Of a stretch of DNA of 47,100 bases, positions 1 through 47,100 are shown in pieces (within the stretch, counting starts at the first letter, position 1; every line of letters starts with the position of its first letter). The position numbers and the translations under genes were made by a program. The DNA is from an uncultured Verrucomicrobia subdivision 3 bacterium (lineage in GTDB: Bacteria; Verrucomicrobiota; Verrucomicrobiae; Limisphaerales; UBA11358), in NCBI GenBank assembly GCA_903921455.1, contig CAIXPZ010000243.1:1-47100 (forward strand), read 5' to 3'. A model generated the notes under the pieces. It did not search any database and was not told the DNA's origin. It saw only the letters and a program-made list of their open reading frames with translations.

Positions 1-1251
1 GAAAGCACGGCGGCCATCAAGACCAAACCGGCGGAGATCGCCTGTGAAATTGACATGCTGCGCTCGCTCAAAAAAACCGGCATCCGCACGCCCGACGGCG
101 ACAGCGGCTTCTGGGTGATGGAGCAAAAGGCCGGCAACGTAAACTGGCAAGATGTGAATTCGCTCGTCCGCCCCGGGGTCCTGCGGATGTTCACCTACCA
201 ATTGATTTCGCGCGGCGCGAACGCCATCCTGTTTTTCCGCTGGCGCCAGCCGCGTTACGGCACGGAACAATTTCACGGGGCCGTCCTGCCGCACAACCTC
301 GACACCGGCAGCCGCCGGGTTTATGACGAAATCGCGCACATCGGCGAGGAACTCAAGGTGCTGGCGCCCGCGCTCAAGGACACCAAGGTTTCGGCCGAGG
401 TCTGCATTCTTTACTCGCACGACAACGAGTGGCTGCTGTCGCAGCCGAACCAGCCGAACAAGGGCTTCAACCTGCGCGAGCACATCCAACTCATCTACAA
501 TTCGCTCCACGAACGCAACATCCTCGTGGACTTTGCGCGGCCGAACGAGGATCTGTCGAAATACAAAATCGTCTTTGCGCCGTCGCTGCACCTGCTTTCC
601 GGCGGCGAGGCCGACCGGCTGAAACTGTTCGTCCAGAACGGCGGCACGCTCATCAGCACGTTCAACACCGGGCTGGTGGATGAAAACAACATCGTTCCCG
701 ACACCGGCTTCCCGCATGACCTGACGGATCTGTTCGGCCTCGAAGTGCAGGAATTCGACATGCTGCCGGCGACCGAGGACAATCTGCTCACTTTCAAAGG
801 CGCGTTTCAAACGAGCCATATGCACCCGGCGCGGATCTGGTGCGACCTCATCCAGCCCAAGGGCTGCCAGATACTCGCGACCTTCGGCAAGGATTTTTAC
901 GCCGGCAAGCCCGCCATCACGATGAACACCTTCGGCCTGGGCAAGGCGATCTACATCGGCACCCAGAGCCACCAGCATTTTTATCATGACCTCGTCGCGT
1001 GGCTGCGCCAGATGAGCGGCTTATTCCCGCTGTTGAAAGTGCCGGAGAACATCGAAGTTTCGATGCGCGAAAAAGAAGGCGCGCGCGTCTATTTCCTGCT
1101 CAACCACCAGAACTCCCAGGTGCGCATCCAGTTCTATAAGCCGATGCACGACTTCCTCACCGGCCAGAATATTGTCGGCAACTACGACCTTCCGCCGCAC
1201 GGCGTGCTGGTCATTGACGAACATCCCGAGGCAGCCAAGTCCGCGAGTTGA
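1..1251 (+). CDS. GH42-type beta-galactosidase, C-terminal part (5' end outside window)
   Basis: The frame is open from base 1, so this is the 3' part of a longer gene; about 416 residues are visible. The motif FWVMEQ followed by NVNW near residues 38-46 matches the segment of glycoside hydrolase family 42 enzymes that carries the catalytic nucleophile; the Glu codon is at 121-123. Downstream come the end of the barrel, a flavodoxin-like trimerisation domain (about residues 130-320, with the VFAPSLHLLSGGEADRL stretch) and a small C-terminal beta domain. Family members hydrolyse terminal beta-galactosides; the acid/base Glu would lie in the missing N-terminal part. The exact substrate cannot be read from this fragment. 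The gene ends 16 bases before the 3' end of the oppositely oriented tRNA-Val gene. Confidence 0.85.
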   Translation, partial: ESTAAIKTKPAEIACEIDMLRSLKKTGIRTPDGDSGFWVMEQKAGNVNWQDVNSLVRPGVLRMFTYQLISRGANAILFFRWRQPRYGTEQFHGAVLPHNLDTGSRRVYDEIAHIGEELKVLAPALKDTKVSAEVCILYSHDNEWLLSQPNQPNKGFNLREHIQLIYNSLHERNILVDFARPNEDLSKYKIVFAPSLHLLSGGEADRLKLFVQNGGTLISTFNTGLVDENNIVPDTGFPHDLTDLFGLEVQEFDMLPATEDNLLTFKGAFQTSHMHPARIWCDLIQPKGCQILATFGKDFYAGKPAITMNTFGLGKAIYIGTQSHQHFYHDLVAWLRQMSGLFPLLKVPENIEVSMREKEGARVYFLLNHQNSQVRIQFYKPMHDFLTGQNIVGNYDLPPHGVLVIDEHPEAAKSAS

Positions 1252-1267
1252 AAGCAGAATGAAAGAA

Positions 1268-1342
1268 TGGTGGGCACTGAGGGATTCGAACCCCCGACCT
1301 TCTCCGTGTAAAGGAGCAGCGCTACCACTGCGCCAAGCGCCC
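1268..1342 (-). tRNA. tRNA-Val (anticodon TAC)
   Basis: Read on the minus strand, 75 nt fold into a cloverleaf: 7-bp acceptor stem GGGCGCT/AGTGCCC with one G-T pair, D stem GCGC/GCGC, anticodon loop TTTACAC and a T arm with TTCGAAT. The discriminator base is A and the 3' CCA is encoded (plus-strand TGG at 1268-1270). The anticodon TAC reads GUA and related Val codons. The first anticodon-stem pair is G-A, a mild irregularity. It lies 24 bases downstream of the tRNA-Met gene on the same strand, so the two are probably one transcript. Confidence 0.93.
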
Positions 1343-1366
1343 GACCTTGAAATGAAAAAAGAAAAG

Positions 1367-1443
1367 TGGTGCCAGCGAGTGGAATCGAACCACTGACCTC
1401 GGGCTTATGAGTCCCACGCTCTAACCAACTGAGCTACGCTGGC
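1367..1443 (-). tRNA. tRNA-Met (anticodon CAT)
   Basis: A 77-nt minus-strand cloverleaf: acceptor stem GCCAGCG/CGCTGGC, D arm GCTC...GAGC, anticodon loop CTCATAA, T loop TTCGATT, encoded CCA (plus-strand TGG at 1367-1369). The perfect first acceptor pair (G-C) argues against an initiator tRNA. A CAT anticodon can also belong to tRNA-Ile2, whose C is modified to lysidine; the sequence looks more like an elongator Met tRNA, but this was judged by eye. The last anticodon-stem pair is A-G. Confidence 0.9.
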
Positions 1444-1513
1444 AACCAAACGGCCGATCATTTTGCGGACATTTTGCCTTCTGTCAAACCGGGAATTTCG
1501 CCAGGCTTCCCCC

Positions 1514-2065
1514 GTGACCAAGCTTCCGCGCACTTTTTACGACCGCGACACCGTGCTCGTCGCACAAGAGCTGCTCGGAAAATGGCTCGTCCATAAGCAT
1601 CGGGGCGTCGAGCGCATCGGTAAAATTGTCGAGGTCGAGGCCTATCTCGGCGAACACGATCTCGCGGCCCATTCCGCCAAAGGCCTGACCAAACGCACCA
1701 AGACCATGTTCGGCCCGCCCGGATTTGCCTACGTTTATTTGATCTACGGCGTGCATCACTGCATGAATGTCGTGACCGAACCCGCCGGCCATGCGTCCGC
1801 CGTTCTGCTGCGCGCCCTGGAGCCGGTGAAAAGCCTGACGGGACGCACGCAGGGGCCGGGACTGCTCTGTCGCGCGATGCAAATCGACCGTCGCCTGAAC
1901 GCACACGATTTATTGAGCGACACCTTGTTTATCGCCGAGCCGGACGCCGGCGAAACCTTTGCCGTCGTCAAGCGCCCGCGCATCGGCGTGGATTACGCGA
2001 AGCATTGGGCCAAACGCCGGCTGCGGTTTTACATCAAGGGCAACGCCTTCGTCTCGCGGCCTTAA
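1514..2065 (+). CDS. mpg: DNA-3-methyladenine glycosylase (AAG/MPG family)
   Basis: A 183-residue protein of the alkyladenine DNA glycosylase family, which removes alkylated purines in base excision repair. Family motifs: [10 protein letters not shown] near the N-terminus, the catalytic region [14 protein letters not shown] (general-base Glu), [16 protein letters not shown] and [12 protein letters not shown]. The length is normal for the bacterial enzymes (about 180-200). I chose the GTG at 1514 because family members start shortly before LPR; an in-frame TTG at 1463, only 20 bases from the tRNA gene, would add 17 residues with no family resemblance. Its stop codon overlaps that of the convergent clpP gene in a shared TTAA. 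Confidence 0.9.
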
Positions 2066-2682
2066 ACTTTTTCGCCGCCGGGAATCTCCTTGCGCGACTG
2101 CACGACCAGATCCACCAGCCCGTATTTCTTCGCTTCCTCGGCGCTCATGAAATTATCGCGATCGCAATCCTTCTCCACCTGCGCGACCGTCTGGCCCGTG
2201 TGTTTGGAGAGGATTCCATTCAGCGTGTTTTTCAGCTTGAGCATGTGCTTCACGCGGATTTCGACATCGCTGGCCTGACCTTCGGCCCCGCCGAGCACCT
2301 GATGGATCATGATGTTGGAATTGGGCAGCGCGAACCGCTTGCCCTTCGTGCCCGCGCACAGCAGCACCGCGCCCATGCTGGCCGCCTGCCCGATGCAATA
2401 GGTGTTAATGTCGCACGTCATGTATTGCATGGTGTCGTAGATGGCCAGCCCCGCCGAGACGCTGCCGCCGGGCGAATTGATGTAGAAATGAACATCCTTC
2501 TTCGGGTCGGTCATCTGCAGAAACAGCAACTGCGCGACAATGACATTGGCGATCCCATCATCCACCGGCGTGCCGAGAAAAATGATGCGGTCAACCAGCA
2601 GCCGCGAAAAAATGTCAAACTGGCGCTCGCCGCGGGCCGTCTGCTCGATGACGGTGGGATACGGAATAATCGAATTTTTCAT
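2062..2682 (-). CDS. clpP: ATP-dependent Clp protease proteolytic subunit
   Basis: A 206-residue serine peptidase subunit that forms the double-heptamer chamber of the ClpAP/ClpXP proteases in the cytoplasm. The catalytic triad is visible at family spacing: Ser102 in GQAASMGA, His127 in NIMIHQ and Asp176 in [20 protein letters not shown] (oxyanion-hole region) and the handle helix with [11 protein letters not shown] are present. ATG at 2682 is preferred over an in-frame TTG at 2688 because it gives the usual short N-terminus; no Shine-Dalgarno sequence precedes it. No clpX or trigger-factor gene lies next to it here. A decayed copy of its start and upstream region sits at 5574-5676. Confidence 0.96.
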
Positions 2683-2818
2683 GGGCAAATAACTACTTCA
2701 TTTTTGCCGCAAGTAAAGGCGGGAAGTTTTGCGCACAAAGATCAACTCGGCGACATCTGCGCCACCCGCCTTATGAGTGGCAGCCATCCGCCGAAAATGG
2801 AAATCTCCGGTGCGTTCG

Positions 2819-2941
2819 TGAAGTTGACGCGCAATGCGGCGAAAGGTTTTTGCATCGGAAACGAGAGCCCGGTTCATCCGATAGTTGCAACCTGCCGGGC
2901 AAAAAACCGATCCCAAACAGCTAAAGCTGTTTGGGATCGGT
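2819..2941. repeat. Direct repeat R1, 3' flank of A1
   Basis: About 120 bases, including the terminator of the A1 gene, align with 3917-4045, the matching flank of the paralogue A2. Shared blocks include CATCGGAAAC, CCGGTTCATCC and the terminator stem CCGATCCCAAA, with small indels between them. The flank was evidently copied together with the gene or by gene conversion. Confidence 0.8.
2906..2941 (-). terminator. Intrinsic terminator of A1 (T1), perfect 17-bp inverted repeat
   Basis: ACCGATCCCAAACAGCT at 2906-2922 pairs perfectly with 2925-2941, leaving a two-base centre. On the minus strand it starts 20 bases after the A1 stop codon and is followed by TTTTTTG, as expected of a Rho-independent terminator. 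The stem sequence recurs at T2 and, with changes, at T3 and T4. Confidence 0.9.
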
Positions 2942-2960
2942 AAGAAACTACTTGCCAGAA

Positions 2961-3644
2961 TTAAAGTTGATTCAACTTGCCGCTGCCAATGGCGGAGGCG
3001 CTGCCGTAAATCGGCAGGAAATCCGATTTTCCGGTTGTGGAATTCGGGGTGATTTCACACTGGCCGCTCAGGTCGGTAGCCTGGGCATTAACATTAATGG
3101 TGACTGTGGTGTTGCCCTTGTTCGAGCTCTGACTTCCTTTTGCGCTATAGACGCCGCCGACTTCGAACCAGTTGGCGGAAGCTTCCTGGCTCAAGACCTG
3201 ATCAAAACCAAACTCCGTGGACGGACTGTCATAAAACGCGATGCCAACAGTGCCATTGCTGGTTGCGGAACCGCCATTATTACCGGGTTTGCTGGTGGAA
3301 ATAAACTCGCGGTTATCAATCGTCAAAACGGATTCCGCCGTAAGATCGACCCCCAGCGTTTTGGTTTTTGTGTTGTAAACAAAAACATCCCCGTTGGCGA
3401 CGGAGTTTTGAACTCCAACCACCAAAGTAAGATCCTTGGTGCTAGCATAGAGCGCCGACAAAATTTGCTTGTTGGTTACGGTCGCTTTTTTCAGCTTGCC
3501 GTTACTAGCATAGACAACCGTCAATTTGATATTGACGTTGGCGTAAAGACCATTGTTCAACACGATGCCAGCTTGGGCAACAGGCGCGAAACTCATCAGC
3601 CCAGCGGCCAATGCGCAGCCCGTAATAATTTTAGTGAATTTCAT
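2961..3644 (-). CDS. Exported protein of family A, copy A1
   Basis: A 227-residue protein of unknown function. MKFTKIITGCALAAGLMSFA followed by PVAQA|G is a clear signal peptide (positive n-region, hydrophobic core, AQA cleavage site near residue 24), so it is probably released into the periplasm or beyond. The mature part is rich in Asn, Ser, Thr and Val, has no Cys pair or catalytic motif that I recognise, and shares with A2 and A3 the pattern GKLKKATVTNKQIL, GDVFVY, FGFDQ and a C-terminal GSG motif. I chose the ATG at 3644 because it starts the signal peptide; the frame is open 35 codons further upstream. A TTGACA promoter and its own terminator flank it. It could be a structural or extracellular-matrix protein, but nothing proves that. 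Confidence 0.8.
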   Translation of the reverse strand: MKFTKIITGCALAAGLMSFAPVAQAGIVLNNGLYANVNIKLTVVYASNGKLKKATVTNKQILSALYASTKDLTLVVGVQNSVANGDVFVYNTKTKTLGVDLTAESVLTIDNREFISTSKPGNNGGSATSNGTVGIAFYDSPSTEFGFDQVLSQEASANWFEVGGVYSAKGSQSSNKGNTTVTINVNAQATDLSGQCEITPNSTTGKSDFLPIYGSASAIGSGKLNQL

Positions 3645-4007
3645 AGTTTTTTTGATGTTTACCTGTTTGCTTGTGTTTTGTTTTGGCCCGTTTGCCCGAC
3701 GCCAGTCGGAACCCAAACCAGCCATTAGTTTACTTTTATTAAATGTCACTTACTGTGTCAATATCTTATTTTTTAATCCATTGCATTAATCATCGAAGCC
3801 GATCAAGGGGGCACCTTTCATCTCGCGCTTTAACAAACGACGCTCCCGGCCATGCTACGCCGGAGGAACCGTGGGAATAGACCAGTAAAAATAACGCCCC
3901 TCTGCCGGGTAGATTATTGAAGCTGCCGGCGAACGCGGTAAGGGGTGTTTACATCGGAAACAAGCGCCGGTTCATCCATTATTTGCAAACTGTCAGGCAA
4001 AATAAAA
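3645..4007. other. Intergenic region between A2 and A1
   Basis: No coding region is supported in these 363 bases. On the minus strand they hold the C/A-rich leader of A1 (next to its ATG), the A1 promoter at 3733-3761 and, at the A2 side, most of repeat R2 (3917-4045). The stretch 3775-3916 shows no structure that I can name. Confidence 0.7.
3733..3761 (-). promoter_or_regulatory. Putative sigma-70-like promoter of A1
   Basis: On the minus strand TTGACA (3761-3756) is followed after 17 bases by TAAAAG (3738-3733). The -10 is weak, but the same arrangement (TTGACA, 17 bases, A-rich hexamer) precedes A2 and A3. The 5' leader down to the ATG at 3644 is rich in CAAAC-like blocks and poor in G. 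Confidence 0.6.
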
Positions 4008-4045
4008 AACCGATCCCAAACAGCTCGCGCCGCTTGGGATCGGTT
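3917..4045. repeat. Direct repeat R2, 3' flank of A2
   Basis: The second copy of the flank described at 2819-2941, in the same orientation relative to its gene. Similarity runs from the TGAAG block near the left end through the terminator stem. It diverges where R1 continues towards clpP. Confidence 0.8.
4008..4045 (-). terminator. Intrinsic terminator of A2 (T2)
   Basis: AACCGATCCCAA (4008-4019) pairs with TTGGGATCGGTT (4034-4045) around a 14-base GC-rich loop. On the minus strand it begins 21 bases after the A2 stop codon and is followed by TTTTTATTTTG. Confidence 0.88.
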
Positions 4046-4066
4046 GATTTGAAATCCAACTCGCAA

Positions 4067-4753
4067 TCAAGGAACCAAAGTAACCACCGGAGCCGTCACC
4101 GTGCCGCTGCCGCTGCCAGAAAGGCTGGCGGTTACGGGCAAGGTGTTGGCATCATCCAAATCAACGTCAAAACCCACACCGGCAAGCGCGTCAGCCTTTA
4201 GATTGGTCGTCTGGCTGGACTTGCCCTTTTTGTTCGGGGCCGTAAATGTCTCCGTATAGGCATAAACCCCACTAACTTCCATCCAGAAGGCCGAGGCATT
4301 CTGGCTCGCGATCTGATCAAATCCCTCACTGAATACCGGGTTGCTGTAAGCACTTACCGTGAGGGTGCCGGCGGAGGTGTATTTTTCCTTGTTTTTGTTA
4401 CCGGTGGAACTGCTAATAAGGTCGCTGCCGTCCACGAACACATAACCGCCGGTGGTAAGATCCTCGACCACACTGTTTTTGTTGATGACATACACATCGC
4501 CGGTGCCGGCGCTACCAATGGAGATGGCCAGTTTGTCACCATTGGTAAAACCAAACGACTTCAAGAACGTCTTGGAATTGACGCTGGCCTGCTTGAGCTT
4601 GCCGGTCTTGGAATCAAGGTAGGTAACGACCGCCTTGACATTCAACGGGGTAAACAGGGTATTTTCAATGACCACGCCAGCTTGAGTTTGCGTTGCGACA
4701 GTCGCCAGCCCGGCGGCGAGCGCGCAACTGAGAATGATTTTGTTCAGTTTCAT
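4067..4753 (-). CDS. Exported protein of family A, copy A2
   Basis: A 228-residue paralogue of A1 and A3. MKLNKIILSCALAAGLATVA with TQTQA|G is a signal peptide with a cleavage site near residue 25. The mature chain shows the family pattern: TGKLKQASVNSKTFL, GDVYVINK, GGYVFVDGSDLISS, EGFDQIASQNASAFW, GVYAY and SGSGSGTV near the end. The region EGFDQIxSQxASAxWxEVxGVY is the best conserved between A1 and A2. No enzyme motif is seen. The ATG at 4753 starts the signal peptide; no Shine-Dalgarno sequence precedes it, but the leader is CAA-rich. Its own promoter (4804-4832) and terminator (T2) make it a single-gene unit. Confidence 0.8.
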   Translation of the reverse strand: MKLNKIILSCALAAGLATVATQTQAGVVIENTLFTPLNVKAVVTYLDSKTGKLKQASVNSKTFLKSFGFTNGDKLAISIGSAGTGDVYVINKNSVVEDLTTGGYVFVDGSDLISSSTGNKNKEKYTSAGTLTVSAYSNPVFSEGFDQIASQNASAFWMEVSGVYAYTETFTAPNKKGKSSQTTNLKADALAGVGFDVDLDDANTLPVTASLSGSGSGTVTAPVVTLVP

Positions 4754-4803
4754 TGGATTATATTTTTGTTTGTTGTTTGTTTTGCTTGAGACTTAATGTT
4801 CCT

Positions 4804-4832
4804 GATTTTCAACGGGTTTGCTCTTTTGTCAA
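4804..4832 (-). promoter_or_regulatory. Putative promoter of A2
   Basis: On the minus strand TTGACA (4832-4827), 17 bases, then AAAATC (4809-4804). The -35 is perfect; the -10 is poor, and the case rests on the same layout at A1 and A3. It lies in the 154-base gap between B1 and A2. Confidence 0.5.
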
Positions 4833-4907
4833 CTGGCATTTGGAAAATGAATCCAGGGCCATGTTTTGATAAACAACCTGAACCATCCCGGCCCGCCCGT
4901 GACAACA

Positions 4908-5468
4908 TTATTGGCCCTGCTGCTTGGCCGCGCGAATTTCGGACATGGAGGGCAGCGACAGGAATTCGATGGCGTCCTGCAACGCTTTCTTCTCGTCGGG
5001 GTCGGTCGTGTTGGCCGCCGCTTCCTTCAACACCGGAACCGCATCGTGACCGCCGAACTGAATGGCCGCCTCCACCGCCGCCGACCGGACTTGTTTATCG
5101 GGATTCGCCAGCTCGGTCAGGATGGCTTTGAGCGATTGCGGGTCGTCATTGGCCTGCAATTCCTGAAGCCTGTCTATGGTAGCCTGCACAGCGGCGGCGT
5201 GCACCGCATTGGTATCCGCCACTTCCGCCACGACAGGAGCTGGATTGGTGGCGACGGGCGGCACGGCGACCGGAACCGTCAGGACTTTGGCAGGAGCGGG
5301 CGGAACCGGGCGGGTGGCGACCACCGGATTGCTGACCGGTGCCGTTGGCGTAGGGGTGGCGACCGGCGCCTCGGTCAACACCGGAGCCGGCTGACGTTTT
5401 AACAAAAAGATACCAGCAATCACCACCAAGCCAGCCAGCAGAACGACAATGACAATTTTAGGTCTCAT
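4908..5468 (-). CDS. Membrane-anchored HEAT-like protein of family B, copy B1
   Basis: A 186-residue protein of unknown function. MRPK is followed by a hydrophobic segment (about residues 5-23) without an evident cleavage site, so it is probably a membrane anchor with the rest in the periplasm. Residues 26-90 form a linker rich in Pro, Ala, Val and Thr. The C-terminal half (about 92-180) is helical and resembles HEAT/armadillo repeats: QATIDRLQELQANDDPQSLK, ILTELANPDKQVRSAAVEA, HDAVPVLKEAA. Such repeats usually bind other proteins. It is a clear paralogue of B2. Its ATG (5468) lies 13 bases beyond the U-tract of the hairpin T3, which leaves no room for a normal promoter between them. Confidence 0.8.
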   Translation of the reverse strand: MRPKIVIVVLLAGLVVIAGIFLLKRQPAPVLTEAPVATPTPTAPVSNPVVATRPVPPAPAKVLTVPVAVPPVATNPAPVVAEVADTNAVHAAAVQATIDRLQELQANDDPQSLKAILTELANPDKQVRSAAVEAAIQFGGHDAVPVLKEAAANTTDPDEKKALQDAIEFLSLPSMSEIRAAKQQGQ

Positions 5469-5493
5469 AGTTTCCAGACATCGTTAAATAAAA

Positions 5494-5532
5494 AACCGGT
5501 TCAAAACAGCTTAAAGCCATTTTGAACCGGTT
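5494..5532 (-). terminator. Hairpin with U-tract between B2 and B1 (T3)
   Basis: AACCGGTTCAAAA (5494-5506) pairs perfectly with TTTTGAACCGGTT (5520-5532); on the minus strand TTTTTATTTA follows. It has the form of a Rho-independent terminator of B2, yet it sits just upstream of the B1 start codon, so it may act as a partial terminator or attenuator within an A3-B2-B1 transcript. The stem resembles T1, T2 and T4. Confidence 0.82.
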
Positions 5533-5573
5533 GTGAGCGCTGTCAAAACTTATCAGTCAATCGACGTTAGGGC

Positions 5574-5676
5574 CGGCGACGGGGAGATACGGAATAATAG
5601 ATTTTTCATGGGTGGAACCGCTATATTTTTCCGCAAGCAACGGCGGGAAGGGCGCACATAACCCACTCGCCAACCC
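5574..5676 (-). pseudogene. Relic of the clpP 5' end and upstream region
   Basis: This stretch aligns, in the same orientation, with 2649-2755: the first codons of clpP, its start codon and about 70 bases upstream. Shared blocks include GATACGGAATAAT, ATTTTTCATGGG, CCGCAAG and CGGCGGGAAG. Read on the minus strand the relic starts with ATGAAAAAT, as clpP does, but a one-base deletion shortly after it breaks the frame. It is therefore not a gene, but it records a duplication that included the clpP start. It lies between the B2 stop codon and hairpin T3. Confidence 0.8.
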
Positions 5677-5701
5677 AATTGCTTCGGTAGCCAGACTATA
5701 G

Positions 5702-6295
5702 CTATGGCTGGCCGGTTCTTTGCTGCTGAGCGGCCAGCCTTTTCTGGGCCATCACTTCGGTGTAGGTGGGCAGCTTAAGGAATTCCACCGCGTCCAGCAG
5801 TTCCTGCTTCTCTTGAGGATTCGACGTCTGAGCAGCTAATTCCGCCAAAACGGGGATAGCTGCACGGTCTCGAAACTGGGTGGTGGCTTCGATGGCGGCA
5901 TGGCGGATGTCCCGGTTGGTATTGATCAACTCACCAAGTATTTCCCGCAGTGATTCAGCATCATAATTGGCCTGCAATTCTTCCAGACGATTAATCTTGG
6001 CTTGAACAGCAGCAGCTTCGGCGTTAACGGCCACGGCAGCAACCGGAGCCGTATTGGTGGGCTCACTCGGGGCAACCTCAATCTTAACGGGCGCGGGGGT
6101 GGCAACCGGTGCGACAACCGAAGGAGTAACCGGCTGGGGCAAAACCGTTGGACTGACCTTGGCGGGCGGAGCAACTGGGGCACTGGCAGCAGCAACCTCC
6201 GCTGGCGGACGACTGCCAGCAGGTTTTAGAAAATAAATTGCGGCCACCCCGGCCAAGCCAAGCAACAACACGGTGATGACAACTTTAGGTCTCAT
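5702..6295 (-). CDS. Membrane-anchored HEAT-like protein of family B, copy B2
   Basis: A 197-residue paralogue of B1: MRPK, one hydrophobic segment (about 5-23), a long Pro/Ala/Val linker to about residue 95, then a helical HEAT-like region (QAKINRLEELQANYDAESLR, ILGELINTNRDIRHAAIEA, AAIPVLAELAAQ) and a Gln-rich tail. The two B proteins differ most in the linker and the tail. It lies downstream of A3, separated by hairpin T4; only about 26 bases lie between the U-tract and its ATG, so it probably depends on read-through from A3. The function is unknown; anchoring plus a protein-binding repeat suggests an envelope scaffold or partner of the A proteins. Confidence 0.8.
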   Translation of the reverse strand: MRPKVVITVLLLGLAGVAAIYFLKPAGSRPPAEVAAASAPVAPPAKVSPTVLPQPVTPSVVAPVATPAPVKIEVAPSEPTNTAPVAAVAVNAEAAAVQAKINRLEELQANYDAESLREILGELINTNRDIRHAAIEATTQFRDRAAIPVLAELAAQTSNPQEKQELLDAVEFLKLPTYTEVMAQKRLAAQQQRTGQP

Positions 6296-6335
6296 TTTAG
6301 AAATTTTGTGGTGAGCGGTTGAAAAATAAAAGAAA

Positions 6336-6376
6336 AAACCGATCCAAAATAGCCCGGTGCTATCTTGGATCGGTTT
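6336..6376 (-). terminator. Hairpin with U-tract between A3 and B2 (T4)
   Basis: AAACCGATCCAA (6336-6347) pairs with TTGGATCGGTTT (6365-6376); an inner TAGC/GCTA helix lies beyond a 2x2 internal loop. On the minus strand TTTTTTCTTTTATTTTT surrounds its 3' side. It starts 24 bases after the A3 stop codon. Confidence 0.85.
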
Positions 6377-6400
6377 GAAACGTTAAGTCAGATTAATCTA

Positions 6401-7030
6401 TTAGTCTACAATCTTGCCACTGCCCGAAGCGGAAACGCTGCCGCTAGCGGGGAGGTAGTCGTAGTAGCTCTCACCATCGTAGCTAAACGTCTCGCCAGCC
6501 AGGCCATTGGCAGTCAACGAATAGTTGTAGTTGTAGTCATAATTTTTATTGTTATACTGGTAGTTATAGCTGTCAGAATACACACCGTAAAGGTTGAGCG
6601 CATCATAGCCGTAGTCAGTATAGTTGTAGAAATAAAAGTCGGAATAGCCTTTGTAGGTGTATTTTTGGGTATTCTTCGTTTCGTTATAGGTGGAAACGTA
6701 GTCATTCAGTGTGACATCCACATATCCACCTTCCGTCAGATCGTAATCAACAAACCAATCCTTGCCATCCTTGTAGATCACGTAAACATCCTGCCCCGGC
6801 CCCATGGCCAATTTAGCACCTTTGAAATCTTCACCGGAAGCGGTCAAGATGTCCTTGTTGCTAAAGCTCATCTTTTTATATTTGCCGTTATCCACGTAGG
6901 TAACAGTCGCCTTCGCGTTGAAGGCAGAGTAAAGTGAGTTACCAATCACAGTGCCGGCCTGGGACTGAGCTGCGAAAGCCATCAGCCCGGCGGCCAATGC
7001 GCAACCCGTAATGATTTTATTGAGTTTCAT
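6401..7030 (-). CDS. Exported protein of family A, copy A3, Tyr/Asn-rich
   Basis: A 209-residue paralogue of A1 and A2. MKLNKIITGCALAAGLMAFA with AQSQA|G is a signal peptide. Family features: NGKYKKMSFSNKDIL, GQDVYVIYKDG, GGYVDVT, a GVY motif and SGSGKIVD at the end. Unlike its relatives, the region from about residue 120 to 190 is dominated by Tyr, Asn and Asp, with runs such as NYQYNNKNYDYNYNYS. Such composition suggests a disordered or aggregating, matrix-like segment, but that is inference. The ATG at 7030 is preceded at 7 bases by AAGGA, the clearest Shine-Dalgarno sequence of the array, and by the best promoter. It is first in the presumed A3-B2-B1 transcript. Confidence 0.8.
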   Translation of the reverse strand: MKLNKIITGCALAAGLMAFAAQSQAGTVIGNSLYSAFNAKATVTYVDNGKYKKMSFSNKDILTASGEDFKGAKLAMGPGQDVYVIYKDGKDWFVDYDLTEGGYVDVTLNDYVSTYNETKNTQKYTYKGYSDFYFYNYTDYGYDALNLYGVYSDSYNYQYNNKNYDYNYNYSLTANGLAGETFSYDGESYYDYLPASGSVSASGSGKIVD

Positions 7031-7113
7031 AGTTTTCCTTGTTTGTTGTTTTTCTTGTTTTTTTCCCGTTGGTTTTCGTATCCATTTCAGCTTAAACACT
7101 GAACGTGAAACGA

Positions 7114-7142
7114 TTTTTATGCCGCATGCCATTTTTTGTCAA
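7114..7142 (-). promoter_or_regulatory. Putative sigma-70-like promoter of A3
   Basis: On the minus strand TTGACA (7142-7137), a 17-base spacer, then TAAAAA (7119-7114). It is the best of the three family-A promoters and precedes an A/C-rich leader of about 75 bases. Confidence 0.65.
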
Positions 7143-7309
7143 ATGAAAATTAATAATAATTCATAAATCTATTCTACTTCTGGTTTACCCGTTAACCCCA
7201 TGCTTGCAACCACCTTCCGCCGGATGCTAGCTTGGTCCCCGGCAACCGGATTCACCACCAGACAATGACCGGCCGGAGTTCCGGCTCATCCATACCTGAA
7301 ACTAATGAT

Positions 7310-8449
7310 ATGAAAAAAAACGCCACCGCCAGTCTCCAGGATCGTTTCGTCATCATCATGGCCGGCGGCCGCGGCGAGCGTTTCTGGCCGCTGAGCCGGG
7401 AGAAGATGCCCAAGCAATTGCTCACGCTGTTCGGCAAGCGCTCTTTTCTCCAGCAGGCCGTGGACAATGTCCTGCCGCTCGTGCCGGTGAAAAACATTTT
7501 CATCATCACCAACACCGCCCAAGTGGCCGAGGTGCGGAAGCAGTTGCCGAAATTGCCGAAAGACAACGTCGTCGCCGAACCCATGGGCCGCGACACCTGC
7601 GCCGCGGTCACCCTTGGCGCGGCCCTGGTCGGCGCGCGCTCGACCACCGGGGTAATGGCCGTGCTGCCGGCGGACCACGTCATCCCCGACGCGAAAAAGT
7701 TTCAGCAGATTCTCAGCGACGCCTTTGATGTCGCCGCGCAGGGTCAGGCCATCGTGACCATCGGCATCAAGCCGACCGAGCCGGCCACGGGCTACGGCTA
7801 CATCCACACCGGCGCGGAACTCCCGACGCCGCCCGGCGCCAAGAAGACCAAGACGATTTTCTACAAGGCCGAGCGCTTCGTGGAAAAACCCGATTTCGAG
7901 ACCGCGCTGGAATACGTCAACAGCGGCCAGTATCGCTGGAACGCCGGGATGTTCGTCTGGAGTTTCATCACCGTCACCAACGGCCTGCAGGCGCATCAGC
8001 CGGAAATGTTCGCCGCCTGCCAGCGCTGGTTCAAGGTCGCGGCCAATCCCGCCAAGCTCGCCCGGGTGCTGGCCAAGGAATATCCCGACATCAAGAAAGT
8101 CTCCATCGATTACGCACTGCTGGAGAAGGCGCAGAACGTCATCGTGGCCGACGGCGCGTTTGAATGGGACGATCTCGGCGCCTGGCCCGCGCTGGCGCGG
8201 CACGTCAAGCAGGATGCCGAGGGCAATGCCGCCGTGGCGGACTTCCTGCACGTGGACGCCGCGCGGAACATCATTTACGACGCCCGCTCCAAGGACCGCC
8301 GCACGCCCATCTGCGTGGTTGGCCTGCGCGACTCGATTCTGGTGCAGACGGACGACGCCGTGCTGCTCGCCCACAAATCCCAGGCGCAGAAAATCAAGGA
8401 GCTGGTCAAACTGCTCGCCGCGGATCCGCGCTTGAAGAAGCTCGTGTAA
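7310..8449 (+). CDS. manC: Mannose-1-phosphate guanylyltransferase
   Basis: A 379-residue nucleotidyltransferase that makes GDP-mannose from mannose 1-phosphate and GTP, a precursor for cell-surface polysaccharides. Seen: the signature GGRGERFWPLSREKMPKQ (residues about 15-32), EPMGRDTCAAV, VLPADHVI, GYGYI, FVEKPD and YRWNAGMFVW, all typical of the type II mannose-1-phosphate guanylyltransferases. The C-terminal phosphomannose isomerase domain of bifunctional enzymes is absent, so this is the single-function form. ATG at 7310 is chosen because the family fold starts about 12 residues later; upstream codons of the open frame have no resemblance to the family. It may feed the glycan locus further right, but it is 11 kb away from it. 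Confidence 0.92.
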   Translation: MKKNATASLQDRFVIIMAGGRGERFWPLSREKMPKQLLTLFGKRSFLQQAVDNVLPLVPVKNIFIITNTAQVAEVRKQLPKLPKDNVVAEPMGRDTCAAVTLGAALVGARSTTGVMAVLPADHVIPDAKKFQQILSDAFDVAAQGQAIVTIGIKPTEPATGYGYIHTGAELPTPPGAKKTKTIFYKAERFVEKPDFETALEYVNSGQYRWNAGMFVWSFITVTNGLQAHQPEMFAACQRWFKVAANPAKLARVLAKEYPDIKKVSIDYALLEKAQNVIVADGAFEWDDLGAWPALARHVKQDAEGNAAVADFLHVDAARNIIYDARSKDRRTPICVVGLRDSILVQTDDAVLLAHKSQAQKIKELVKLLAADPRLKKLV

Positions 8450-8461
8450 GCTGGTGTGAGC

Positions 8462-8803
8462 ATGGATGACCGGCGGAAGAAACTAATAAAAGCCGCGCTT
8501 GTTTTATCGGCTGTCCTTTGTGCATTTGTCTTTGTCATTATCCCTAACTTCGTCCGCACTGGCGGGGTGGACCAAGCCGCTTGGTGTAGAATCAATTTAC
8601 GCCAACTGGATGCAGCAGTTGAACAATGGGCTTTTGAAAACAAATTAACCAACGGAACCCTCATTCAAACGAACGCAATTATCCGCTACCTAGCTCACGG
8701 CGAAATTCCCAAATGCCCAATAGGAGGCGCATACATTTTGACCAAAGTTGGCGCTGCACCAATTTGCTCCAAGCCGATGAGCGAACACCGGTTGACTCAC
8801 TGA
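8462..8803 (+). CDS. Small pseudopilin-like membrane protein
   Basis: A 113-residue protein. A basic N-terminus (MDDRRKKLIK) and one hydrophobic segment (about 11-29) are followed by a domain with CRINLRQLDAAVEQWAFEN, a short variable part, IPKCPIGGAYIL and a Cys near PICS. This pattern (NLRQID-like helix, CPxGGxY, C-terminal Cys) is that of small type II secretion pseudopilin-like proteins abundant in Verrucomicrobia. The usual prepilin cleavage motif (Gly followed by FTLIE) is missing, so it may be anchored without processing. It is AT-richer than its neighbours. It starts 12 bases after manC and may be co-transcribed; a functional link is not evident. Confidence 0.65.
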   Translation: MDDRRKKLIKAALVLSAVLCAFVFVIIPNFVRTGGVDQAAWCRINLRQLDAAVEQWAFENKLTNGTLIQTNAIIRYLAHGEIPKCPIGGAYILTKVGAAPICSKPMSEHRLTH

Positions 8804-8827
8804 CCGATTGTTTAGATTGTTTATGTT

Positions 8828-9403
8828 ATGAATTCCGTGGTGATCTACACTGATGGCGGCTGCGAGGGCAATCCCGGCCCCGGCGGCTGGGGCGCGGTGG
8901 TGCGCCACGGCGAATCCGTGCGCGAACTCGCCGGCGGCGAACCCGCCACCACGAACAATCGCATGGAACTCCGGGCGGCCATCGAGGCGCTGGCCTCCCT
9001 CACCGAGCGCAGCGAGGTCTGTCTCTACACCGATTCGCAGTATGTGCGGAACGGCATCACCCAATGGATCCGGGGCTGGAAGCGCAAGGGCTGGGTGACG
9101 GCCGCCAAGGCGCCAGTCAAGAATGTGGACCTGTGGCAGCGCCTCGACCAGCTGGCCGGGCAGCATCAGGTCAACTGGAAATGGGTCAAGGGCCACGCCG
9201 GTCATGCGGACAACGAACGCTGCGACGGTTTGGCCGGCCGCGAAATCGCCCAGCTCAAGCAACACCATTCCCAAGCCGACCGGCAGGCGGCGCTGCACGC
9301 GTTTCAGCATCCCGAGGCCGGCCGGGTTCCGGCCGCGCCGGTTCCTGTCCCGCCCGCCGCGCCCGCCGAAACCCGCACGCTCCAGCAGGCCAGCTGGTTT
9401 TAG
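8828..9403 (+). CDS. rnhA: Ribonuclease HI with proline-rich C-terminal tail
   Basis: A 191-residue enzyme that cuts the RNA strand of RNA-DNA hybrids. The four catalytic carboxylates can be placed: Asp9 in [14 protein letters not shown], Glu47 in NNRMEL, Asp69 in YTDSQY and the Asp in HADNERCD; the loop His lies in VKGHAGH. The region [17 protein letters not shown] is the basic handle of the E. coli type enzyme. The catalytic domain ends near residue 145; the remaining 45 residues are a tail rich in Ala and Pro that most bacterial RNases HI lack. ATG at 8828 places the first Asp at the usual distance. Confidence 0.95.
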
Positions 9404-9568
9404 GGCGAACCCGCCCCGCCGGCGGCGCTCCATTTTGCCCGCCGCAAGGCTTGACCTTTGGCCGCAAATCTCCATTATACGCAACCCGGCGTTTCCGCCG
9501 CTTTCCCGTTCGCGCCCGTTGTCGCGTCTGGTATATTGAGCGACGTGAGCGCACCGGTATTTTACGAT

Positions 9569-11404
<1,836 letters not shown>

Positions 11405-11419
11405 CCCGCCCTCTTTCAC

Positions 11420-11458
11420 CGCCCGGCCGGATGCGAATCCGCCGGGCGTTTTGCTTTT
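11420..11458 (+). terminator. Intrinsic terminator of typA
   Basis: CGCCCGGC (11420-11427) pairs with GCCGGGCG (11441-11448); GGAT/ATCC extends the stem past a bulged C, with a GCGA loop. TTTTGCTTTT follows. It begins 15 bases after the typA stop codon. Confidence 0.88.
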
Positions 11459-11480
11459 CCGGCAGGCCTGGCGCCCGGCC

Positions 11481-11497
11481 AACGGCCGGAGGCCGTT
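11481..11497. repeat. Short palindrome at the end of the phosphatase gene
   Basis: AACGGCC (11481-11487), GGA, GGCCGTT (11491-11497): a 7-bp stem that touches the stop codon of the convergent phosphatase gene. No U-tract follows, so it is not a standard terminator; it may limit convergent transcription. Confidence 0.5.
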
Positions 11498-13131
11498 CAG
11501 GATTTGACGGGCGGCATGCCGAGGTAATCCATGCCCACGAGGCAGACGTCGTCGTCAAAGGCGCCGTTGACGGCAAAGCCGCGGATGACGGTGAGGAGTT
11601 CGTCGAACAAAATCCCGGGCGGATGGGCGAGCAGGTTTTTCACGTCCAGCGTCAGCCGTTCCTGCGAATATAATTCCTCATCCTGCCCCTGCACCTCGTA
11701 AAGCCCGTCGGTGAACAGCATCAGGAAATCGCCGGGCGCCAGCGCCGTTTCGCTGGTGGTGTAGGGCGGATCTTCAAACAGGCCGAGCGCGGGCTGGCCG
11801 CGGCCGGAGGCATTGGCCAGGGCGTCCACCTGATTGAGGGAGCGCCGGATGACGAGCGGCTTGGGATGACCGGCATTGGCGTAGCGGAGCTGGCCGGTCC
11901 GGCAGTCGGCCACGGCGTAAAACGCGGTGGTGAGCATGGGCGAGCCGGTGTTCTTGAGGATGCAGCAGAGATCGTAGTTGAGCTTGCGCAGGAATTCGCC
12001 GGGATCGCGCGCCAGCGGCTTCAATTCCTCCGCCAGCGCCCGGATCATGGCCGTGACCAGCGCGGCGCGGACGCCGTGGCCGGTGACATCGCAGATCAAC
12101 ACCCCGACCTCGGTCCCAGAGATGGCGGAGACGCTGAAGAAATCGCCGCTGACGGATTCCGCCGGCTCGTAGCGGTGGACGAACTGGAAGGCGCTGACCT
12201 CGGGCGCGACGCCGGCGGGAAAAACGGGGTAGGACTGCGGCAGCATGGTGAGCTGGATTTCGCGCGCGGTGCGGAGGTTGTCCTCCATGACGGCGTTCTT
12301 GGTGCGCAATTCCTCGCGGCTGCGGGAAAGTTCCCCGGTGGCGCGGCGGATCTGTTCCTCGGCGCGCTTGCGGTCGGTGATGTCCTCGACGGTGCCCTCG
12401 TAGTAAAGCAGTTTGCCCTGGGCATCGCGGACGGCGCGGCAGTTCTCGGCGATCCAGATGATGGTGCCGTCCTTGCGGTAGATGCGGGATTCGAAGCCGC
12501 TCAAGGTGTCGTGCTCCTGCATGAGGTGGACGAATTCCTCGCGGCGGCCGTGCTCGACGTAGAGGCTGCCGGCGATGTCCTTGATGCTGGCCATGAGTTC
12601 CACGGGGGATTCGTAGCCGTAAATCTTGGCGAGGGCGATGTTCGCGAGGAGATAATGGCCGTTGACCGTGGTGCGGAAGATGCCTTCCACCAGGTGGTCG
12701 AAGAGGCCGTAATAATTCTCCTTTTCCTCAATCAGCGCCAGCCGCTCCTGATGGCGGGCGATAGAGCAATAGATGGCGTGCCGCAGCGAGGCCGCGGAGA
12801 GCTGGTCGCGCCCGAGGAAATCCTGCGCGCCGCTGAACACGGCCTCGGCCAGAAACTCCTCGTTCTCGCTCGGCCCGATGACGAGGACGGGCTGGCGCGG
12901 CGCCTGGGTGGTGAGGGAGGTGATCTGAAACAGGGCGGCGGTGTTGGCCGCGGCGATCTCGAACAGGATGACGTGGAAATTATTGGTGGCCACCATCGCC
13001 AGCCCGGCGTCGGCGGCCGGCTCCACGGTGACCTCCACTTCCCTGGCGGCGCACAGCAGCAATTCGCCGATGTGGCGTGCCATCGCCGCATCACCGCTGA
13101 TCAACAGGATTTTCAGAGGACTGTTTTCCAT
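11497..13131 (-). CDS. PAS-containing SpoIIE-type (PPM) protein phosphatase with receiver-like N-terminus
   Basis: A 544-residue cytoplasmic signalling protein. Residues 5-125 have the fold pattern of a response-regulator receiver, but the phospho-acceptor position carries Glu58 (VILFEI) instead of Asp. Residues about 137-255 are a PAS domain with its PAC end (GTIIWIAENCRAVRDAQGK, YYEGTVEDITDRKRAEEQ). A coiled coil (about 255-300) leads to a SpoIIE-type Ser/Thr phosphatase domain: TAREIQLTMLPQ, the metal-binding SGDFF, ICDVTGHGV, YANAGHPKPLV and LFTDGLYE. Such RsbU-like proteins usually act on anti-sigma-factor antagonists. No partner gene is adjacent. ATG at 13131 starts the receiver-like domain; the frame is open upstream only because it runs antisense to the next gene. 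Confidence 0.9.
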   Translation of the reverse strand: MENSPLKILLISGDAAMARHIGELLLCAAREVEVTVEPAADAGLAMVATNNFHVILFEIAAANTAALFQITSLTTQAPRQPVLVIGPSENEEFLAEAVFSGAQDFLGRDQLSAASLRHAIYCSIARHQERLALIEEKENYYGLFDHLVEGIFRTTVNGHYLLANIALAKIYGYESPVELMASIKDIAGSLYVEHGRREEFVHLMQEHDTLSGFESRIYRKDGTIIWIAENCRAVRDAQGKLLYYEGTVEDITDRKRAEEQIRRATGELSRSREELRTKNAVMEDNLRTAREIQLTMLPQSYPVFPAGVAPEVSAFQFVHRYEPAESVSGDFFSVSAISGTEVGVLICDVTGHGVRAALVTAMIRALAEELKPLARDPGEFLRKLNYDLCCILKNTGSPMLTTAFYAVADCRTGQLRYANAGHPKPLVIRRSLNQVDALANASGRGQPALGLFEDPPYTTSETALAPGDFLMLFTDGLYEVQGQDEELYSQERLTLDVKNLLAHPPGILFDELLTVIRGFAVNGAFDDDVCLVGMDYLGMPPVKS

Positions 13132-13293
13132 GCCGTTACCAACCCGCTGAAAATACCCTTTCCGCGCCCGCCCGCAAGCGTGTTGCGCAGAGGGGGCTTC
13201 AATTTGGTCTTGCCAAACGCGGGGGTTTGGGTTTGAAATGCCATCAGTCATAAAGCCCGCTTGGAAACCATTAACCACATGTGAATCCTTCTT

Positions 13294-15387
13294 ATGAAAA
13301 CTCCCGCTGAAATCCGCAACTTCGCCATCGTCGGCCACGCCTCGGCCGGGAAAACCCTGTTGAGCGAGGCGATGCTGCGCTGCGCCGGAATCATCTCGCG
13401 CCTGGGCAGCATCGCCGACGGCACCACCGTGTCCGATTATCACGTCAGCGAAAAGCAGCGGCAGATCTCCGTGTCCGCCACGCTGATGCATGCCGAGTGG
13501 GCGGGGAAGAAGTTCAACCTCATCGACACACCCGGCTACCTCGACTTCATCAGCGAGGGCCTCGGCGCCTTGCGCGTCGGGGATTTCGCGCTGGTCGTCG
13601 TCCACGCGCAACACGGCCTCGGGGTCGGCACCGACCGCGTGTGGAACTACGCCACCGGCTACGGCATCCCGAAGATGATCGTGGTCAATGCGCTCGACCG
13701 CGAGAACGTGGATTTTGAGGCCGTGCTGAAATCGGCCCAGGAACATTTCGGGCGGCATGTCTTTCCTTTGAGCGTGCCGGTGAACGCCGGCCCCGGCTTC
13801 AACCGCACGCTCGACGTATTGCGCAACGAGATCGTCACCTACGCCACCGACGGCTCCGGCAAATACACCGAGGAACCCGCCACCGGCGAACTCGGCGAGC
13901 GCGTCAAGCGACTGCACAACGAGCTGATCGAGCACATCGCCGAATCCGACGACACGCTGATGAGCAAATATTTCGAGCAGGGCGGGTTGTCCGAGGAGGA
14001 ATTCCGCGCCGGCATCCACGCGGCGGTGCAGAAGGAATTGTTCATCCCGCTCTTCGCCGCCTCGGCGCAGAAAAACATCGGCGTCGCGCGCCTGATGGAT
14101 TTCATCGCCAAATACGGCTCGTCGCCGGCGGACCGCAAGAACGTCCCGGCGATCGACGCCAACGGCAACGCCACCGAGGTCGTCCTCGACAACCCCGAGA
14201 CCGTGGCCTACGTCTTCAAACACATGACCGAGGCGCAGTTCGGCGAGCTGTCGTTCTTCCGCGTCTATTCGGGCTCGGTGACGACGGGCGCGGATCTGTT
14301 CAACCGCGATCGCAAGATCACCGAGCGCGTCGGGCAGATTTTCCTGCTCAACGGCCAGACCCGCGAAGCCGTCCATTCGCTCGGCGCGGGCGACATCGGC
14401 GCGGTGGTGAAGCTCAAGGACACGCACACCGGCAACACCCTCTGCACGCCGAAGCATCCGGTGACGCTGCCCAAGGTGGTTTATCCCAAGCCGAACATCC
14501 ACGCCGCGCTCATCGCCAAGGTGAAGGGCGAGGAAGATAAAATCGCCACCGGCCTCGCCGCCTTGCACGAGGAAGACCCGACGTTCCTTTACTACGTGGA
14601 CGGCGAGTTGCATCAGACCATCATCTCCGCGCAGGGCGAACTGCATCTGGAAGTCGTCGCCGACCGTTTGCGCCGCCGCCACAACGTCCATGTGGAACTC
14701 GCCGAACCGCGCGTCAAATATCGCGAGACCATCAAGGCTAAGGGCGAATCCAAATATCGTCACAAGAAACAGACGGGCGGCGCGGGCCAGTTCGCCGAGG
14801 TCTGGATGCGCATCGAGCCCAAGCCGCGTGACTCGGGCGTGGAGTTCACCCAGTCGCTCGTCGGGCAGAACGTGGACCGCAATTTCGTGCCGTCCGTCGA
14901 AAAAGGCGTGCAGCAGGTTTGCACCGAAGGCGTGCTGGCCGGCTGCCGGGTGACGGATGTGAAGATCGATTTCTACGACGGCAAGATGCATCCGGTGGAC
15001 TCAAAGGACATCGCGTTCCAGATCGCCGGCTACTTCGCGTTCAAGGAAGCGTTTGCCGCCGCCAAGCCGCTGCTGCTGGAGCCGATCGAGACGGTCGAGA
15101 TACAGGTGCCGGAAGCCTTCATGGGCAAGGTCATGGGCGACCTCTCCTCGCGGCGCGGCAAGATTTTAGGCATCGAGGCCGAAGGCGCGTTTCAGGTCAT
15201 CAAGGCCAGCGTGCCAACGGCGGAGCTGTATCATTACTCCAGCACGCTGCGTTCGCTGACGGGGGGCGCGGGCGTCCACACCGAGACCTTCAGCCACTAC
15301 GAAGAGATGCCGCGCGACGCGGCGGAAAAAGTCATCGCCGAAGCCGCGAAACAAAAAGCGAACCACGACAATCATAATTCGCACTGA
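13294..15387 (+). CDS. Elongation factor G-like GTPase (EF-G2-type)
   Basis: A 697-residue protein with all five EF-G domains, but with altered GTPase motifs. G1 is GHASAGKT; switch I has QIS where EF-G has GIT; G3 is DTPGYLDF, with Tyr in place of the catalytic His; G4 is NALD instead of NKxD. Domain IV is recognisable from KQTGGAGQFAEVW and VDRNFVPSVEKGV, and domain V from VMGDLSSRRGKI. These traits fit the EF-G-like/EF-G2 group rather than the main translocase, which should be elsewhere, next to rpsL/rpsG. The role may be in translation under special conditions. The His- and Asn-rich end is a small peculiarity. It is preceded by a 162-base gap opposite the phosphatase gene. Confidence 0.9.
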   Translation: MKTPAEIRNFAIVGHASAGKTLLSEAMLRCAGIISRLGSIADGTTVSDYHVSEKQRQISVSATLMHAEWAGKKFNLIDTPGYLDFISEGLGALRVGDFALVVVHAQHGLGVGTDRVWNYATGYGIPKMIVVNALDRENVDFEAVLKSAQEHFGRHVFPLSVPVNAGPGFNRTLDVLRNEIVTYATDGSGKYTEEPATGELGERVKRLHNELIEHIAESDDTLMSKYFEQGGLSEEEFRAGIHAAVQKELFIPLFAASAQKNIGVARLMDFIAKYGSSPADRKNVPAIDANGNATEVVLDNPETVAYVFKHMTEAQFGELSFFRVYSGSVTTGADLFNRDRKITERVGQIFLLNGQTREAVHSLGAGDIGAVVKLKDTHTGNTLCTPKHPVTLPKVVYPKPNIHAALIAKVKGEEDKIATGLAALHEEDPTFLYYVDGELHQTIISAQGELHLEVVADRLRRRHNVHVELAEPRVKYRETIKAKGESKYRHKKQTGGAGQFAEVWMRIEPKPRDSGVEFTQSLVGQNVDRNFVPSVEKGVQQVCTEGVLAGCRVTDVKIDFYDGKMHPVDSKDIAFQIAGYFAFKEAFAAAKPLLLEPIETVEIQVPEAFMGKVMGDLSSRRGKILGIEAEGAFQVIKASVPTAELYHYSSTLRSLTGGAGVHTETFSHYEEMPRDAAEKVIAEAAKQKANHDNHNSH

Positions 15388-15521
15388 ACGCCTAAAGCGG
15401 GCACCCGGCCAGCGATCAGGTCGCGGCCAGATGAAGGTCCCGCTGAAGATAAAAGCGTTTCCGGCGATTCGGCATCGCCTGCGCCCAACTTCCGTCGCGG
15501 CGCCGCGCCGCTGATTGCCGG

Positions 15522-15776
15522 TCAGCGGACCACCGCCGCCTCGTGCTTCTGCACGGTGCGATACAGCGCGTCCTTGAGCTTGGCGCGCTTGAATTTCATT
15601 TCGTCAATCTGCTGGTCGGTGGCGTATTCCACCTCCTCCTCGATGCGGCAGATTTCGTCGTCCAGCTGGTGATACTCCTCGAACGCCGCGCGGAACTGGC
15701 TATCCGCCAGCTTGAGCGAGCGGATGGTTTCGCGATGCGCCGGGAACTCTTTTACGAACGGGTGATGCAGGTCCAT
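15522..15776 (-). CDS. DUF465/YdcH-type small coiled-coil protein
   Basis: An 84-residue protein matching the DUF465 (YdcH) family: MDLHHPFVKEFPAHRETIRS, a helix with FRAAFEEYHQLDDEICRIEE, then QQIDEMKFKRAKLKDALY. The family forms short helical hairpins of unknown function. The start at 15776 is supported by GGAGGA, 9 bases upstream on the minus strand, one of the few strong Shine-Dalgarno sequences in the window. The gene stands alone between two convergent and divergent neighbours. Confidence 0.88.
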   Translation of the reverse strand: MDLHHPFVKEFPAHRETIRSLKLADSQFRAAFEEYHQLDDEICRIEEEVEYATDQQIDEMKFKRAKLKDALYRTVQKHEAAVVR

Positions 15777-15998
15777 GGGAAGTCCTCCAGGTTGAGGTTG
15801 CAGGTTGACCGGCAGCGCCGGAGATCGGCGTGGCCGGGTGGTCGGTGTGCTGACGGTTCGCTGCTCATGACCAAGGTCAATTAAGCGCAGGTCCGCTTAA
15901 ATTGCCAGTCCTTTTTTGAAGATTTCTAATTCGCGTTTGGCCGCACTGCCGCCTTTCCAAGTCGGCCGGGATGAATTACCTTCCCGCACTCTCGAACC

Positions 15999-17351
15999 AT
16001 GCCCAGTGTTTACATCAAAACCTACGGCTGCCAGATGAACGAGCGCGACAGCGAGGCCGTCGCCGCGCAGCTCGTGGCCAAGGGCTATTCGCTCGCCAAA
16101 TCCGAGGCGCTGGCGGACGTGGTGCTGCTCAACACCTGCAGCGTGCGCGACCTCGCCGAGCAGAAGGCCATCAACAAGATGAAGAATCTCATCGGCACGG
16201 CGCGCAAGGAAAACCCGGGGCAGATCGTGGGCTTCATGGGCTGCATGGCCCAGAGTCGCGGGCAGGAGCTGATTGATAAACTGCCGGACGTGGATCTGGT
16301 GCTCGGCACGCAAAAATTTCATCGCGCGGCGGAATACATTGATGACCTGCTCGCCGGCAAACGCGAACGCATCGTGGACGTGGCCGCCGAGGCGAAAAGC
16401 GAGGCGACCATCCGCGAGCACCTGCTCAACGGCAGCGCGAAAACTTCCGTCAGCGCGTTCGTCAGCATCATGCAGGGCTGCAACCAGCATTGCACCTTCT
16501 GCATCGTGCCCAGCACGCGGGGCGAGGAACGCAGCCGCACGATTCCCGACATCGTCGCCGAATGCCGCGAACTCGTCGCGCGCGGCGTGCGGGAAATCAC
16601 CCTGCTCGGCCAGATCGTCACCAGCTTCGGCAAGCGCGACTATCCGCTGCTCGACGGCAAATCCGCTTTCGTCCAACTGCTCGACGCCGTGCACGCGATC
16701 GACGGCCTCGAACGCATCCGCTTCACCTCGCCGCATCCGAAAGGCTATGGCGACGACCTCGTGGCAGCCTACGCCCGCCTGCCGAAACTCTGCGAGAGCG
16801 CGCACATTCCGCTCCAAAGCGGCAGCGACCGCCTGCTCAAGCTGATGCACCGCGGCTACACGCGGGAGAGATTTCTCGGCATCGTCGAGAAACTGCGCCG
16901 CGCCAAGCCGGGCATCGGCATCACCACGGACATCATCGTCGGCTTTCCCGGCGAGACCGAGGAAGACTTCGAGCAGACGCTGTCCCTCTGCCGCGAAGTG
17001 CAGTTCGACAACGCCTACATCTTCAAATACTCGCCGCGCCGCGAGACGCCGGCCGCCGAAATGCCGGATCAGGTGCCGCAAGCCATCCGCGAAGAGCGCA
17101 ACGAGCGCCTGTTGAACCTCGTCAACGAAATCGCCGCGCACAAATACGACGCTTTCATCGGGCGGCAGGTGGAAATCCTCGTGGAAGGCCCGAGCAAGAA
17201 AAACGCGGCCCGCTACACCGGGCGGACGCGGTGCAATCGCATCGTGCTCTTCGACGGCAGCGCCCGCCATCAGGGACAACTCATGGATGTGAAAATCGAG
17301 CGCACCGGCTCCTTCACGCTCTACGGCGACCCGGCCGTGGTGAATTTGTAG
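15999..17351 (+). CDS. miaB: tRNA-2-methylthio-N6-dimethylallyladenosine synthase
   Basis: A 450-residue radical SAM enzyme that adds the 2-methylthio group to i6A37 of tRNAs. The N-terminal UPF0004 domain has the three cluster-binding Cys residues: Cys11 (YGCQMN), Cys47 (NTCSVR) and Cys82 (MGCMAQ). The radical SAM motif is C161-NQH-C165-TF-C168, followed by IVPSTRGEERSR. A TRAM domain occupies the last 65 residues (about 385-450). YGCQMN and the context of the radical SAM motif favour MiaB over RimO or MtaB. The length is normal. ATG at 15999 gives the standard MPSVYIKTYGCQMN start. Confidence 0.96.
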   Translation: MPSVYIKTYGCQMNERDSEAVAAQLVAKGYSLAKSEALADVVLLNTCSVRDLAEQKAINKMKNLIGTARKENPGQIVGFMGCMAQSRGQELIDKLPDVDLVLGTQKFHRAAEYIDDLLAGKRERIVDVAAEAKSEATIREHLLNGSAKTSVSAFVSIMQGCNQHCTFCIVPSTRGEERSRTIPDIVAECRELVARGVREITLLGQIVTSFGKRDYPLLDGKSAFVQLLDAVHAIDGLERIRFTSPHPKGYGDDLVAAYARLPKLCESAHIPLQSGSDRLLKLMHRGYTRERFLGIVEKLRRAKPGIGITTDIIVGFPGETEEDFEQTLSLCREVQFDNAYIFKYSPRRETPAAEMPDQVPQAIREERNERLLNLVNEIAAHKYDAFIGRQVEILVEGPSKKNAARYTGRTRCNRIVLFDGSARHQGQLMDVKIERTGSFTLYGDPAVVNL

Positions 17352-17354
17352 TCG

Positions 17355-18845
17355 TCAGGGCAACAATCTGACTCGATAAAAACGTTGCGTTGAATTCAAC
17401 GATCTATCGGTAAATGAAGCTGAATTGGAAGGGGTGCTGACATTCGTGGCTAGACTTGACCAACTCGTAGAAACCAGACTCGCCTTGTATTCGACATTGT
17501 AAACAGCGTTCGTGAATGAAGCCCATGAAATTGCCATTCCGTCATTGGTTGGGTTGATCGAATTGAAAACAGGCGGTTGCACGAGACGGAATGTGCTACC
17601 CAAACTTCCGTCAGGCAATTGGCTGGCTTGAATATCAACCATGGCACCATACAGATTGCCATCACTGCCCAAAATCATGTCGGTGCGCGGATGTATGCCG
17701 TTTGTTCCGTTCAGATAAACCAGAGTGGTGAGCAATCCGTTGGTCGTAATCCGAAACAATGTTCCGAAGTGAGTGGCGTCATTTGTCCCAATCCACGTAG
17801 TTGAGCCATATAAATTTCCATCTGTGCCCAGAGTCAAACCGCTTGAAGGATTTCCACCGTTGGTGCCATTGAAAAATAAAAGGGTTGTTAAAACCCCGTT
17901 GGTGGTGATTTGGAACACCGTCCCGTTGCCGGTTAAAACATTTGCGCCGTTGTAACCAATCCCGCCATTTCGGGTCGTGCCATAAAAGTTTTTGTCCAGG
18001 CCTTCGGTCAAGCCAGCCAGTGGCGTGCTGCCATTGGTGCCATTAAAGTATGCCAGCGTGGTTAAAACACCATTGGTGGTGATTTGGAACAATGTTCCAT
18101 TGCCACTATTTATTCCTCCTGTGTATTTATTGCCTCCAAATTCGGTAGCGCCATAGAAATTGCCATCATCTCCCAAGGTCAGGCCAGCAAACAAGAAACA
18201 ACCATTTGTGCCATTGAAATAATTAAGCACATTGAAAACACCATTCGTCGAGTATCTGAAAACCGTTCCATTTCCACTTTGCGGACCTGTGAAACCATTG
18301 CCGCCATAAACAGTCGTCCCGTAGAAATTGCCATCATTTCCTAAAACCAAACGACCTACAGGCCAAGTGCCATTTGTGCCTTTAAATAAAAAAAGTGAAG
18401 TAAAAACCCCGTTGGTCGTAATCTTAAAAATCGTCCCGTTGACGCTAAAAATAGAATCATTAGCCCCCAAGTAATTGCTCCCACCATTTCTAGTTACACC
18501 ATACAAACAGCCATCATTTCCCAAAACCAAGCCACCCGATGGAATGTTACCATTCGTGCCATTGAAGGAAAAAATGCGGGTCAACGCACCGGCTTTTGTA
18601 AGCCTAAAAATTGTTCCATTGCCTGAAACCAGTCCCGCGTAATTGCTACCACCTCGAGCCGTGCCATAAAAACTGCCGTCACTTGCTTCAACCAATCCAC
18701 CGCTGGGCTGCTGAGGCGGAGCATTGATGCTTGCTGCGTTGGTGGCCGGAAATTCGCAGAGGGCTTGCAGAACAAATTCCGCCTCTGCATTTTGACTCAA
18801 AAACAAGAAGCAGACAGCATAAACAAAAATTGCAGGTTTCACCAT
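17355..18845 (-). CDS. Secreted protein with seven Gloeo/Verruco-type repeats
   Basis: A 496-residue exported protein. MVKPAIFVYAVCFLFLSQN with AEA|E is a signal peptide of about 22 residues. Then come seven repeats of about 55 residues, each with GLxLGxDGNFYGTT, GG, NGTxFxITTNG, TxLxxFNGTNG and P. This matches the repeat known as the Gloeo/Verruco repeat (TIGR03803), probably a beta-propeller-like blade. The C-terminal 75 residues (from about 420) form a beta domain ending in FYRVRLLP, a common end of verrucomicrobial secreted proteins. Base composition is AT-richer than the flanks. The function is unknown; extracellular binding is likely. It converges with miaB, three bases away. Confidence 0.85.
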   Translation of the reverse strand: MVKPAIFVYAVCFLFLSQNAEAEFVLQALCEFPATNAASINAPPQQPSGGLVEASDGSFYGTARGGSNYAGLVSGNGTIFRLTKAGALTRIFSFNGTNGNIPSGGLVLGNDGCLYGVTRNGGSNYLGANDSIFSVNGTIFKITTNGVFTSLFLFKGTNGTWPVGRLVLGNDGNFYGTTVYGGNGFTGPQSGNGTVFRYSTNGVFNVLNYFNGTNGCFLFAGLTLGDDGNFYGATEFGGNKYTGGINSGNGTLFQITTNGVLTTLAYFNGTNGSTPLAGLTEGLDKNFYGTTRNGGIGYNGANVLTGNGTVFQITTNGVLTTLLFFNGTNGGNPSSGLTLGTDGNLYGSTTWIGTNDATHFGTLFRITTNGLLTTLVYLNGTNGIHPRTDMILGSDGNLYGAMVDIQASQLPDGSLGSTFRLVQPPVFNSINPTNDGMAISWASFTNAVYNVEYKASLVSTSWSSLATNVSTPSNSASFTDRSLNSTQRFYRVRLLP

Positions 18846-18925
18846 ATCCTGGCGGGATGCTGCTTTTCTCCTGATTTAGTTGCAAGACATAATTAACTTT
18901 TACTCATCTTGCCAATTGCGGTAAA

Positions 18926-18990
18926 TCGTTGCCAACCAGCGCGGCGCGGGCAAAATGACGGCATGAATTTCCACGGCAAAATCATCATGC
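18926..18990 (+). repeat. Direct repeat at the start of the GH114-like gene, copy 1
   Basis: Bases 18943-18972 are identical over 30 bases to 19940-19969, and weaker similarity extends on both sides. Each copy covers the bases before an ATG and the first codons of a gene. Confidence 0.85.
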
Positions 18991-19910
18991 TGGGATTGAT
19001 CCTGTTCGGTCATTCCCTTTGGGCGCAGTCGCCGGCCCCGGCTTCACTCGCTTACGTGCTGCAAGCCGATTCGCTCGCCAAGACCAAAACCGCCGCGATC
19101 ACCAAACTCGCCGCGTCCGGCCGCGATTGGATGGTGCTCGACGCGAGTTTCAGCAGCGACACGCCGTGGACGGCGGCAGATCTGGCCGCCATCCGCGCCG
19201 GCCACCCCGGGCGCAAGGTGGTCGCCTACCTTTCCATCGGCGAGGCGGAGGATTATCGCGCGTATTGGAATCCGGCGTGGGATGCCAACCACAACGGCAA
19301 GCCGGATGCCGGCGCACCCGCGTGGCTGCTCGGGCAGAATCCGCAGTGGAAGGGCAATTACCGCGTCAAATATTGGAACGCCGACTGGCAGGCCATCATT
19401 CTCAATGTCGAAGAGCAAATCCTGGCCGCAGGCTTTGACGGCGTCTATCTCGACATCGTGGATGGGTTCGAAACCTTCGAGCAGGACGGGAAAAATTTCA
19501 TCGATAACCGGATCAACCCGGAGACCGGGCAAAGCTACCGGCGCGACATGGTGGATTGGGTGAAAACCGTCGCCGCCCGCGCCCGCACTTTGAATCCGGA
19601 CGCGCTCGTCATCCCGCAGAACGGGGTGCAACTGCTGGTCAACGCGGATTTCATTGAGGCGATCGACGCGGTCGGGGTGGAAGATCTATTCGCCAACGGC
19701 GACAAGCTGCAGAAACCCGCCGACACGCAATACATTTTGGAGTTTCTGGCCCCCCTCGCCCCCGCCAACAAGCCGGTGCTGGACATCGAGTATGCCAAGC
19801 GCAAGCAGACCCAGACGCGCATCCGCGCCGCGGCGGCGCAAAATGGGTTCGTCGGGCTGGTGACCGACCGGCAATTGAAAACCCTGGGCACTTCCGGGAC
19901 AAATCCCTAA
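18963..19910 (+). CDS. Exported GH114/TM1410-like putative glycosidase
   Basis: A 315-residue protein. MNFHGKIIMLGLILFGHSLWAQ is a signal peptide with a likely cut after LWA (about residue 21). The rest has the TIM-barrel signature of the GH114 endo-alpha-1,4-polygalactosaminidase/TM1410 group: VLDASF, VVAYLSIGEAEDYR, WNADWQAIILNVEEQI, FDGVYLDIVDGFE, VIPQNG and PVLDIEYA. The acidic residues in IGEAED and YLDIVD are candidates for catalysis. Relatives act on galactosamine-containing exopolysaccharides, which would suit the adjacent polysaccharide genes, as a hydrolase for trimming or release. ATG at 18963 is chosen for the signal peptide. Its start region is repeated at the next gene. Confidence 0.8.
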   Translation: MNFHGKIIMLGLILFGHSLWAQSPAPASLAYVLQADSLAKTKTAAITKLAASGRDWMVLDASFSSDTPWTAADLAAIRAGHPGRKVVAYLSIGEAEDYRAYWNPAWDANHNGKPDAGAPAWLLGQNPQWKGNYRVKYWNADWQAIILNVEEQILAAGFDGVYLDIVDGFETFEQDGKNFIDNRINPETGQSYRRDMVDWVKTVAARARTLNPDALVIPQNGVQLLVNADFIEAIDAVGVEDLFANGDKLQKPADTQYILEFLAPLAPANKPVLDIEYAKRKQTQTRIRAAAAQNGFVGLVTDRQLKTLGTSGTNP

Positions 19911-19922
19911 GCCCCGGCAAAA

Positions 19923-19987
19923 GCGTTGCCATTCTCACCGGCGCGGGCAAAATGACGGCATGAATTTCCGCGACAAACTCATCGCGT
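19923..19987 (+). repeat. Direct repeat at the start of rfaE2, copy 2
   Basis: The second copy of the repeat at 18926-18990, 997 bases downstream in the same orientation. It contains the ATG of rfaE2 (19960), so both genes begin with the residues MNF. Confidence 0.85.
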
Positions 19988-20445
19988 GGGACCAGTTGCC
20001 GGCGTGGCGAAAGCAGATTCGCGCCCGCGGCAAGAAGCTCGTCGTCACCAACGGCTGCTTTGACCTCCTGCACCTCGGCCATGTCACCTATCTGGAGAAC
20101 GCCCGCAATTTCGGCGACGCCCTGCTCCTCGGCGTCAATAGCGATGCCGCCGTGCGCGGCTTGAAAGGCCCGGGCCGGCCCGTGAATTCCGAGACCGACC
20201 GCGCCCTGGTGCTGGCCGCGCTGCAAAGCGTGGACGGCGTCTGCATCTTCACCGATACGACGGCCACGAAATTCCTCGCCGCCGCGCAGCCGGACATTTA
20301 CGTCAAGGGCGGCGACTACACGCTGGAAACGTTGAATCAAGACGAACGGCGCGCCGTCGAATCGGCGGGCGGAACGATTATGCTGGTGCCGTTCGTCCCC
20401 GGCAAATCCACGACGGGCCTGCTGGAAAAGATTACGCGGCTGTGA
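19960..20445 (+). CDS. rfaE2: D-glycero-beta-D-manno-heptose 1-phosphate adenylyltransferase
   Basis: A 161-residue cytidylyltransferase-fold enzyme, equal to the C-terminal domain of HldE, that makes ADP-heptose. The nucleotide-binding motif is VVTNGCFDLLHLGHVTYLE with the HxGH signature at residues 40-43; GVNSDAAVRGLKGPGRPVN and YVKGGDYTLETL are family motifs. The kinase domain of HldE is absent and no separate rfaE1 is in the window. It overlaps the following glycosyltransferase by four bases (GTGA), so the two are translationally coupled. ADP-heptose would be the donor for that GT9 enzyme. Confidence 0.92.
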   Translation: MNFRDKLIAWDQLPAWRKQIRARGKKLVVTNGCFDLLHLGHVTYLENARNFGDALLLGVNSDAAVRGLKGPGRPVNSETDRALVLAALQSVDGVCIFTDTTATKFLAAAQPDIYVKGGDYTLETLNQDERRAVESAGGTIMLVPFVPGKSTTGLLEKITRL

Positions 20446-21500
20446 AGATTCTCGTCATCTCGCTTGCGGGCATCGGCGACACGCTGATCGCCACGCCGCT
20501 GCTCCACGAACTGCGCGCCAACTTTCCCGCCGCAACGATTGACGCGCTGGTGATGTGGCCCGGCGCGAAAGATTTGCTGGAACACAATCCACACGTCAAC
20601 CGCGTGTTCCAGAAAAATCTCATCAAGGGCGGCACGCTGGAGGCGGTGCGCTTTCTAACAGCGCTGCGGCGCGAGGGCTACCAACTCTCCATCAACACGC
20701 ATCCGCAAAGCCGCATCCACTACCGGCTGGCAGCGTGGCTGGCGGGCGCAAAAACCCGCGTGAGCCACGAATACGAATGTTTCAACTGGCTGGACCGCCG
20801 GCTCGTCACCGGCACGCTGCCGCAGGATTACTCGATTCACGCGGCGGAAAACAACCTGGCGGTGCTCCCGCTGATCGGCGCGCAGAAAAAACTGCCAACG
20901 CATGAGCTGGAGCTGTTCCTGACGCCGGCGGAGGAAAAATGGGCGGACGATTTTCTGGCGGGCGCCGGTCTGGCCGGCAAAAAATGGCTGGGCATCCACG
21001 TCGGTTCCGGCGGCACCAAGAATCTGGCCCTGCGCCGCTGGCCGCTGGAAAATTTCATTGAGCTGGCGCAGCAGCTAGGCGCGTGGCAAAAAGACTTTCC
21101 CATTTTCTTTTTTGGCGGCCCGGAAGAAGCCGCCAGCCATGACAAAATCCGCGCGAAGCTGCCTGCGGCGATATTCCCGCCGACAAAAAACCTGCGGCAG
21201 GCGGCGGCATTACTGCGCCGGGCGCGGGCTTTCCTGAGCGTGGACACGTCGCTGATGCATGTGGCCGCCGCCATGAAGGTTCCCGTTCAAATTGTCATTG
21301 AGACCCCGACGTGGAACAAACCCATCGAGCCGTTTGGCAACACGTTCACGCTGATCAAAAACCCGGCGGTGGCCGGACGAAACCTGGAATTTTATCGCTA
21401 CGACGGCGGCGACATCAAAGGCACGCGCGAAGAATTGATCGCATGCATGCAGTCGGTAACAGTCGCGGATGTTTTCGCGACGGTCACGAAGTTGATCTGA
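20442..21500 (+). CDS. Glycosyltransferase family 9 (ADP-heptose:LPS heptosyltransferase-like)
   Basis: A 352-residue GT-B glycosyltransferase. It begins MKILVISLAGIGDTLIATPLL (from GTG), the usual start of WaaC/WaaF-type heptosyltransferases, with Asp13 of the GxGD motif in place. The C-terminal half has GIHVGSGG, KNLALRRWP, FFFGGPEE and SVDTSLMHVAAAMKVP, which bind the ADP-heptose donor. It probably adds heptose to a lipid-linked glycan on the cytoplasmic side of the inner membrane. The GTG start overlaps the rfaE2 stop. Its own TGA stop (21498-21500) is supplied by the left end of a palindromic element. Confidence 0.88.
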   Translation: MKILVISLAGIGDTLIATPLLHELRANFPAATIDALVMWPGAKDLLEHNPHVNRVFQKNLIKGGTLEAVRFLTALRREGYQLSINTHPQSRIHYRLAAWLAGAKTRVSHEYECFNWLDRRLVTGTLPQDYSIHAAENNLAVLPLIGAQKKLPTHELELFLTPAEEKWADDFLAGAGLAGKKWLGIHVGSGGTKNLALRRWPLENFIELAQQLGAWQKDFPIFFFGGPEEAASHDKIRAKLPAAIFPPTKNLRQAAALLRRARAFLSVDTSLMHVAAAMKVPVQIVIETPTWNKPIEPFGNTFTLIKNPAVAGRNLEFYRYDGGDIKGTREELIACMQSVTVADVFATVTKLI

Positions 21501-21656
21501 GGTAGCACCCGCGTCTCGCGGGTGAAATTCGGCGTCCCGCCGAATTTTGGAGAGTCGCGTGATTTGCAAATTCGCAAGCGAACGCGGCAAGAAACACATC
21601 TCGCCGGTTTTCGGCGGGACGCCGAAAACAACAGGCCAAAGGCCTGTGCCACCTCA
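21498..21656. repeat. Palindromic element with inverted ends that carry two stop codons
   Basis: The ends TGAGGTAGCAC (21498-21508) and GTGCCACCTCA (21646-21656) are inverted repeats with one mismatch. Inside are four near-perfect hairpins: CACCCGCG/CGCGGGTG (21506-21524), AAATTCGGCG/CGCCGAATTT (21525-21547), GTTTTCGGCG/CGCCGAAAAC (21607-21629) and CAGGCC/GGCCTG (21632-21646). The first TGA ends the GT9 gene and the last TCA is the TGA of the opposite gene. There is no coding capacity. It resembles REP/MITE-like non-autonomous elements; it could also act as a bidirectional terminator. Confidence 0.75.
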
Positions 21657-22919
21657 AAGCGAAAAGCCTGCCGCCCTGGCGTCGGCGGCAAACATCTTCA
21701 CGGTATCCAGCGAGAGCTCACCCAGATCCATGCCGGACATTTTCATCGCCTTACCCAGAATGTCATGCGGCACGGTAACGATGTGGCAGCCACAGTCGTT
21801 CGATTGAAAAATATTCAGAACTTCGCGAACGCTGGCCCAGAGCAGTTCCGCCTGGGGCAAGTCTTTCAAAATCTTTTTGCTTTCGGCCATGATGCCAACG
21901 GGGTCAACGCCGGTATCCGCGATGCGTCCGGCAAAAACCGAGACCACGGCGGGAACTTTGGGATTCAACGCCGCCGCCACGCCGCGCACCTGTTCCAGCG
22001 TAAGGATCGCAGTAACATTGAGTTTCACGCCGTCATTCGCCAACTCTTTGATGAGCGGCAGGGAGGATTCGTTGCGGGTGTTGGTGATGGGAATTTTGAC
22101 GTAAACATTCTTGCCCCAGCCGTTGATCTTCAAGCCCTGACGCTTCATCTCGGAAAATTCGTCGGAAAACACTTCGAGCGACAGCGGCTTGGCCGTGATG
22201 GTCTGCAGGATGTCGCGCGCGAACGCCTCAAAATCAGTCAGACCAGCCTTGCGCATGAGCGTCGGATTGGTGGTCAGCCCCTGGATGAGCGGATTGGCGT
22301 TCAATTCCAGCATGCCTTTTTTATCCGCGCCGTCGGCAAAAATTTTAACCGGCAGATCTTTAAGCGTTCTTTTCATATAATAATGGTTGGTTGGGGAAAG
22401 AATAATGTCAGCAGCCTCGCCCAGATTGCGAGCAGAAAAATGTGGTATTGACTTTAATTCCTCGGCATAGCCGTAATCAATGAACACCGTCCGGCAGCCA
22501 GCGGCGTGACCGCAATCCACATCGCGCCAGCGATCACCCACCATCCAGCTTTGCGTGAGATCAATGCCGAGTTCGCGCGCGGCGTGCTGCAACATGCCGG
22601 GCTTGGGCTTGCGACAATCGCAATCGGACAGACCTTGGCCGGCGTGATAACAAACCTCCACGCGATCGATCGGCAACCGCGCCAGCATGTGTGCGTGGAT
22701 GGCTTCAACTACTTCTTGTTTCAACGTGCCGCGACCGACGTCAGGCTGATTGGTGGCCACGATCAATAAAAATCCGGCGGCCTTCAATTTCGCCAGGGCA
22801 GCGGGAACTTCGGGGAGAATTTCAAATTCCGCGAGGCTCGTCGGCGGATAAGGCTTGGATTCCTTTTCCAACGCACGATTGATCACGCCATCGCGGTCGA
22901 GAAAAACGGCGCGTTTCAT
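21654..22919 (-). CDS. Fusion: GmhB-like heptose bisphosphatase + transaldolase
   Basis: One open frame of 421 residues with two enzymes. Residues 1-177 are a HAD-IIIA phosphatase of the D,D-heptose 1,7-bisphosphate type: AVFLDRDGVIN (Asp8, Asp10), ATNQPDVGRG, the zinc-binding pattern CYHAGQGLSDCDCRKPKP and MVGDRWRDVDCG. From residue 182 follows a TalC-like transaldolase: KIFADGADKKGMLE, GLTTNPTLMRKAG, NVYVKIPITN with the Schiff-base Lys, NVTAILTLEQV and SVFAGRIADTGVDP. No stop separates them; an internal ATG at 22376 lacks a Shine-Dalgarno sequence. ATG at 22919 fits the HAD start; 22931 is also possible. It is the last gene of the eight-gene operon. A transaldolase could make sedoheptulose 7-phosphate, the substrate of the isomerase encoded just upstream. 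Confidence 0.88.
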   Translation of the reverse strand: MKRAVFLDRDGVINRALEKESKPYPPTSLAEFEILPEVPAALAKLKAAGFLLIVATNQPDVGRGTLKQEVVEAIHAHMLARLPIDRVEVCYHAGQGLSDCDCRKPKPGMLQHAARELGIDLTQSWMVGDRWRDVDCGHAAGCRTVFIDYGYAEELKSIPHFSARNLGEAADIILSPTNHYYMKRTLKDLPVKIFADGADKKGMLELNANPLIQGLTTNPTLMRKAGLTDFEAFARDILQTITAKPLSLEVFSDEFSEMKRQGLKINGWGKNVYVKIPITNTRNESSLPLIKELANDGVKLNVTAILTLEQVRGVAAALNPKVPAVVSVFAGRIADTGVDPVGIMAESKKILKDLPQAELLWASVREVLNIFQSNDCGCHIVTVPHDILGKAMKMSGMDLGELSLDTVKMFAADARAAGFSL

Positions 22920-22950
22920 TCGGCATTCCATGGTGGCCGTCCGCAAGGAC

Positions 22951-23547
22951 TCACTTAGTCGATTCCCACTTGGTCTGGGCGACCTTGAGCTTGGGATGCG
23001 ACACGAGCAAGTGCCAGACGATGCCTTGAAACGCTTCACTATGCGGCGTGACGTGCGTCGGATTCACCGTCGGCACGATGACGCATGCGGTCGCCTGCTG
23101 CGCCGTGTAACCGCCATCACGACCGACAATGCCGACGACCGACGCACCAACTGATTTGGCGACTTGAATCGCGCTGACGAGATTCGGGCTGACATTCTTT
23201 TCGAGATTGCCGCCACCAACAGAAAAAATCAGCAAGCCGTCCTGCGCATTGATGCGACTGCCTTTGAGCCACTCGGAGAAAACCGTCGCCCAGCCTTCGT
23301 CGTTGGTGCGCGCGGTGAGTTCGGAAACATTGTCCGTCGGCGCGTAGGCTTCGAAACCGCAGATCTTGCGGAAGTCATTCACCGCATGGCCGGCGTTACC
23401 GGCGCTGCCACCAACACCGAGGATAAATAACCGTCCGCCGCGCGCGCGGATGGCGGCCAGTTCGTCCGCCGCCTTTTCAATAGCCGCTTCGTTGAGTTGC
23501 GCCGTGACCTGCTGGACTTCGGCAAGAAACTGTTTGGTAAAGCTCAT
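22951..23547 (-). CDS. gmhA: SIS-domain sedoheptulose 7-phosphate isomerase-like protein
   Basis: A 198-residue SIS-domain protein of the GmhA type, which converts sedoheptulose 7-phosphate to D-glycero-D-manno-heptose 7-phosphate. Seen: LFILGVGGSAGNAGHAVNDF (phosphate-binding Ser cluster and helix), NVSELTARTNDEGWATVFSEW and IFSVGGGN, then GIVGRDGG. GmhA proper has GNGGSAADAQH; this form is that of SIS proteins found in heptose clusters with HddA and HddC. The assignment rests on family resemblance plus position between the phosphatase and the nucleotidyltransferase genes. ATG 23547 has the typical short leader. Confidence 0.82.
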   Translation of the reverse strand: MSFTKQFLAEVQQVTAQLNEAAIEKAADELAAIRARGGRLFILGVGGSAGNAGHAVNDFRKICGFEAYAPTDNVSELTARTNDEGWATVFSEWLKGSRINAQDGLLIFSVGGGNLEKNVSPNLVSAIQVAKSVGASVVGIVGRDGGYTAQQATACVIVPTVNPTHVTPHSEAFQGIVWHLLVSHPKLKVAQTKWESTK

Positions 23548-23592
23548 GAGTATTTGAAATTACGAATTTTGAAAGACGAAGGAAAGCAGAGT

Positions 23593-24303
23593 TTATTTTG
23601 GTTTTAAGATGTTTTCGAGTTCCACTAAACCCGCCGGCGAACCCATTTCGTAAAATCGTTCCCGCACTTCGTAGCCGGCAAGCTGCTTTTCACGAACGAG
23701 TTTGCCCATGACTTCGGCGAGATCGAAAACCTGGTCGGCGGCATAGGCGGCGAAAACCGATGATTTGAACAGACTTAAACCATAGTCAATATGCCGCATC
23801 TCGGTCAACTTGGCTTTCTTGTCATAGACCACGATTTCGCCGTCGCGGAAAACGACGTTGCTCGCATCGTATTTGCCTTCGTTGCGGTAAACCGTCATCA
23901 AGCCCAGCTTGCCGCTGCGATGAAAGGTTTCAGCCACGGGCGCATAAGGAAGCGGCAGATACGAGTCACCGTAGAGGATGAAAAACTCCGTGCCGAGCTT
24001 GGGTAACGCCCGCTTGATCGCGCCGCCGGTGCCCAGCAATTTTTCGCCGTCGAAGGAATACTCCAGTTTGATGCCGAAGGCTTCGTTGCCGAAATCGCGC
24101 TGGATCATTTCGCCGAGATAACCGATGCACAAGACCGCGTGGCGAATGCCGCGCGCATGCAGCATCTCCAATTGGTGCGCCAGAAACGGCCGGCCTGCGA
24201 CGGGCACCAGCGACTTGGGAATTTTCTCGGTGATGGGCCGCAGCCGCGTGGCGAGCCCGCCGGCAAGGATGGCGACGGGGATTTTTTCGATGGAAAGGCT
24301 CAC
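23593..24303 (-). CDS. hddC: Sugar-1-phosphate nucleotidyltransferase, HddC-like
   Basis: A 236-residue nucleotidyltransferase. AILAGGLATRLRPITEKIPK is the nucleotide-binding signature; GRPFLAHQLEML, LGTGGAIKRAL, FFILYGDSYLP (metal-binding Asp) and RFYEMGSPAGL follow. The length and the absence of a left-handed helix domain fit HddC, which transfers GMP to D-glycero-alpha-D-manno-heptose 1-phosphate, but related enzymes use glucose or mannose 1-phosphate, so the specificity comes mainly from its neighbours. It starts at GTG 24303 and overlaps the kinase stop codon by four bases (GTGA). Confidence 0.8.
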   Translation of the reverse strand: MSLSIEKIPVAILAGGLATRLRPITEKIPKSLVPVAGRPFLAHQLEMLHARGIRHAVLCIGYLGEMIQRDFGNEAFGIKLEYSFDGEKLLGTGGAIKRALPKLGTEFFILYGDSYLPLPYAPVAETFHRSGKLGLMTVYRNEGKYDASNVVFRDGEIVVYDKKAKLTEMRHIDYGLSLFKSSVFAAYAADQVFDLAEVMGKLVREKQLAGYEVRERFYEMGSPAGLVELENILKPK

Positions 24304-25280
24304 GAGATGACGAGCTTGGTCCCCTCAAAATCAAACCGGAAGCGCACTTCCTTCAAGCCGCTTTGGCGCATGGCGTGGCGCAGCTTGGCCTTGTCCTCCG
24401 CATAAAACATCAGGAAGCCGCCGCCGCCCGCACCGATGAGTTTGCCGCCCAGCGCACCGTTGGCCAGCGCGAGGTCATACCATTCGTTGATTTTCGGATT
24501 ACTCATGCCGCCGCTGCGCTGTTTCTTGCGCTGCCAGTGCACGTCCATCAGCCGTGCGAACTCGTGCAGATTGCCCGTTTCCAGCGCGACCTTGCTTTGC
24601 TGGCCGAGGTCCTTGACGAAGTGCAGGTTTTCGATCATGGACTTGTCGTCCGATTTCGATTTCGTGTCCTGCTCCTTCAAGATTGCCGACGCACTCCGCG
24701 AATAGCCGGTAAAGAAGAGCAGCAGATTGTCTTCGAGATTATCGCGCGTCTCATCGGAAACTTTTAACGGCCACGCCTCGACTTTGCCGCCCGGCAGGAA
24801 ATTGAAACACGTCAAACCGCCGTAAGCCGCAATGTATTGGTCCTGTTTACCGATCGGCTCTTTCAAGCGGTTCAGTTCGATGTCGCAGGCCTGCGCGGCG
24901 AGTTCGGCGGGATGCACCAGATTCTTTTTGTGCGCGTGCAGCGCCTTGAGCAACGCGGTCGTGAAACTACCGGACGAACCCAGGCCCGTGCCCGACGGGA
25001 TGTCTGCCATCGAGGTCAGTTCCAGCGAGTGGCCGTTCATGCCGAGCGAGGCAAAGGCCTCGCGGATGATCGGGTGCTTCAACTGCGCCGCGTCCGGCAC
25101 GCGTTCCAGCTCGGAATACTTTACGATCAAATCGGGCACGAACGTCTCGTGCAGCGTGATATAGACATAACGGTCAATTGCGGCGGCAATGAGGAAGCCG
25201 CCGAATTTCTCGTAATACGACGGCAGATCCGTGCCGCCGCCGCCAAGACTGATGCGCAAAGGTGAACGGGCTATAATCAT
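24300..25280 (-). CDS. hddA: GHMP kinase, D-glycero-alpha-D-manno-heptose 7-phosphate kinase-like
   Basis: A 326-residue GHMP-family kinase. Its start, IIARSPLRISLGGGGTDLPS followed by YYEKFGGFLIAAAID, is characteristic of the HddA group. The ATP-binding motif is DIPSGTGLGSSGSFTTALLK (residues about 91-110) and the C-terminal motif is GGKLIGAGGGGFLMFY. HddA phosphorylates heptose 7-phosphate at the alpha-anomeric position. The ATG at 25280 lies two bases beyond the stop of the preceding oxidoreductase gene. Other sugar kinases of this subfamily (such as fucokinase-like ones) are less likely given the HddC, GmhA and GmhB neighbours. Confidence 0.86.
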   Translation of the reverse strand: MIIARSPLRISLGGGGTDLPSYYEKFGGFLIAAAIDRYVYITLHETFVPDLIVKYSELERVPDAAQLKHPIIREAFASLGMNGHSLELTSMADIPSGTGLGSSGSFTTALLKALHAHKKNLVHPAELAAQACDIELNRLKEPIGKQDQYIAAYGGLTCFNFLPGGKVEAWPLKVSDETRDNLEDNLLLFFTGYSRSASAILKEQDTKSKSDDKSMIENLHFVKDLGQQSKVALETGNLHEFARLMDVHWQRKKQRSGGMSNPKINEWYDLALANGALGGKLIGAGGGGFLMFYAEDKAKLRHAMRQSGLKEVRFRFDFEGTKLVIS

Positions 25281-25282
25281 AG

Positions 25283-26254
25283 TTACTTCTGATAAATTTT
25301 TTCCACGACGGCCAGCGCCGCTTTGGCTTCGTTCAGTCCCGGCACTGGCGTCCGCTTTAGTTTGATATCTTCAAAGAATTCCGCCATCTCAATTTTCCAC
25401 GATTCGTCGCCACGCGGAAATTCGTAGATGGTCGTCGCGGGCGGCCCCATCTGCGGCAGCATTTTGTAGTAGGTCAAACGCTCCACGCCATAACTGCCGC
25501 CAAGTCCTTCCCAGTGCAACTTGGCATCACGGCCGTAAATTTCGAGGCTGAAAAGATTTTTCCATTCGCTGCAACTGACATGCAGCCACGCGGTGTTGCC
25601 GGCGGCATTGCGGAGCGAGAGAAAGGCATTGTCGTCCACCGGCATTTTCCAGAAATACGTGATGGCGTGGCCTTCGACCGTGGTAAATTCACCGAGAAAA
25701 ATTCCGGCGAGATCAATCAGGTGGACGCCCTGGTCAATCAACTCGCCGCCACCAGAAAGCTTTGCATCCGCGCGCCATTCCTTTTCGTAGCCGATGCGGC
25801 CGCCCTGGCCGTAACGCCCGCGCACAAACATCATCGGGCCGAGCGCGCCACTGCGGAAAATCTCCAACGCCTTCAAGCACGCTGGATGATAGCGGTGATT
25901 ATAGCCAACGCGGACCCGCGCGCCGGATTTTTTCGCAGCGACTTCCAGCGCTTCAATTTCCGCGACACTGATGCCGGCCGGTTTTTCAACGAGGACGTGC
26001 TTGCCGCTCCTTACCGCAGCCAGCGCAATCGGCGCGAGCGTGGAATTGAGGGTGGCAATGAAAACGACTTCCACTTGCGGATCGGAAACAGCGTCGTTGA
26101 AATCCGAGCAGGCACGGCCAGCCTTGGCCAGCTTCACCAATTCCTCGGCACGCGATAGATTGGTGTCGCAGGCGACGACGAGCTGCGCGCCGTCGGGCAT
26201 TCCGGTGACACGCTTTTTTCCGATGAGACCGCAACCGATAATGGCGTAGTTCAT
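25283..26254 (-). CDS. Gfo/Idh/MocA-type sugar oxidoreductase
   Basis: A 323-residue NAD(P)-dependent dehydrogenase. The Rossmann motif is AIIGCGLIGKKR (residues 4-15); VEKPAGIS holds the conserved Lys of the EKP motif, and the C-terminal beta-sheet domain has RYGQGGRIGYEKEWRAD, GGGELIDQGVHLIDLA with the conserved Asp and His. It probably oxidises or epimerises a nucleotide-activated sugar of this pathway; the substrate is unknown. It lies two bases downstream of the SDR gene and two bases upstream of hddA, in one operon. ATG 26254 fits the Rossmann start. Confidence 0.87.
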   Translation of the reverse strand: MNYAIIGCGLIGKKRVTGMPDGAQLVVACDTNLSRAEELVKLAKAGRACSDFNDAVSDPQVEVVFIATLNSTLAPIALAAVRSGKHVLVEKPAGISVAEIEALEVAAKKSGARVRVGYNHRYHPACLKALEIFRSGALGPMMFVRGRYGQGGRIGYEKEWRADAKLSGGGELIDQGVHLIDLAGIFLGEFTTVEGHAITYFWKMPVDDNAFLSLRNAAGNTAWLHVSCSEWKNLFSLEIYGRDAKLHWEGLGGSYGVERLTYYKMLPQMGPPATTIYEFPRGDESWKIEMAEFFEDIKLKRTPVPGLNEAKAALAVVEKIYQK

Positions 26255-26256
26255 GT

Positions 26257-27114
26257 TTAAAATTGCTTGCCGCGATCTTCGGGCACGATGCGGCGCAGGC
26301 AATAAATGTCTGACTTTGCCAATTCCTCACGGTGCTTCTGCAAATCCCTCCAAGGATCCCACTGCGCGCTGATGAGCTTGCCGGTGATACCGTTGCTCTC
26401 CGCGCTGGCGAGATAGACCGCTAGATTCGCGCCAAGCTCCAGTGGCACCGCGCCTTTTTCCTTCCACGTTTTATTCTTTTCGAAGAACGCCGCGCCAACT
26501 TTTTCCGGACCGGCGGCGATGACTTCATCCACGAGCCGCGTTGCGAGGGCGCCGGGCGCGATGGCATTCACATCCACGTGAAACGCACGTAATTCCTCGG
26601 CCAATGTTTCCATCAGGCGAACCACAGCCGCCTTCGAAGCCGCGTAGGAACTGATGTTGGGCAGCGGATTCGTAGCGCCACCACCGCTCAAAACGACGAT
26701 TTTACCACGGCCAGCTTTTTTGAAGTGCGGAATCACGGCGCGGCTTGGCAACAGGACGCCAAACAGATTGATGTCAATCGCGCGCCGCCATTCGTCGAGC
26801 GAGACAGATTCGGTCGGACCCATCGGCCCGTAAATGCCGGCGTTCAGCACGAGCGCATCGAGCGAACCCAGTTCGCGGAGGGCGAAGGCGACGAGTTCGT
26901 TGACCTGCGCTTCGTTGGAAACGTCGCAGGTCTTGACGGAAACTTTTTGCGCGGGAAATTTTTTGGCGAGTTCGTTGCGCGTGGCCAGTAAATCTGTTTC
27001 GCTGCGGGCGCAAAGGACGACATTAGCGCCTTCGCGCAGAAAATGCTCGGCGATGGTTTTGCCGAGCCCCTGGCTGGCGCCGGTAATGAGCGCGTTGAGA
27101 TTTTTGAGTTTCAT
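26257..27114 (-). CDS. SDR-family oxidoreductase
   Basis: A 285-residue short-chain dehydrogenase/reductase. Cofactor motif TGASQGLGKTIA (residues about 10-21), LVLNAGIYGPMG with the NAG motif, the catalytic Ser region LSGGGA and YAASKAAV with the catalytic Tyr-x-x-x-Lys. The expected Ser two to three residues before the Tyr loop appears within NISSYAASK. The C-terminal part after IAPGALATRLVDEV is longer than in minimal SDRs. It probably reduces a keto-sugar intermediate, but the substrate cannot be inferred. ATG at 27114 is separated from the preceding stop codon by one base. Confidence 0.87.
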   Translation of the reverse strand: MKLKNLNALITGASQGLGKTIAEHFLREGANVVLCARSETDLLATRNELAKKFPAQKVSVKTCDVSNEAQVNELVAFALRELGSLDALVLNAGIYGPMGPTESVSLDEWRRAIDINLFGVLLPSRAVIPHFKKAGRGKIVVLSGGGATNPLPNISSYAASKAAVVRLMETLAEELRAFHVDVNAIAPGALATRLVDEVIAAGPEKVGAAFFEKNKTWKEKGAVPLELGANLAVYLASAESNGITGKLISAQWDPWRDLQKHREELAKSDIYCLRRIVPEDRGKQF

Positions 27115-27115
27115 G

Positions 27116-28384
27116 TCAGGCACGACCGACGGAAAGATGCTCCACGCCAGCAATGGCTTTCAATTCCTTTTCGAGAAAACGGTTGGCATCCACGAACACC
27201 GGCTGGCGCATCTGGGATACGATATTTGCCCAGTCGGCCTGCCGGAACTGCGGCCATTCGGTGCAGACGGCGACGGCTTCCGCACCCGCCACTGCGCCGG
27301 AAATATCGTTGGCCAGCAATACCGATTCCAATTCTGCCGGCAGCGTTTTCACCGCCGGATCGAAGGCGCAAACTTGCGCGCCGGCGGCGAGCAGCTGCTG
27401 ACAAAGCTCTACTGCGGCGCTACGACGAAGCGTATCGGTGTTGGTTGTGTAAGTGAGTCCAAGGATTGAAATCCTTTTGCCGCGCAAATCACCGAGGCGT
27501 GCTTGCAGGCGGCGGAATGCCCAGCCGCGATGCTGGTCGTTGCTCTGCTTGATGGCCGGGATGACGGAAATCGTTTCGCCGTTCGCCTCGGCGAGTTTGG
27601 AAAGCGTGACAACGTCGCGCGCGAGTGTTCCGCCGGCAAATGGGCCGCCCGGTCCGAGATAGGCCTTTGGCCCGATGCGCGCTTCGCTCTTGAGTCCGAC
27701 CGAAACTTCCTTCGCGTCCGCGCCCGTGTGCTCGCAAAGCCGCGCAACCTCGTTGATGAACGTGATGGAGAGCGCGAGAAACGAATTGAGCGCGTGTTTG
27801 ACCATCTCCGCCGATTCGGTGCGCATGAAGATGGCTTGCGCGGCGAACGGTTTGAAGAGTTGTTCCAACAGGGCTTTCTTCGCATCGGTGCGGATACCGA
27901 CAATGGCGCGCTCGGCTTTTTCAAAAGCGTCAATCGCCTTGCCAAGCCGGAGATTTTCCGGCGAGCAGGCGAAGTGAAATTGCGGGAATTCTTTTTCCAG
28001 TTTCGCGCAAGTGCCGACGGGAAGCTGTGCGGAAATCAAAACCAGCGCGCCTTTTGGCAGATGCGGCAAGGCGCAGCGTAAATTTCCGAGAACAAATTCA
28101 ACATCGGATTCGTCGTCGTCATTGACCGGCGTGTCGTAAGTCAGCCAGAGCACATCCGCGTTTTGGCAGGCCATTTTCGGATCAGCCGTAAACGAAAGTT
28201 TTTTCGCCGCCAACCCGCTGGCAATGAGTTCATTCAAGCCAGGTTCCAGCAACGGGGCCTGACCTTGATTCAATTTGGCAATGTTCGCCGCATCGAAATC
28301 CAGGCCGACGACTTGAAAATGCCGGGCACAGCATGCCGCCGTGACGCTACCGAGATGCCAGAGACCGAGGACGGTGACGTTCAT
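27116..28384 (-). CDS. UDP-glucose/GDP-mannose dehydrogenase-like protein lacking the catalytic Cys
   Basis: A 422-residue protein with the three-domain layout of nucleotide-sugar 6-dehydrogenases. Seen: the NAD motif VLGLWHLGS (residues 5-13), LLEPGLNELI, DTPVNDDDESD, SAQLPVGT, SPENLRLGKAI, and KHALNSFLALSITFINE with the catalytic Lys and Asn. Where active enzymes have GGSCFPKD, this protein has GGTLARD (251-257), with Thr253 at the Cys position. Without that Cys the usual double oxidation to a uronic acid should not work in the normal way. It may do a single oxidation, or another reaction. The ATG overlaps the previous stop codon by four bases (ATGA at 28384-28381). Confidence 0.85.
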   Translation of the reverse strand: MNVTVLGLWHLGSVTAACCARHFQVVGLDFDAANIAKLNQGQAPLLEPGLNELIASGLAAKKLSFTADPKMACQNADVLWLTYDTPVNDDDESDVEFVLGNLRCALPHLPKGALVLISAQLPVGTCAKLEKEFPQFHFACSPENLRLGKAIDAFEKAERAIVGIRTDAKKALLEQLFKPFAAQAIFMRTESAEMVKHALNSFLALSITFINEVARLCEHTGADAKEVSVGLKSEARIGPKAYLGPGGPFAGGTLARDVVTLSKLAEANGETISVIPAIKQSNDQHRGWAFRRLQARLGDLRGKRISILGLTYTTNTDTLRRSAAVELCQQLLAAGAQVCAFDPAVKTLPAELESVLLANDISGAVAGAEAVAVCTEWPQFRQADWANIVSQMRQPVFVDANRFLEKELKAIAGVEHLSVGRA

Positions 28385-29355
28385 TGGCGCGTTTCGTAAA
28401 CCCACTGGTTTTGCTGCAGCCATTCGAGTGTGCGCTTGATGCCTTGCTCAATCGTCAGCGAGGTTTTCCAGCCGGTGGCGCGGATTTTTGTGGTGTCGAG
28501 GAAGATAAACGGATTGTCGCCAACCCAGCCGCGGCTGCCGCCGGTGTATTCGAGCTCCGGTTGCAAACCGAGCGCACCGCAGATGTAGCCGATGGAGTCG
28601 TTGACCTGGACATATTCGGCGGTGCCCAAGTTGTAGATCTCGACGCCGTGGCGGGCGTTTTTCGCGATGCCGAGATTCATGACGTGCAGCATGGCGCTCA
28701 CGCAGTCCTGCACATACAAATAGCTTTTCCGCTGAGAGCCATCGCCGAGAACTTTCAGGCGGTCGGGATGCGCGCGCAATTGCTGGTAAAAATCTAAAAC
28801 GTGGCCATGGGTATAACGCTCGCCAAGGATGGAGACAAACCGGAATATGTAGCCCTCAAATTTGAACCCTTCGCAGTAGGATGAAATCATGCCTTCACCG
28901 GAAACCTTGGACGCCGCATAAAGCGAGGTTTGAATCGGAAACGCCGTGTCTTCAGGCGTGGGAATGGCCGCCGCCTCCCCATAAACGCTGCCGGTGGAAC
29001 TAAAGGCGATGCGTTTGATGCCATTGGCACGCATCGCTTCCAGGACATGATAGGTGGCAACGACATTCTGCTGCAGGTCTTTGCCCGTGTGTTGGAGACC
29101 AAAGCGCACGTCGGCATTGGCCGCGAGATGAAACACCGTGTCGCAACCGGCCATCGCCTTCGTCAGTGCGGGCAGGTCCAGATTGTCGCCTTTGACGAGC
29201 TTGAAGTTTTCATTGTTCAGCGCCCCGGCTAGAAATTTTTCTTTGCCGGTAGAAAAATTATCCCACCCCACCACGCTTTTATCTTCAGCCAGCAAGCGGT
29301 CGACAAGGTTGCTGCCGATAAAGCCAGCCGCGCCGGTGATGAAGATTCGTTGCAT
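28381..29355 (-). CDS. NAD-dependent nucleotide-sugar epimerase/dehydratase
   Basis: A 324-residue extended SDR of the GalE type. ITGAAGFIGSNLVDRLL (NAD binding), VFHLAANADVR, SSTGSVYGE (catalytic Ser/Thr) and LYAASKVSGEG with Tyr-x-x-x-Lys are complete. It probably epimerises a UDP- or GDP-sugar of the surface glycan. It is paralogous to the protein at 33799, with shared stretches such as VLEAMR and YVYVxD-like motifs. It is the first gene of the eight-gene minus-strand operon. ATG 29355 sits directly before the Rossmann fold; longer starts in the open frame would add unrelated sequence. Confidence 0.9.
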   Translation of the reverse strand: MQRIFITGAAGFIGSNLVDRLLAEDKSVVGWDNFSTGKEKFLAGALNNENFKLVKGDNLDLPALTKAMAGCDTVFHLAANADVRFGLQHTGKDLQQNVVATYHVLEAMRANGIKRIAFSSTGSVYGEAAAIPTPEDTAFPIQTSLYAASKVSGEGMISSYCEGFKFEGYIFRFVSILGERYTHGHVLDFYQQLRAHPDRLKVLGDGSQRKSYLYVQDCVSAMLHVMNLGIAKNARHGVEIYNLGTAEYVQVNDSIGYICGALGLQPELEYTGGSRGWVGDNPFIFLDTTKIRATGWKTSLTIEQGIKRTLEWLQQNQWVYETRQ

Positions 29356-29452
29356 AACAGGCGGGAAATCTAATCCGGCGGCGCGACTTCTGCCAGCGTT
29401 TTTGATTCGTATTTGCGGTCGGCCGTTAATTCTGCTAACAATTTTGCGGCAC

Positions 29453-29536
29453 ATGGCAAACTTTTTTATCAAAGCCCTGCAAAATCAGGTCGCCCAATCC
29501 CGGCAAGCCGGCATCAATCGTTGCGATGTCGCCTAA
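29453..29536 (+). pseudogene. 5' fragment of a methyltransferase gene
   Basis: A 27-codon frame, starting MANFFIKALQNQVAQSRQAG, is nearly identical to the N-terminus of the methyltransferase at 30796. The DNA similarity (roughly four of five bases by eye) ends abruptly near 29526, after which the frame stops at 29536. The 3' end of the LamG gene (opposite strand) begins six bases later. It is best read as a remnant of a duplicated or interrupted methyltransferase gene. Confidence 0.85.
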
Positions 29537-29542
29537 TCAAAA

Positions 29543-30607
29543 TTAATTCGACCATTCGGGGCCGTTTATCAAAATCCCGTCGTGGTTGTTCTGGGAAAAA
29601 TCTCTAACCACACTGCCTTGGCCCTCGTCGAAATGATAACCAGCGATTAAGCCGTCCGTCACAGTTCCGTTTTTACTCTCGCCAGCGTTCCATTCCTCGG
29701 CCACTTCAGCAGAACTCAAGGTACGACTGTAGAAACGAACTTCAGAAAGTCGGCCCTCGAAGTGACAGGTGTCCCCATCGCAATCCATGCCGATGCGGAT
29801 GGGATTTGTGTCGTCGTGATTGCACCGGTCTTCGCCGGAGCCAACATATTTGCCGTCAAGATACAATGTCATCAGACTATCCGTGCGCACTACGGTAACG
29901 TGATGCCATTGGCCGTCGCGAATGCTGACCGGCCGGGAGTTGGCCGAGCAGCAACCGGCACTGTAAAAATGTAATTTTCCATTTTCTTGATTCAGCATCC
30001 AACCGTTAAATGAACTGGTCCGTTTGGAAATGAAGGTGAGTAACGGGCGATCGGATTCTGTCTTGAACCAAAAGGAAATCGCAAATGGTCTTTCGCCAAA
30101 CTGCAACTGGAAATCATTGGGAATCTCCACACGGCTGCCCCAATTGAACTTCAAGGCGTGTCGCGTCCCGCCAGCAGAGGAAAAACGAATCATCCTGATC
30201 AAATCCGTCCCCACTTTGACCTCGCCGAACGAGGTCTTTAGCCCGATCGAATTAAGTTCGAGGTTTACCGTGAGCTTATCCCCGTTTTTGAAATTTACCC
30301 GGCTACTCTTTTCTTTGGTCATCTCCATCGAGCCGATCAAACCCAAATCCATTTGCTGTAAGCCGGCCAGTTCCGTGCGCAACGGCCAACGGGTTTGCAA
30401 CGGCTCGCCTTCCACCCGGCTGCCATCCTTTAATTCCAGCACCAGTCGAACCGTGCTATTGGTTGATGCCATCCCAGCTTTCTCACTTCCAAACGAATGA
30501 TTGACCATGCCTAGCAACACACAAATGAGTGTCGTCAACGCCCATATTTTTGCCGTGCTTATCGAATTATCAACCCTTGTAAAAATCCCCAAACGATGTG
30601 GCTTCAT
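29543..30607 (-). CDS. Exported LamG/concanavalin-like domain protein
   Basis: A 354-residue protein. A basic N-terminus and the hydrophobic stretch IWALTTLICVLLGMV (about residues 21-35) form a signal peptide or anchor. Residues 50-135 (LVLELKDGSRVEGEPL, LTVNLELNSIGLKTSFG) are a small beta domain that often precedes LamG domains in verrucomicrobial proteins. Residues 140-350 are a LamG/concanavalin-like sandwich: AISFWFKTES, GQWHHVTVVRTDSLMTLYLD, GRLSEVRFYSRTLSSAEV and GYHFDEGQG. It probably binds glycans. ATG at 30607 is preferred for the signal; starts up to 30643 are possible. AT-richer than its neighbours and inserted between a methyltransferase fragment and its full-length relative, it looks like a late arrival. 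Confidence 0.82.
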   Translation of the reverse strand: MKPHRLGIFTRVDNSISTAKIWALTTLICVLLGMVNHSFGSEKAGMASTNSTVRLVLELKDGSRVEGEPLQTRWPLRTELAGLQQMDLGLIGSMEMTKEKSSRVNFKNGDKLTVNLELNSIGLKTSFGEVKVGTDLIRMIRFSSAGGTRHALKFNWGSRVEIPNDFQLQFGERPFAISFWFKTESDRPLLTFISKRTSSFNGWMLNQENGKLHFYSAGCCSANSRPVSIRDGQWHHVTVVRTDSLMTLYLDGKYVGSGEDRCNHDDTNPIRIGMDCDGDTCHFEGRLSEVRFYSRTLSSAEVAEEWNAGESKNGTVTDGLIAGYHFDEGQGSVVRDFSQNNHDGILINGPEWSN

Positions 30608-30795
30608 AAGGCTGACGATACTTTGACCATTCATGCCTAACAAGTTTTAATCATGCAAGTTCCATTTGGCTCCTGGCGAATCGCTATGCACGAAATCATA
30701 CTGACGCGGGAGCAACGGATTCTTTCACTTGAACCGCAACTAGTTTTGATTCTAGTTTGCCGTGTGTGACATTTTTCCTTAAGATGACTCACCGT

Positions 30796-31563
30796 ATGGC
30801 AAATTTTCTTGTTAAAGCCCTGCAAAATCAGGTCGCCAAATCCCGGCAGGCGGGCATTGAACGCTGCGACGACTGGGCTGGCCAACTCGCGGCATCGCTG
30901 AATCCGGAAAGCATTCTGGACGTGGGCTGCGGCGACGGCAGCCGGTTGTTCAATTATTTCAAGACGCCGCCGCGCGAATTTTATGGCGTGGAGAGCGCAC
31001 CGGATTCTAAGGCCGCCGCTGAAAAGCGCGGGTTGAAAGTGGCCAGTTTCGACCTCAACGGCCGTTGGCCTTATGCAGACAACCAGTTTGACGTCGTCTT
31101 CAGCAACCAAGTCATCGAGCATTTGCACAACTGCCGCCTGTTCGCGAGTGAGGCGCTCCGCGTGCTCAAACCCGGCGGCACGGTCATCGTCGCCACGGAA
31201 AATTTGTGCAGCCTGCTGAACTGGTTCGCGCTGACGCTTGGTTACACGCCATTTTCGCTGATGCAGACCTGCGGGCGCTACCTCGGAAACCCGCTCGGCC
31301 TGCATTATATGGAACCGCACGAAGAATCCGTGCCGATGGATCATCCCGCGTTTTCCGGCATCGGCGGCCATGTGCGGGTGCTCACGGTGCGGCAGGCGCG
31401 CGAACTGTTTGAACTCGTCGGCTTTGAGCAAATCAAGGCCGCCTCGATCAGCATCCTGCCGTTGCCGGACGGCTTGAGCCGCGCGTTGGAAGGCGTCGTG
31501 AAAAACCGCGGACACTATCTGACGTTGCGGGCACAAAAACCGCTAAAGAAATCCTCCGCCTGA
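30796..31563 (+). CDS. SAM-dependent class I methyltransferase
   Basis: A 255-residue methyltransferase. After a helical N-terminus (MANFLVKALQNQVAKSRQAG), SAM motif I is SILDVGCGDGSRLF (residues about 37-50), with the acidic motif II at YGVESAP and motif III around FDVVFSNQVIEHL; LKPGGTVIVATEN follows. It is of the Methyltransf_11 type, which often modifies sugars or lipids in glycan loci. The start is fixed by the conserved N-terminus also found in the fragment at 29453; an in-frame ATG at 30784 would add four residues. The next gene starts six bases after its stop codon. Confidence 0.88.
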   Translation: MANFLVKALQNQVAKSRQAGIERCDDWAGQLAASLNPESILDVGCGDGSRLFNYFKTPPREFYGVESAPDSKAAAEKRGLKVASFDLNGRWPYADNQFDVVFSNQVIEHLHNCRLFASEALRVLKPGGTVIVATENLCSLLNWFALTLGYTPFSLMQTCGRYLGNPLGLHYMEPHEESVPMDHPAFSGIGGHVRVLTVRQARELFELVGFEQIKAASISILPLPDGLSRALEGVVKNRGHYLTLRAQKPLKKSSA

Positions 31564-31569
31564 AGCCTC

Positions 31570-32595
31570 ATGGCCAATTCTGAAAATCTGCCGCGCGTCA
31601 GCATCATCATACCGACGCTGAACGCAGAAGCCATTCTGGAAAACTGCCTCGCGTCCATCGCCCGCCAGACTTATCCGCGCGAAAAGCTGGAGATTATCCT
31701 GGCAGACGCCCATTCCAAGGACGCCACGCGCGCCATCGCCAAAAAATACGGCGCCATCGTCCTCGACGATAATGGCAAAAACATGGAAGAGGGCAAGCGC
31801 CTGGCACTTCGCCACGCCACGGGTGAATTTATCATTTTCGTGGACGCGGACAATGAAGTCACCCACGCCGACTATTTTGAACTCGCCATCAAGGCGCTCG
31901 CCGCGAATCCACAAGCACTCGGCGTGGAAAGCTATTACCTGCCGTCGTCCAAAATGAGCTCGTTCTGCGCCTACCTCTCGCATCGGCTGCACATCAGCGA
32001 TCCAATTTGCTGGCTGATGAGTTCCAATCCGCGGCTCGTCGCGCGTGACGGCGAGGTGGAACGCTGGATTTTGCCGCCAAAGACTTTCTCGTATCCACTC
32101 GGCGCGAACGGCTTTGTTTATCGCCGTGCCGATTTGCAATCCGTCGCGGCCAATGAAAAATTTCAAGATACCCATGTCGCGCTGTTTCTAATGAAAAACG
32201 GCCAGCGCGAATGGCTGCGGATCAGCGGGCGCGGCGTCCATCATTATTACGTCCAGACGCTGTGGGGCTTCGTCCAAAAACGCCGGCGCGCCACAGTGCA
32301 TTTTTTGCGCGTGCAAGAAGAGATGCCCGTGAACTGGATGAAGGAAAAGCCGCCCGTGCCCCTCTGGCTGGCGGCCGTGTATTGCGTTTCGCTGGTCGGC
32401 CCGCTCTGGCACACCCTGCGCGGAATCATCCGCGACCGCGATGCGCGCTGGCTCTGGCATTTGCCGGCCAGCCCGGCGAGCGTGCTGGGCAATGCGTGGG
32501 GCGTGCTGACTTATAAACGGCGGTGCCATGACAAGGGCACCGGCGGCCAGAGCCTCATCGCCGAACTACAGGTCAAGCAGACGCTGAAAAACTGA
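31570..32595 (+). CDS. Glycosyltransferase family 2, membrane-associated
   Basis: A 341-residue GT-A glycosyltransferase. VSIIIPTLNAEAILENCLAS opens the fold, LADAHSKDAT follows and FIIFVDADNEV carries the metal-binding DxD motif (near residue 96). The segment WLAAVYCVSLVGPLW (about 265-280) is hydrophobic and may bind the membrane. It probably adds one sugar to a lipid-linked glycan. Second gene of a three-gene plus-strand operon (methyltransferase, GT2, GT4), two bases before the next start. Confidence 0.88.
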   Translation: MANSENLPRVSIIIPTLNAEAILENCLASIARQTYPREKLEIILADAHSKDATRAIAKKYGAIVLDDNGKNMEEGKRLALRHATGEFIIFVDADNEVTHADYFELAIKALAANPQALGVESYYLPSSKMSSFCAYLSHRLHISDPICWLMSSNPRLVARDGEVERWILPPKTFSYPLGANGFVYRRADLQSVAANEKFQDTHVALFLMKNGQREWLRISGRGVHHYYVQTLWGFVQKRRRATVHFLRVQEEMPVNWMKEKPPVPLWLAAVYCVSLVGPLWHTLRGIIRDRDARWLWHLPASPASVLGNAWGVLTYKRRCHDKGTGGQSLIAELQVKQTLKN

Positions 32596-32597
32596 CG

Positions 32598-33788
32598 TTG
32601 GATTTTGTGCGCCCGAAAATTCATTTCATCACCAACGGGGTTTTCACAACAACCATCGCCGGCGGTGACATTCACTTTCTTAAACTGGCCGAGGCGGCGG
32701 CGCGCGCCGGGCATGAACTGAATTTCTTCGGCGGCCACGCGGTCAAGGAGGTGCTTCACACGCATAAAATTCCCGGCACCGTCACGCTCACCGATGAGTC
32801 AATGATGGCAAAAGTCAATCAAGGAGGCTTGGATGGCCAGTTCGCCATGTTTCGGGATTTTTACCGGCGTTACCAACGCACGCTGGGATTACTGGACCGG
32901 ATCGCGCCGGAGGACGTGGTTTATGCGGTGAGCGATTACTGGTTTGACGTGCTGCCGGCGGTGAAATGCGCCGCGCGCCGCAAGGCGATGGTCTTGCACA
33001 TGGAGGCCCCACGATTGGGTGAGATACTCACGCGCGGGCGACCGGACGTTGATGCGCTACGGTTTGCGTCACTGCATTATTGGGCGAGCCAAGCATGGTC
33101 TTTGCAGCGATTCGCCAAAAGTAACAACAAGCTGGTTTTTCACCTGCACCCACTCATGCGAGATCGCCTGCATAAACTTGGCATCCGTGAGAAGGAAATG
33201 GCTTTGCTTTCTTACGGACTTGATCTGCCCGCGAATGAAGCGGTGCCAGCCCAACCACGAATTTATGACGCGGTTTGGATTGGCCGGGTGCATCGGCAAA
33301 AGGGGATTGATGATTTACTAGCCACCCTCGTGTTCCTCGCCAAGCAGCTGGAGCATTTTCGCGCCCTGTTTATCGGCAACTTGCGGGACGCTTTGTTGCC
33401 TAGGATAAGAGAACTGGGCCTGGAACAGAATGTGACATTTAGCGGTTTTGTCAGCGAAGGGGAGAAAATCCGCCTGTTTAAAAGCAGCCGCGTGTTTCTC
33501 ATGCCGAGCAAGCACGAAGGCAGTCCGCGCGTCATCGGCGAAAGCATCATCGCCGGCACGCCGGTCGTGGCCTATGATATTCCCAATTACCGTCCGCTCT
33601 TCGGAGATTTTATCCGTTATGTGCCACCCTTTGATCTTACAGCCTTTCAGCAAACGGCCGAACGCGAAATTCAGCAGATGCGCGCCGGAGAAAATTATCT
33701 CGAAAAAATGCCGCTAGCCGATTTCAAACTGGCGAATTCCTGGGAAGCAACTGAGAAAAAGTTTCTGGCCGCCATTTTATCGTCCTGA
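32598..33788 (+). CDS. Glycosyltransferase family 4/1 (GT-B fold)
   Basis: A 396-residue GT-B glycosyltransferase. The N-terminal domain has FITNGVFTTTIAGGDIHFLK, with the Gly-rich loop for the acceptor side. The C-terminal donor domain shows AVWIGRVHRQKGIDDLL, LFIGNLRD, FSGFVSEGEKIRLFKSSRVF and the EX7E-like stretch KHEGSPRVIGESIIAGTPVV. It starts at TTG 32598 or GTG 32607; both lie directly after the GT2 stop codon and no ATG fits. The region 33000-33350 is less GC-rich than the rest of the gene. Confidence 0.87.
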   Translation: MDFVRPKIHFITNGVFTTTIAGGDIHFLKLAEAAARAGHELNFFGGHAVKEVLHTHKIPGTVTLTDESMMAKVNQGGLDGQFAMFRDFYRRYQRTLGLLDRIAPEDVVYAVSDYWFDVLPAVKCAARRKAMVLHMEAPRLGEILTRGRPDVDALRFASLHYWASQAWSLQRFAKSNNKLVFHLHPLMRDRLHKLGIREKEMALLSYGLDLPANEAVPAQPRIYDAVWIGRVHRQKGIDDLLATLVFLAKQLEHFRALFIGNLRDALLPRIRELGLEQNVTFSGFVSEGEKIRLFKSSRVFLMPSKHEGSPRVIGESIIAGTPVVAYDIPNYRPLFGDFIRYVPPFDLTAFQQTAEREIQQMRAGENYLEKMPLADFKLANSWEATEKKFLAAILSS

Positions 33789-33798
33789 CTACGCCCCG

Positions 33799-34842
33799 TT
33801 AATGCGCCAGTTTTAATTTTGCGCCCGGCGGCAGACACAAGCTGTCCTGGGAGTCTCCGCGTTGAGCGAGCCATGCAAGAATCCGGGTGATGGCCAGGCG
33901 CACAGCCTCATCCGAACTTCGCGGCAGACTGAATCCGGCGCTCCGAAGCTTGGAAGAATCCATGCGCGACTGAGCCACGTCCCCCGGCCAACCTTGCGCA
34001 GACTCGCCAAAGCGAACCTGAGTCTGGCCAGTGAATCCGAGCTGTTCCAACAATTCGGCGGCAATAAATCGCACCGAGGTGGCGGCATCCGGGGCAACGT
34101 TAAAGACATCAAACTTGTTCTTTTCCGCCGCACCGCATTTTTGGGCGGCGAAATTCAACGCCCCCACCAAATCACGAACATAAACATACGGCTTGGCTTG
34201 ATGGCCGTTGCCCAAAACGGTCAGCGCGCCAGGATTTTTTGCCAGTTGACGGATGAAATCGTAAATCACCCCGTGAGTTGTCCGCTCGCCGACGATGTTG
34301 CCAAAGCGCAGAATGATGCTGCGCAATCCGAACGTGCTGCAAAAAGCCGTGACGAGACCTTCGGAAGCAACTTTGCCGGCACCATAGAGACTGACCGGCA
34401 GGCAGGGACCCAAACCTTCATGGGTCACGGTCGTGCCGACATCGCCATAAACCGTGCCGGAACTGGACAACACAATTCTCGGCACATCATTACGCCGCAT
34501 GGCTTCAAGAACATTGTATGTAACGATGGTCTCCTGTTCGAGATCAAGCCGGGTGTTGTCAATACCCCAGCGCGCATCGGGGTTAGCCGCCAAATGAAAG
34601 ACTTGTTCGACCCCGCAAAAATGGGGCAGAATTTTCTCAAGGTCCAACAGGTCCAAGGTGTGAACCTTCAGTCTGGCATCTTGGGCATGGTGCGCAATGT
34701 GATCGCGCCGGCCGGAAGAAAAATTATCCAAGATGACCACCGCCCGCGTCGCCGGGTCGGCCAGCAACGAGTCTACCACATGCGAGCCAATGAAGCCCGC
34801 ACCGCCTGTGACCAAATACGTCAACGCTGGATTCTTCGCCAT
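33799..34842 (-). CDS. NAD-dependent nucleotide-sugar epimerase/dehydratase, second copy
   Basis: A 347-residue extended SDR. VTGGAGFIGSHVVDSLL (NAD binding), VFHLAANPDARWG, LSSSGTVYGD and SLYGAGKVASEG with Tyr-x-x-x-Lys are intact. It is a paralogue of the protein at 28381: the middle part (VTYNVLEAMRRNDVPRIV, GERTTHGVIYDF, YVYVRDLVGALN) aligns throughout. It stands alone on the minus strand between two plus-strand groups and converges with the GT4 gene (10 bases). The substrate is unknown. Confidence 0.9.
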   Translation of the reverse strand: MAKNPALTYLVTGGAGFIGSHVVDSLLADPATRAVVILDNFSSGRRDHIAHHAQDARLKVHTLDLLDLEKILPHFCGVEQVFHLAANPDARWGIDNTRLDLEQETIVTYNVLEAMRRNDVPRIVLSSSGTVYGDVGTTVTHEGLGPCLPVSLYGAGKVASEGLVTAFCSTFGLRSIILRFGNIVGERTTHGVIYDFIRQLAKNPGALTVLGNGHQAKPYVYVRDLVGALNFAAQKCGAAEKNKFDVFNVAPDAATSVRFIAAELLEQLGFTGQTQVRFGESAQGWPGDVAQSRMDSSKLRSAGFSLPRSSDEAVRLAITRILAWLAQRGDSQDSLCLPPGAKLKLAH

Positions 34843-34950
34843 AAAGTTGCGTCCAATATTGCCGCCGCATGATAAACGTCAATGTTTATTACCGTGGCGC
34901 GCCGACTAATTTGAAACAAGTGCTTTTCTTTTGGCGGTCTTTGGGGTTTC

Positions 34951-35703
34951 ATGTTCGGATACATTATGTTCAGAACCCTGCGTTTTCGTATCAGGAAATT
35001 TTTATTCCAAGGGGTGGTGCTAGCCGTGCTGGGCGTGCGGCGCTGGGTGAATTTCACCCGGATTCAGGAATACAAAAGCATCCCCCTGGAACGCCAACGG
35101 CGCGCCTTGATGACAACGGTTGATTTCATCGAGAAGAACATGCGGCTGCTGGATTCGGTCGGGTCGAAAAACGAATTGCTCACCAAGTCCTTCAAAGTCG
35201 CAGATGTTTCCGGCAACCGGCTGATCTGCGAGTTCGGCGTGTTCATGGGCCATTCCGTCAACCACATCGCCAAGATGACCAGCCAGCGCGTCTTCGGCTT
35301 TGATTCGTTTCAGGGCTTGCCCGAAGGCTGGCTGGACATCTGGAAGGTCGGCTCGTTTGCCGTGCCCAAGCCGCCCAAGGTGCGCGCGAATGTCACGCTG
35401 GTCAAAGGCTGGTTCAACGAATCGCTGCCCGGTTTCCTCAAGGAAAATCCCGGTGACGTCGGTTACCTGCATGTGGACAGCGATCTTTATTCCTCGGCCA
35501 AGACGATTTTTGAACAGCTCGAACCGCGCCTCAAGCCCGGCGCGGTCATCGTGTTCGACGAGTATTTCAATTATCCCGAATGGGAGCAAGGTGAACACAA
35601 GGCGTTCACGGAATTTCTGGAGCGGACGGGTTATACGGTGGAATATCTCGGCTACGCCCGCAACGAGGAGCAGGTGGCGGTCATCCTGCGAGAAAAAAAA
35701 TAA
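34951..35703 (+). CDS. TylF/macrocin-type O-methyltransferase-like protein
   Basis: A 250-residue SAM-dependent methyltransferase. The fold motifs are LICEFGVFMGHSVNHIA (SAM loop, residues about 89-105), VFGFDSFQGLPEGW and VGYLHVDSDLYSSAKTIF with metal-binding Asp residues, then PGAVIVFDEYFNYP. This is the pattern of the TylF/MacO group that methylates sugar hydroxyls with a divalent metal. The first 35 residues are hydrophobic and basic and might attach it to the membrane. ATG 34951 is the first start in the frame. It is followed after 15 bases by another methyltransferase gene. Confidence 0.87.
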   Translation: MFGYIMFRTLRFRIRKFLFQGVVLAVLGVRRWVNFTRIQEYKSIPLERQRRALMTTVDFIEKNMRLLDSVGSKNELLTKSFKVADVSGNRLICEFGVFMGHSVNHIAKMTSQRVFGFDSFQGLPEGWLDIWKVGSFAVPKPPKVRANVTLVKGWFNESLPGFLKENPGDVGYLHVDSDLYSSAKTIFEQLEPRLKPGAVIVFDEYFNYPEWEQGEHKAFTEFLERTGYTVEYLGYARNEEQVAVILREKK

Positions 35704-35718
35704 CCACTCAATTTATTT

Positions 35719-36537
35719 ATGCGAATACCGGCAGTTGCCTGGGCATGGGAGTTGATACGGACGGGGAAGACAAAATTCCTCATCGCGGAATGCTGGATGC
35801 GTTTTTACAAGACCGTTCAGGAATGGATTTACGCGCTGCGCTGGCAGGTGTTTGGCCGCCTGCCCGGGGCCGGCGAATTTGATCTCAAGCTGGACACGAA
35901 AAATCCCATCGCCTTTGAGTCACCCGACCATGTGATTCCGTGGGGCACGAGCCGCGATAACAGCACCAATAAAAAATTCGTCACGGTCATGCGCAACCGG
36001 ATTGAACGCGAACATCCCAAGACCGCAGTCGGCTCGCTAGATCTGGGCTGCTCCGGCGGACAGCTGGTGGCGGATTTTCGCAACTTGGGTTGGCGGTCGG
36101 TGGGATTGGAAGGTTCAGATTTTTCGCTCAAGCACAAGCGCGCCAACTGGCCGGCACTCGCCGGGAAAAACCTGTTCACCTGCGACATTACCAAACCCTT
36201 CAAACTCACCTCGCGCGGCGAACCGATCCAGTTTCATCTCGTAACGATGTGGGAAGTTCTGGAGCACATCCAGGCAAGTGACCTGCCGCAATTGTTCAAC
36301 AACATCTCCGCCCATCTCGCGCCGGGCGGCTATTTCATCGCCTCGACAACCTCCGAGACGGACATTCACGACGGGATTGACCTGCACCAGACCAAATGGA
36401 CGAATCAGGAATGGCGGCAATGGCTCGCCAAGAACCAGCCTGAATTTGAATGGTTTGACTTGGGCCTGAAATTCTACCAGTTCGTCCGACACAACCAGGA
36501 AGGCTCCTTCCTGACTTACCGGAAAAAATCTCCGTAG
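35719..36537 (+). CDS. SAM-dependent class I methyltransferase
   Basis: A 272-residue methyltransferase. SAM motif I is SLDLGCSGGQLVADF (residues about 106-120); motif II GLEGSDFS, FHLVTMWEVLEHI and LAPGGYFIASTTSE follow. The first 60 residues contain aromatic and basic residues without a clear membrane segment. Related proteins occur in O-antigen and exopolysaccharide loci. It follows the TylF-like gene by 15 bases and converges with the next gene at 36550. Confidence 0.87.
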   Translation: MRIPAVAWAWELIRTGKTKFLIAECWMRFYKTVQEWIYALRWQVFGRLPGAGEFDLKLDTKNPIAFESPDHVIPWGTSRDNSTNKKFVTVMRNRIEREHPKTAVGSLDLGCSGGQLVADFRNLGWRSVGLEGSDFSLKHKRANWPALAGKNLFTCDITKPFKLTSRGEPIQFHLVTMWEVLEHIQASDLPQLFNNISAHLAPGGYFIASTTSETDIHDGIDLHQTKWTNQEWRQWLAKNQPEFEWFDLGLKFYQFVRHNQEGSFLTYRKKSP

Positions 36538-36549
36538 AGAACCGCCGGG

Positions 36550-37440
36550 TCAGTCTTTTTCGACCGGGGTGAAAAACCGGCGGTTGCGCAGGGAATGTGA
36601 CCGGTAGAATTTCAGCCCCGTATTTACGGCCTTGAACAGATGCGCCACTTTGGGCAACCGCCGCCTCATCCAGCGCACGAAAATTCCGGGCGAGCCGTCC
36701 GGGGCCGCCGCTTGGCCAGCCGCCTCCTCCCACATGACGGAATAGTCGCTTTGCATGGGCATCTTCTGGAAAATCTCCACGCTATTGGTCTTCTTCGCCT
36801 GCACCAAGAGACAAATCAGCGAGTAAGAAATCAGCTCTACCCGCGAACGGATGGCTTGCGGATCCGACACGCGATACCAGCGGTCGTGCGGCCCAACCGC
36901 ATAGGCAATCATCTCGGTCATTTGAAAACCATTTTCTGCGGAAAAGGCCCGGAAGAAAAGTTCGGGGCTAAATTGATAGAAGCCATGACCGAGCCAGTTA
37001 TTTCCCGGCGCGTGCAAAAACAATTCGCCGCCTGGGCGCACCAGCTCCATGCAATTGCGCAGAGCGATGGGAAAATTAAACACGTGCTCCAGCGTGCCGC
37101 CGTCGTAAACCACATCGTAGCCGTCGCGCCAAGTTGGCGGGATGGGCTGGTTCAAGTCATGCACCAGCGTTGCGCCCTCGTAATCGGAAGCGTCGAGCGA
37201 GTGAACGCTGGTGGCACCCAGCGCGCGGAACAAATCGTCCGCAAAACCGCCGACCGCACCTTTTTCCGGCAACTTGTTGCGAAACAGTGCATCCGACAAA
37301 CCATGTTGCTGCAGCAACTCACAGATTTTGGCCGGGAACACGTCCAAGTTCAGCCGGCCAATAGTCAAAACCTTGCCAAATTGAAGACCGTTTTTACGGG
37401 CGCGCAATAGAAATTGAATGGCATTAATATCGAGACCCAT
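36550..37440 (-). CDS. SAM-dependent methyltransferase-like protein
   Basis: A 296-residue protein. The start region (KVLTIGRLNLDVFP) resembles a diverged SAM loop, while ATLVHDLNQPIPPTWRDGYD, VVYDGGTLEHVFNFPIALRN and CMELVRPGGELFLHAPGNNW form a clear class I methyltransferase core. The order suggests a subfamily with a modified first strand. The basic tail after residue 255 (RWMRRRLPK) may bind membrane or nucleic acid. It runs opposite to its neighbours. The target is unknown. Confidence 0.8.
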   Translation of the reverse strand: MGLDINAIQFLLRARKNGLQFGKVLTIGRLNLDVFPAKICELLQQHGLSDALFRNKLPEKGAVGGFADDLFRALGATSVHSLDASDYEGATLVHDLNQPIPPTWRDGYDVVYDGGTLEHVFNFPIALRNCMELVRPGGELFLHAPGNNWLGHGFYQFSPELFFRAFSAENGFQMTEMIAYAVGPHDRWYRVSDPQAIRSRVELISYSLICLLVQAKKTNSVEIFQKMPMQSDYSVMWEEAAGQAAAPDGSPGIFVRWMRRRLPKVAHLFKAVNTGLKFYRSHSLRNRRFFTPVEKD

Positions 37441-37763
37441 ATTTTATAGAGATTAAGCGTCGGCAAAATTTTGTTTTAAACACTGGGTTAAATTTTACAG
37501 AAGCATATTGGCAAAGGCAGCATCACCTGTTTCGTCAAGGGTGACAAGCTTTTTGGCCAGACAACCGCCTCCAGCCAAGGCGGCCAAACTAACGCCATTG
37601 GGCGGCGCGGCTTGACTTGAACTTGAGAAACCAGTTTCCTTTGCCCGAAAATATGTGCCCTGATAAGCACTGGCCGCCGCCCATTAAAGTTCTGATTCCC
37701 CAGACTTAAAACATTGACGGGATCACGGGAAACATCGCCGTCCCAGTTGTCCGCCCAAAGACC
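37441..37763. other. Gap with a possible decayed coding remnant
   Basis: These 323 bases lie between divergent genes. No intact gene is visible. On the minus strand two adjoining frames look protein-like: one with DNWDGDVSRDPVNVLSLGNQ (about 37590-37780) and, one frame shifted, one with AKETGFSSSSQAAPPNGVS up to a TAA at 37495-37497. They may be a frameshifted remnant, but I recognise no family. Confidence 0.35.
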
Positions 37764-39866
37764 ATGAATACAAGCACTGTTTACGAAGATATTCGCAGCG
37801 TTCTGTTTCCAGAACGACGGTGGCAATATATTTTCCACCTCGTCGTGCTGCTGGTTTCATCGGCATATTGGGTGGGGTCATTCGCCAAACTGCCCGACAG
37901 CACCATGGCCGAAATTGTCTTGTATCGGCCGGAAGGAGATACCGAGTTGTATCCGGTGATATCCTCGTTAAGCAAGTTTAACCTAGGAGACGTTCAAGAT
38001 GCCGAGAAATGCGGCCAGGGACTGGCCTCTTTTCCGGTGGTAAGCCTGATACCGCACGCATTGGCTTATGCGCTTTTTGGGAAAGTCGGTTATGTGGTGG
38101 CCGATTTGCTATTGTCGTGGCTGTTCTTCGTTGTCGTCACCGTCTTTTTCAGACAATGCAACATGGGCGCGCTTTCGAGCCTGATCATCGGCTCCGGACT
38201 TGCCATCAATGCCCTCCAGCCACTGGCCGGCAAGCTGGGCGAATCCTGGACACATCTGCTCAGCTTTCTGAATGTGCAAGTCTGGGAAAATGGCTTCCCC
38301 AACCTGGTTGAACTGCCGCTTTATGTAAAACGCATCCAGCGCCCCATGATCACGGAACTGCTGCTCATCGCCTTCCTTTATCTGCTCCTCAAGCTGTGGC
38401 GTGAGCGTCAACTACCTTCCCTGCGCCGCGGTCTGGGCATGGGCGCCATGCTGGCCTTGCTGGTGCAAGGCGACCTTTATTCCGCAGTGACCACCGGATT
38501 GATACTGGCGGCTTTGATTTTGTGGCTGACGGCGGCGGATGGTTGGCGCATACCTTGGCGGTTCCTCGGCGGGGTTACGGCAGGAGGGATTCTTTTCGGC
38601 AGTTTTTTTCTTTTGCAAAGGATCAAGGAACACCCAGATATACAAGGGCGGATTGGCGTGGCAACTTACTCCCGATTGGAACCGCTATTTTTGCCCGGTT
38701 ATGCGCCGTTGATACGGGTCGGCATCATCTTGGCTCTGGCCAGCGTGGTCTATTATGCGGCACGCCAGACGAGGCATTCCGCTTTGCCGGAAGATTCATT
38801 ATCTGCCAAAAAGAAACCCCTGGCTGACGCTGAAAACAAGAAGTCAACCGCAAGCGCTTACAACGGATCGGGAATCTCGAGAAAAAAGCTGAACTATTGC
38901 CAATGGATGTCGGCGGATCAGCAAGTTGCCATCTTTCTCGCATTTTTTCTGGTGGTTTCATATTTCGCGCAACCGACCCAGATTTTTCTGCTGGGAAAAG
39001 GTGCGCAGATATACCACTACCTGCTGGCGATACCCATTTACTACGGGTATGCGATGATTGCCCTCGTGGCCGGCCTGGTCAGACTGGCCATGCCCGCAAA
39101 AGCCAGGGGACTGATGCAGGAATTGGCCTTCACCCCCGGCATCGTGGGCGCTTTGGTGCTTACAATTTTATTCACCATCGAGACAATCGCAGCCGTGGAC
39201 GCCCCGCTGTCCCGCGTGGTTTACTTGCAAAACCCGCGCGGCGCCGACGCCGAATCGGAACCATGGAAACTGACGGGCGACGCTTATCGCCCCAACCTTC
39301 GGGCTTTGGAGAAAGAATTCCGCGACAATCCTGTCCTCCAGCAGACCAAGACCATTTCGACCTTGTGCGTGGACGCTAACTTTCTGCTCACGGGCTTTTA
39401 TGACAAAAAGGCTTTCAACCCCTATATCGGCGAAACCACCTTAACTGATGATGAAGTTGAAAGCCGGCTGTGCGAGCTGGCAAAAATAATGCGCCTTCGC
39501 CCGGAAGATTTCGGCATGTTTGTCAAACAGACTTATATGCTCGCTTATTGGCTCGGCGGCAATAAATACCGCTTTGCGACCGACCACAAATTCTCTGACG
39601 ATTCAGATTACCCGCCTCAGGACATTTACTTTTCACACTATATGCCCAAGCAGTGGGGGTGGATCCTCAGGCTCCCCAATAGTGAAGACGACCGGTTGAT
39701 GAAGAAATACTCCGAAACCCTGGCCCGCAAATCCGACACTTCGCGGTATCCGGATACCATCATCCTAACCATCGAAGAAAGAAAAATGGGGCTTCTGCCA
39801 ACGCCTGAACTGTATCGCGAATTCTACACCAATCAGGCATTCTCGGTCTATCTAAAGCAGCCCTGA
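37764..39866 (+). CDS. Large polytopic membrane protein, unknown function
   Basis: A 700-residue protein with about ten hydrophobic segments between residues 22 and 485 (for example IFHLVVLLVSSAYWVG, VVADLLLSWLFFVVVTVFF, ELLLIAFLYLLLKLW, VAIFLAFFLVVSYFA, GIVGALVLTILFTIETIAAV) and a soluble C-terminal domain of about 210 residues. A hydrophilic loop with acidic residues (RPEGDTELYP) follows the first membrane segment, as in GT-C glycosyltransferases, but no specific family is recognised. A charged, Lys/Ser-rich loop of about 50 residues lies in the middle (350-400). The context suggests a role in glycan transfer or transport. ATG 37764 is the first start. Confidence 0.75.
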   Translation: MNTSTVYEDIRSVLFPERRWQYIFHLVVLLVSSAYWVGSFAKLPDSTMAEIVLYRPEGDTELYPVISSLSKFNLGDVQDAEKCGQGLASFPVVSLIPHALAYALFGKVGYVVADLLLSWLFFVVVTVFFRQCNMGALSSLIIGSGLAINALQPLAGKLGESWTHLLSFLNVQVWENGFPNLVELPLYVKRIQRPMITELLLIAFLYLLLKLWRERQLPSLRRGLGMGAMLALLVQGDLYSAVTTGLILAALILWLTAADGWRIPWRFLGGVTAGGILFGSFFLLQRIKEHPDIQGRIGVATYSRLEPLFLPGYAPLIRVGIILALASVVYYAARQTRHSALPEDSLSAKKKPLADAENKKSTASAYNGSGISRKKLNYCQWMSADQQVAIFLAFFLVVSYFAQPTQIFLLGKGAQIYHYLLAIPIYYGYAMIALVAGLVRLAMPAKARGLMQELAFTPGIVGALVLTILFTIETIAAVDAPLSRVVYLQNPRGADAESEPWKLTGDAYRPNLRALEKEFRDNPVLQQTKTISTLCVDANFLLTGFYDKKAFNPYIGETTLTDDEVESRLCELAKIMRLRPEDFGMFVKQTYMLAYWLGGNKYRFATDHKFSDDSDYPPQDIYFSHYMPKQWGWILRLPNSEDDRLMKKYSETLARKSDTSRYPDTIILTIEERKMGLLPTPELYREFYTNQAFSVYLKQP

Positions 39867-40083
39867 CAACGCACTGCAATTTTCCCCCGACACAGGCTTC
39901 GGCAAACGTCGGCACTCATCTGCGACTAAAAGGCCGGGTTAAGCCCAATGGGTCTTTCCCAATTATTTACGCTGGTGAACATTGAGTATTGTGTAGGCGC
40001 ACAGACGACGAACCCACCTTGACACTGCCGGCATCAACGCGCAGACTTCCGCCCAAAATTCGTTTGAAACGCTGCTTCTGGTC

Positions 40084-42804
40084 ATGAAACATTTCAATCT
40101 CAAACCGAAAGGCCACAGTCTCTGGTTGGTCGCCTTGTTGGCGGTCATCTTAACCCTGCTATTCTGGCGCAGCTTCCTGCCGGATTATGTTCATTTCTCC
40201 AATGACGGGCCGCTGGGAGTTCAAATGTCGGCCTGGACCCACCTGCCCGACGCTTTTACCGGGACTTGGGACGACTTGAACGACGTTGGCTCAAATAGCG
40301 GTGCCTGGCCGACGGAAGTCAGTCAGGGCGTCCGCTGGCTGATGAATCCGATTGGCTATGCCAAATTTTTCCCGCCCATCGCCTTGTTTATTCTCGGCCT
40401 GGGGGCATGGGCCTTTTTCCGGCAACTGAAACTATCCCCGCTGGCGTCCACACTGGGCGCACTCGCGGCCATGTTGAACTCTGGCTTTTTTGCCCCCGCC
40501 TGTTGGGGCGTGGGCCTTCAGGAAGTGGCTTTTGGCCTGGATTTCATGGCTCTGGCTCTGGTGATGGCCAACACCCCATCAACGCCGTGGCGGATCCGCT
40601 GGACACGGCTCGCGCTGGCAGGGCTTTGCGTGGGCTTGAACGTCATGGAAGCGGCGGACATCGGGGCTTTGAGCAGTATTTTTGTGGCGATCTTTGTCTT
40701 CTACAAATCACTTTTGGAGGTGGATGGCAGCATTTGGGCCAAAACCCTGCGCGGCATCGGGCGCGTGGCCATCGTGGCGATATTCGCCGGCTTTCTGGCC
40801 ACGCAGTTTCTGGTAACGCTCGTCTCCACTCAAATTCAAGGCATCGCCGGTCAAGGTCAAGATTCGGAAACCAAAGCCCAACACTGGGACTGGGCCACCC
40901 AATGGAGCCTGCCGAAACTCGAAACTTTCGGAATTTTTGTCCCCGGCGTGTTCGGATACAAAATGGACACACCCAAAGACATGATGCCGCAGTTTCAGAA
41001 ATCGTTTGAGGGCGGCGTCTATTGGGGCGGCATTGGACGCTCACCGGAAATCGATCGCTACCTCGACGCCGGCGCACAGGGCCAAATGCCACCGGGCTTC
41101 ATGCGCTTCACCGGCGGCGGCGATTACAGCGGCATCCTCGTCTGCCTATTGGCAGCGTGGGCCATCGCTCAATCATTGCGAAAAAAATCCTCTCCCTTCA
41201 CGGACACGGAGAAAAAATTCATCTGGTTCTGGGCGTTGGTGTTGGTTGGATCACTTTTACTTGCGTGGGGCCGGTTTGCGCCAATGTTTTATGGCGTGCT
41301 TTATCAACTGCCCTATTTCTCCACGATTCGAAACCCAGACAAGTTTCTCTATTTTACCAGTTGGGCACTGGTGGTGCTTTTTGCCTATGGCGTCCATAGC
41401 TTGAGCCTGCGATATTTGAACGCTTCCGCCGCCAAACCAGCCGATCTCACCACCCAAGTCAGGCTCTGGTGGACACGCGTCAACAGTTTTGAGCGCAAAT
41501 GGACGCTAGTTTGCGCGGGGATTCTCGGGGCAAGTATTTTGGGCTGGCTGATTTTTTCAGGAGAGAAAAACGCCTTCATCGCCTACCTGCAAAAAATGGG
41601 CTTTCCGGACACGGATCCAACCCATGAAAATTCAGCACCCGCCATCGCCGCCTTCAGCCTCGGCCAAGTGGGCTGGTTTGTTTTGCTGCTAACGGCAGCT
41701 TTGACCCTGATGACCTTGACGCTGGCCGGTTATTTTGCCGGCGCGCGCGCCAAAATCGGCGCGACCCTGCTGGGAGCCTTACTGGTTTTTGATCTTGGCC
41801 GCGCGAATCTGCCTTACATCACCCACTGGGATTACAAACAGAAATATGAAGTAGTGTCCCTCAATCCCATCGTGGAATTTCTGCGAAACCAGCCCTACGA
41901 ACACCGCGTGGCCGGCCTCCCATTTCGCACTCCGGAAGGCATGGAATATCTCGATCAGATGTATCGCATCGAATGGATGCAACACCATTTCCCGTATTAC
42001 AACATCCAAAGCCTGGACATCGTGCAGATGCCGCGCATGCCGGAAGATCTGAAGGCCTATCTGGAAGCGTTCTCCCCGCGCGGCACGGCTGAGAGTGTTC
42101 CGCTCTTTGCCCGGCGCTGGACGCTGACCAACACCCGTTATTTGCTCGGGGCAGCGGGTTATTTGGACGTTTTGAACCAGCAACTGGATCCCATCCAGCA
42201 CCGTTTCCGCATCGCTCAACGGTTTGAAATCGTGCCCAAACCCGGCATCCTGCAACCCAGCCGGCTGGAAGAACTCACCGCTGCCGCCAGTGAAAACGGC
42301 CGTTACGCGCTGTTTGAATTCACCGGCGCCCTGCCCCGCGTCAAACTTTACGGGAGCTGGCTGGTCAACACCAACGACCAAACCAATCTTAAAACCCTCG
42401 CCGACCTGAACTTTGACCCGGCGAAAACAGTGCTCGTTTCCACGCCACAAAAAAATCTGCCTGCCGTGGCTACCAATGAAAATCCCGGCACCGTCGAATT
42501 CAAAAGTTACTCGCCCAAGAAACTGGTTTTCAACGTGAACGCCACCGCGCCCTCGGTGCTGCTGCTCAACGATAAATACGACCCCAACTGGCGCGTCACG
42601 GTGGATGGCAAGCCCGCCGAACTGCTGCGCTGCAATTTCCTCATGCGCGGGGTCCAAATAACCGCCGGATCGCATACGGTGGAATTTGATTTTGTCCTTT
42701 CAAACAAGCCGCTTTACGTGACTCTGGCGGCGATGGCCACGGGGCTACTGCTCTGTCTTTACTTGTTTGTCGCCACGCGCCCGAAAAACACCACCCAAAC
42801 GTAA
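40084..42804 (+). CDS. YfhO-like polytopic membrane protein
   Basis: A 906-residue membrane protein. One segment near residues 14-32 is followed by an acidic outer loop (FSNDGPLGVQMS), then about eleven further hydrophobic segments up to residue 565. A soluble C-terminal part of about 310 residues ends with a beta domain (LLLNDKYDPNWRVTVDGKPA, MRGVQITAGSHTVEFDF) and a last membrane segment. This end (a DPNW...VDGKPA...GSHTVEF pattern) is typical of YfhO proteins, GT-C-like enzymes that glycosylate teichoic acids or other surface polymers using lipid-linked sugars. It is 217 bases downstream of the other large membrane protein and probably works with it. Confidence 0.82.
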   Translation: MKHFNLKPKGHSLWLVALLAVILTLLFWRSFLPDYVHFSNDGPLGVQMSAWTHLPDAFTGTWDDLNDVGSNSGAWPTEVSQGVRWLMNPIGYAKFFPPIALFILGLGAWAFFRQLKLSPLASTLGALAAMLNSGFFAPACWGVGLQEVAFGLDFMALALVMANTPSTPWRIRWTRLALAGLCVGLNVMEAADIGALSSIFVAIFVFYKSLLEVDGSIWAKTLRGIGRVAIVAIFAGFLATQFLVTLVSTQIQGIAGQGQDSETKAQHWDWATQWSLPKLETFGIFVPGVFGYKMDTPKDMMPQFQKSFEGGVYWGGIGRSPEIDRYLDAGAQGQMPPGFMRFTGGGDYSGILVCLLAAWAIAQSLRKKSSPFTDTEKKFIWFWALVLVGSLLLAWGRFAPMFYGVLYQLPYFSTIRNPDKFLYFTSWALVVLFAYGVHSLSLRYLNASAAKPADLTTQVRLWWTRVNSFERKWTLVCAGILGASILGWLIFSGEKNAFIAYLQKMGFPDTDPTHENSAPAIAAFSLGQVGWFVLLLTAALTLMTLTLAGYFAGARAKIGATLLGALLVFDLGRANLPYITHWDYKQKYEVVSLNPIVEFLRNQPYEHRVAGLPFRTPEGMEYLDQMYRIEWMQHHFPYYNIQSLDIVQMPRMPEDLKAYLEAFSPRGTAESVPLFARRWTLTNTRYLLGAAGYLDVLNQQLDPIQHRFRIAQRFEIVPKPGILQPSRLEELTAAASENGRYALFEFTGALPRVKLYGSWLVNTNDQTNLKTLADLNFDPAKTVLVSTPQKNLPAVATNENPGTVEFKSYSPKKLVFNVNATAPSVLLLNDKYDPNWRVTVDGKPAELLRCNFLMRGVQITAGSHTVEFDFVLSNKPLYVTLAAMATGLLLCLYLFVATRPKNTTQT

Positions 42805-42855
42805 CGACCAAGCCCGTCCATCAAGAGTAGTAAATTGCTGAGCTATTTCCCAACG

Positions 42856-43617
42856 TCACAAACCCGTTGGATAATTGAGAAATTGCCACGGCACTTGGAA
42901 TTTTTTCGCCAAATCCGCCGCCAGTGCCTTCACGCCAAAGGTTTCGGTGGCATAATGGCCGGCGTAAAAAACATTCAGTCCGAGTTCTTCCGCCAGCGCG
43001 AAGGTCCAGTGCGGGCCTTCGCCGGTGATGAAGGTATCCACGCCTCCGGCAACCGCCTGTTTCAATTCCGCGCCCGCGCCGCCGGTAACCACGCCGATGC
43101 GCCGGCAGATGTCTTTTCCGCCCGGAATCACCTTGGGCTTTACGCCCGTCGCCCGCTCCAATCGTTTGGCCAGTTCCAACCGGGAGAGGTTCGCTGCCGA
43201 TTTGAAACCGATGTTTTGTCCGTGGCTGGAGAAAAACGGCTGGAGCTTTTTCAACCCCAACGCGCCGCAAAGCTGCGCGTTGTTGCCGAGCCGGGGATGC
43301 GCATCCAGCGGCAAGTGCGAACTGTAAACGGCAAGATTATGATCCAAAAGCAACCGGAGCAGCGCGTAGTTTTTTCCGGTCCACGGCTGCCGCGCCCCCC
43401 AGAATAAACCGTGATGGACGATGAGCAAATCCGCCTGGGCAGCGATGGCCAGCTTCACCGTGGCCAGACTGGCGTCCACGGTGGCGGCGATGCGCGTCAC
43501 GGTGCCGGAGTTTTCCACCTGCAATCCATTCACCGCGCCGTCGTAGTCACCGATTTCGCGCGGGCGGAGGATTTTATCGCAATGTTTGACCAGGGCGGCA
43601 AGCGAGGCTTTCGGCAT
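42856..43617 (-). CDS. Nif3-like dinuclear metal centre protein
   Basis: A 253-residue protein of the Nif3/YbgI (GTP cyclohydrolase I type 2-like) family. Seen: YDGAVNGLQVENSG near the start, LLIVHHGLFWG with two metal-binding His, YSSHLPLDAHPRLGNNAQL with Asp and His, TGEGPHWTFALAEELGLNV and GHYATETFGVKAL with His and Glu. The biological role of the family is unsettled. ATG 43617 starts the conserved part. The DUF1737 gene upstream may be in the same transcript (49-base gap). Confidence 0.9.
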   Translation of the reverse strand: MPKASLAALVKHCDKILRPREIGDYDGAVNGLQVENSGTVTRIAATVDASLATVKLAIAAQADLLIVHHGLFWGARQPWTGKNYALLRLLLDHNLAVYSSHLPLDAHPRLGNNAQLCGALGLKKLQPFFSSHGQNIGFKSAANLSRLELAKRLERATGVKPKVIPGGKDICRRIGVVTGGAGAELKQAVAGGVDTFITGEGPHWTFALAEELGLNVFYAGHYATETFGVKALAADLAKKFQVPWQFLNYPTGL

Positions 43618-43666
43618 GACGCGATGAAAGCAAATCGGACCAAAACTGCAAGCGGGAAGCAACAGC

Positions 43667-43930
43667 TCAGCTATGATAGCCGGTGTGCTTCATGAACATC
43701 GTCGTATCACCGCTGGGCGGGACGTCGGCATGGCGCACCATGGCTTGACACATGATTTGACTAACGCTGAAGGGCGGCCCATGGAGCTGGTAGCCGGACT
43801 TCAGTTTCCGGTTCACCTTTTCAGCGAAGTGATGAAAGCCGGTGTGGTAATCATCTTCATTGCTGGCCACCACAATGTATTCGGCAACGCCGTGGGCAGG
43901 CTCAGCGGGGGCGGGCGTGGAATGTGTCAT
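43667..43930 (-). CDS. DUF1737-like small protein
   Basis: An 87-residue protein. After a Pro/Ala-rich start, AEYIVVASNEDDYHTGFHHF, AEKVNRKLKSGYQLHGPP and ISQ-like FSVSQIMCQAMVR match DUF1737, a short domain (strand, helix, strand with LxxGWxxxGG-like turn) of unknown function. ATG at 43930 gives the natural length; the frame remains open upstream, antisense to the TonB gene. It is divergent from that gene with 93 bases between their starts. Confidence 0.7.
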   Translation of the reverse strand: MTHSTPAPAEPAHGVAEYIVVASNEDDYHTGFHHFAEKVNRKLKSGYQLHGPPFSVSQIMCQAMVRHADVPPSGDTTMFMKHTGYHS

Positions 43931-44023
43931 AGGGTTACGAACGCAATCTATCACCACCTTGCTCCCTGACAAATAAAATCTAGCTGTTGCCCCGACTGCA
44001 TCCGTGCGGCAAAATGATACTTC

Positions 44024-44989
44024 ATGGTTCGTCCCCAAAATGAACTGGGTTCCCTGCGCTTCAGCCGCCTTGAAAAAGAACGGCTGCTGATTGCGCTGCT
44101 GTTTTCCCTGTTCGCACACCTGGGCATCTGGGGCGGCTACGAGGTCGGCAAAAAAACCGGCCTCTGGCAAAAATTGCATTGGCCCGGCCACCCAATTGTC
44201 CGGGTGCAGCCCAAGCCGGTCATTCAACCCGTGGATCCCACTATTTTTTTAGATGTCTCGCAGGCTTCGGCCGACGCGCCCAAGCAGGCGAAGTATTATT
44301 CCGACAAAAACTCCCGCGCGGCGAATCCCGACGCCAACATTGACTCCAACCAGCCCAAGCTGACGGGCAAACAGTCGTTCGTGCCCAAAACCGAAGACGC
44401 CCCGCGGCCAGTCAAAGCCAAGCCCGTCACCCCGACGCCGCCGGCGAAGCCCGTCGAGGCCAAACCGGCGGAAGCCCAGCCCGCCACGGCGCTGAATCCC
44501 GGCGCCTTGCAGCCCGGCAAACCCACGGATACCACCGCGCCGGATAAAGAGGCGACCCCCGAGAAACGGCCCCGCACCTTGCGCGAAGCCCAGGCCCAGC
44601 AGTCCAAGCAACTTCCCGGTTTGCAGATGCAGCAGGACGGCGGGGTGAAGCGGCGCGATTTGAAGTCGTCTTTGGACGCGCTGTCCACGCCCTTTGGCAA
44701 TTATGACCGCGCGATCGTGGAGGCCATCAGCCAGCGCTGGTATGATTTGCTGGACAGCCAGAAGTTTGCCGACAGCCGCACGGGCAAGGTGACCGTTTCT
44801 TTTCATTTGAACGCCGACGGCTCGATCACGGAATTAAAAATCTCGGACAACACCGTGGGCGACCTGCTCGGTTACGTCTGCCAGGAAGCCATCCAGCAGG
44901 CGGCGCCCTTCGGCCCCTGGCCCTCGGACATGCGCCGCATGGTCGGCGCGAATTTCCGCGAAATCACTTTCACCTTCTATTACTATTGA
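44024..44989 (+). CDS. TonB-like energy-transducing protein
   Basis: A 321-residue protein with TonB layout: a basic start, one membrane segment (about 19-38, LLIALLFSLFAHLGIWGGY), a long Pro/Ala/Lys-rich spacer (residues 100-190, with runs such as KPVTPTPPAKPVEAKP) that can span the periplasm, and a C-terminal domain (about 225-321) with YDRAIVEAISQRWYDLLD and GKVTVSFHLNADGSITELKI. This resembles TonB/TolA C-terminal domains, which contact outer-membrane receptors. ExbB and ExbD homologues follow directly, so it should form the TonB-ExbB-ExbD complex that uses the proton gradient. The YYY end is unusual. Confidence 0.85.
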   Translation: MVRPQNELGSLRFSRLEKERLLIALLFSLFAHLGIWGGYEVGKKTGLWQKLHWPGHPIVRVQPKPVIQPVDPTIFLDVSQASADAPKQAKYYSDKNSRAANPDANIDSNQPKLTGKQSFVPKTEDAPRPVKAKPVTPTPPAKPVEAKPAEAQPATALNPGALQPGKPTDTTAPDKEATPEKRPRTLREAQAQQSKQLPGLQMQQDGGVKRRDLKSSLDALSTPFGNYDRAIVEAISQRWYDLLDSQKFADSRTGKVTVSFHLNADGSITELKISDNTVGDLLGYVCQEAIQQAAPFGPWPSDMRRMVGANFREITFTFYYY

Positions 44990-45013
44990 ACTAACTTGGC
45001 TCGCTGAATCTTT

Positions 45014-45604
45014 ATGGAAAATGCTGTTTACCTGTTGCTCGGTTTGACTTCGGTCGTGTGCGTCGGCGTGATCCTCTGGCGCGGCTGGATGCTGCGCTGG
45101 AATGCCGTCGTCCCGCCGAAACTCGCCGAGGCGCTGACGGAATGCCGCTCGCGCGAGGAGGTCAAAGCCATCCGCACCTTGTGCGAACGCCACCCCTCGC
45201 CGCTCGGCCGGCTGATCCGCCTGACCTCGGACCGGCTGGACTGGCCGAAGGACGATAACATGGATTCGCTCGAAACGGCGGCCCGGCACGAAGTCGTCCA
45301 CCTCGAACGCGGCCTGGTCGTGCTGGAAGTCATCGTCGGCATCGCGCCGCTGCTCGGCCTCGTCGGCACCATCGCCGGCATGATGACGGTGTTCGGCGAT
45401 CTCGGCCAGACGGGCTTGAACGATGCCGCCAAGCTCGCCCAGGGCATCGCGCTGATCCTGCGCGCCACGCTAGCGGGGTTGCTCATCGCCATTCCGTCGC
45501 TGATCTTCTGGAGCTATTTCAGCAAAAAAGTCGAGGTGCTGGCCGTGGAAATGGAAACGCTGTGCGACGAATTCATCCGCCGGCAATACCGCGACAAGAA
45601 CTGA
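45014..45604 (+). CDS. exbB: ExbB/TolQ/MotA-type proton channel protein
   Basis: A 196-residue inner-membrane protein with three hydrophobic segments (about 5-23, 95-120 and 140-165). The conserved stretch VIVGIAPLLGLVGTIAGMMT and LAQGIALILRATLAGLLIAI are hallmarks of ExbB/TolQ. With ExbD it converts proton flow into movement of the TonB-like protein encoded upstream. The genes are 24 bases (to TonB) and 9 bases (to ExbD) apart, so one operon. ExbB is preferred over TolQ because of the TonB-like neighbour; no tolB or pal gene is visible. Confidence 0.9.
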   Translation: MENAVYLLLGLTSVVCVGVILWRGWMLRWNAVVPPKLAEALTECRSREEVKAIRTLCERHPSPLGRLIRLTSDRLDWPKDDNMDSLETAARHEVVHLERGLVVLEVIVGIAPLLGLVGTIAGMMTVFGDLGQTGLNDAAKLAQGIALILRATLAGLLIAIPSLIFWSYFSKKVEVLAVEMETLCDEFIRRQYRDKN

Positions 45605-45613
45605 TCCCGACCC

Positions 45614-46039
45614 ATGCGCTTTCTCGTCCGCAAACGCCGCACCGCCCCGGCCGTCATCATCGTCGCGCTGATTGACGTGCTGGTGGTGTTGCTGATTTTC
45701 CTGATGGTGACGACCACATTCAAGCAGCAGCCGTCGCTCAAGCTGGCGCTGCCGGAATCGTCCTCAGCGCAAAAATCCGGCGCGGAGGAGCATCCGCCAC
45801 TGGTGGTGAATATTGATGCCGACGGCAATTTCCGGCTGGGCCAGGAGAATCTGCCGCAGACCCTCGACCAATTGCGGGCGCAGTTGCTGGCGAAGGCAGC
45901 GAAGGAACCCGACCTCAAGCTGGCCATCCGCGCCGACAAGAAGGCTCCGTGGTTCCGCATTGTCAACGTCATGGATCTGGCGAAAGAGGCGAAAATCAAG
46001 ACTTTGAGCGCATTCACCAAGGACGCCGCCAAACCGTAG
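45614..46039 (+). CDS. exbD: ExbD/TolR-type protein
   Basis: A 141-residue membrane protein. The single membrane segment (about 14-34) carries the conserved Asp within ALIDVLVVLLIFLMVTTTF, which takes part in proton passage. The periplasmic part has LKLALPESSSA, VNIDADGNFRLG and LAIRADKKAPWFRIVNVMDLA, typical of ExbD/TolR. Normal length. Third gene of the TonB operon. Confidence 0.92.
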   Translation: MRFLVRKRRTAPAVIIVALIDVLVVLLIFLMVTTTFKQQPSLKLALPESSSAQKSGAEEHPPLVVNIDADGNFRLGQENLPQTLDQLRAQLLAKAAKEPDLKLAIRADKKAPWFRIVNVMDLAKEAKIKTLSAFTKDAAKP

Positions 46040-46130
46040 GCGCTAAGAATATGCTTAGAATGTGCTTGTTGACCACCTACGTTGGGGCTAAGTTCGTTGC
46101 ACGAAAAATTCAGAGCATCATGCTCGTCCT

Positions 46131-46499
46131 ATGAATTCACACGAACATAATTCTCCGTTTCACAAGATTCCGCGCGGGGTTGCCGGCCAACCTTCGTCCA
46201 ATGCCAGTCGGCCGGCCTATGGCTCCGGTCCGCAGTTGCCCTACCAACCCGTGCCTGAAGATTTGCTGGCGTCCGGTGAGATTGCCGTGGAGCGCAAGAC
46301 CTTTCAGATGTCGCTCAAGGAGAATCTGCGCGGCCGCCTGCTGCGCATCACCGAGTATAAGGGCCACATCCGCGAGACCATCATCGTTCCCGCCACCGGC
46401 CTGAAAGAGTTTCAAAAACTGCTGGCCGAGATGATTGCGGAAGATGAGCGCCGGCCGCAACAAGTCGATCCCAACCCGCCGTCCGCGCCCGAAGCCTAA
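46131..46499 (+). CDS. PUR-like (DUF3276) nucleic-acid-binding protein
   Basis: A 122-residue protein. After about 40 disordered residues rich in Ser, Pro and Gly, the fold pattern is EIAVERKTFQMSLKENLRGR, LLRITEYKG, ETIIVPATGLKEFQKLLAEM. This beta-beta-beta-beta-alpha pattern with RKTFxMSLKEN matches the bacterial PUR-alpha-like DUF3276 family, which binds single-stranded DNA or RNA. It lies 91 bases downstream of exbD; a link with the TonB system is not evident. ATG 46131 is the first start. Confidence 0.75.
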   Translation: MNSHEHNSPFHKIPRGVAGQPSSNASRPAYGSGPQLPYQPVPEDLLASGEIAVERKTFQMSLKENLRGRLLRITEYKGHIRETIIVPATGLKEFQKLLAEMIAEDERRPQQVDPNPPSAPEA

Positions 46500-46889
46500 C
46501 GGTTTGGGTTAAAATCGCCGTCCCTCGTCCTCGTCGGCCCAGATGACTTCCCGCTTGGGTTGCCACCCTGTCTTGTTTTAGGTCAAACCCTCTTTTTTTC
46601 AAGCTAACCGGCTTATTTCGTTCCACTTCCGCAGTGATTCGGTCTTCAACTCACCCGATTTTGCTCTCGGAAAAACGACGTCGGTCAACACCATTGTCAC
46701 GTAGATTAAGCGCATCTTCGCGCCGGTCAACTCCCCGGCAGGGTGATTCAAGACTTTCGTGATGCAAGTGAAGAGGGTTGACCCCGAATTGAAGGCCGCG
46801 ACTGCGCCAGTCAGACCCAGCAGCCGGAAGTTTCAGAACGAGTTCGTCCGGCTTCCCACAACCATACCAACGCCCGGCGACAGCCCCGG
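46500..46889. other. Gap without recognisable features
   Basis: In these 390 bases between two convergent genes I see no convincing gene, RNA or repeat. A minus-strand open frame (46651-46980) overlaps the end of the next gene and has no family resemblance. Confidence 0.5.
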
Positions 46890-47100
46890 TCACTCCGTTT
46901 TCTTGCGCATGTAAACCGCCCGCATCGGCGGCGTGTTCGGGTAAGTGGCGAGCAGGTCGGATATCCGCATCAGCATCCACGGCTGGCGGTAATTATTCCC
47001 GTTCTTGGTGAAGACGAGGTCGTCGGCCAGATACACGGCGGAATGCTTGATCTCGTTCTTGTTGTTCATCAACAAGAGCACATCGCCGTAGAGCGAAGGC
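46890..47100 (-). CDS. C-terminal part of a possible NlpC/P60-like protein (5' end outside window)
   Basis: The frame runs in from the right edge and ends with a TGA at 46890; 69 residues are visible. The motif YGDVLLLMNNKNEIKHSAVY followed by LADDLVFTKNG has the order Gly-Asp-Val, hydrophobic strand, His-Ser-Ala-Val-Tyr, Asp-Asp seen in NlpC/P60-type peptidoglycan amidases, where the His would be catalytic; the Cys would lie outside the window. The next part (WMLMRISDLLATYP) recurs in verrucomicrobial proteins of this kind. The call is tentative. Confidence 0.5.
   Translation of the reverse strand, partial: PSLYGDVLLLMNNKNEIKHSAVYLADDLVFTKNGNNYRQPWMLMRISDLLATYPNTPPMRAVYMRKKTE

What the first reader, a model, noticed from the sequence alone, without database searches (positions are those of the whole stretch)
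2683..7142. Array of two interleaved paralogous families of exported and anchored proteins (A3-B2-B1-A2-A1)
Five adjacent minus-strand genes belong to only two families: three signal-peptide proteins (A) and two membrane-anchored, Pro/Ala-linker HEAT-like proteins (B). I recognise no described system. Expansion of both in one locus, with shared regulation (next findings), suggests that they work together at the cell surface, for example an extracellular matrix protein and its anchored handling factor. This functional idea is inference; the paralogy and layout are seen.
Basis: partly seen in the sequence, partly recalled or inferred. Interest (0 to 1): 0.8.

Follow-up and report, generated by a model that had tools for sequence, protein, structure and literature searches.

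The report
Variable secreted protein, anchored HEAT partner
Some Verrucomicrobia carry a pair of neighbouring genes, one for a fast-changing secreted protein and one for a stable membrane-anchored partner, and this stretch holds an expanded array of them; I found no report of the pair, which may be a two-part cell-surface system.

Summary
Five minus-strand genes form two families: A1-A3 (secreted, 36-39% identical by BLASTP) and B1-B2 (anchored, Pro/Ala linker, HEAT-like; 45%). The pair is not local. In related Verrucomicrobiota, B is often preceded on the same strand by an A gene, up to about 180 nt away: 21 of 36 B genes at order level (24 with HMMER filters off) and 2 of 9 from the rest of the phylum (3 with filters off). 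A is hypervariable (median mature identity 19%), B's HEAT domain conserved (48%). A hairpin plus T-run with covarying stem follows A in the window and in several relatives, and promoter-like sites precede many A genes but few B genes, so A is probably made in excess. No family library names A. AlphaFold gives a confident all-beta model, and distant A domains are fused to Ig-like/ice-binding-like or laminin-G-like domains. B2 lacks its A; beside it lies a decayed copy of the clpP start, so the array grew by duplication and loss. Best reading: A is an abundant exported surface module, B its low-copy docking partner. The pairing is well supported; the function is inference. Rivals: outer-membrane barrel with tether, effector with immunity protein, sensor.

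The parts
6401..7030 (-). A1: secreted all-beta protein, 209 aa; mature part 16% Tyr
5702..6295 (-). B1: membrane anchor, Pro/Ala linker, HEAT-like domain, 197 aa
4908..5468 (-). B2: paralogue of B1, 186 aa; no A gene directly upstream
4067..4753 (-). A2: paralogue of A1, 228 aa; AlphaFold target
2961..3644 (-). A3: paralogue of A1, 227 aa
6336..6376 (-). hairpin plus T-run between A1 and B1
5492..5534 (-). hairpin plus T-run just upstream of B2 (left behind by a lost A, inferred)
4008..4045 (-). hairpin plus T-run after A2
2906..2941 (-). hairpin plus T-run after A3, before clpP
5578..5650 (-). decayed copy of the clpP upstream region and first codons (61/77 nt)
7114..7142 (-). A1 promoter-like site TTGACA-17-TAAAAA
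4805..4832 (-). A2 promoter-like site TTGACA-16-GAAAAT
3733..3761 (-). A3 promoter-like site TTGACA-17-TAAAAG
2062..2688 (-). clpP-like gene that ends the array (named by eye from its translation)
7310..8449 (+). mannose-1-phosphate guanylyltransferase-like gene (manC; named by eye from its translation), divergent neighbour kept in several relatives

Best explanation
A and B are a two-gene system of Verrucomicrobiota, here expanded to A1-B1-(A lost)-B2-A2-A3. Shown by sequence: the ordered A-B neighbourhood, A fast and B slowly evolving, a conserved hairpin after A in the window and its closer relatives, promoter-like sites before many A genes, and duplication with loss at this locus. Inferred: A is exported by Sec, folds as a soluble beta-barrel-like module and is made in excess as a surface or matrix component. 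B stays anchored in the inner membrane at lower copy and reaches across the periplasm on its Pro/Ala linker. Its HEAT domain binds a shared feature of A proteins and docks, stabilises or hands them on. Because B is conserved, one B could serve several divergent A proteins, which would let A multiply and diversify.
For: Adjacency: 21 of 36 order-level B genes have an A directly upstream on the same strand, 24 with filters off; 2 of 9 at phylum level, 3 with filters off. Eight of the 23 found with default filters lie in loci not used to build the A profile. A-first search (profile partly built from B neighbours): 23 of 42 A matches lie within 1.5 kb of a B, 18 of the best 19. Identity over 16 pairs: A median 0.19, B HEAT 0.48. 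Hairpin, 13 copies: 8 of 17 pairs change on both sides (3 of 500 shuffles reach that), 98% of cells paired, 0 of 500 shuffles reach the covariation score. In the 47 kb the four hairpins score 16-17.5 and the next 12.5; with the model they score 49 bits or more and nothing else passes 14 apart from the same four sites read backwards. TTGACA lies within 220 nt of 11 of 20 A genes against 1.4 expected, and within 110 nt of 1 of 17 B genes against 0.4. A domains are fused to Big_5 plus Ice_binding in two proteins and to Laminin_G_3 in one. The A model has pLDDT 87.4.
Against: No binding, location or expression data. Of the 42 A matches, 19 are not within 1.5 kb of a strong B; one of these belongs to an array with B and three lie within 300 nt of the contig end where a B would follow. 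Five order-level B genes follow a long ORF that the A profile does not recognise (leader visible in two; three run off the stretch), and two follow none. Outside the order the A-B gap is 17, 8 and -3 nt, so the hairpin is not general; within the order some pairs have another hairpin or none found. 9 of 20 A genes lack TTGACA. The A-B identity correlation (r 0.55) may be shared ancestry only.
Confidence: 0.5

Rival explanations
1. A is a small outer-membrane beta-barrel, and B is an inner-membrane anchored arm that holds it, so the pair tethers the two membranes.
Confidence: 0.15
2. A is a secreted effector or toxin and B its anchored immunity protein.
For: HEAT-repeat immunity proteins are listed for polymorphic toxins, in Verrucomicrobia too (PMC3482391, passages). 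Order A then B, tandem arrays, fast A.
Against: B is the conserved partner, while immunity proteins normally vary with their toxin (general knowledge). A2 and A3 have no B of their own. No supported toxin domain in 46 A proteins scanned against Pfam.
Confidence: 0.08
3. B is a sensor or regulator that reads the amount of exported A, or a periplasmic quality-control factor, rather than a docking partner.
For: Conserved pairing and low predicted B dose.
Against: By the predicted topology B has only a few residues inside the cell, so no signalling domain of its own. Other genes near the pairs were not searched systematically for regulators or proteases.
Confidence: 0.15
4. Neighbourhood is historical only: B and A do not interact, and the array is neutral duplication.
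For: The array bears scars of duplication; the place next to manC is shared by several relatives.
Against: The order A-B is kept at sites with and without manC nearby and in genomes outside the order.
Confidence: 0.07

Closest known systems
HEAT_2 (PF13646) / alphaRep-type HEAT repeats
   Same: B's C-terminal domain: HEAT_2 in B2 above cut-off; AlphaFold model matches alphaRep and QueG HEAT domains
   Different: Short domain of about 100 aa on a membrane anchor with a Pro/Ala linker, usually read with a secreted neighbour; no Foldseek match at E <= 0.001
Polymorphic toxin Imm-HEAT immunity proteins
   Same: HEAT protein encoded with an exported protein; listed for Verrucomicrobia (passages)
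   Different: Here the HEAT protein is conserved and anchored; the exported partner has no recognised toxin domain
Small outer-membrane barrels (NspA, OmpX, OmpW)
   Same: All-beta model with long antiparallel strands, top VIA-align rows
   Different: No C-terminal aromatic, weak hydrophobic faces, identity 4-9% in these rows
Intercistronic hairpins that lower the next gene's dose (Rhodobacter puf operon; recalled, one search gave only a listing)
   Same: Hairpin between an upstream gene with its own promoter-like site and a downstream gene without one
   Different: Has a T-run like an intrinsic terminator; its sequence is alike across several genomes; dose effect not measured

Membership tests
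HEAT repeat family (B) | HEAT_2 profile match above the curated cut-off | tested here: met
   B2 33.9 bits against 27.7; B1 only 22.7, below it
HEAT repeat family (B) | Paired antiparallel helices in the fold | tested here: met
   Six helices 85-194, pLDDT about 98; HEAT-type entries on top of Foldseek though all E > 0.001
Small outer-membrane beta-barrel (A) | C-terminal aromatic beta-signal | tested here: not met
   0 of 17 A proteins end in F, W or Y
Small outer-membrane beta-barrel (A) | Up-and-down barrel fold | tested here: inconclusive
Polymorphic toxin / Imm-HEAT | Recognisable toxin domain in the exported partner | tested here: inconclusive
   46 A proteins against Pfam: six families, one member each, best E 0.01; unknown toxins cannot be excluded
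Polymorphic toxin / Imm-HEAT | Immunity protein neutralises the partner | not testable with these tools
   needs expression assays
Pilin | Known pilin profile or prepilin-type leader | tested here: not met
   no Pfam or NCBIfam pilin match for A1-A3; leader read by eye as Sec-type with A-x-A site
Intrinsic terminator (hairpins) | Stable stem followed by a T-run | tested here: met
   dG -30.5 and -29.0 computed for the A2 and A3 hairpins; long stem and T-run at all four
Intrinsic terminator (hairpins) | Terminates transcription in the cell | not testable with these tools
   needs RNA 3'-end data
Rfam RNA families (hairpins) | Match to a known family | tested here: not met
   window 1-12000 at E <= 1: two tRNAs and one sub-threshold match over a tRNA, none at the hairpins

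The most novel reading that the evidence does not exclude
A and B are an undescribed surface-display system spread through Verrucomicrobiota: a hypervariable exported barrel module made in bulk, fixed to the envelope by one conserved HEAT adaptor, with (in the window's relatives) a dedicated conserved RNA hairpin setting the A to B ratio.
Probability: 0.3. Interest if true: 0.8.

Novelty: new variant of a known kind. Interest (0 to 1): 0.55.

Why it matters
If true, it gives a handle on how a large, little-cultured group of bacteria builds and varies its surface, and adds a HEAT-based partner to the known ways of fixing exported proteins. It also turns a set of unnamed hypothetical proteins into a testable pair, and offers a natural expression-ratio element (the hairpin). 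If it is only a duplicated pair of unknown proteins, the linkage is still useful for annotation.

Tried and rejected
Pfam, NCBIfam, PADLOC and PHROGs gave no credible family for A1-A3 (best a ribosomal S24e match of A3, E 0.26), nor Pfam for 46 A proteins. Weak matches of B were set aside: TIGR02270 (25.6 bits, cut-off 206.8), DUF2749 at B2's anchor, PADLOC HEAT-ARM_XIII at E 1e-4 (generic HEAT) and a PHROG 'Zot-like toxin' at E 2.5e-4 over B1 residues 2-85, that is anchor and linker. PDB sequence search with the A profile: nothing credible (best a ribosomal protein, E 0.005). Foldseek PsbO matches to A (E 1.7e-4, TM 0.22) were not trusted. Tandem repeats in 2000-8000: none.

Hairpin as an exclusive marker of A: partly rejected. 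In 8 genomes whose hairpins helped build the model, the strong hits are only at A genes, with one borderline extra (G001, E 0.005). In 41 further genomes, with stricter filters, 7 have hits. The strongest, in G204, is a held-out A-B gap; hits in G062 and G263 lie between unrelated genes; four other genomes (G081, G065, G063, G206) have weak hits on contigs other than their strong B, not examined. The 7 are all among the 23 genomes with an A or B; 0 of 18 genomes without B have one. Only the best 150 candidates per genome were scored.

Link to clpP: not seen elsewhere; no clpP match in the 26 loci searched (20 regions and 6 contig loci, overlapping in part), though these stretches are short. 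manC is the neighbour in several loci, read as old position, not function.

Paper searches listed nothing that by title and abstract start concerns this pair; only PMC3482391 was opened (passages). Subscription papers and preprints are not in that library.

Full report
What is there. Between a manC-like gene (7310-8449, +) and a clpP-like gene (2688-2062, -) lie five minus-strand genes in the order A1-B1-B2-A2-A3. A1-A3 are mutually 36-39% identical and B1-B2 45%. The window's own genome is not held. ManC and BipA of the window are 81-91% and 84-97% identical to those of the related loci that hold them; the named records among these are MAGs titled Verrucomicrobia subdivision 3 (L001-L003) and Verrucomicrobiia (L005), so the source is a relative of these (inference).

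The pair is conserved. Homologue searches found 14 A and 39 B relatives besides the queries, and a broader A profile 39 proteins in all. A scan of genome contigs for B gave six loci in five genomes, all Verrucomicrobia MAGs. Among 320 genomes of the order, the B profile matched 74 at E <= 0.001 (30 at E <= 1e-14), the first A profile 5 and the broad A profile 25. An A profile built in rounds found 22 A genes (three of them the window's) among 1802 ORFs of the window and 20 loci, which had been fetched around B or A matches.

A clean tally covers 36 of the 40 B matches at E <= 1e-14; two were not fetched, one (G204:C315, with an A 133 nt upstream by coordinates) was not fetched either, and one partial B (L042) was too short and follows another gene. 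Of the 36, 21 have an A directly upstream on the same strand, 2 are second B genes of A-B-B runs, 1 has a divergent A (an A-Ig-ice-binding fusion), 1 is at a contig end and 11 have none by default filters. Of those 11, filters off add an A upstream in three (L053; L035 and L038) and a divergent A in one (L051); five have an unrecognised long ORF upstream, with a leader visible in two and three running off the stretch; two have none. A phylum-wide draw gave B in 10 of 337 genomes at E <= 1e-10, one of them G001. Of nine B genes examined there, the best of each other genome out of 15 matches, two have an A upstream, three with filters off; three more follow an unrecognised ORF with a leader-like start, three do not.

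The rounds used B-neighbour genes for training, so the fair tests are the 8 loci outside training (L033, L034, L036, L037, L043, L093, L079, L081) and the first A profile, which knew nothing of neighbourhood: of its 11 matches in the 20 loci, 8 are directly upstream of a B, 2 further up in the same array and 1 has no B.

From the A side: of 42 matches of the broad profile (partly trained on B neighbours), 23 lie within 1.5 kb of a strong B, 22 of them on the same strand with B downstream, and 18 of the best 19; 20 of 25 A genomes also have a strong B. So solo A genes exist, mostly weaker matches. Three solo or divergent A domains sit in longer proteins, two with Big_5 and Ice_binding domains and one with Laminin_G_3, architectures typical of surface proteins (general knowledge).

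Expression layout. Each A in the window is followed by a long hairpin and T-run, and a fourth lies just upstream of B2. They score 16-17.5 against 12.5 for the next in 47 kb, and the covariance model finds no other site above 14 bits there. The same element lies after A in several relatives; over 13 copies 8 of 17 pairs change on both sides and 98% of cells pair. It is not Rfam-known and not universal: some pairs have another hairpin or none found, and outside the order A and B nearly touch. TTGACA lies upstream of 11 of the 20 A genes examined (1.4 expected) and 1 of 17 B genes (0.4 expected, shorter stretch; that one is B2). From this I infer A well above B in amount.

History of this array. 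The B1-B2 spacer holds a decayed copy of the clpP upstream region and first codons (61/77 nt, E 7e-13; 58.1 bits against at most 25.6 in 100 shuffles), then the hairpin that normally follows an A. The simplest account is tandem duplication of a unit that reached into clpP, followed by loss of one A. In G003 the manC side holds B, then after a gap A-A-A-B, so copy number varies at this locus.

Rates. Over 16 pairs A mature identity has median 0.19 and B HEAT 0.48; the two matrices correlate (r 0.55, p <= 0.0005), which shared ancestry alone could give. A fast exported partner with a slow anchored one is unlike a toxin with its immunity protein and fits one adaptor serving many A forms (inference).

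Verdict. The conserved A-B pair is well supported; its role as surface module plus docking partner is my best guess at 0.5. I found nothing on it in the listings of the paper searches made.

Noticed in passing
window 5578-5650 (-): Decayed copy of the clpP 5' end inside the array, evidence of segmental duplication.
   Followed up: yes
window 6401-7030 (-): Mature A1 is 16% tyrosine; Tyr is not among the six commonest residues of A2 or A3.
   Followed up: no
window 1271-1342 and 1370-1443 (-): Two tRNA genes next to a 3-methyladenine glycosylase-like gene (named by eye).
   Followed up: no
L052 8136-10472, L088 1387-3399, L089 1380-2690: A domains fused to Ig-like plus ice-binding-like domains, and to a laminin-G-like domain.
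   Followed up: partly
L060 7212-8475, L093 2955-4244: A-B-B runs with two tandem B genes of different N-termini.
   Followed up: no
homologue hits P0068, P0074, P0077, P0085: Four A-family proteins whose longest contig has the same length (13,900), probably one array of at least four A genes.
   Followed up: no
window about 20000-37500: Long run of sugar-nucleotide and glycosyltransferase-like genes, read from translations only.
   Followed up: no
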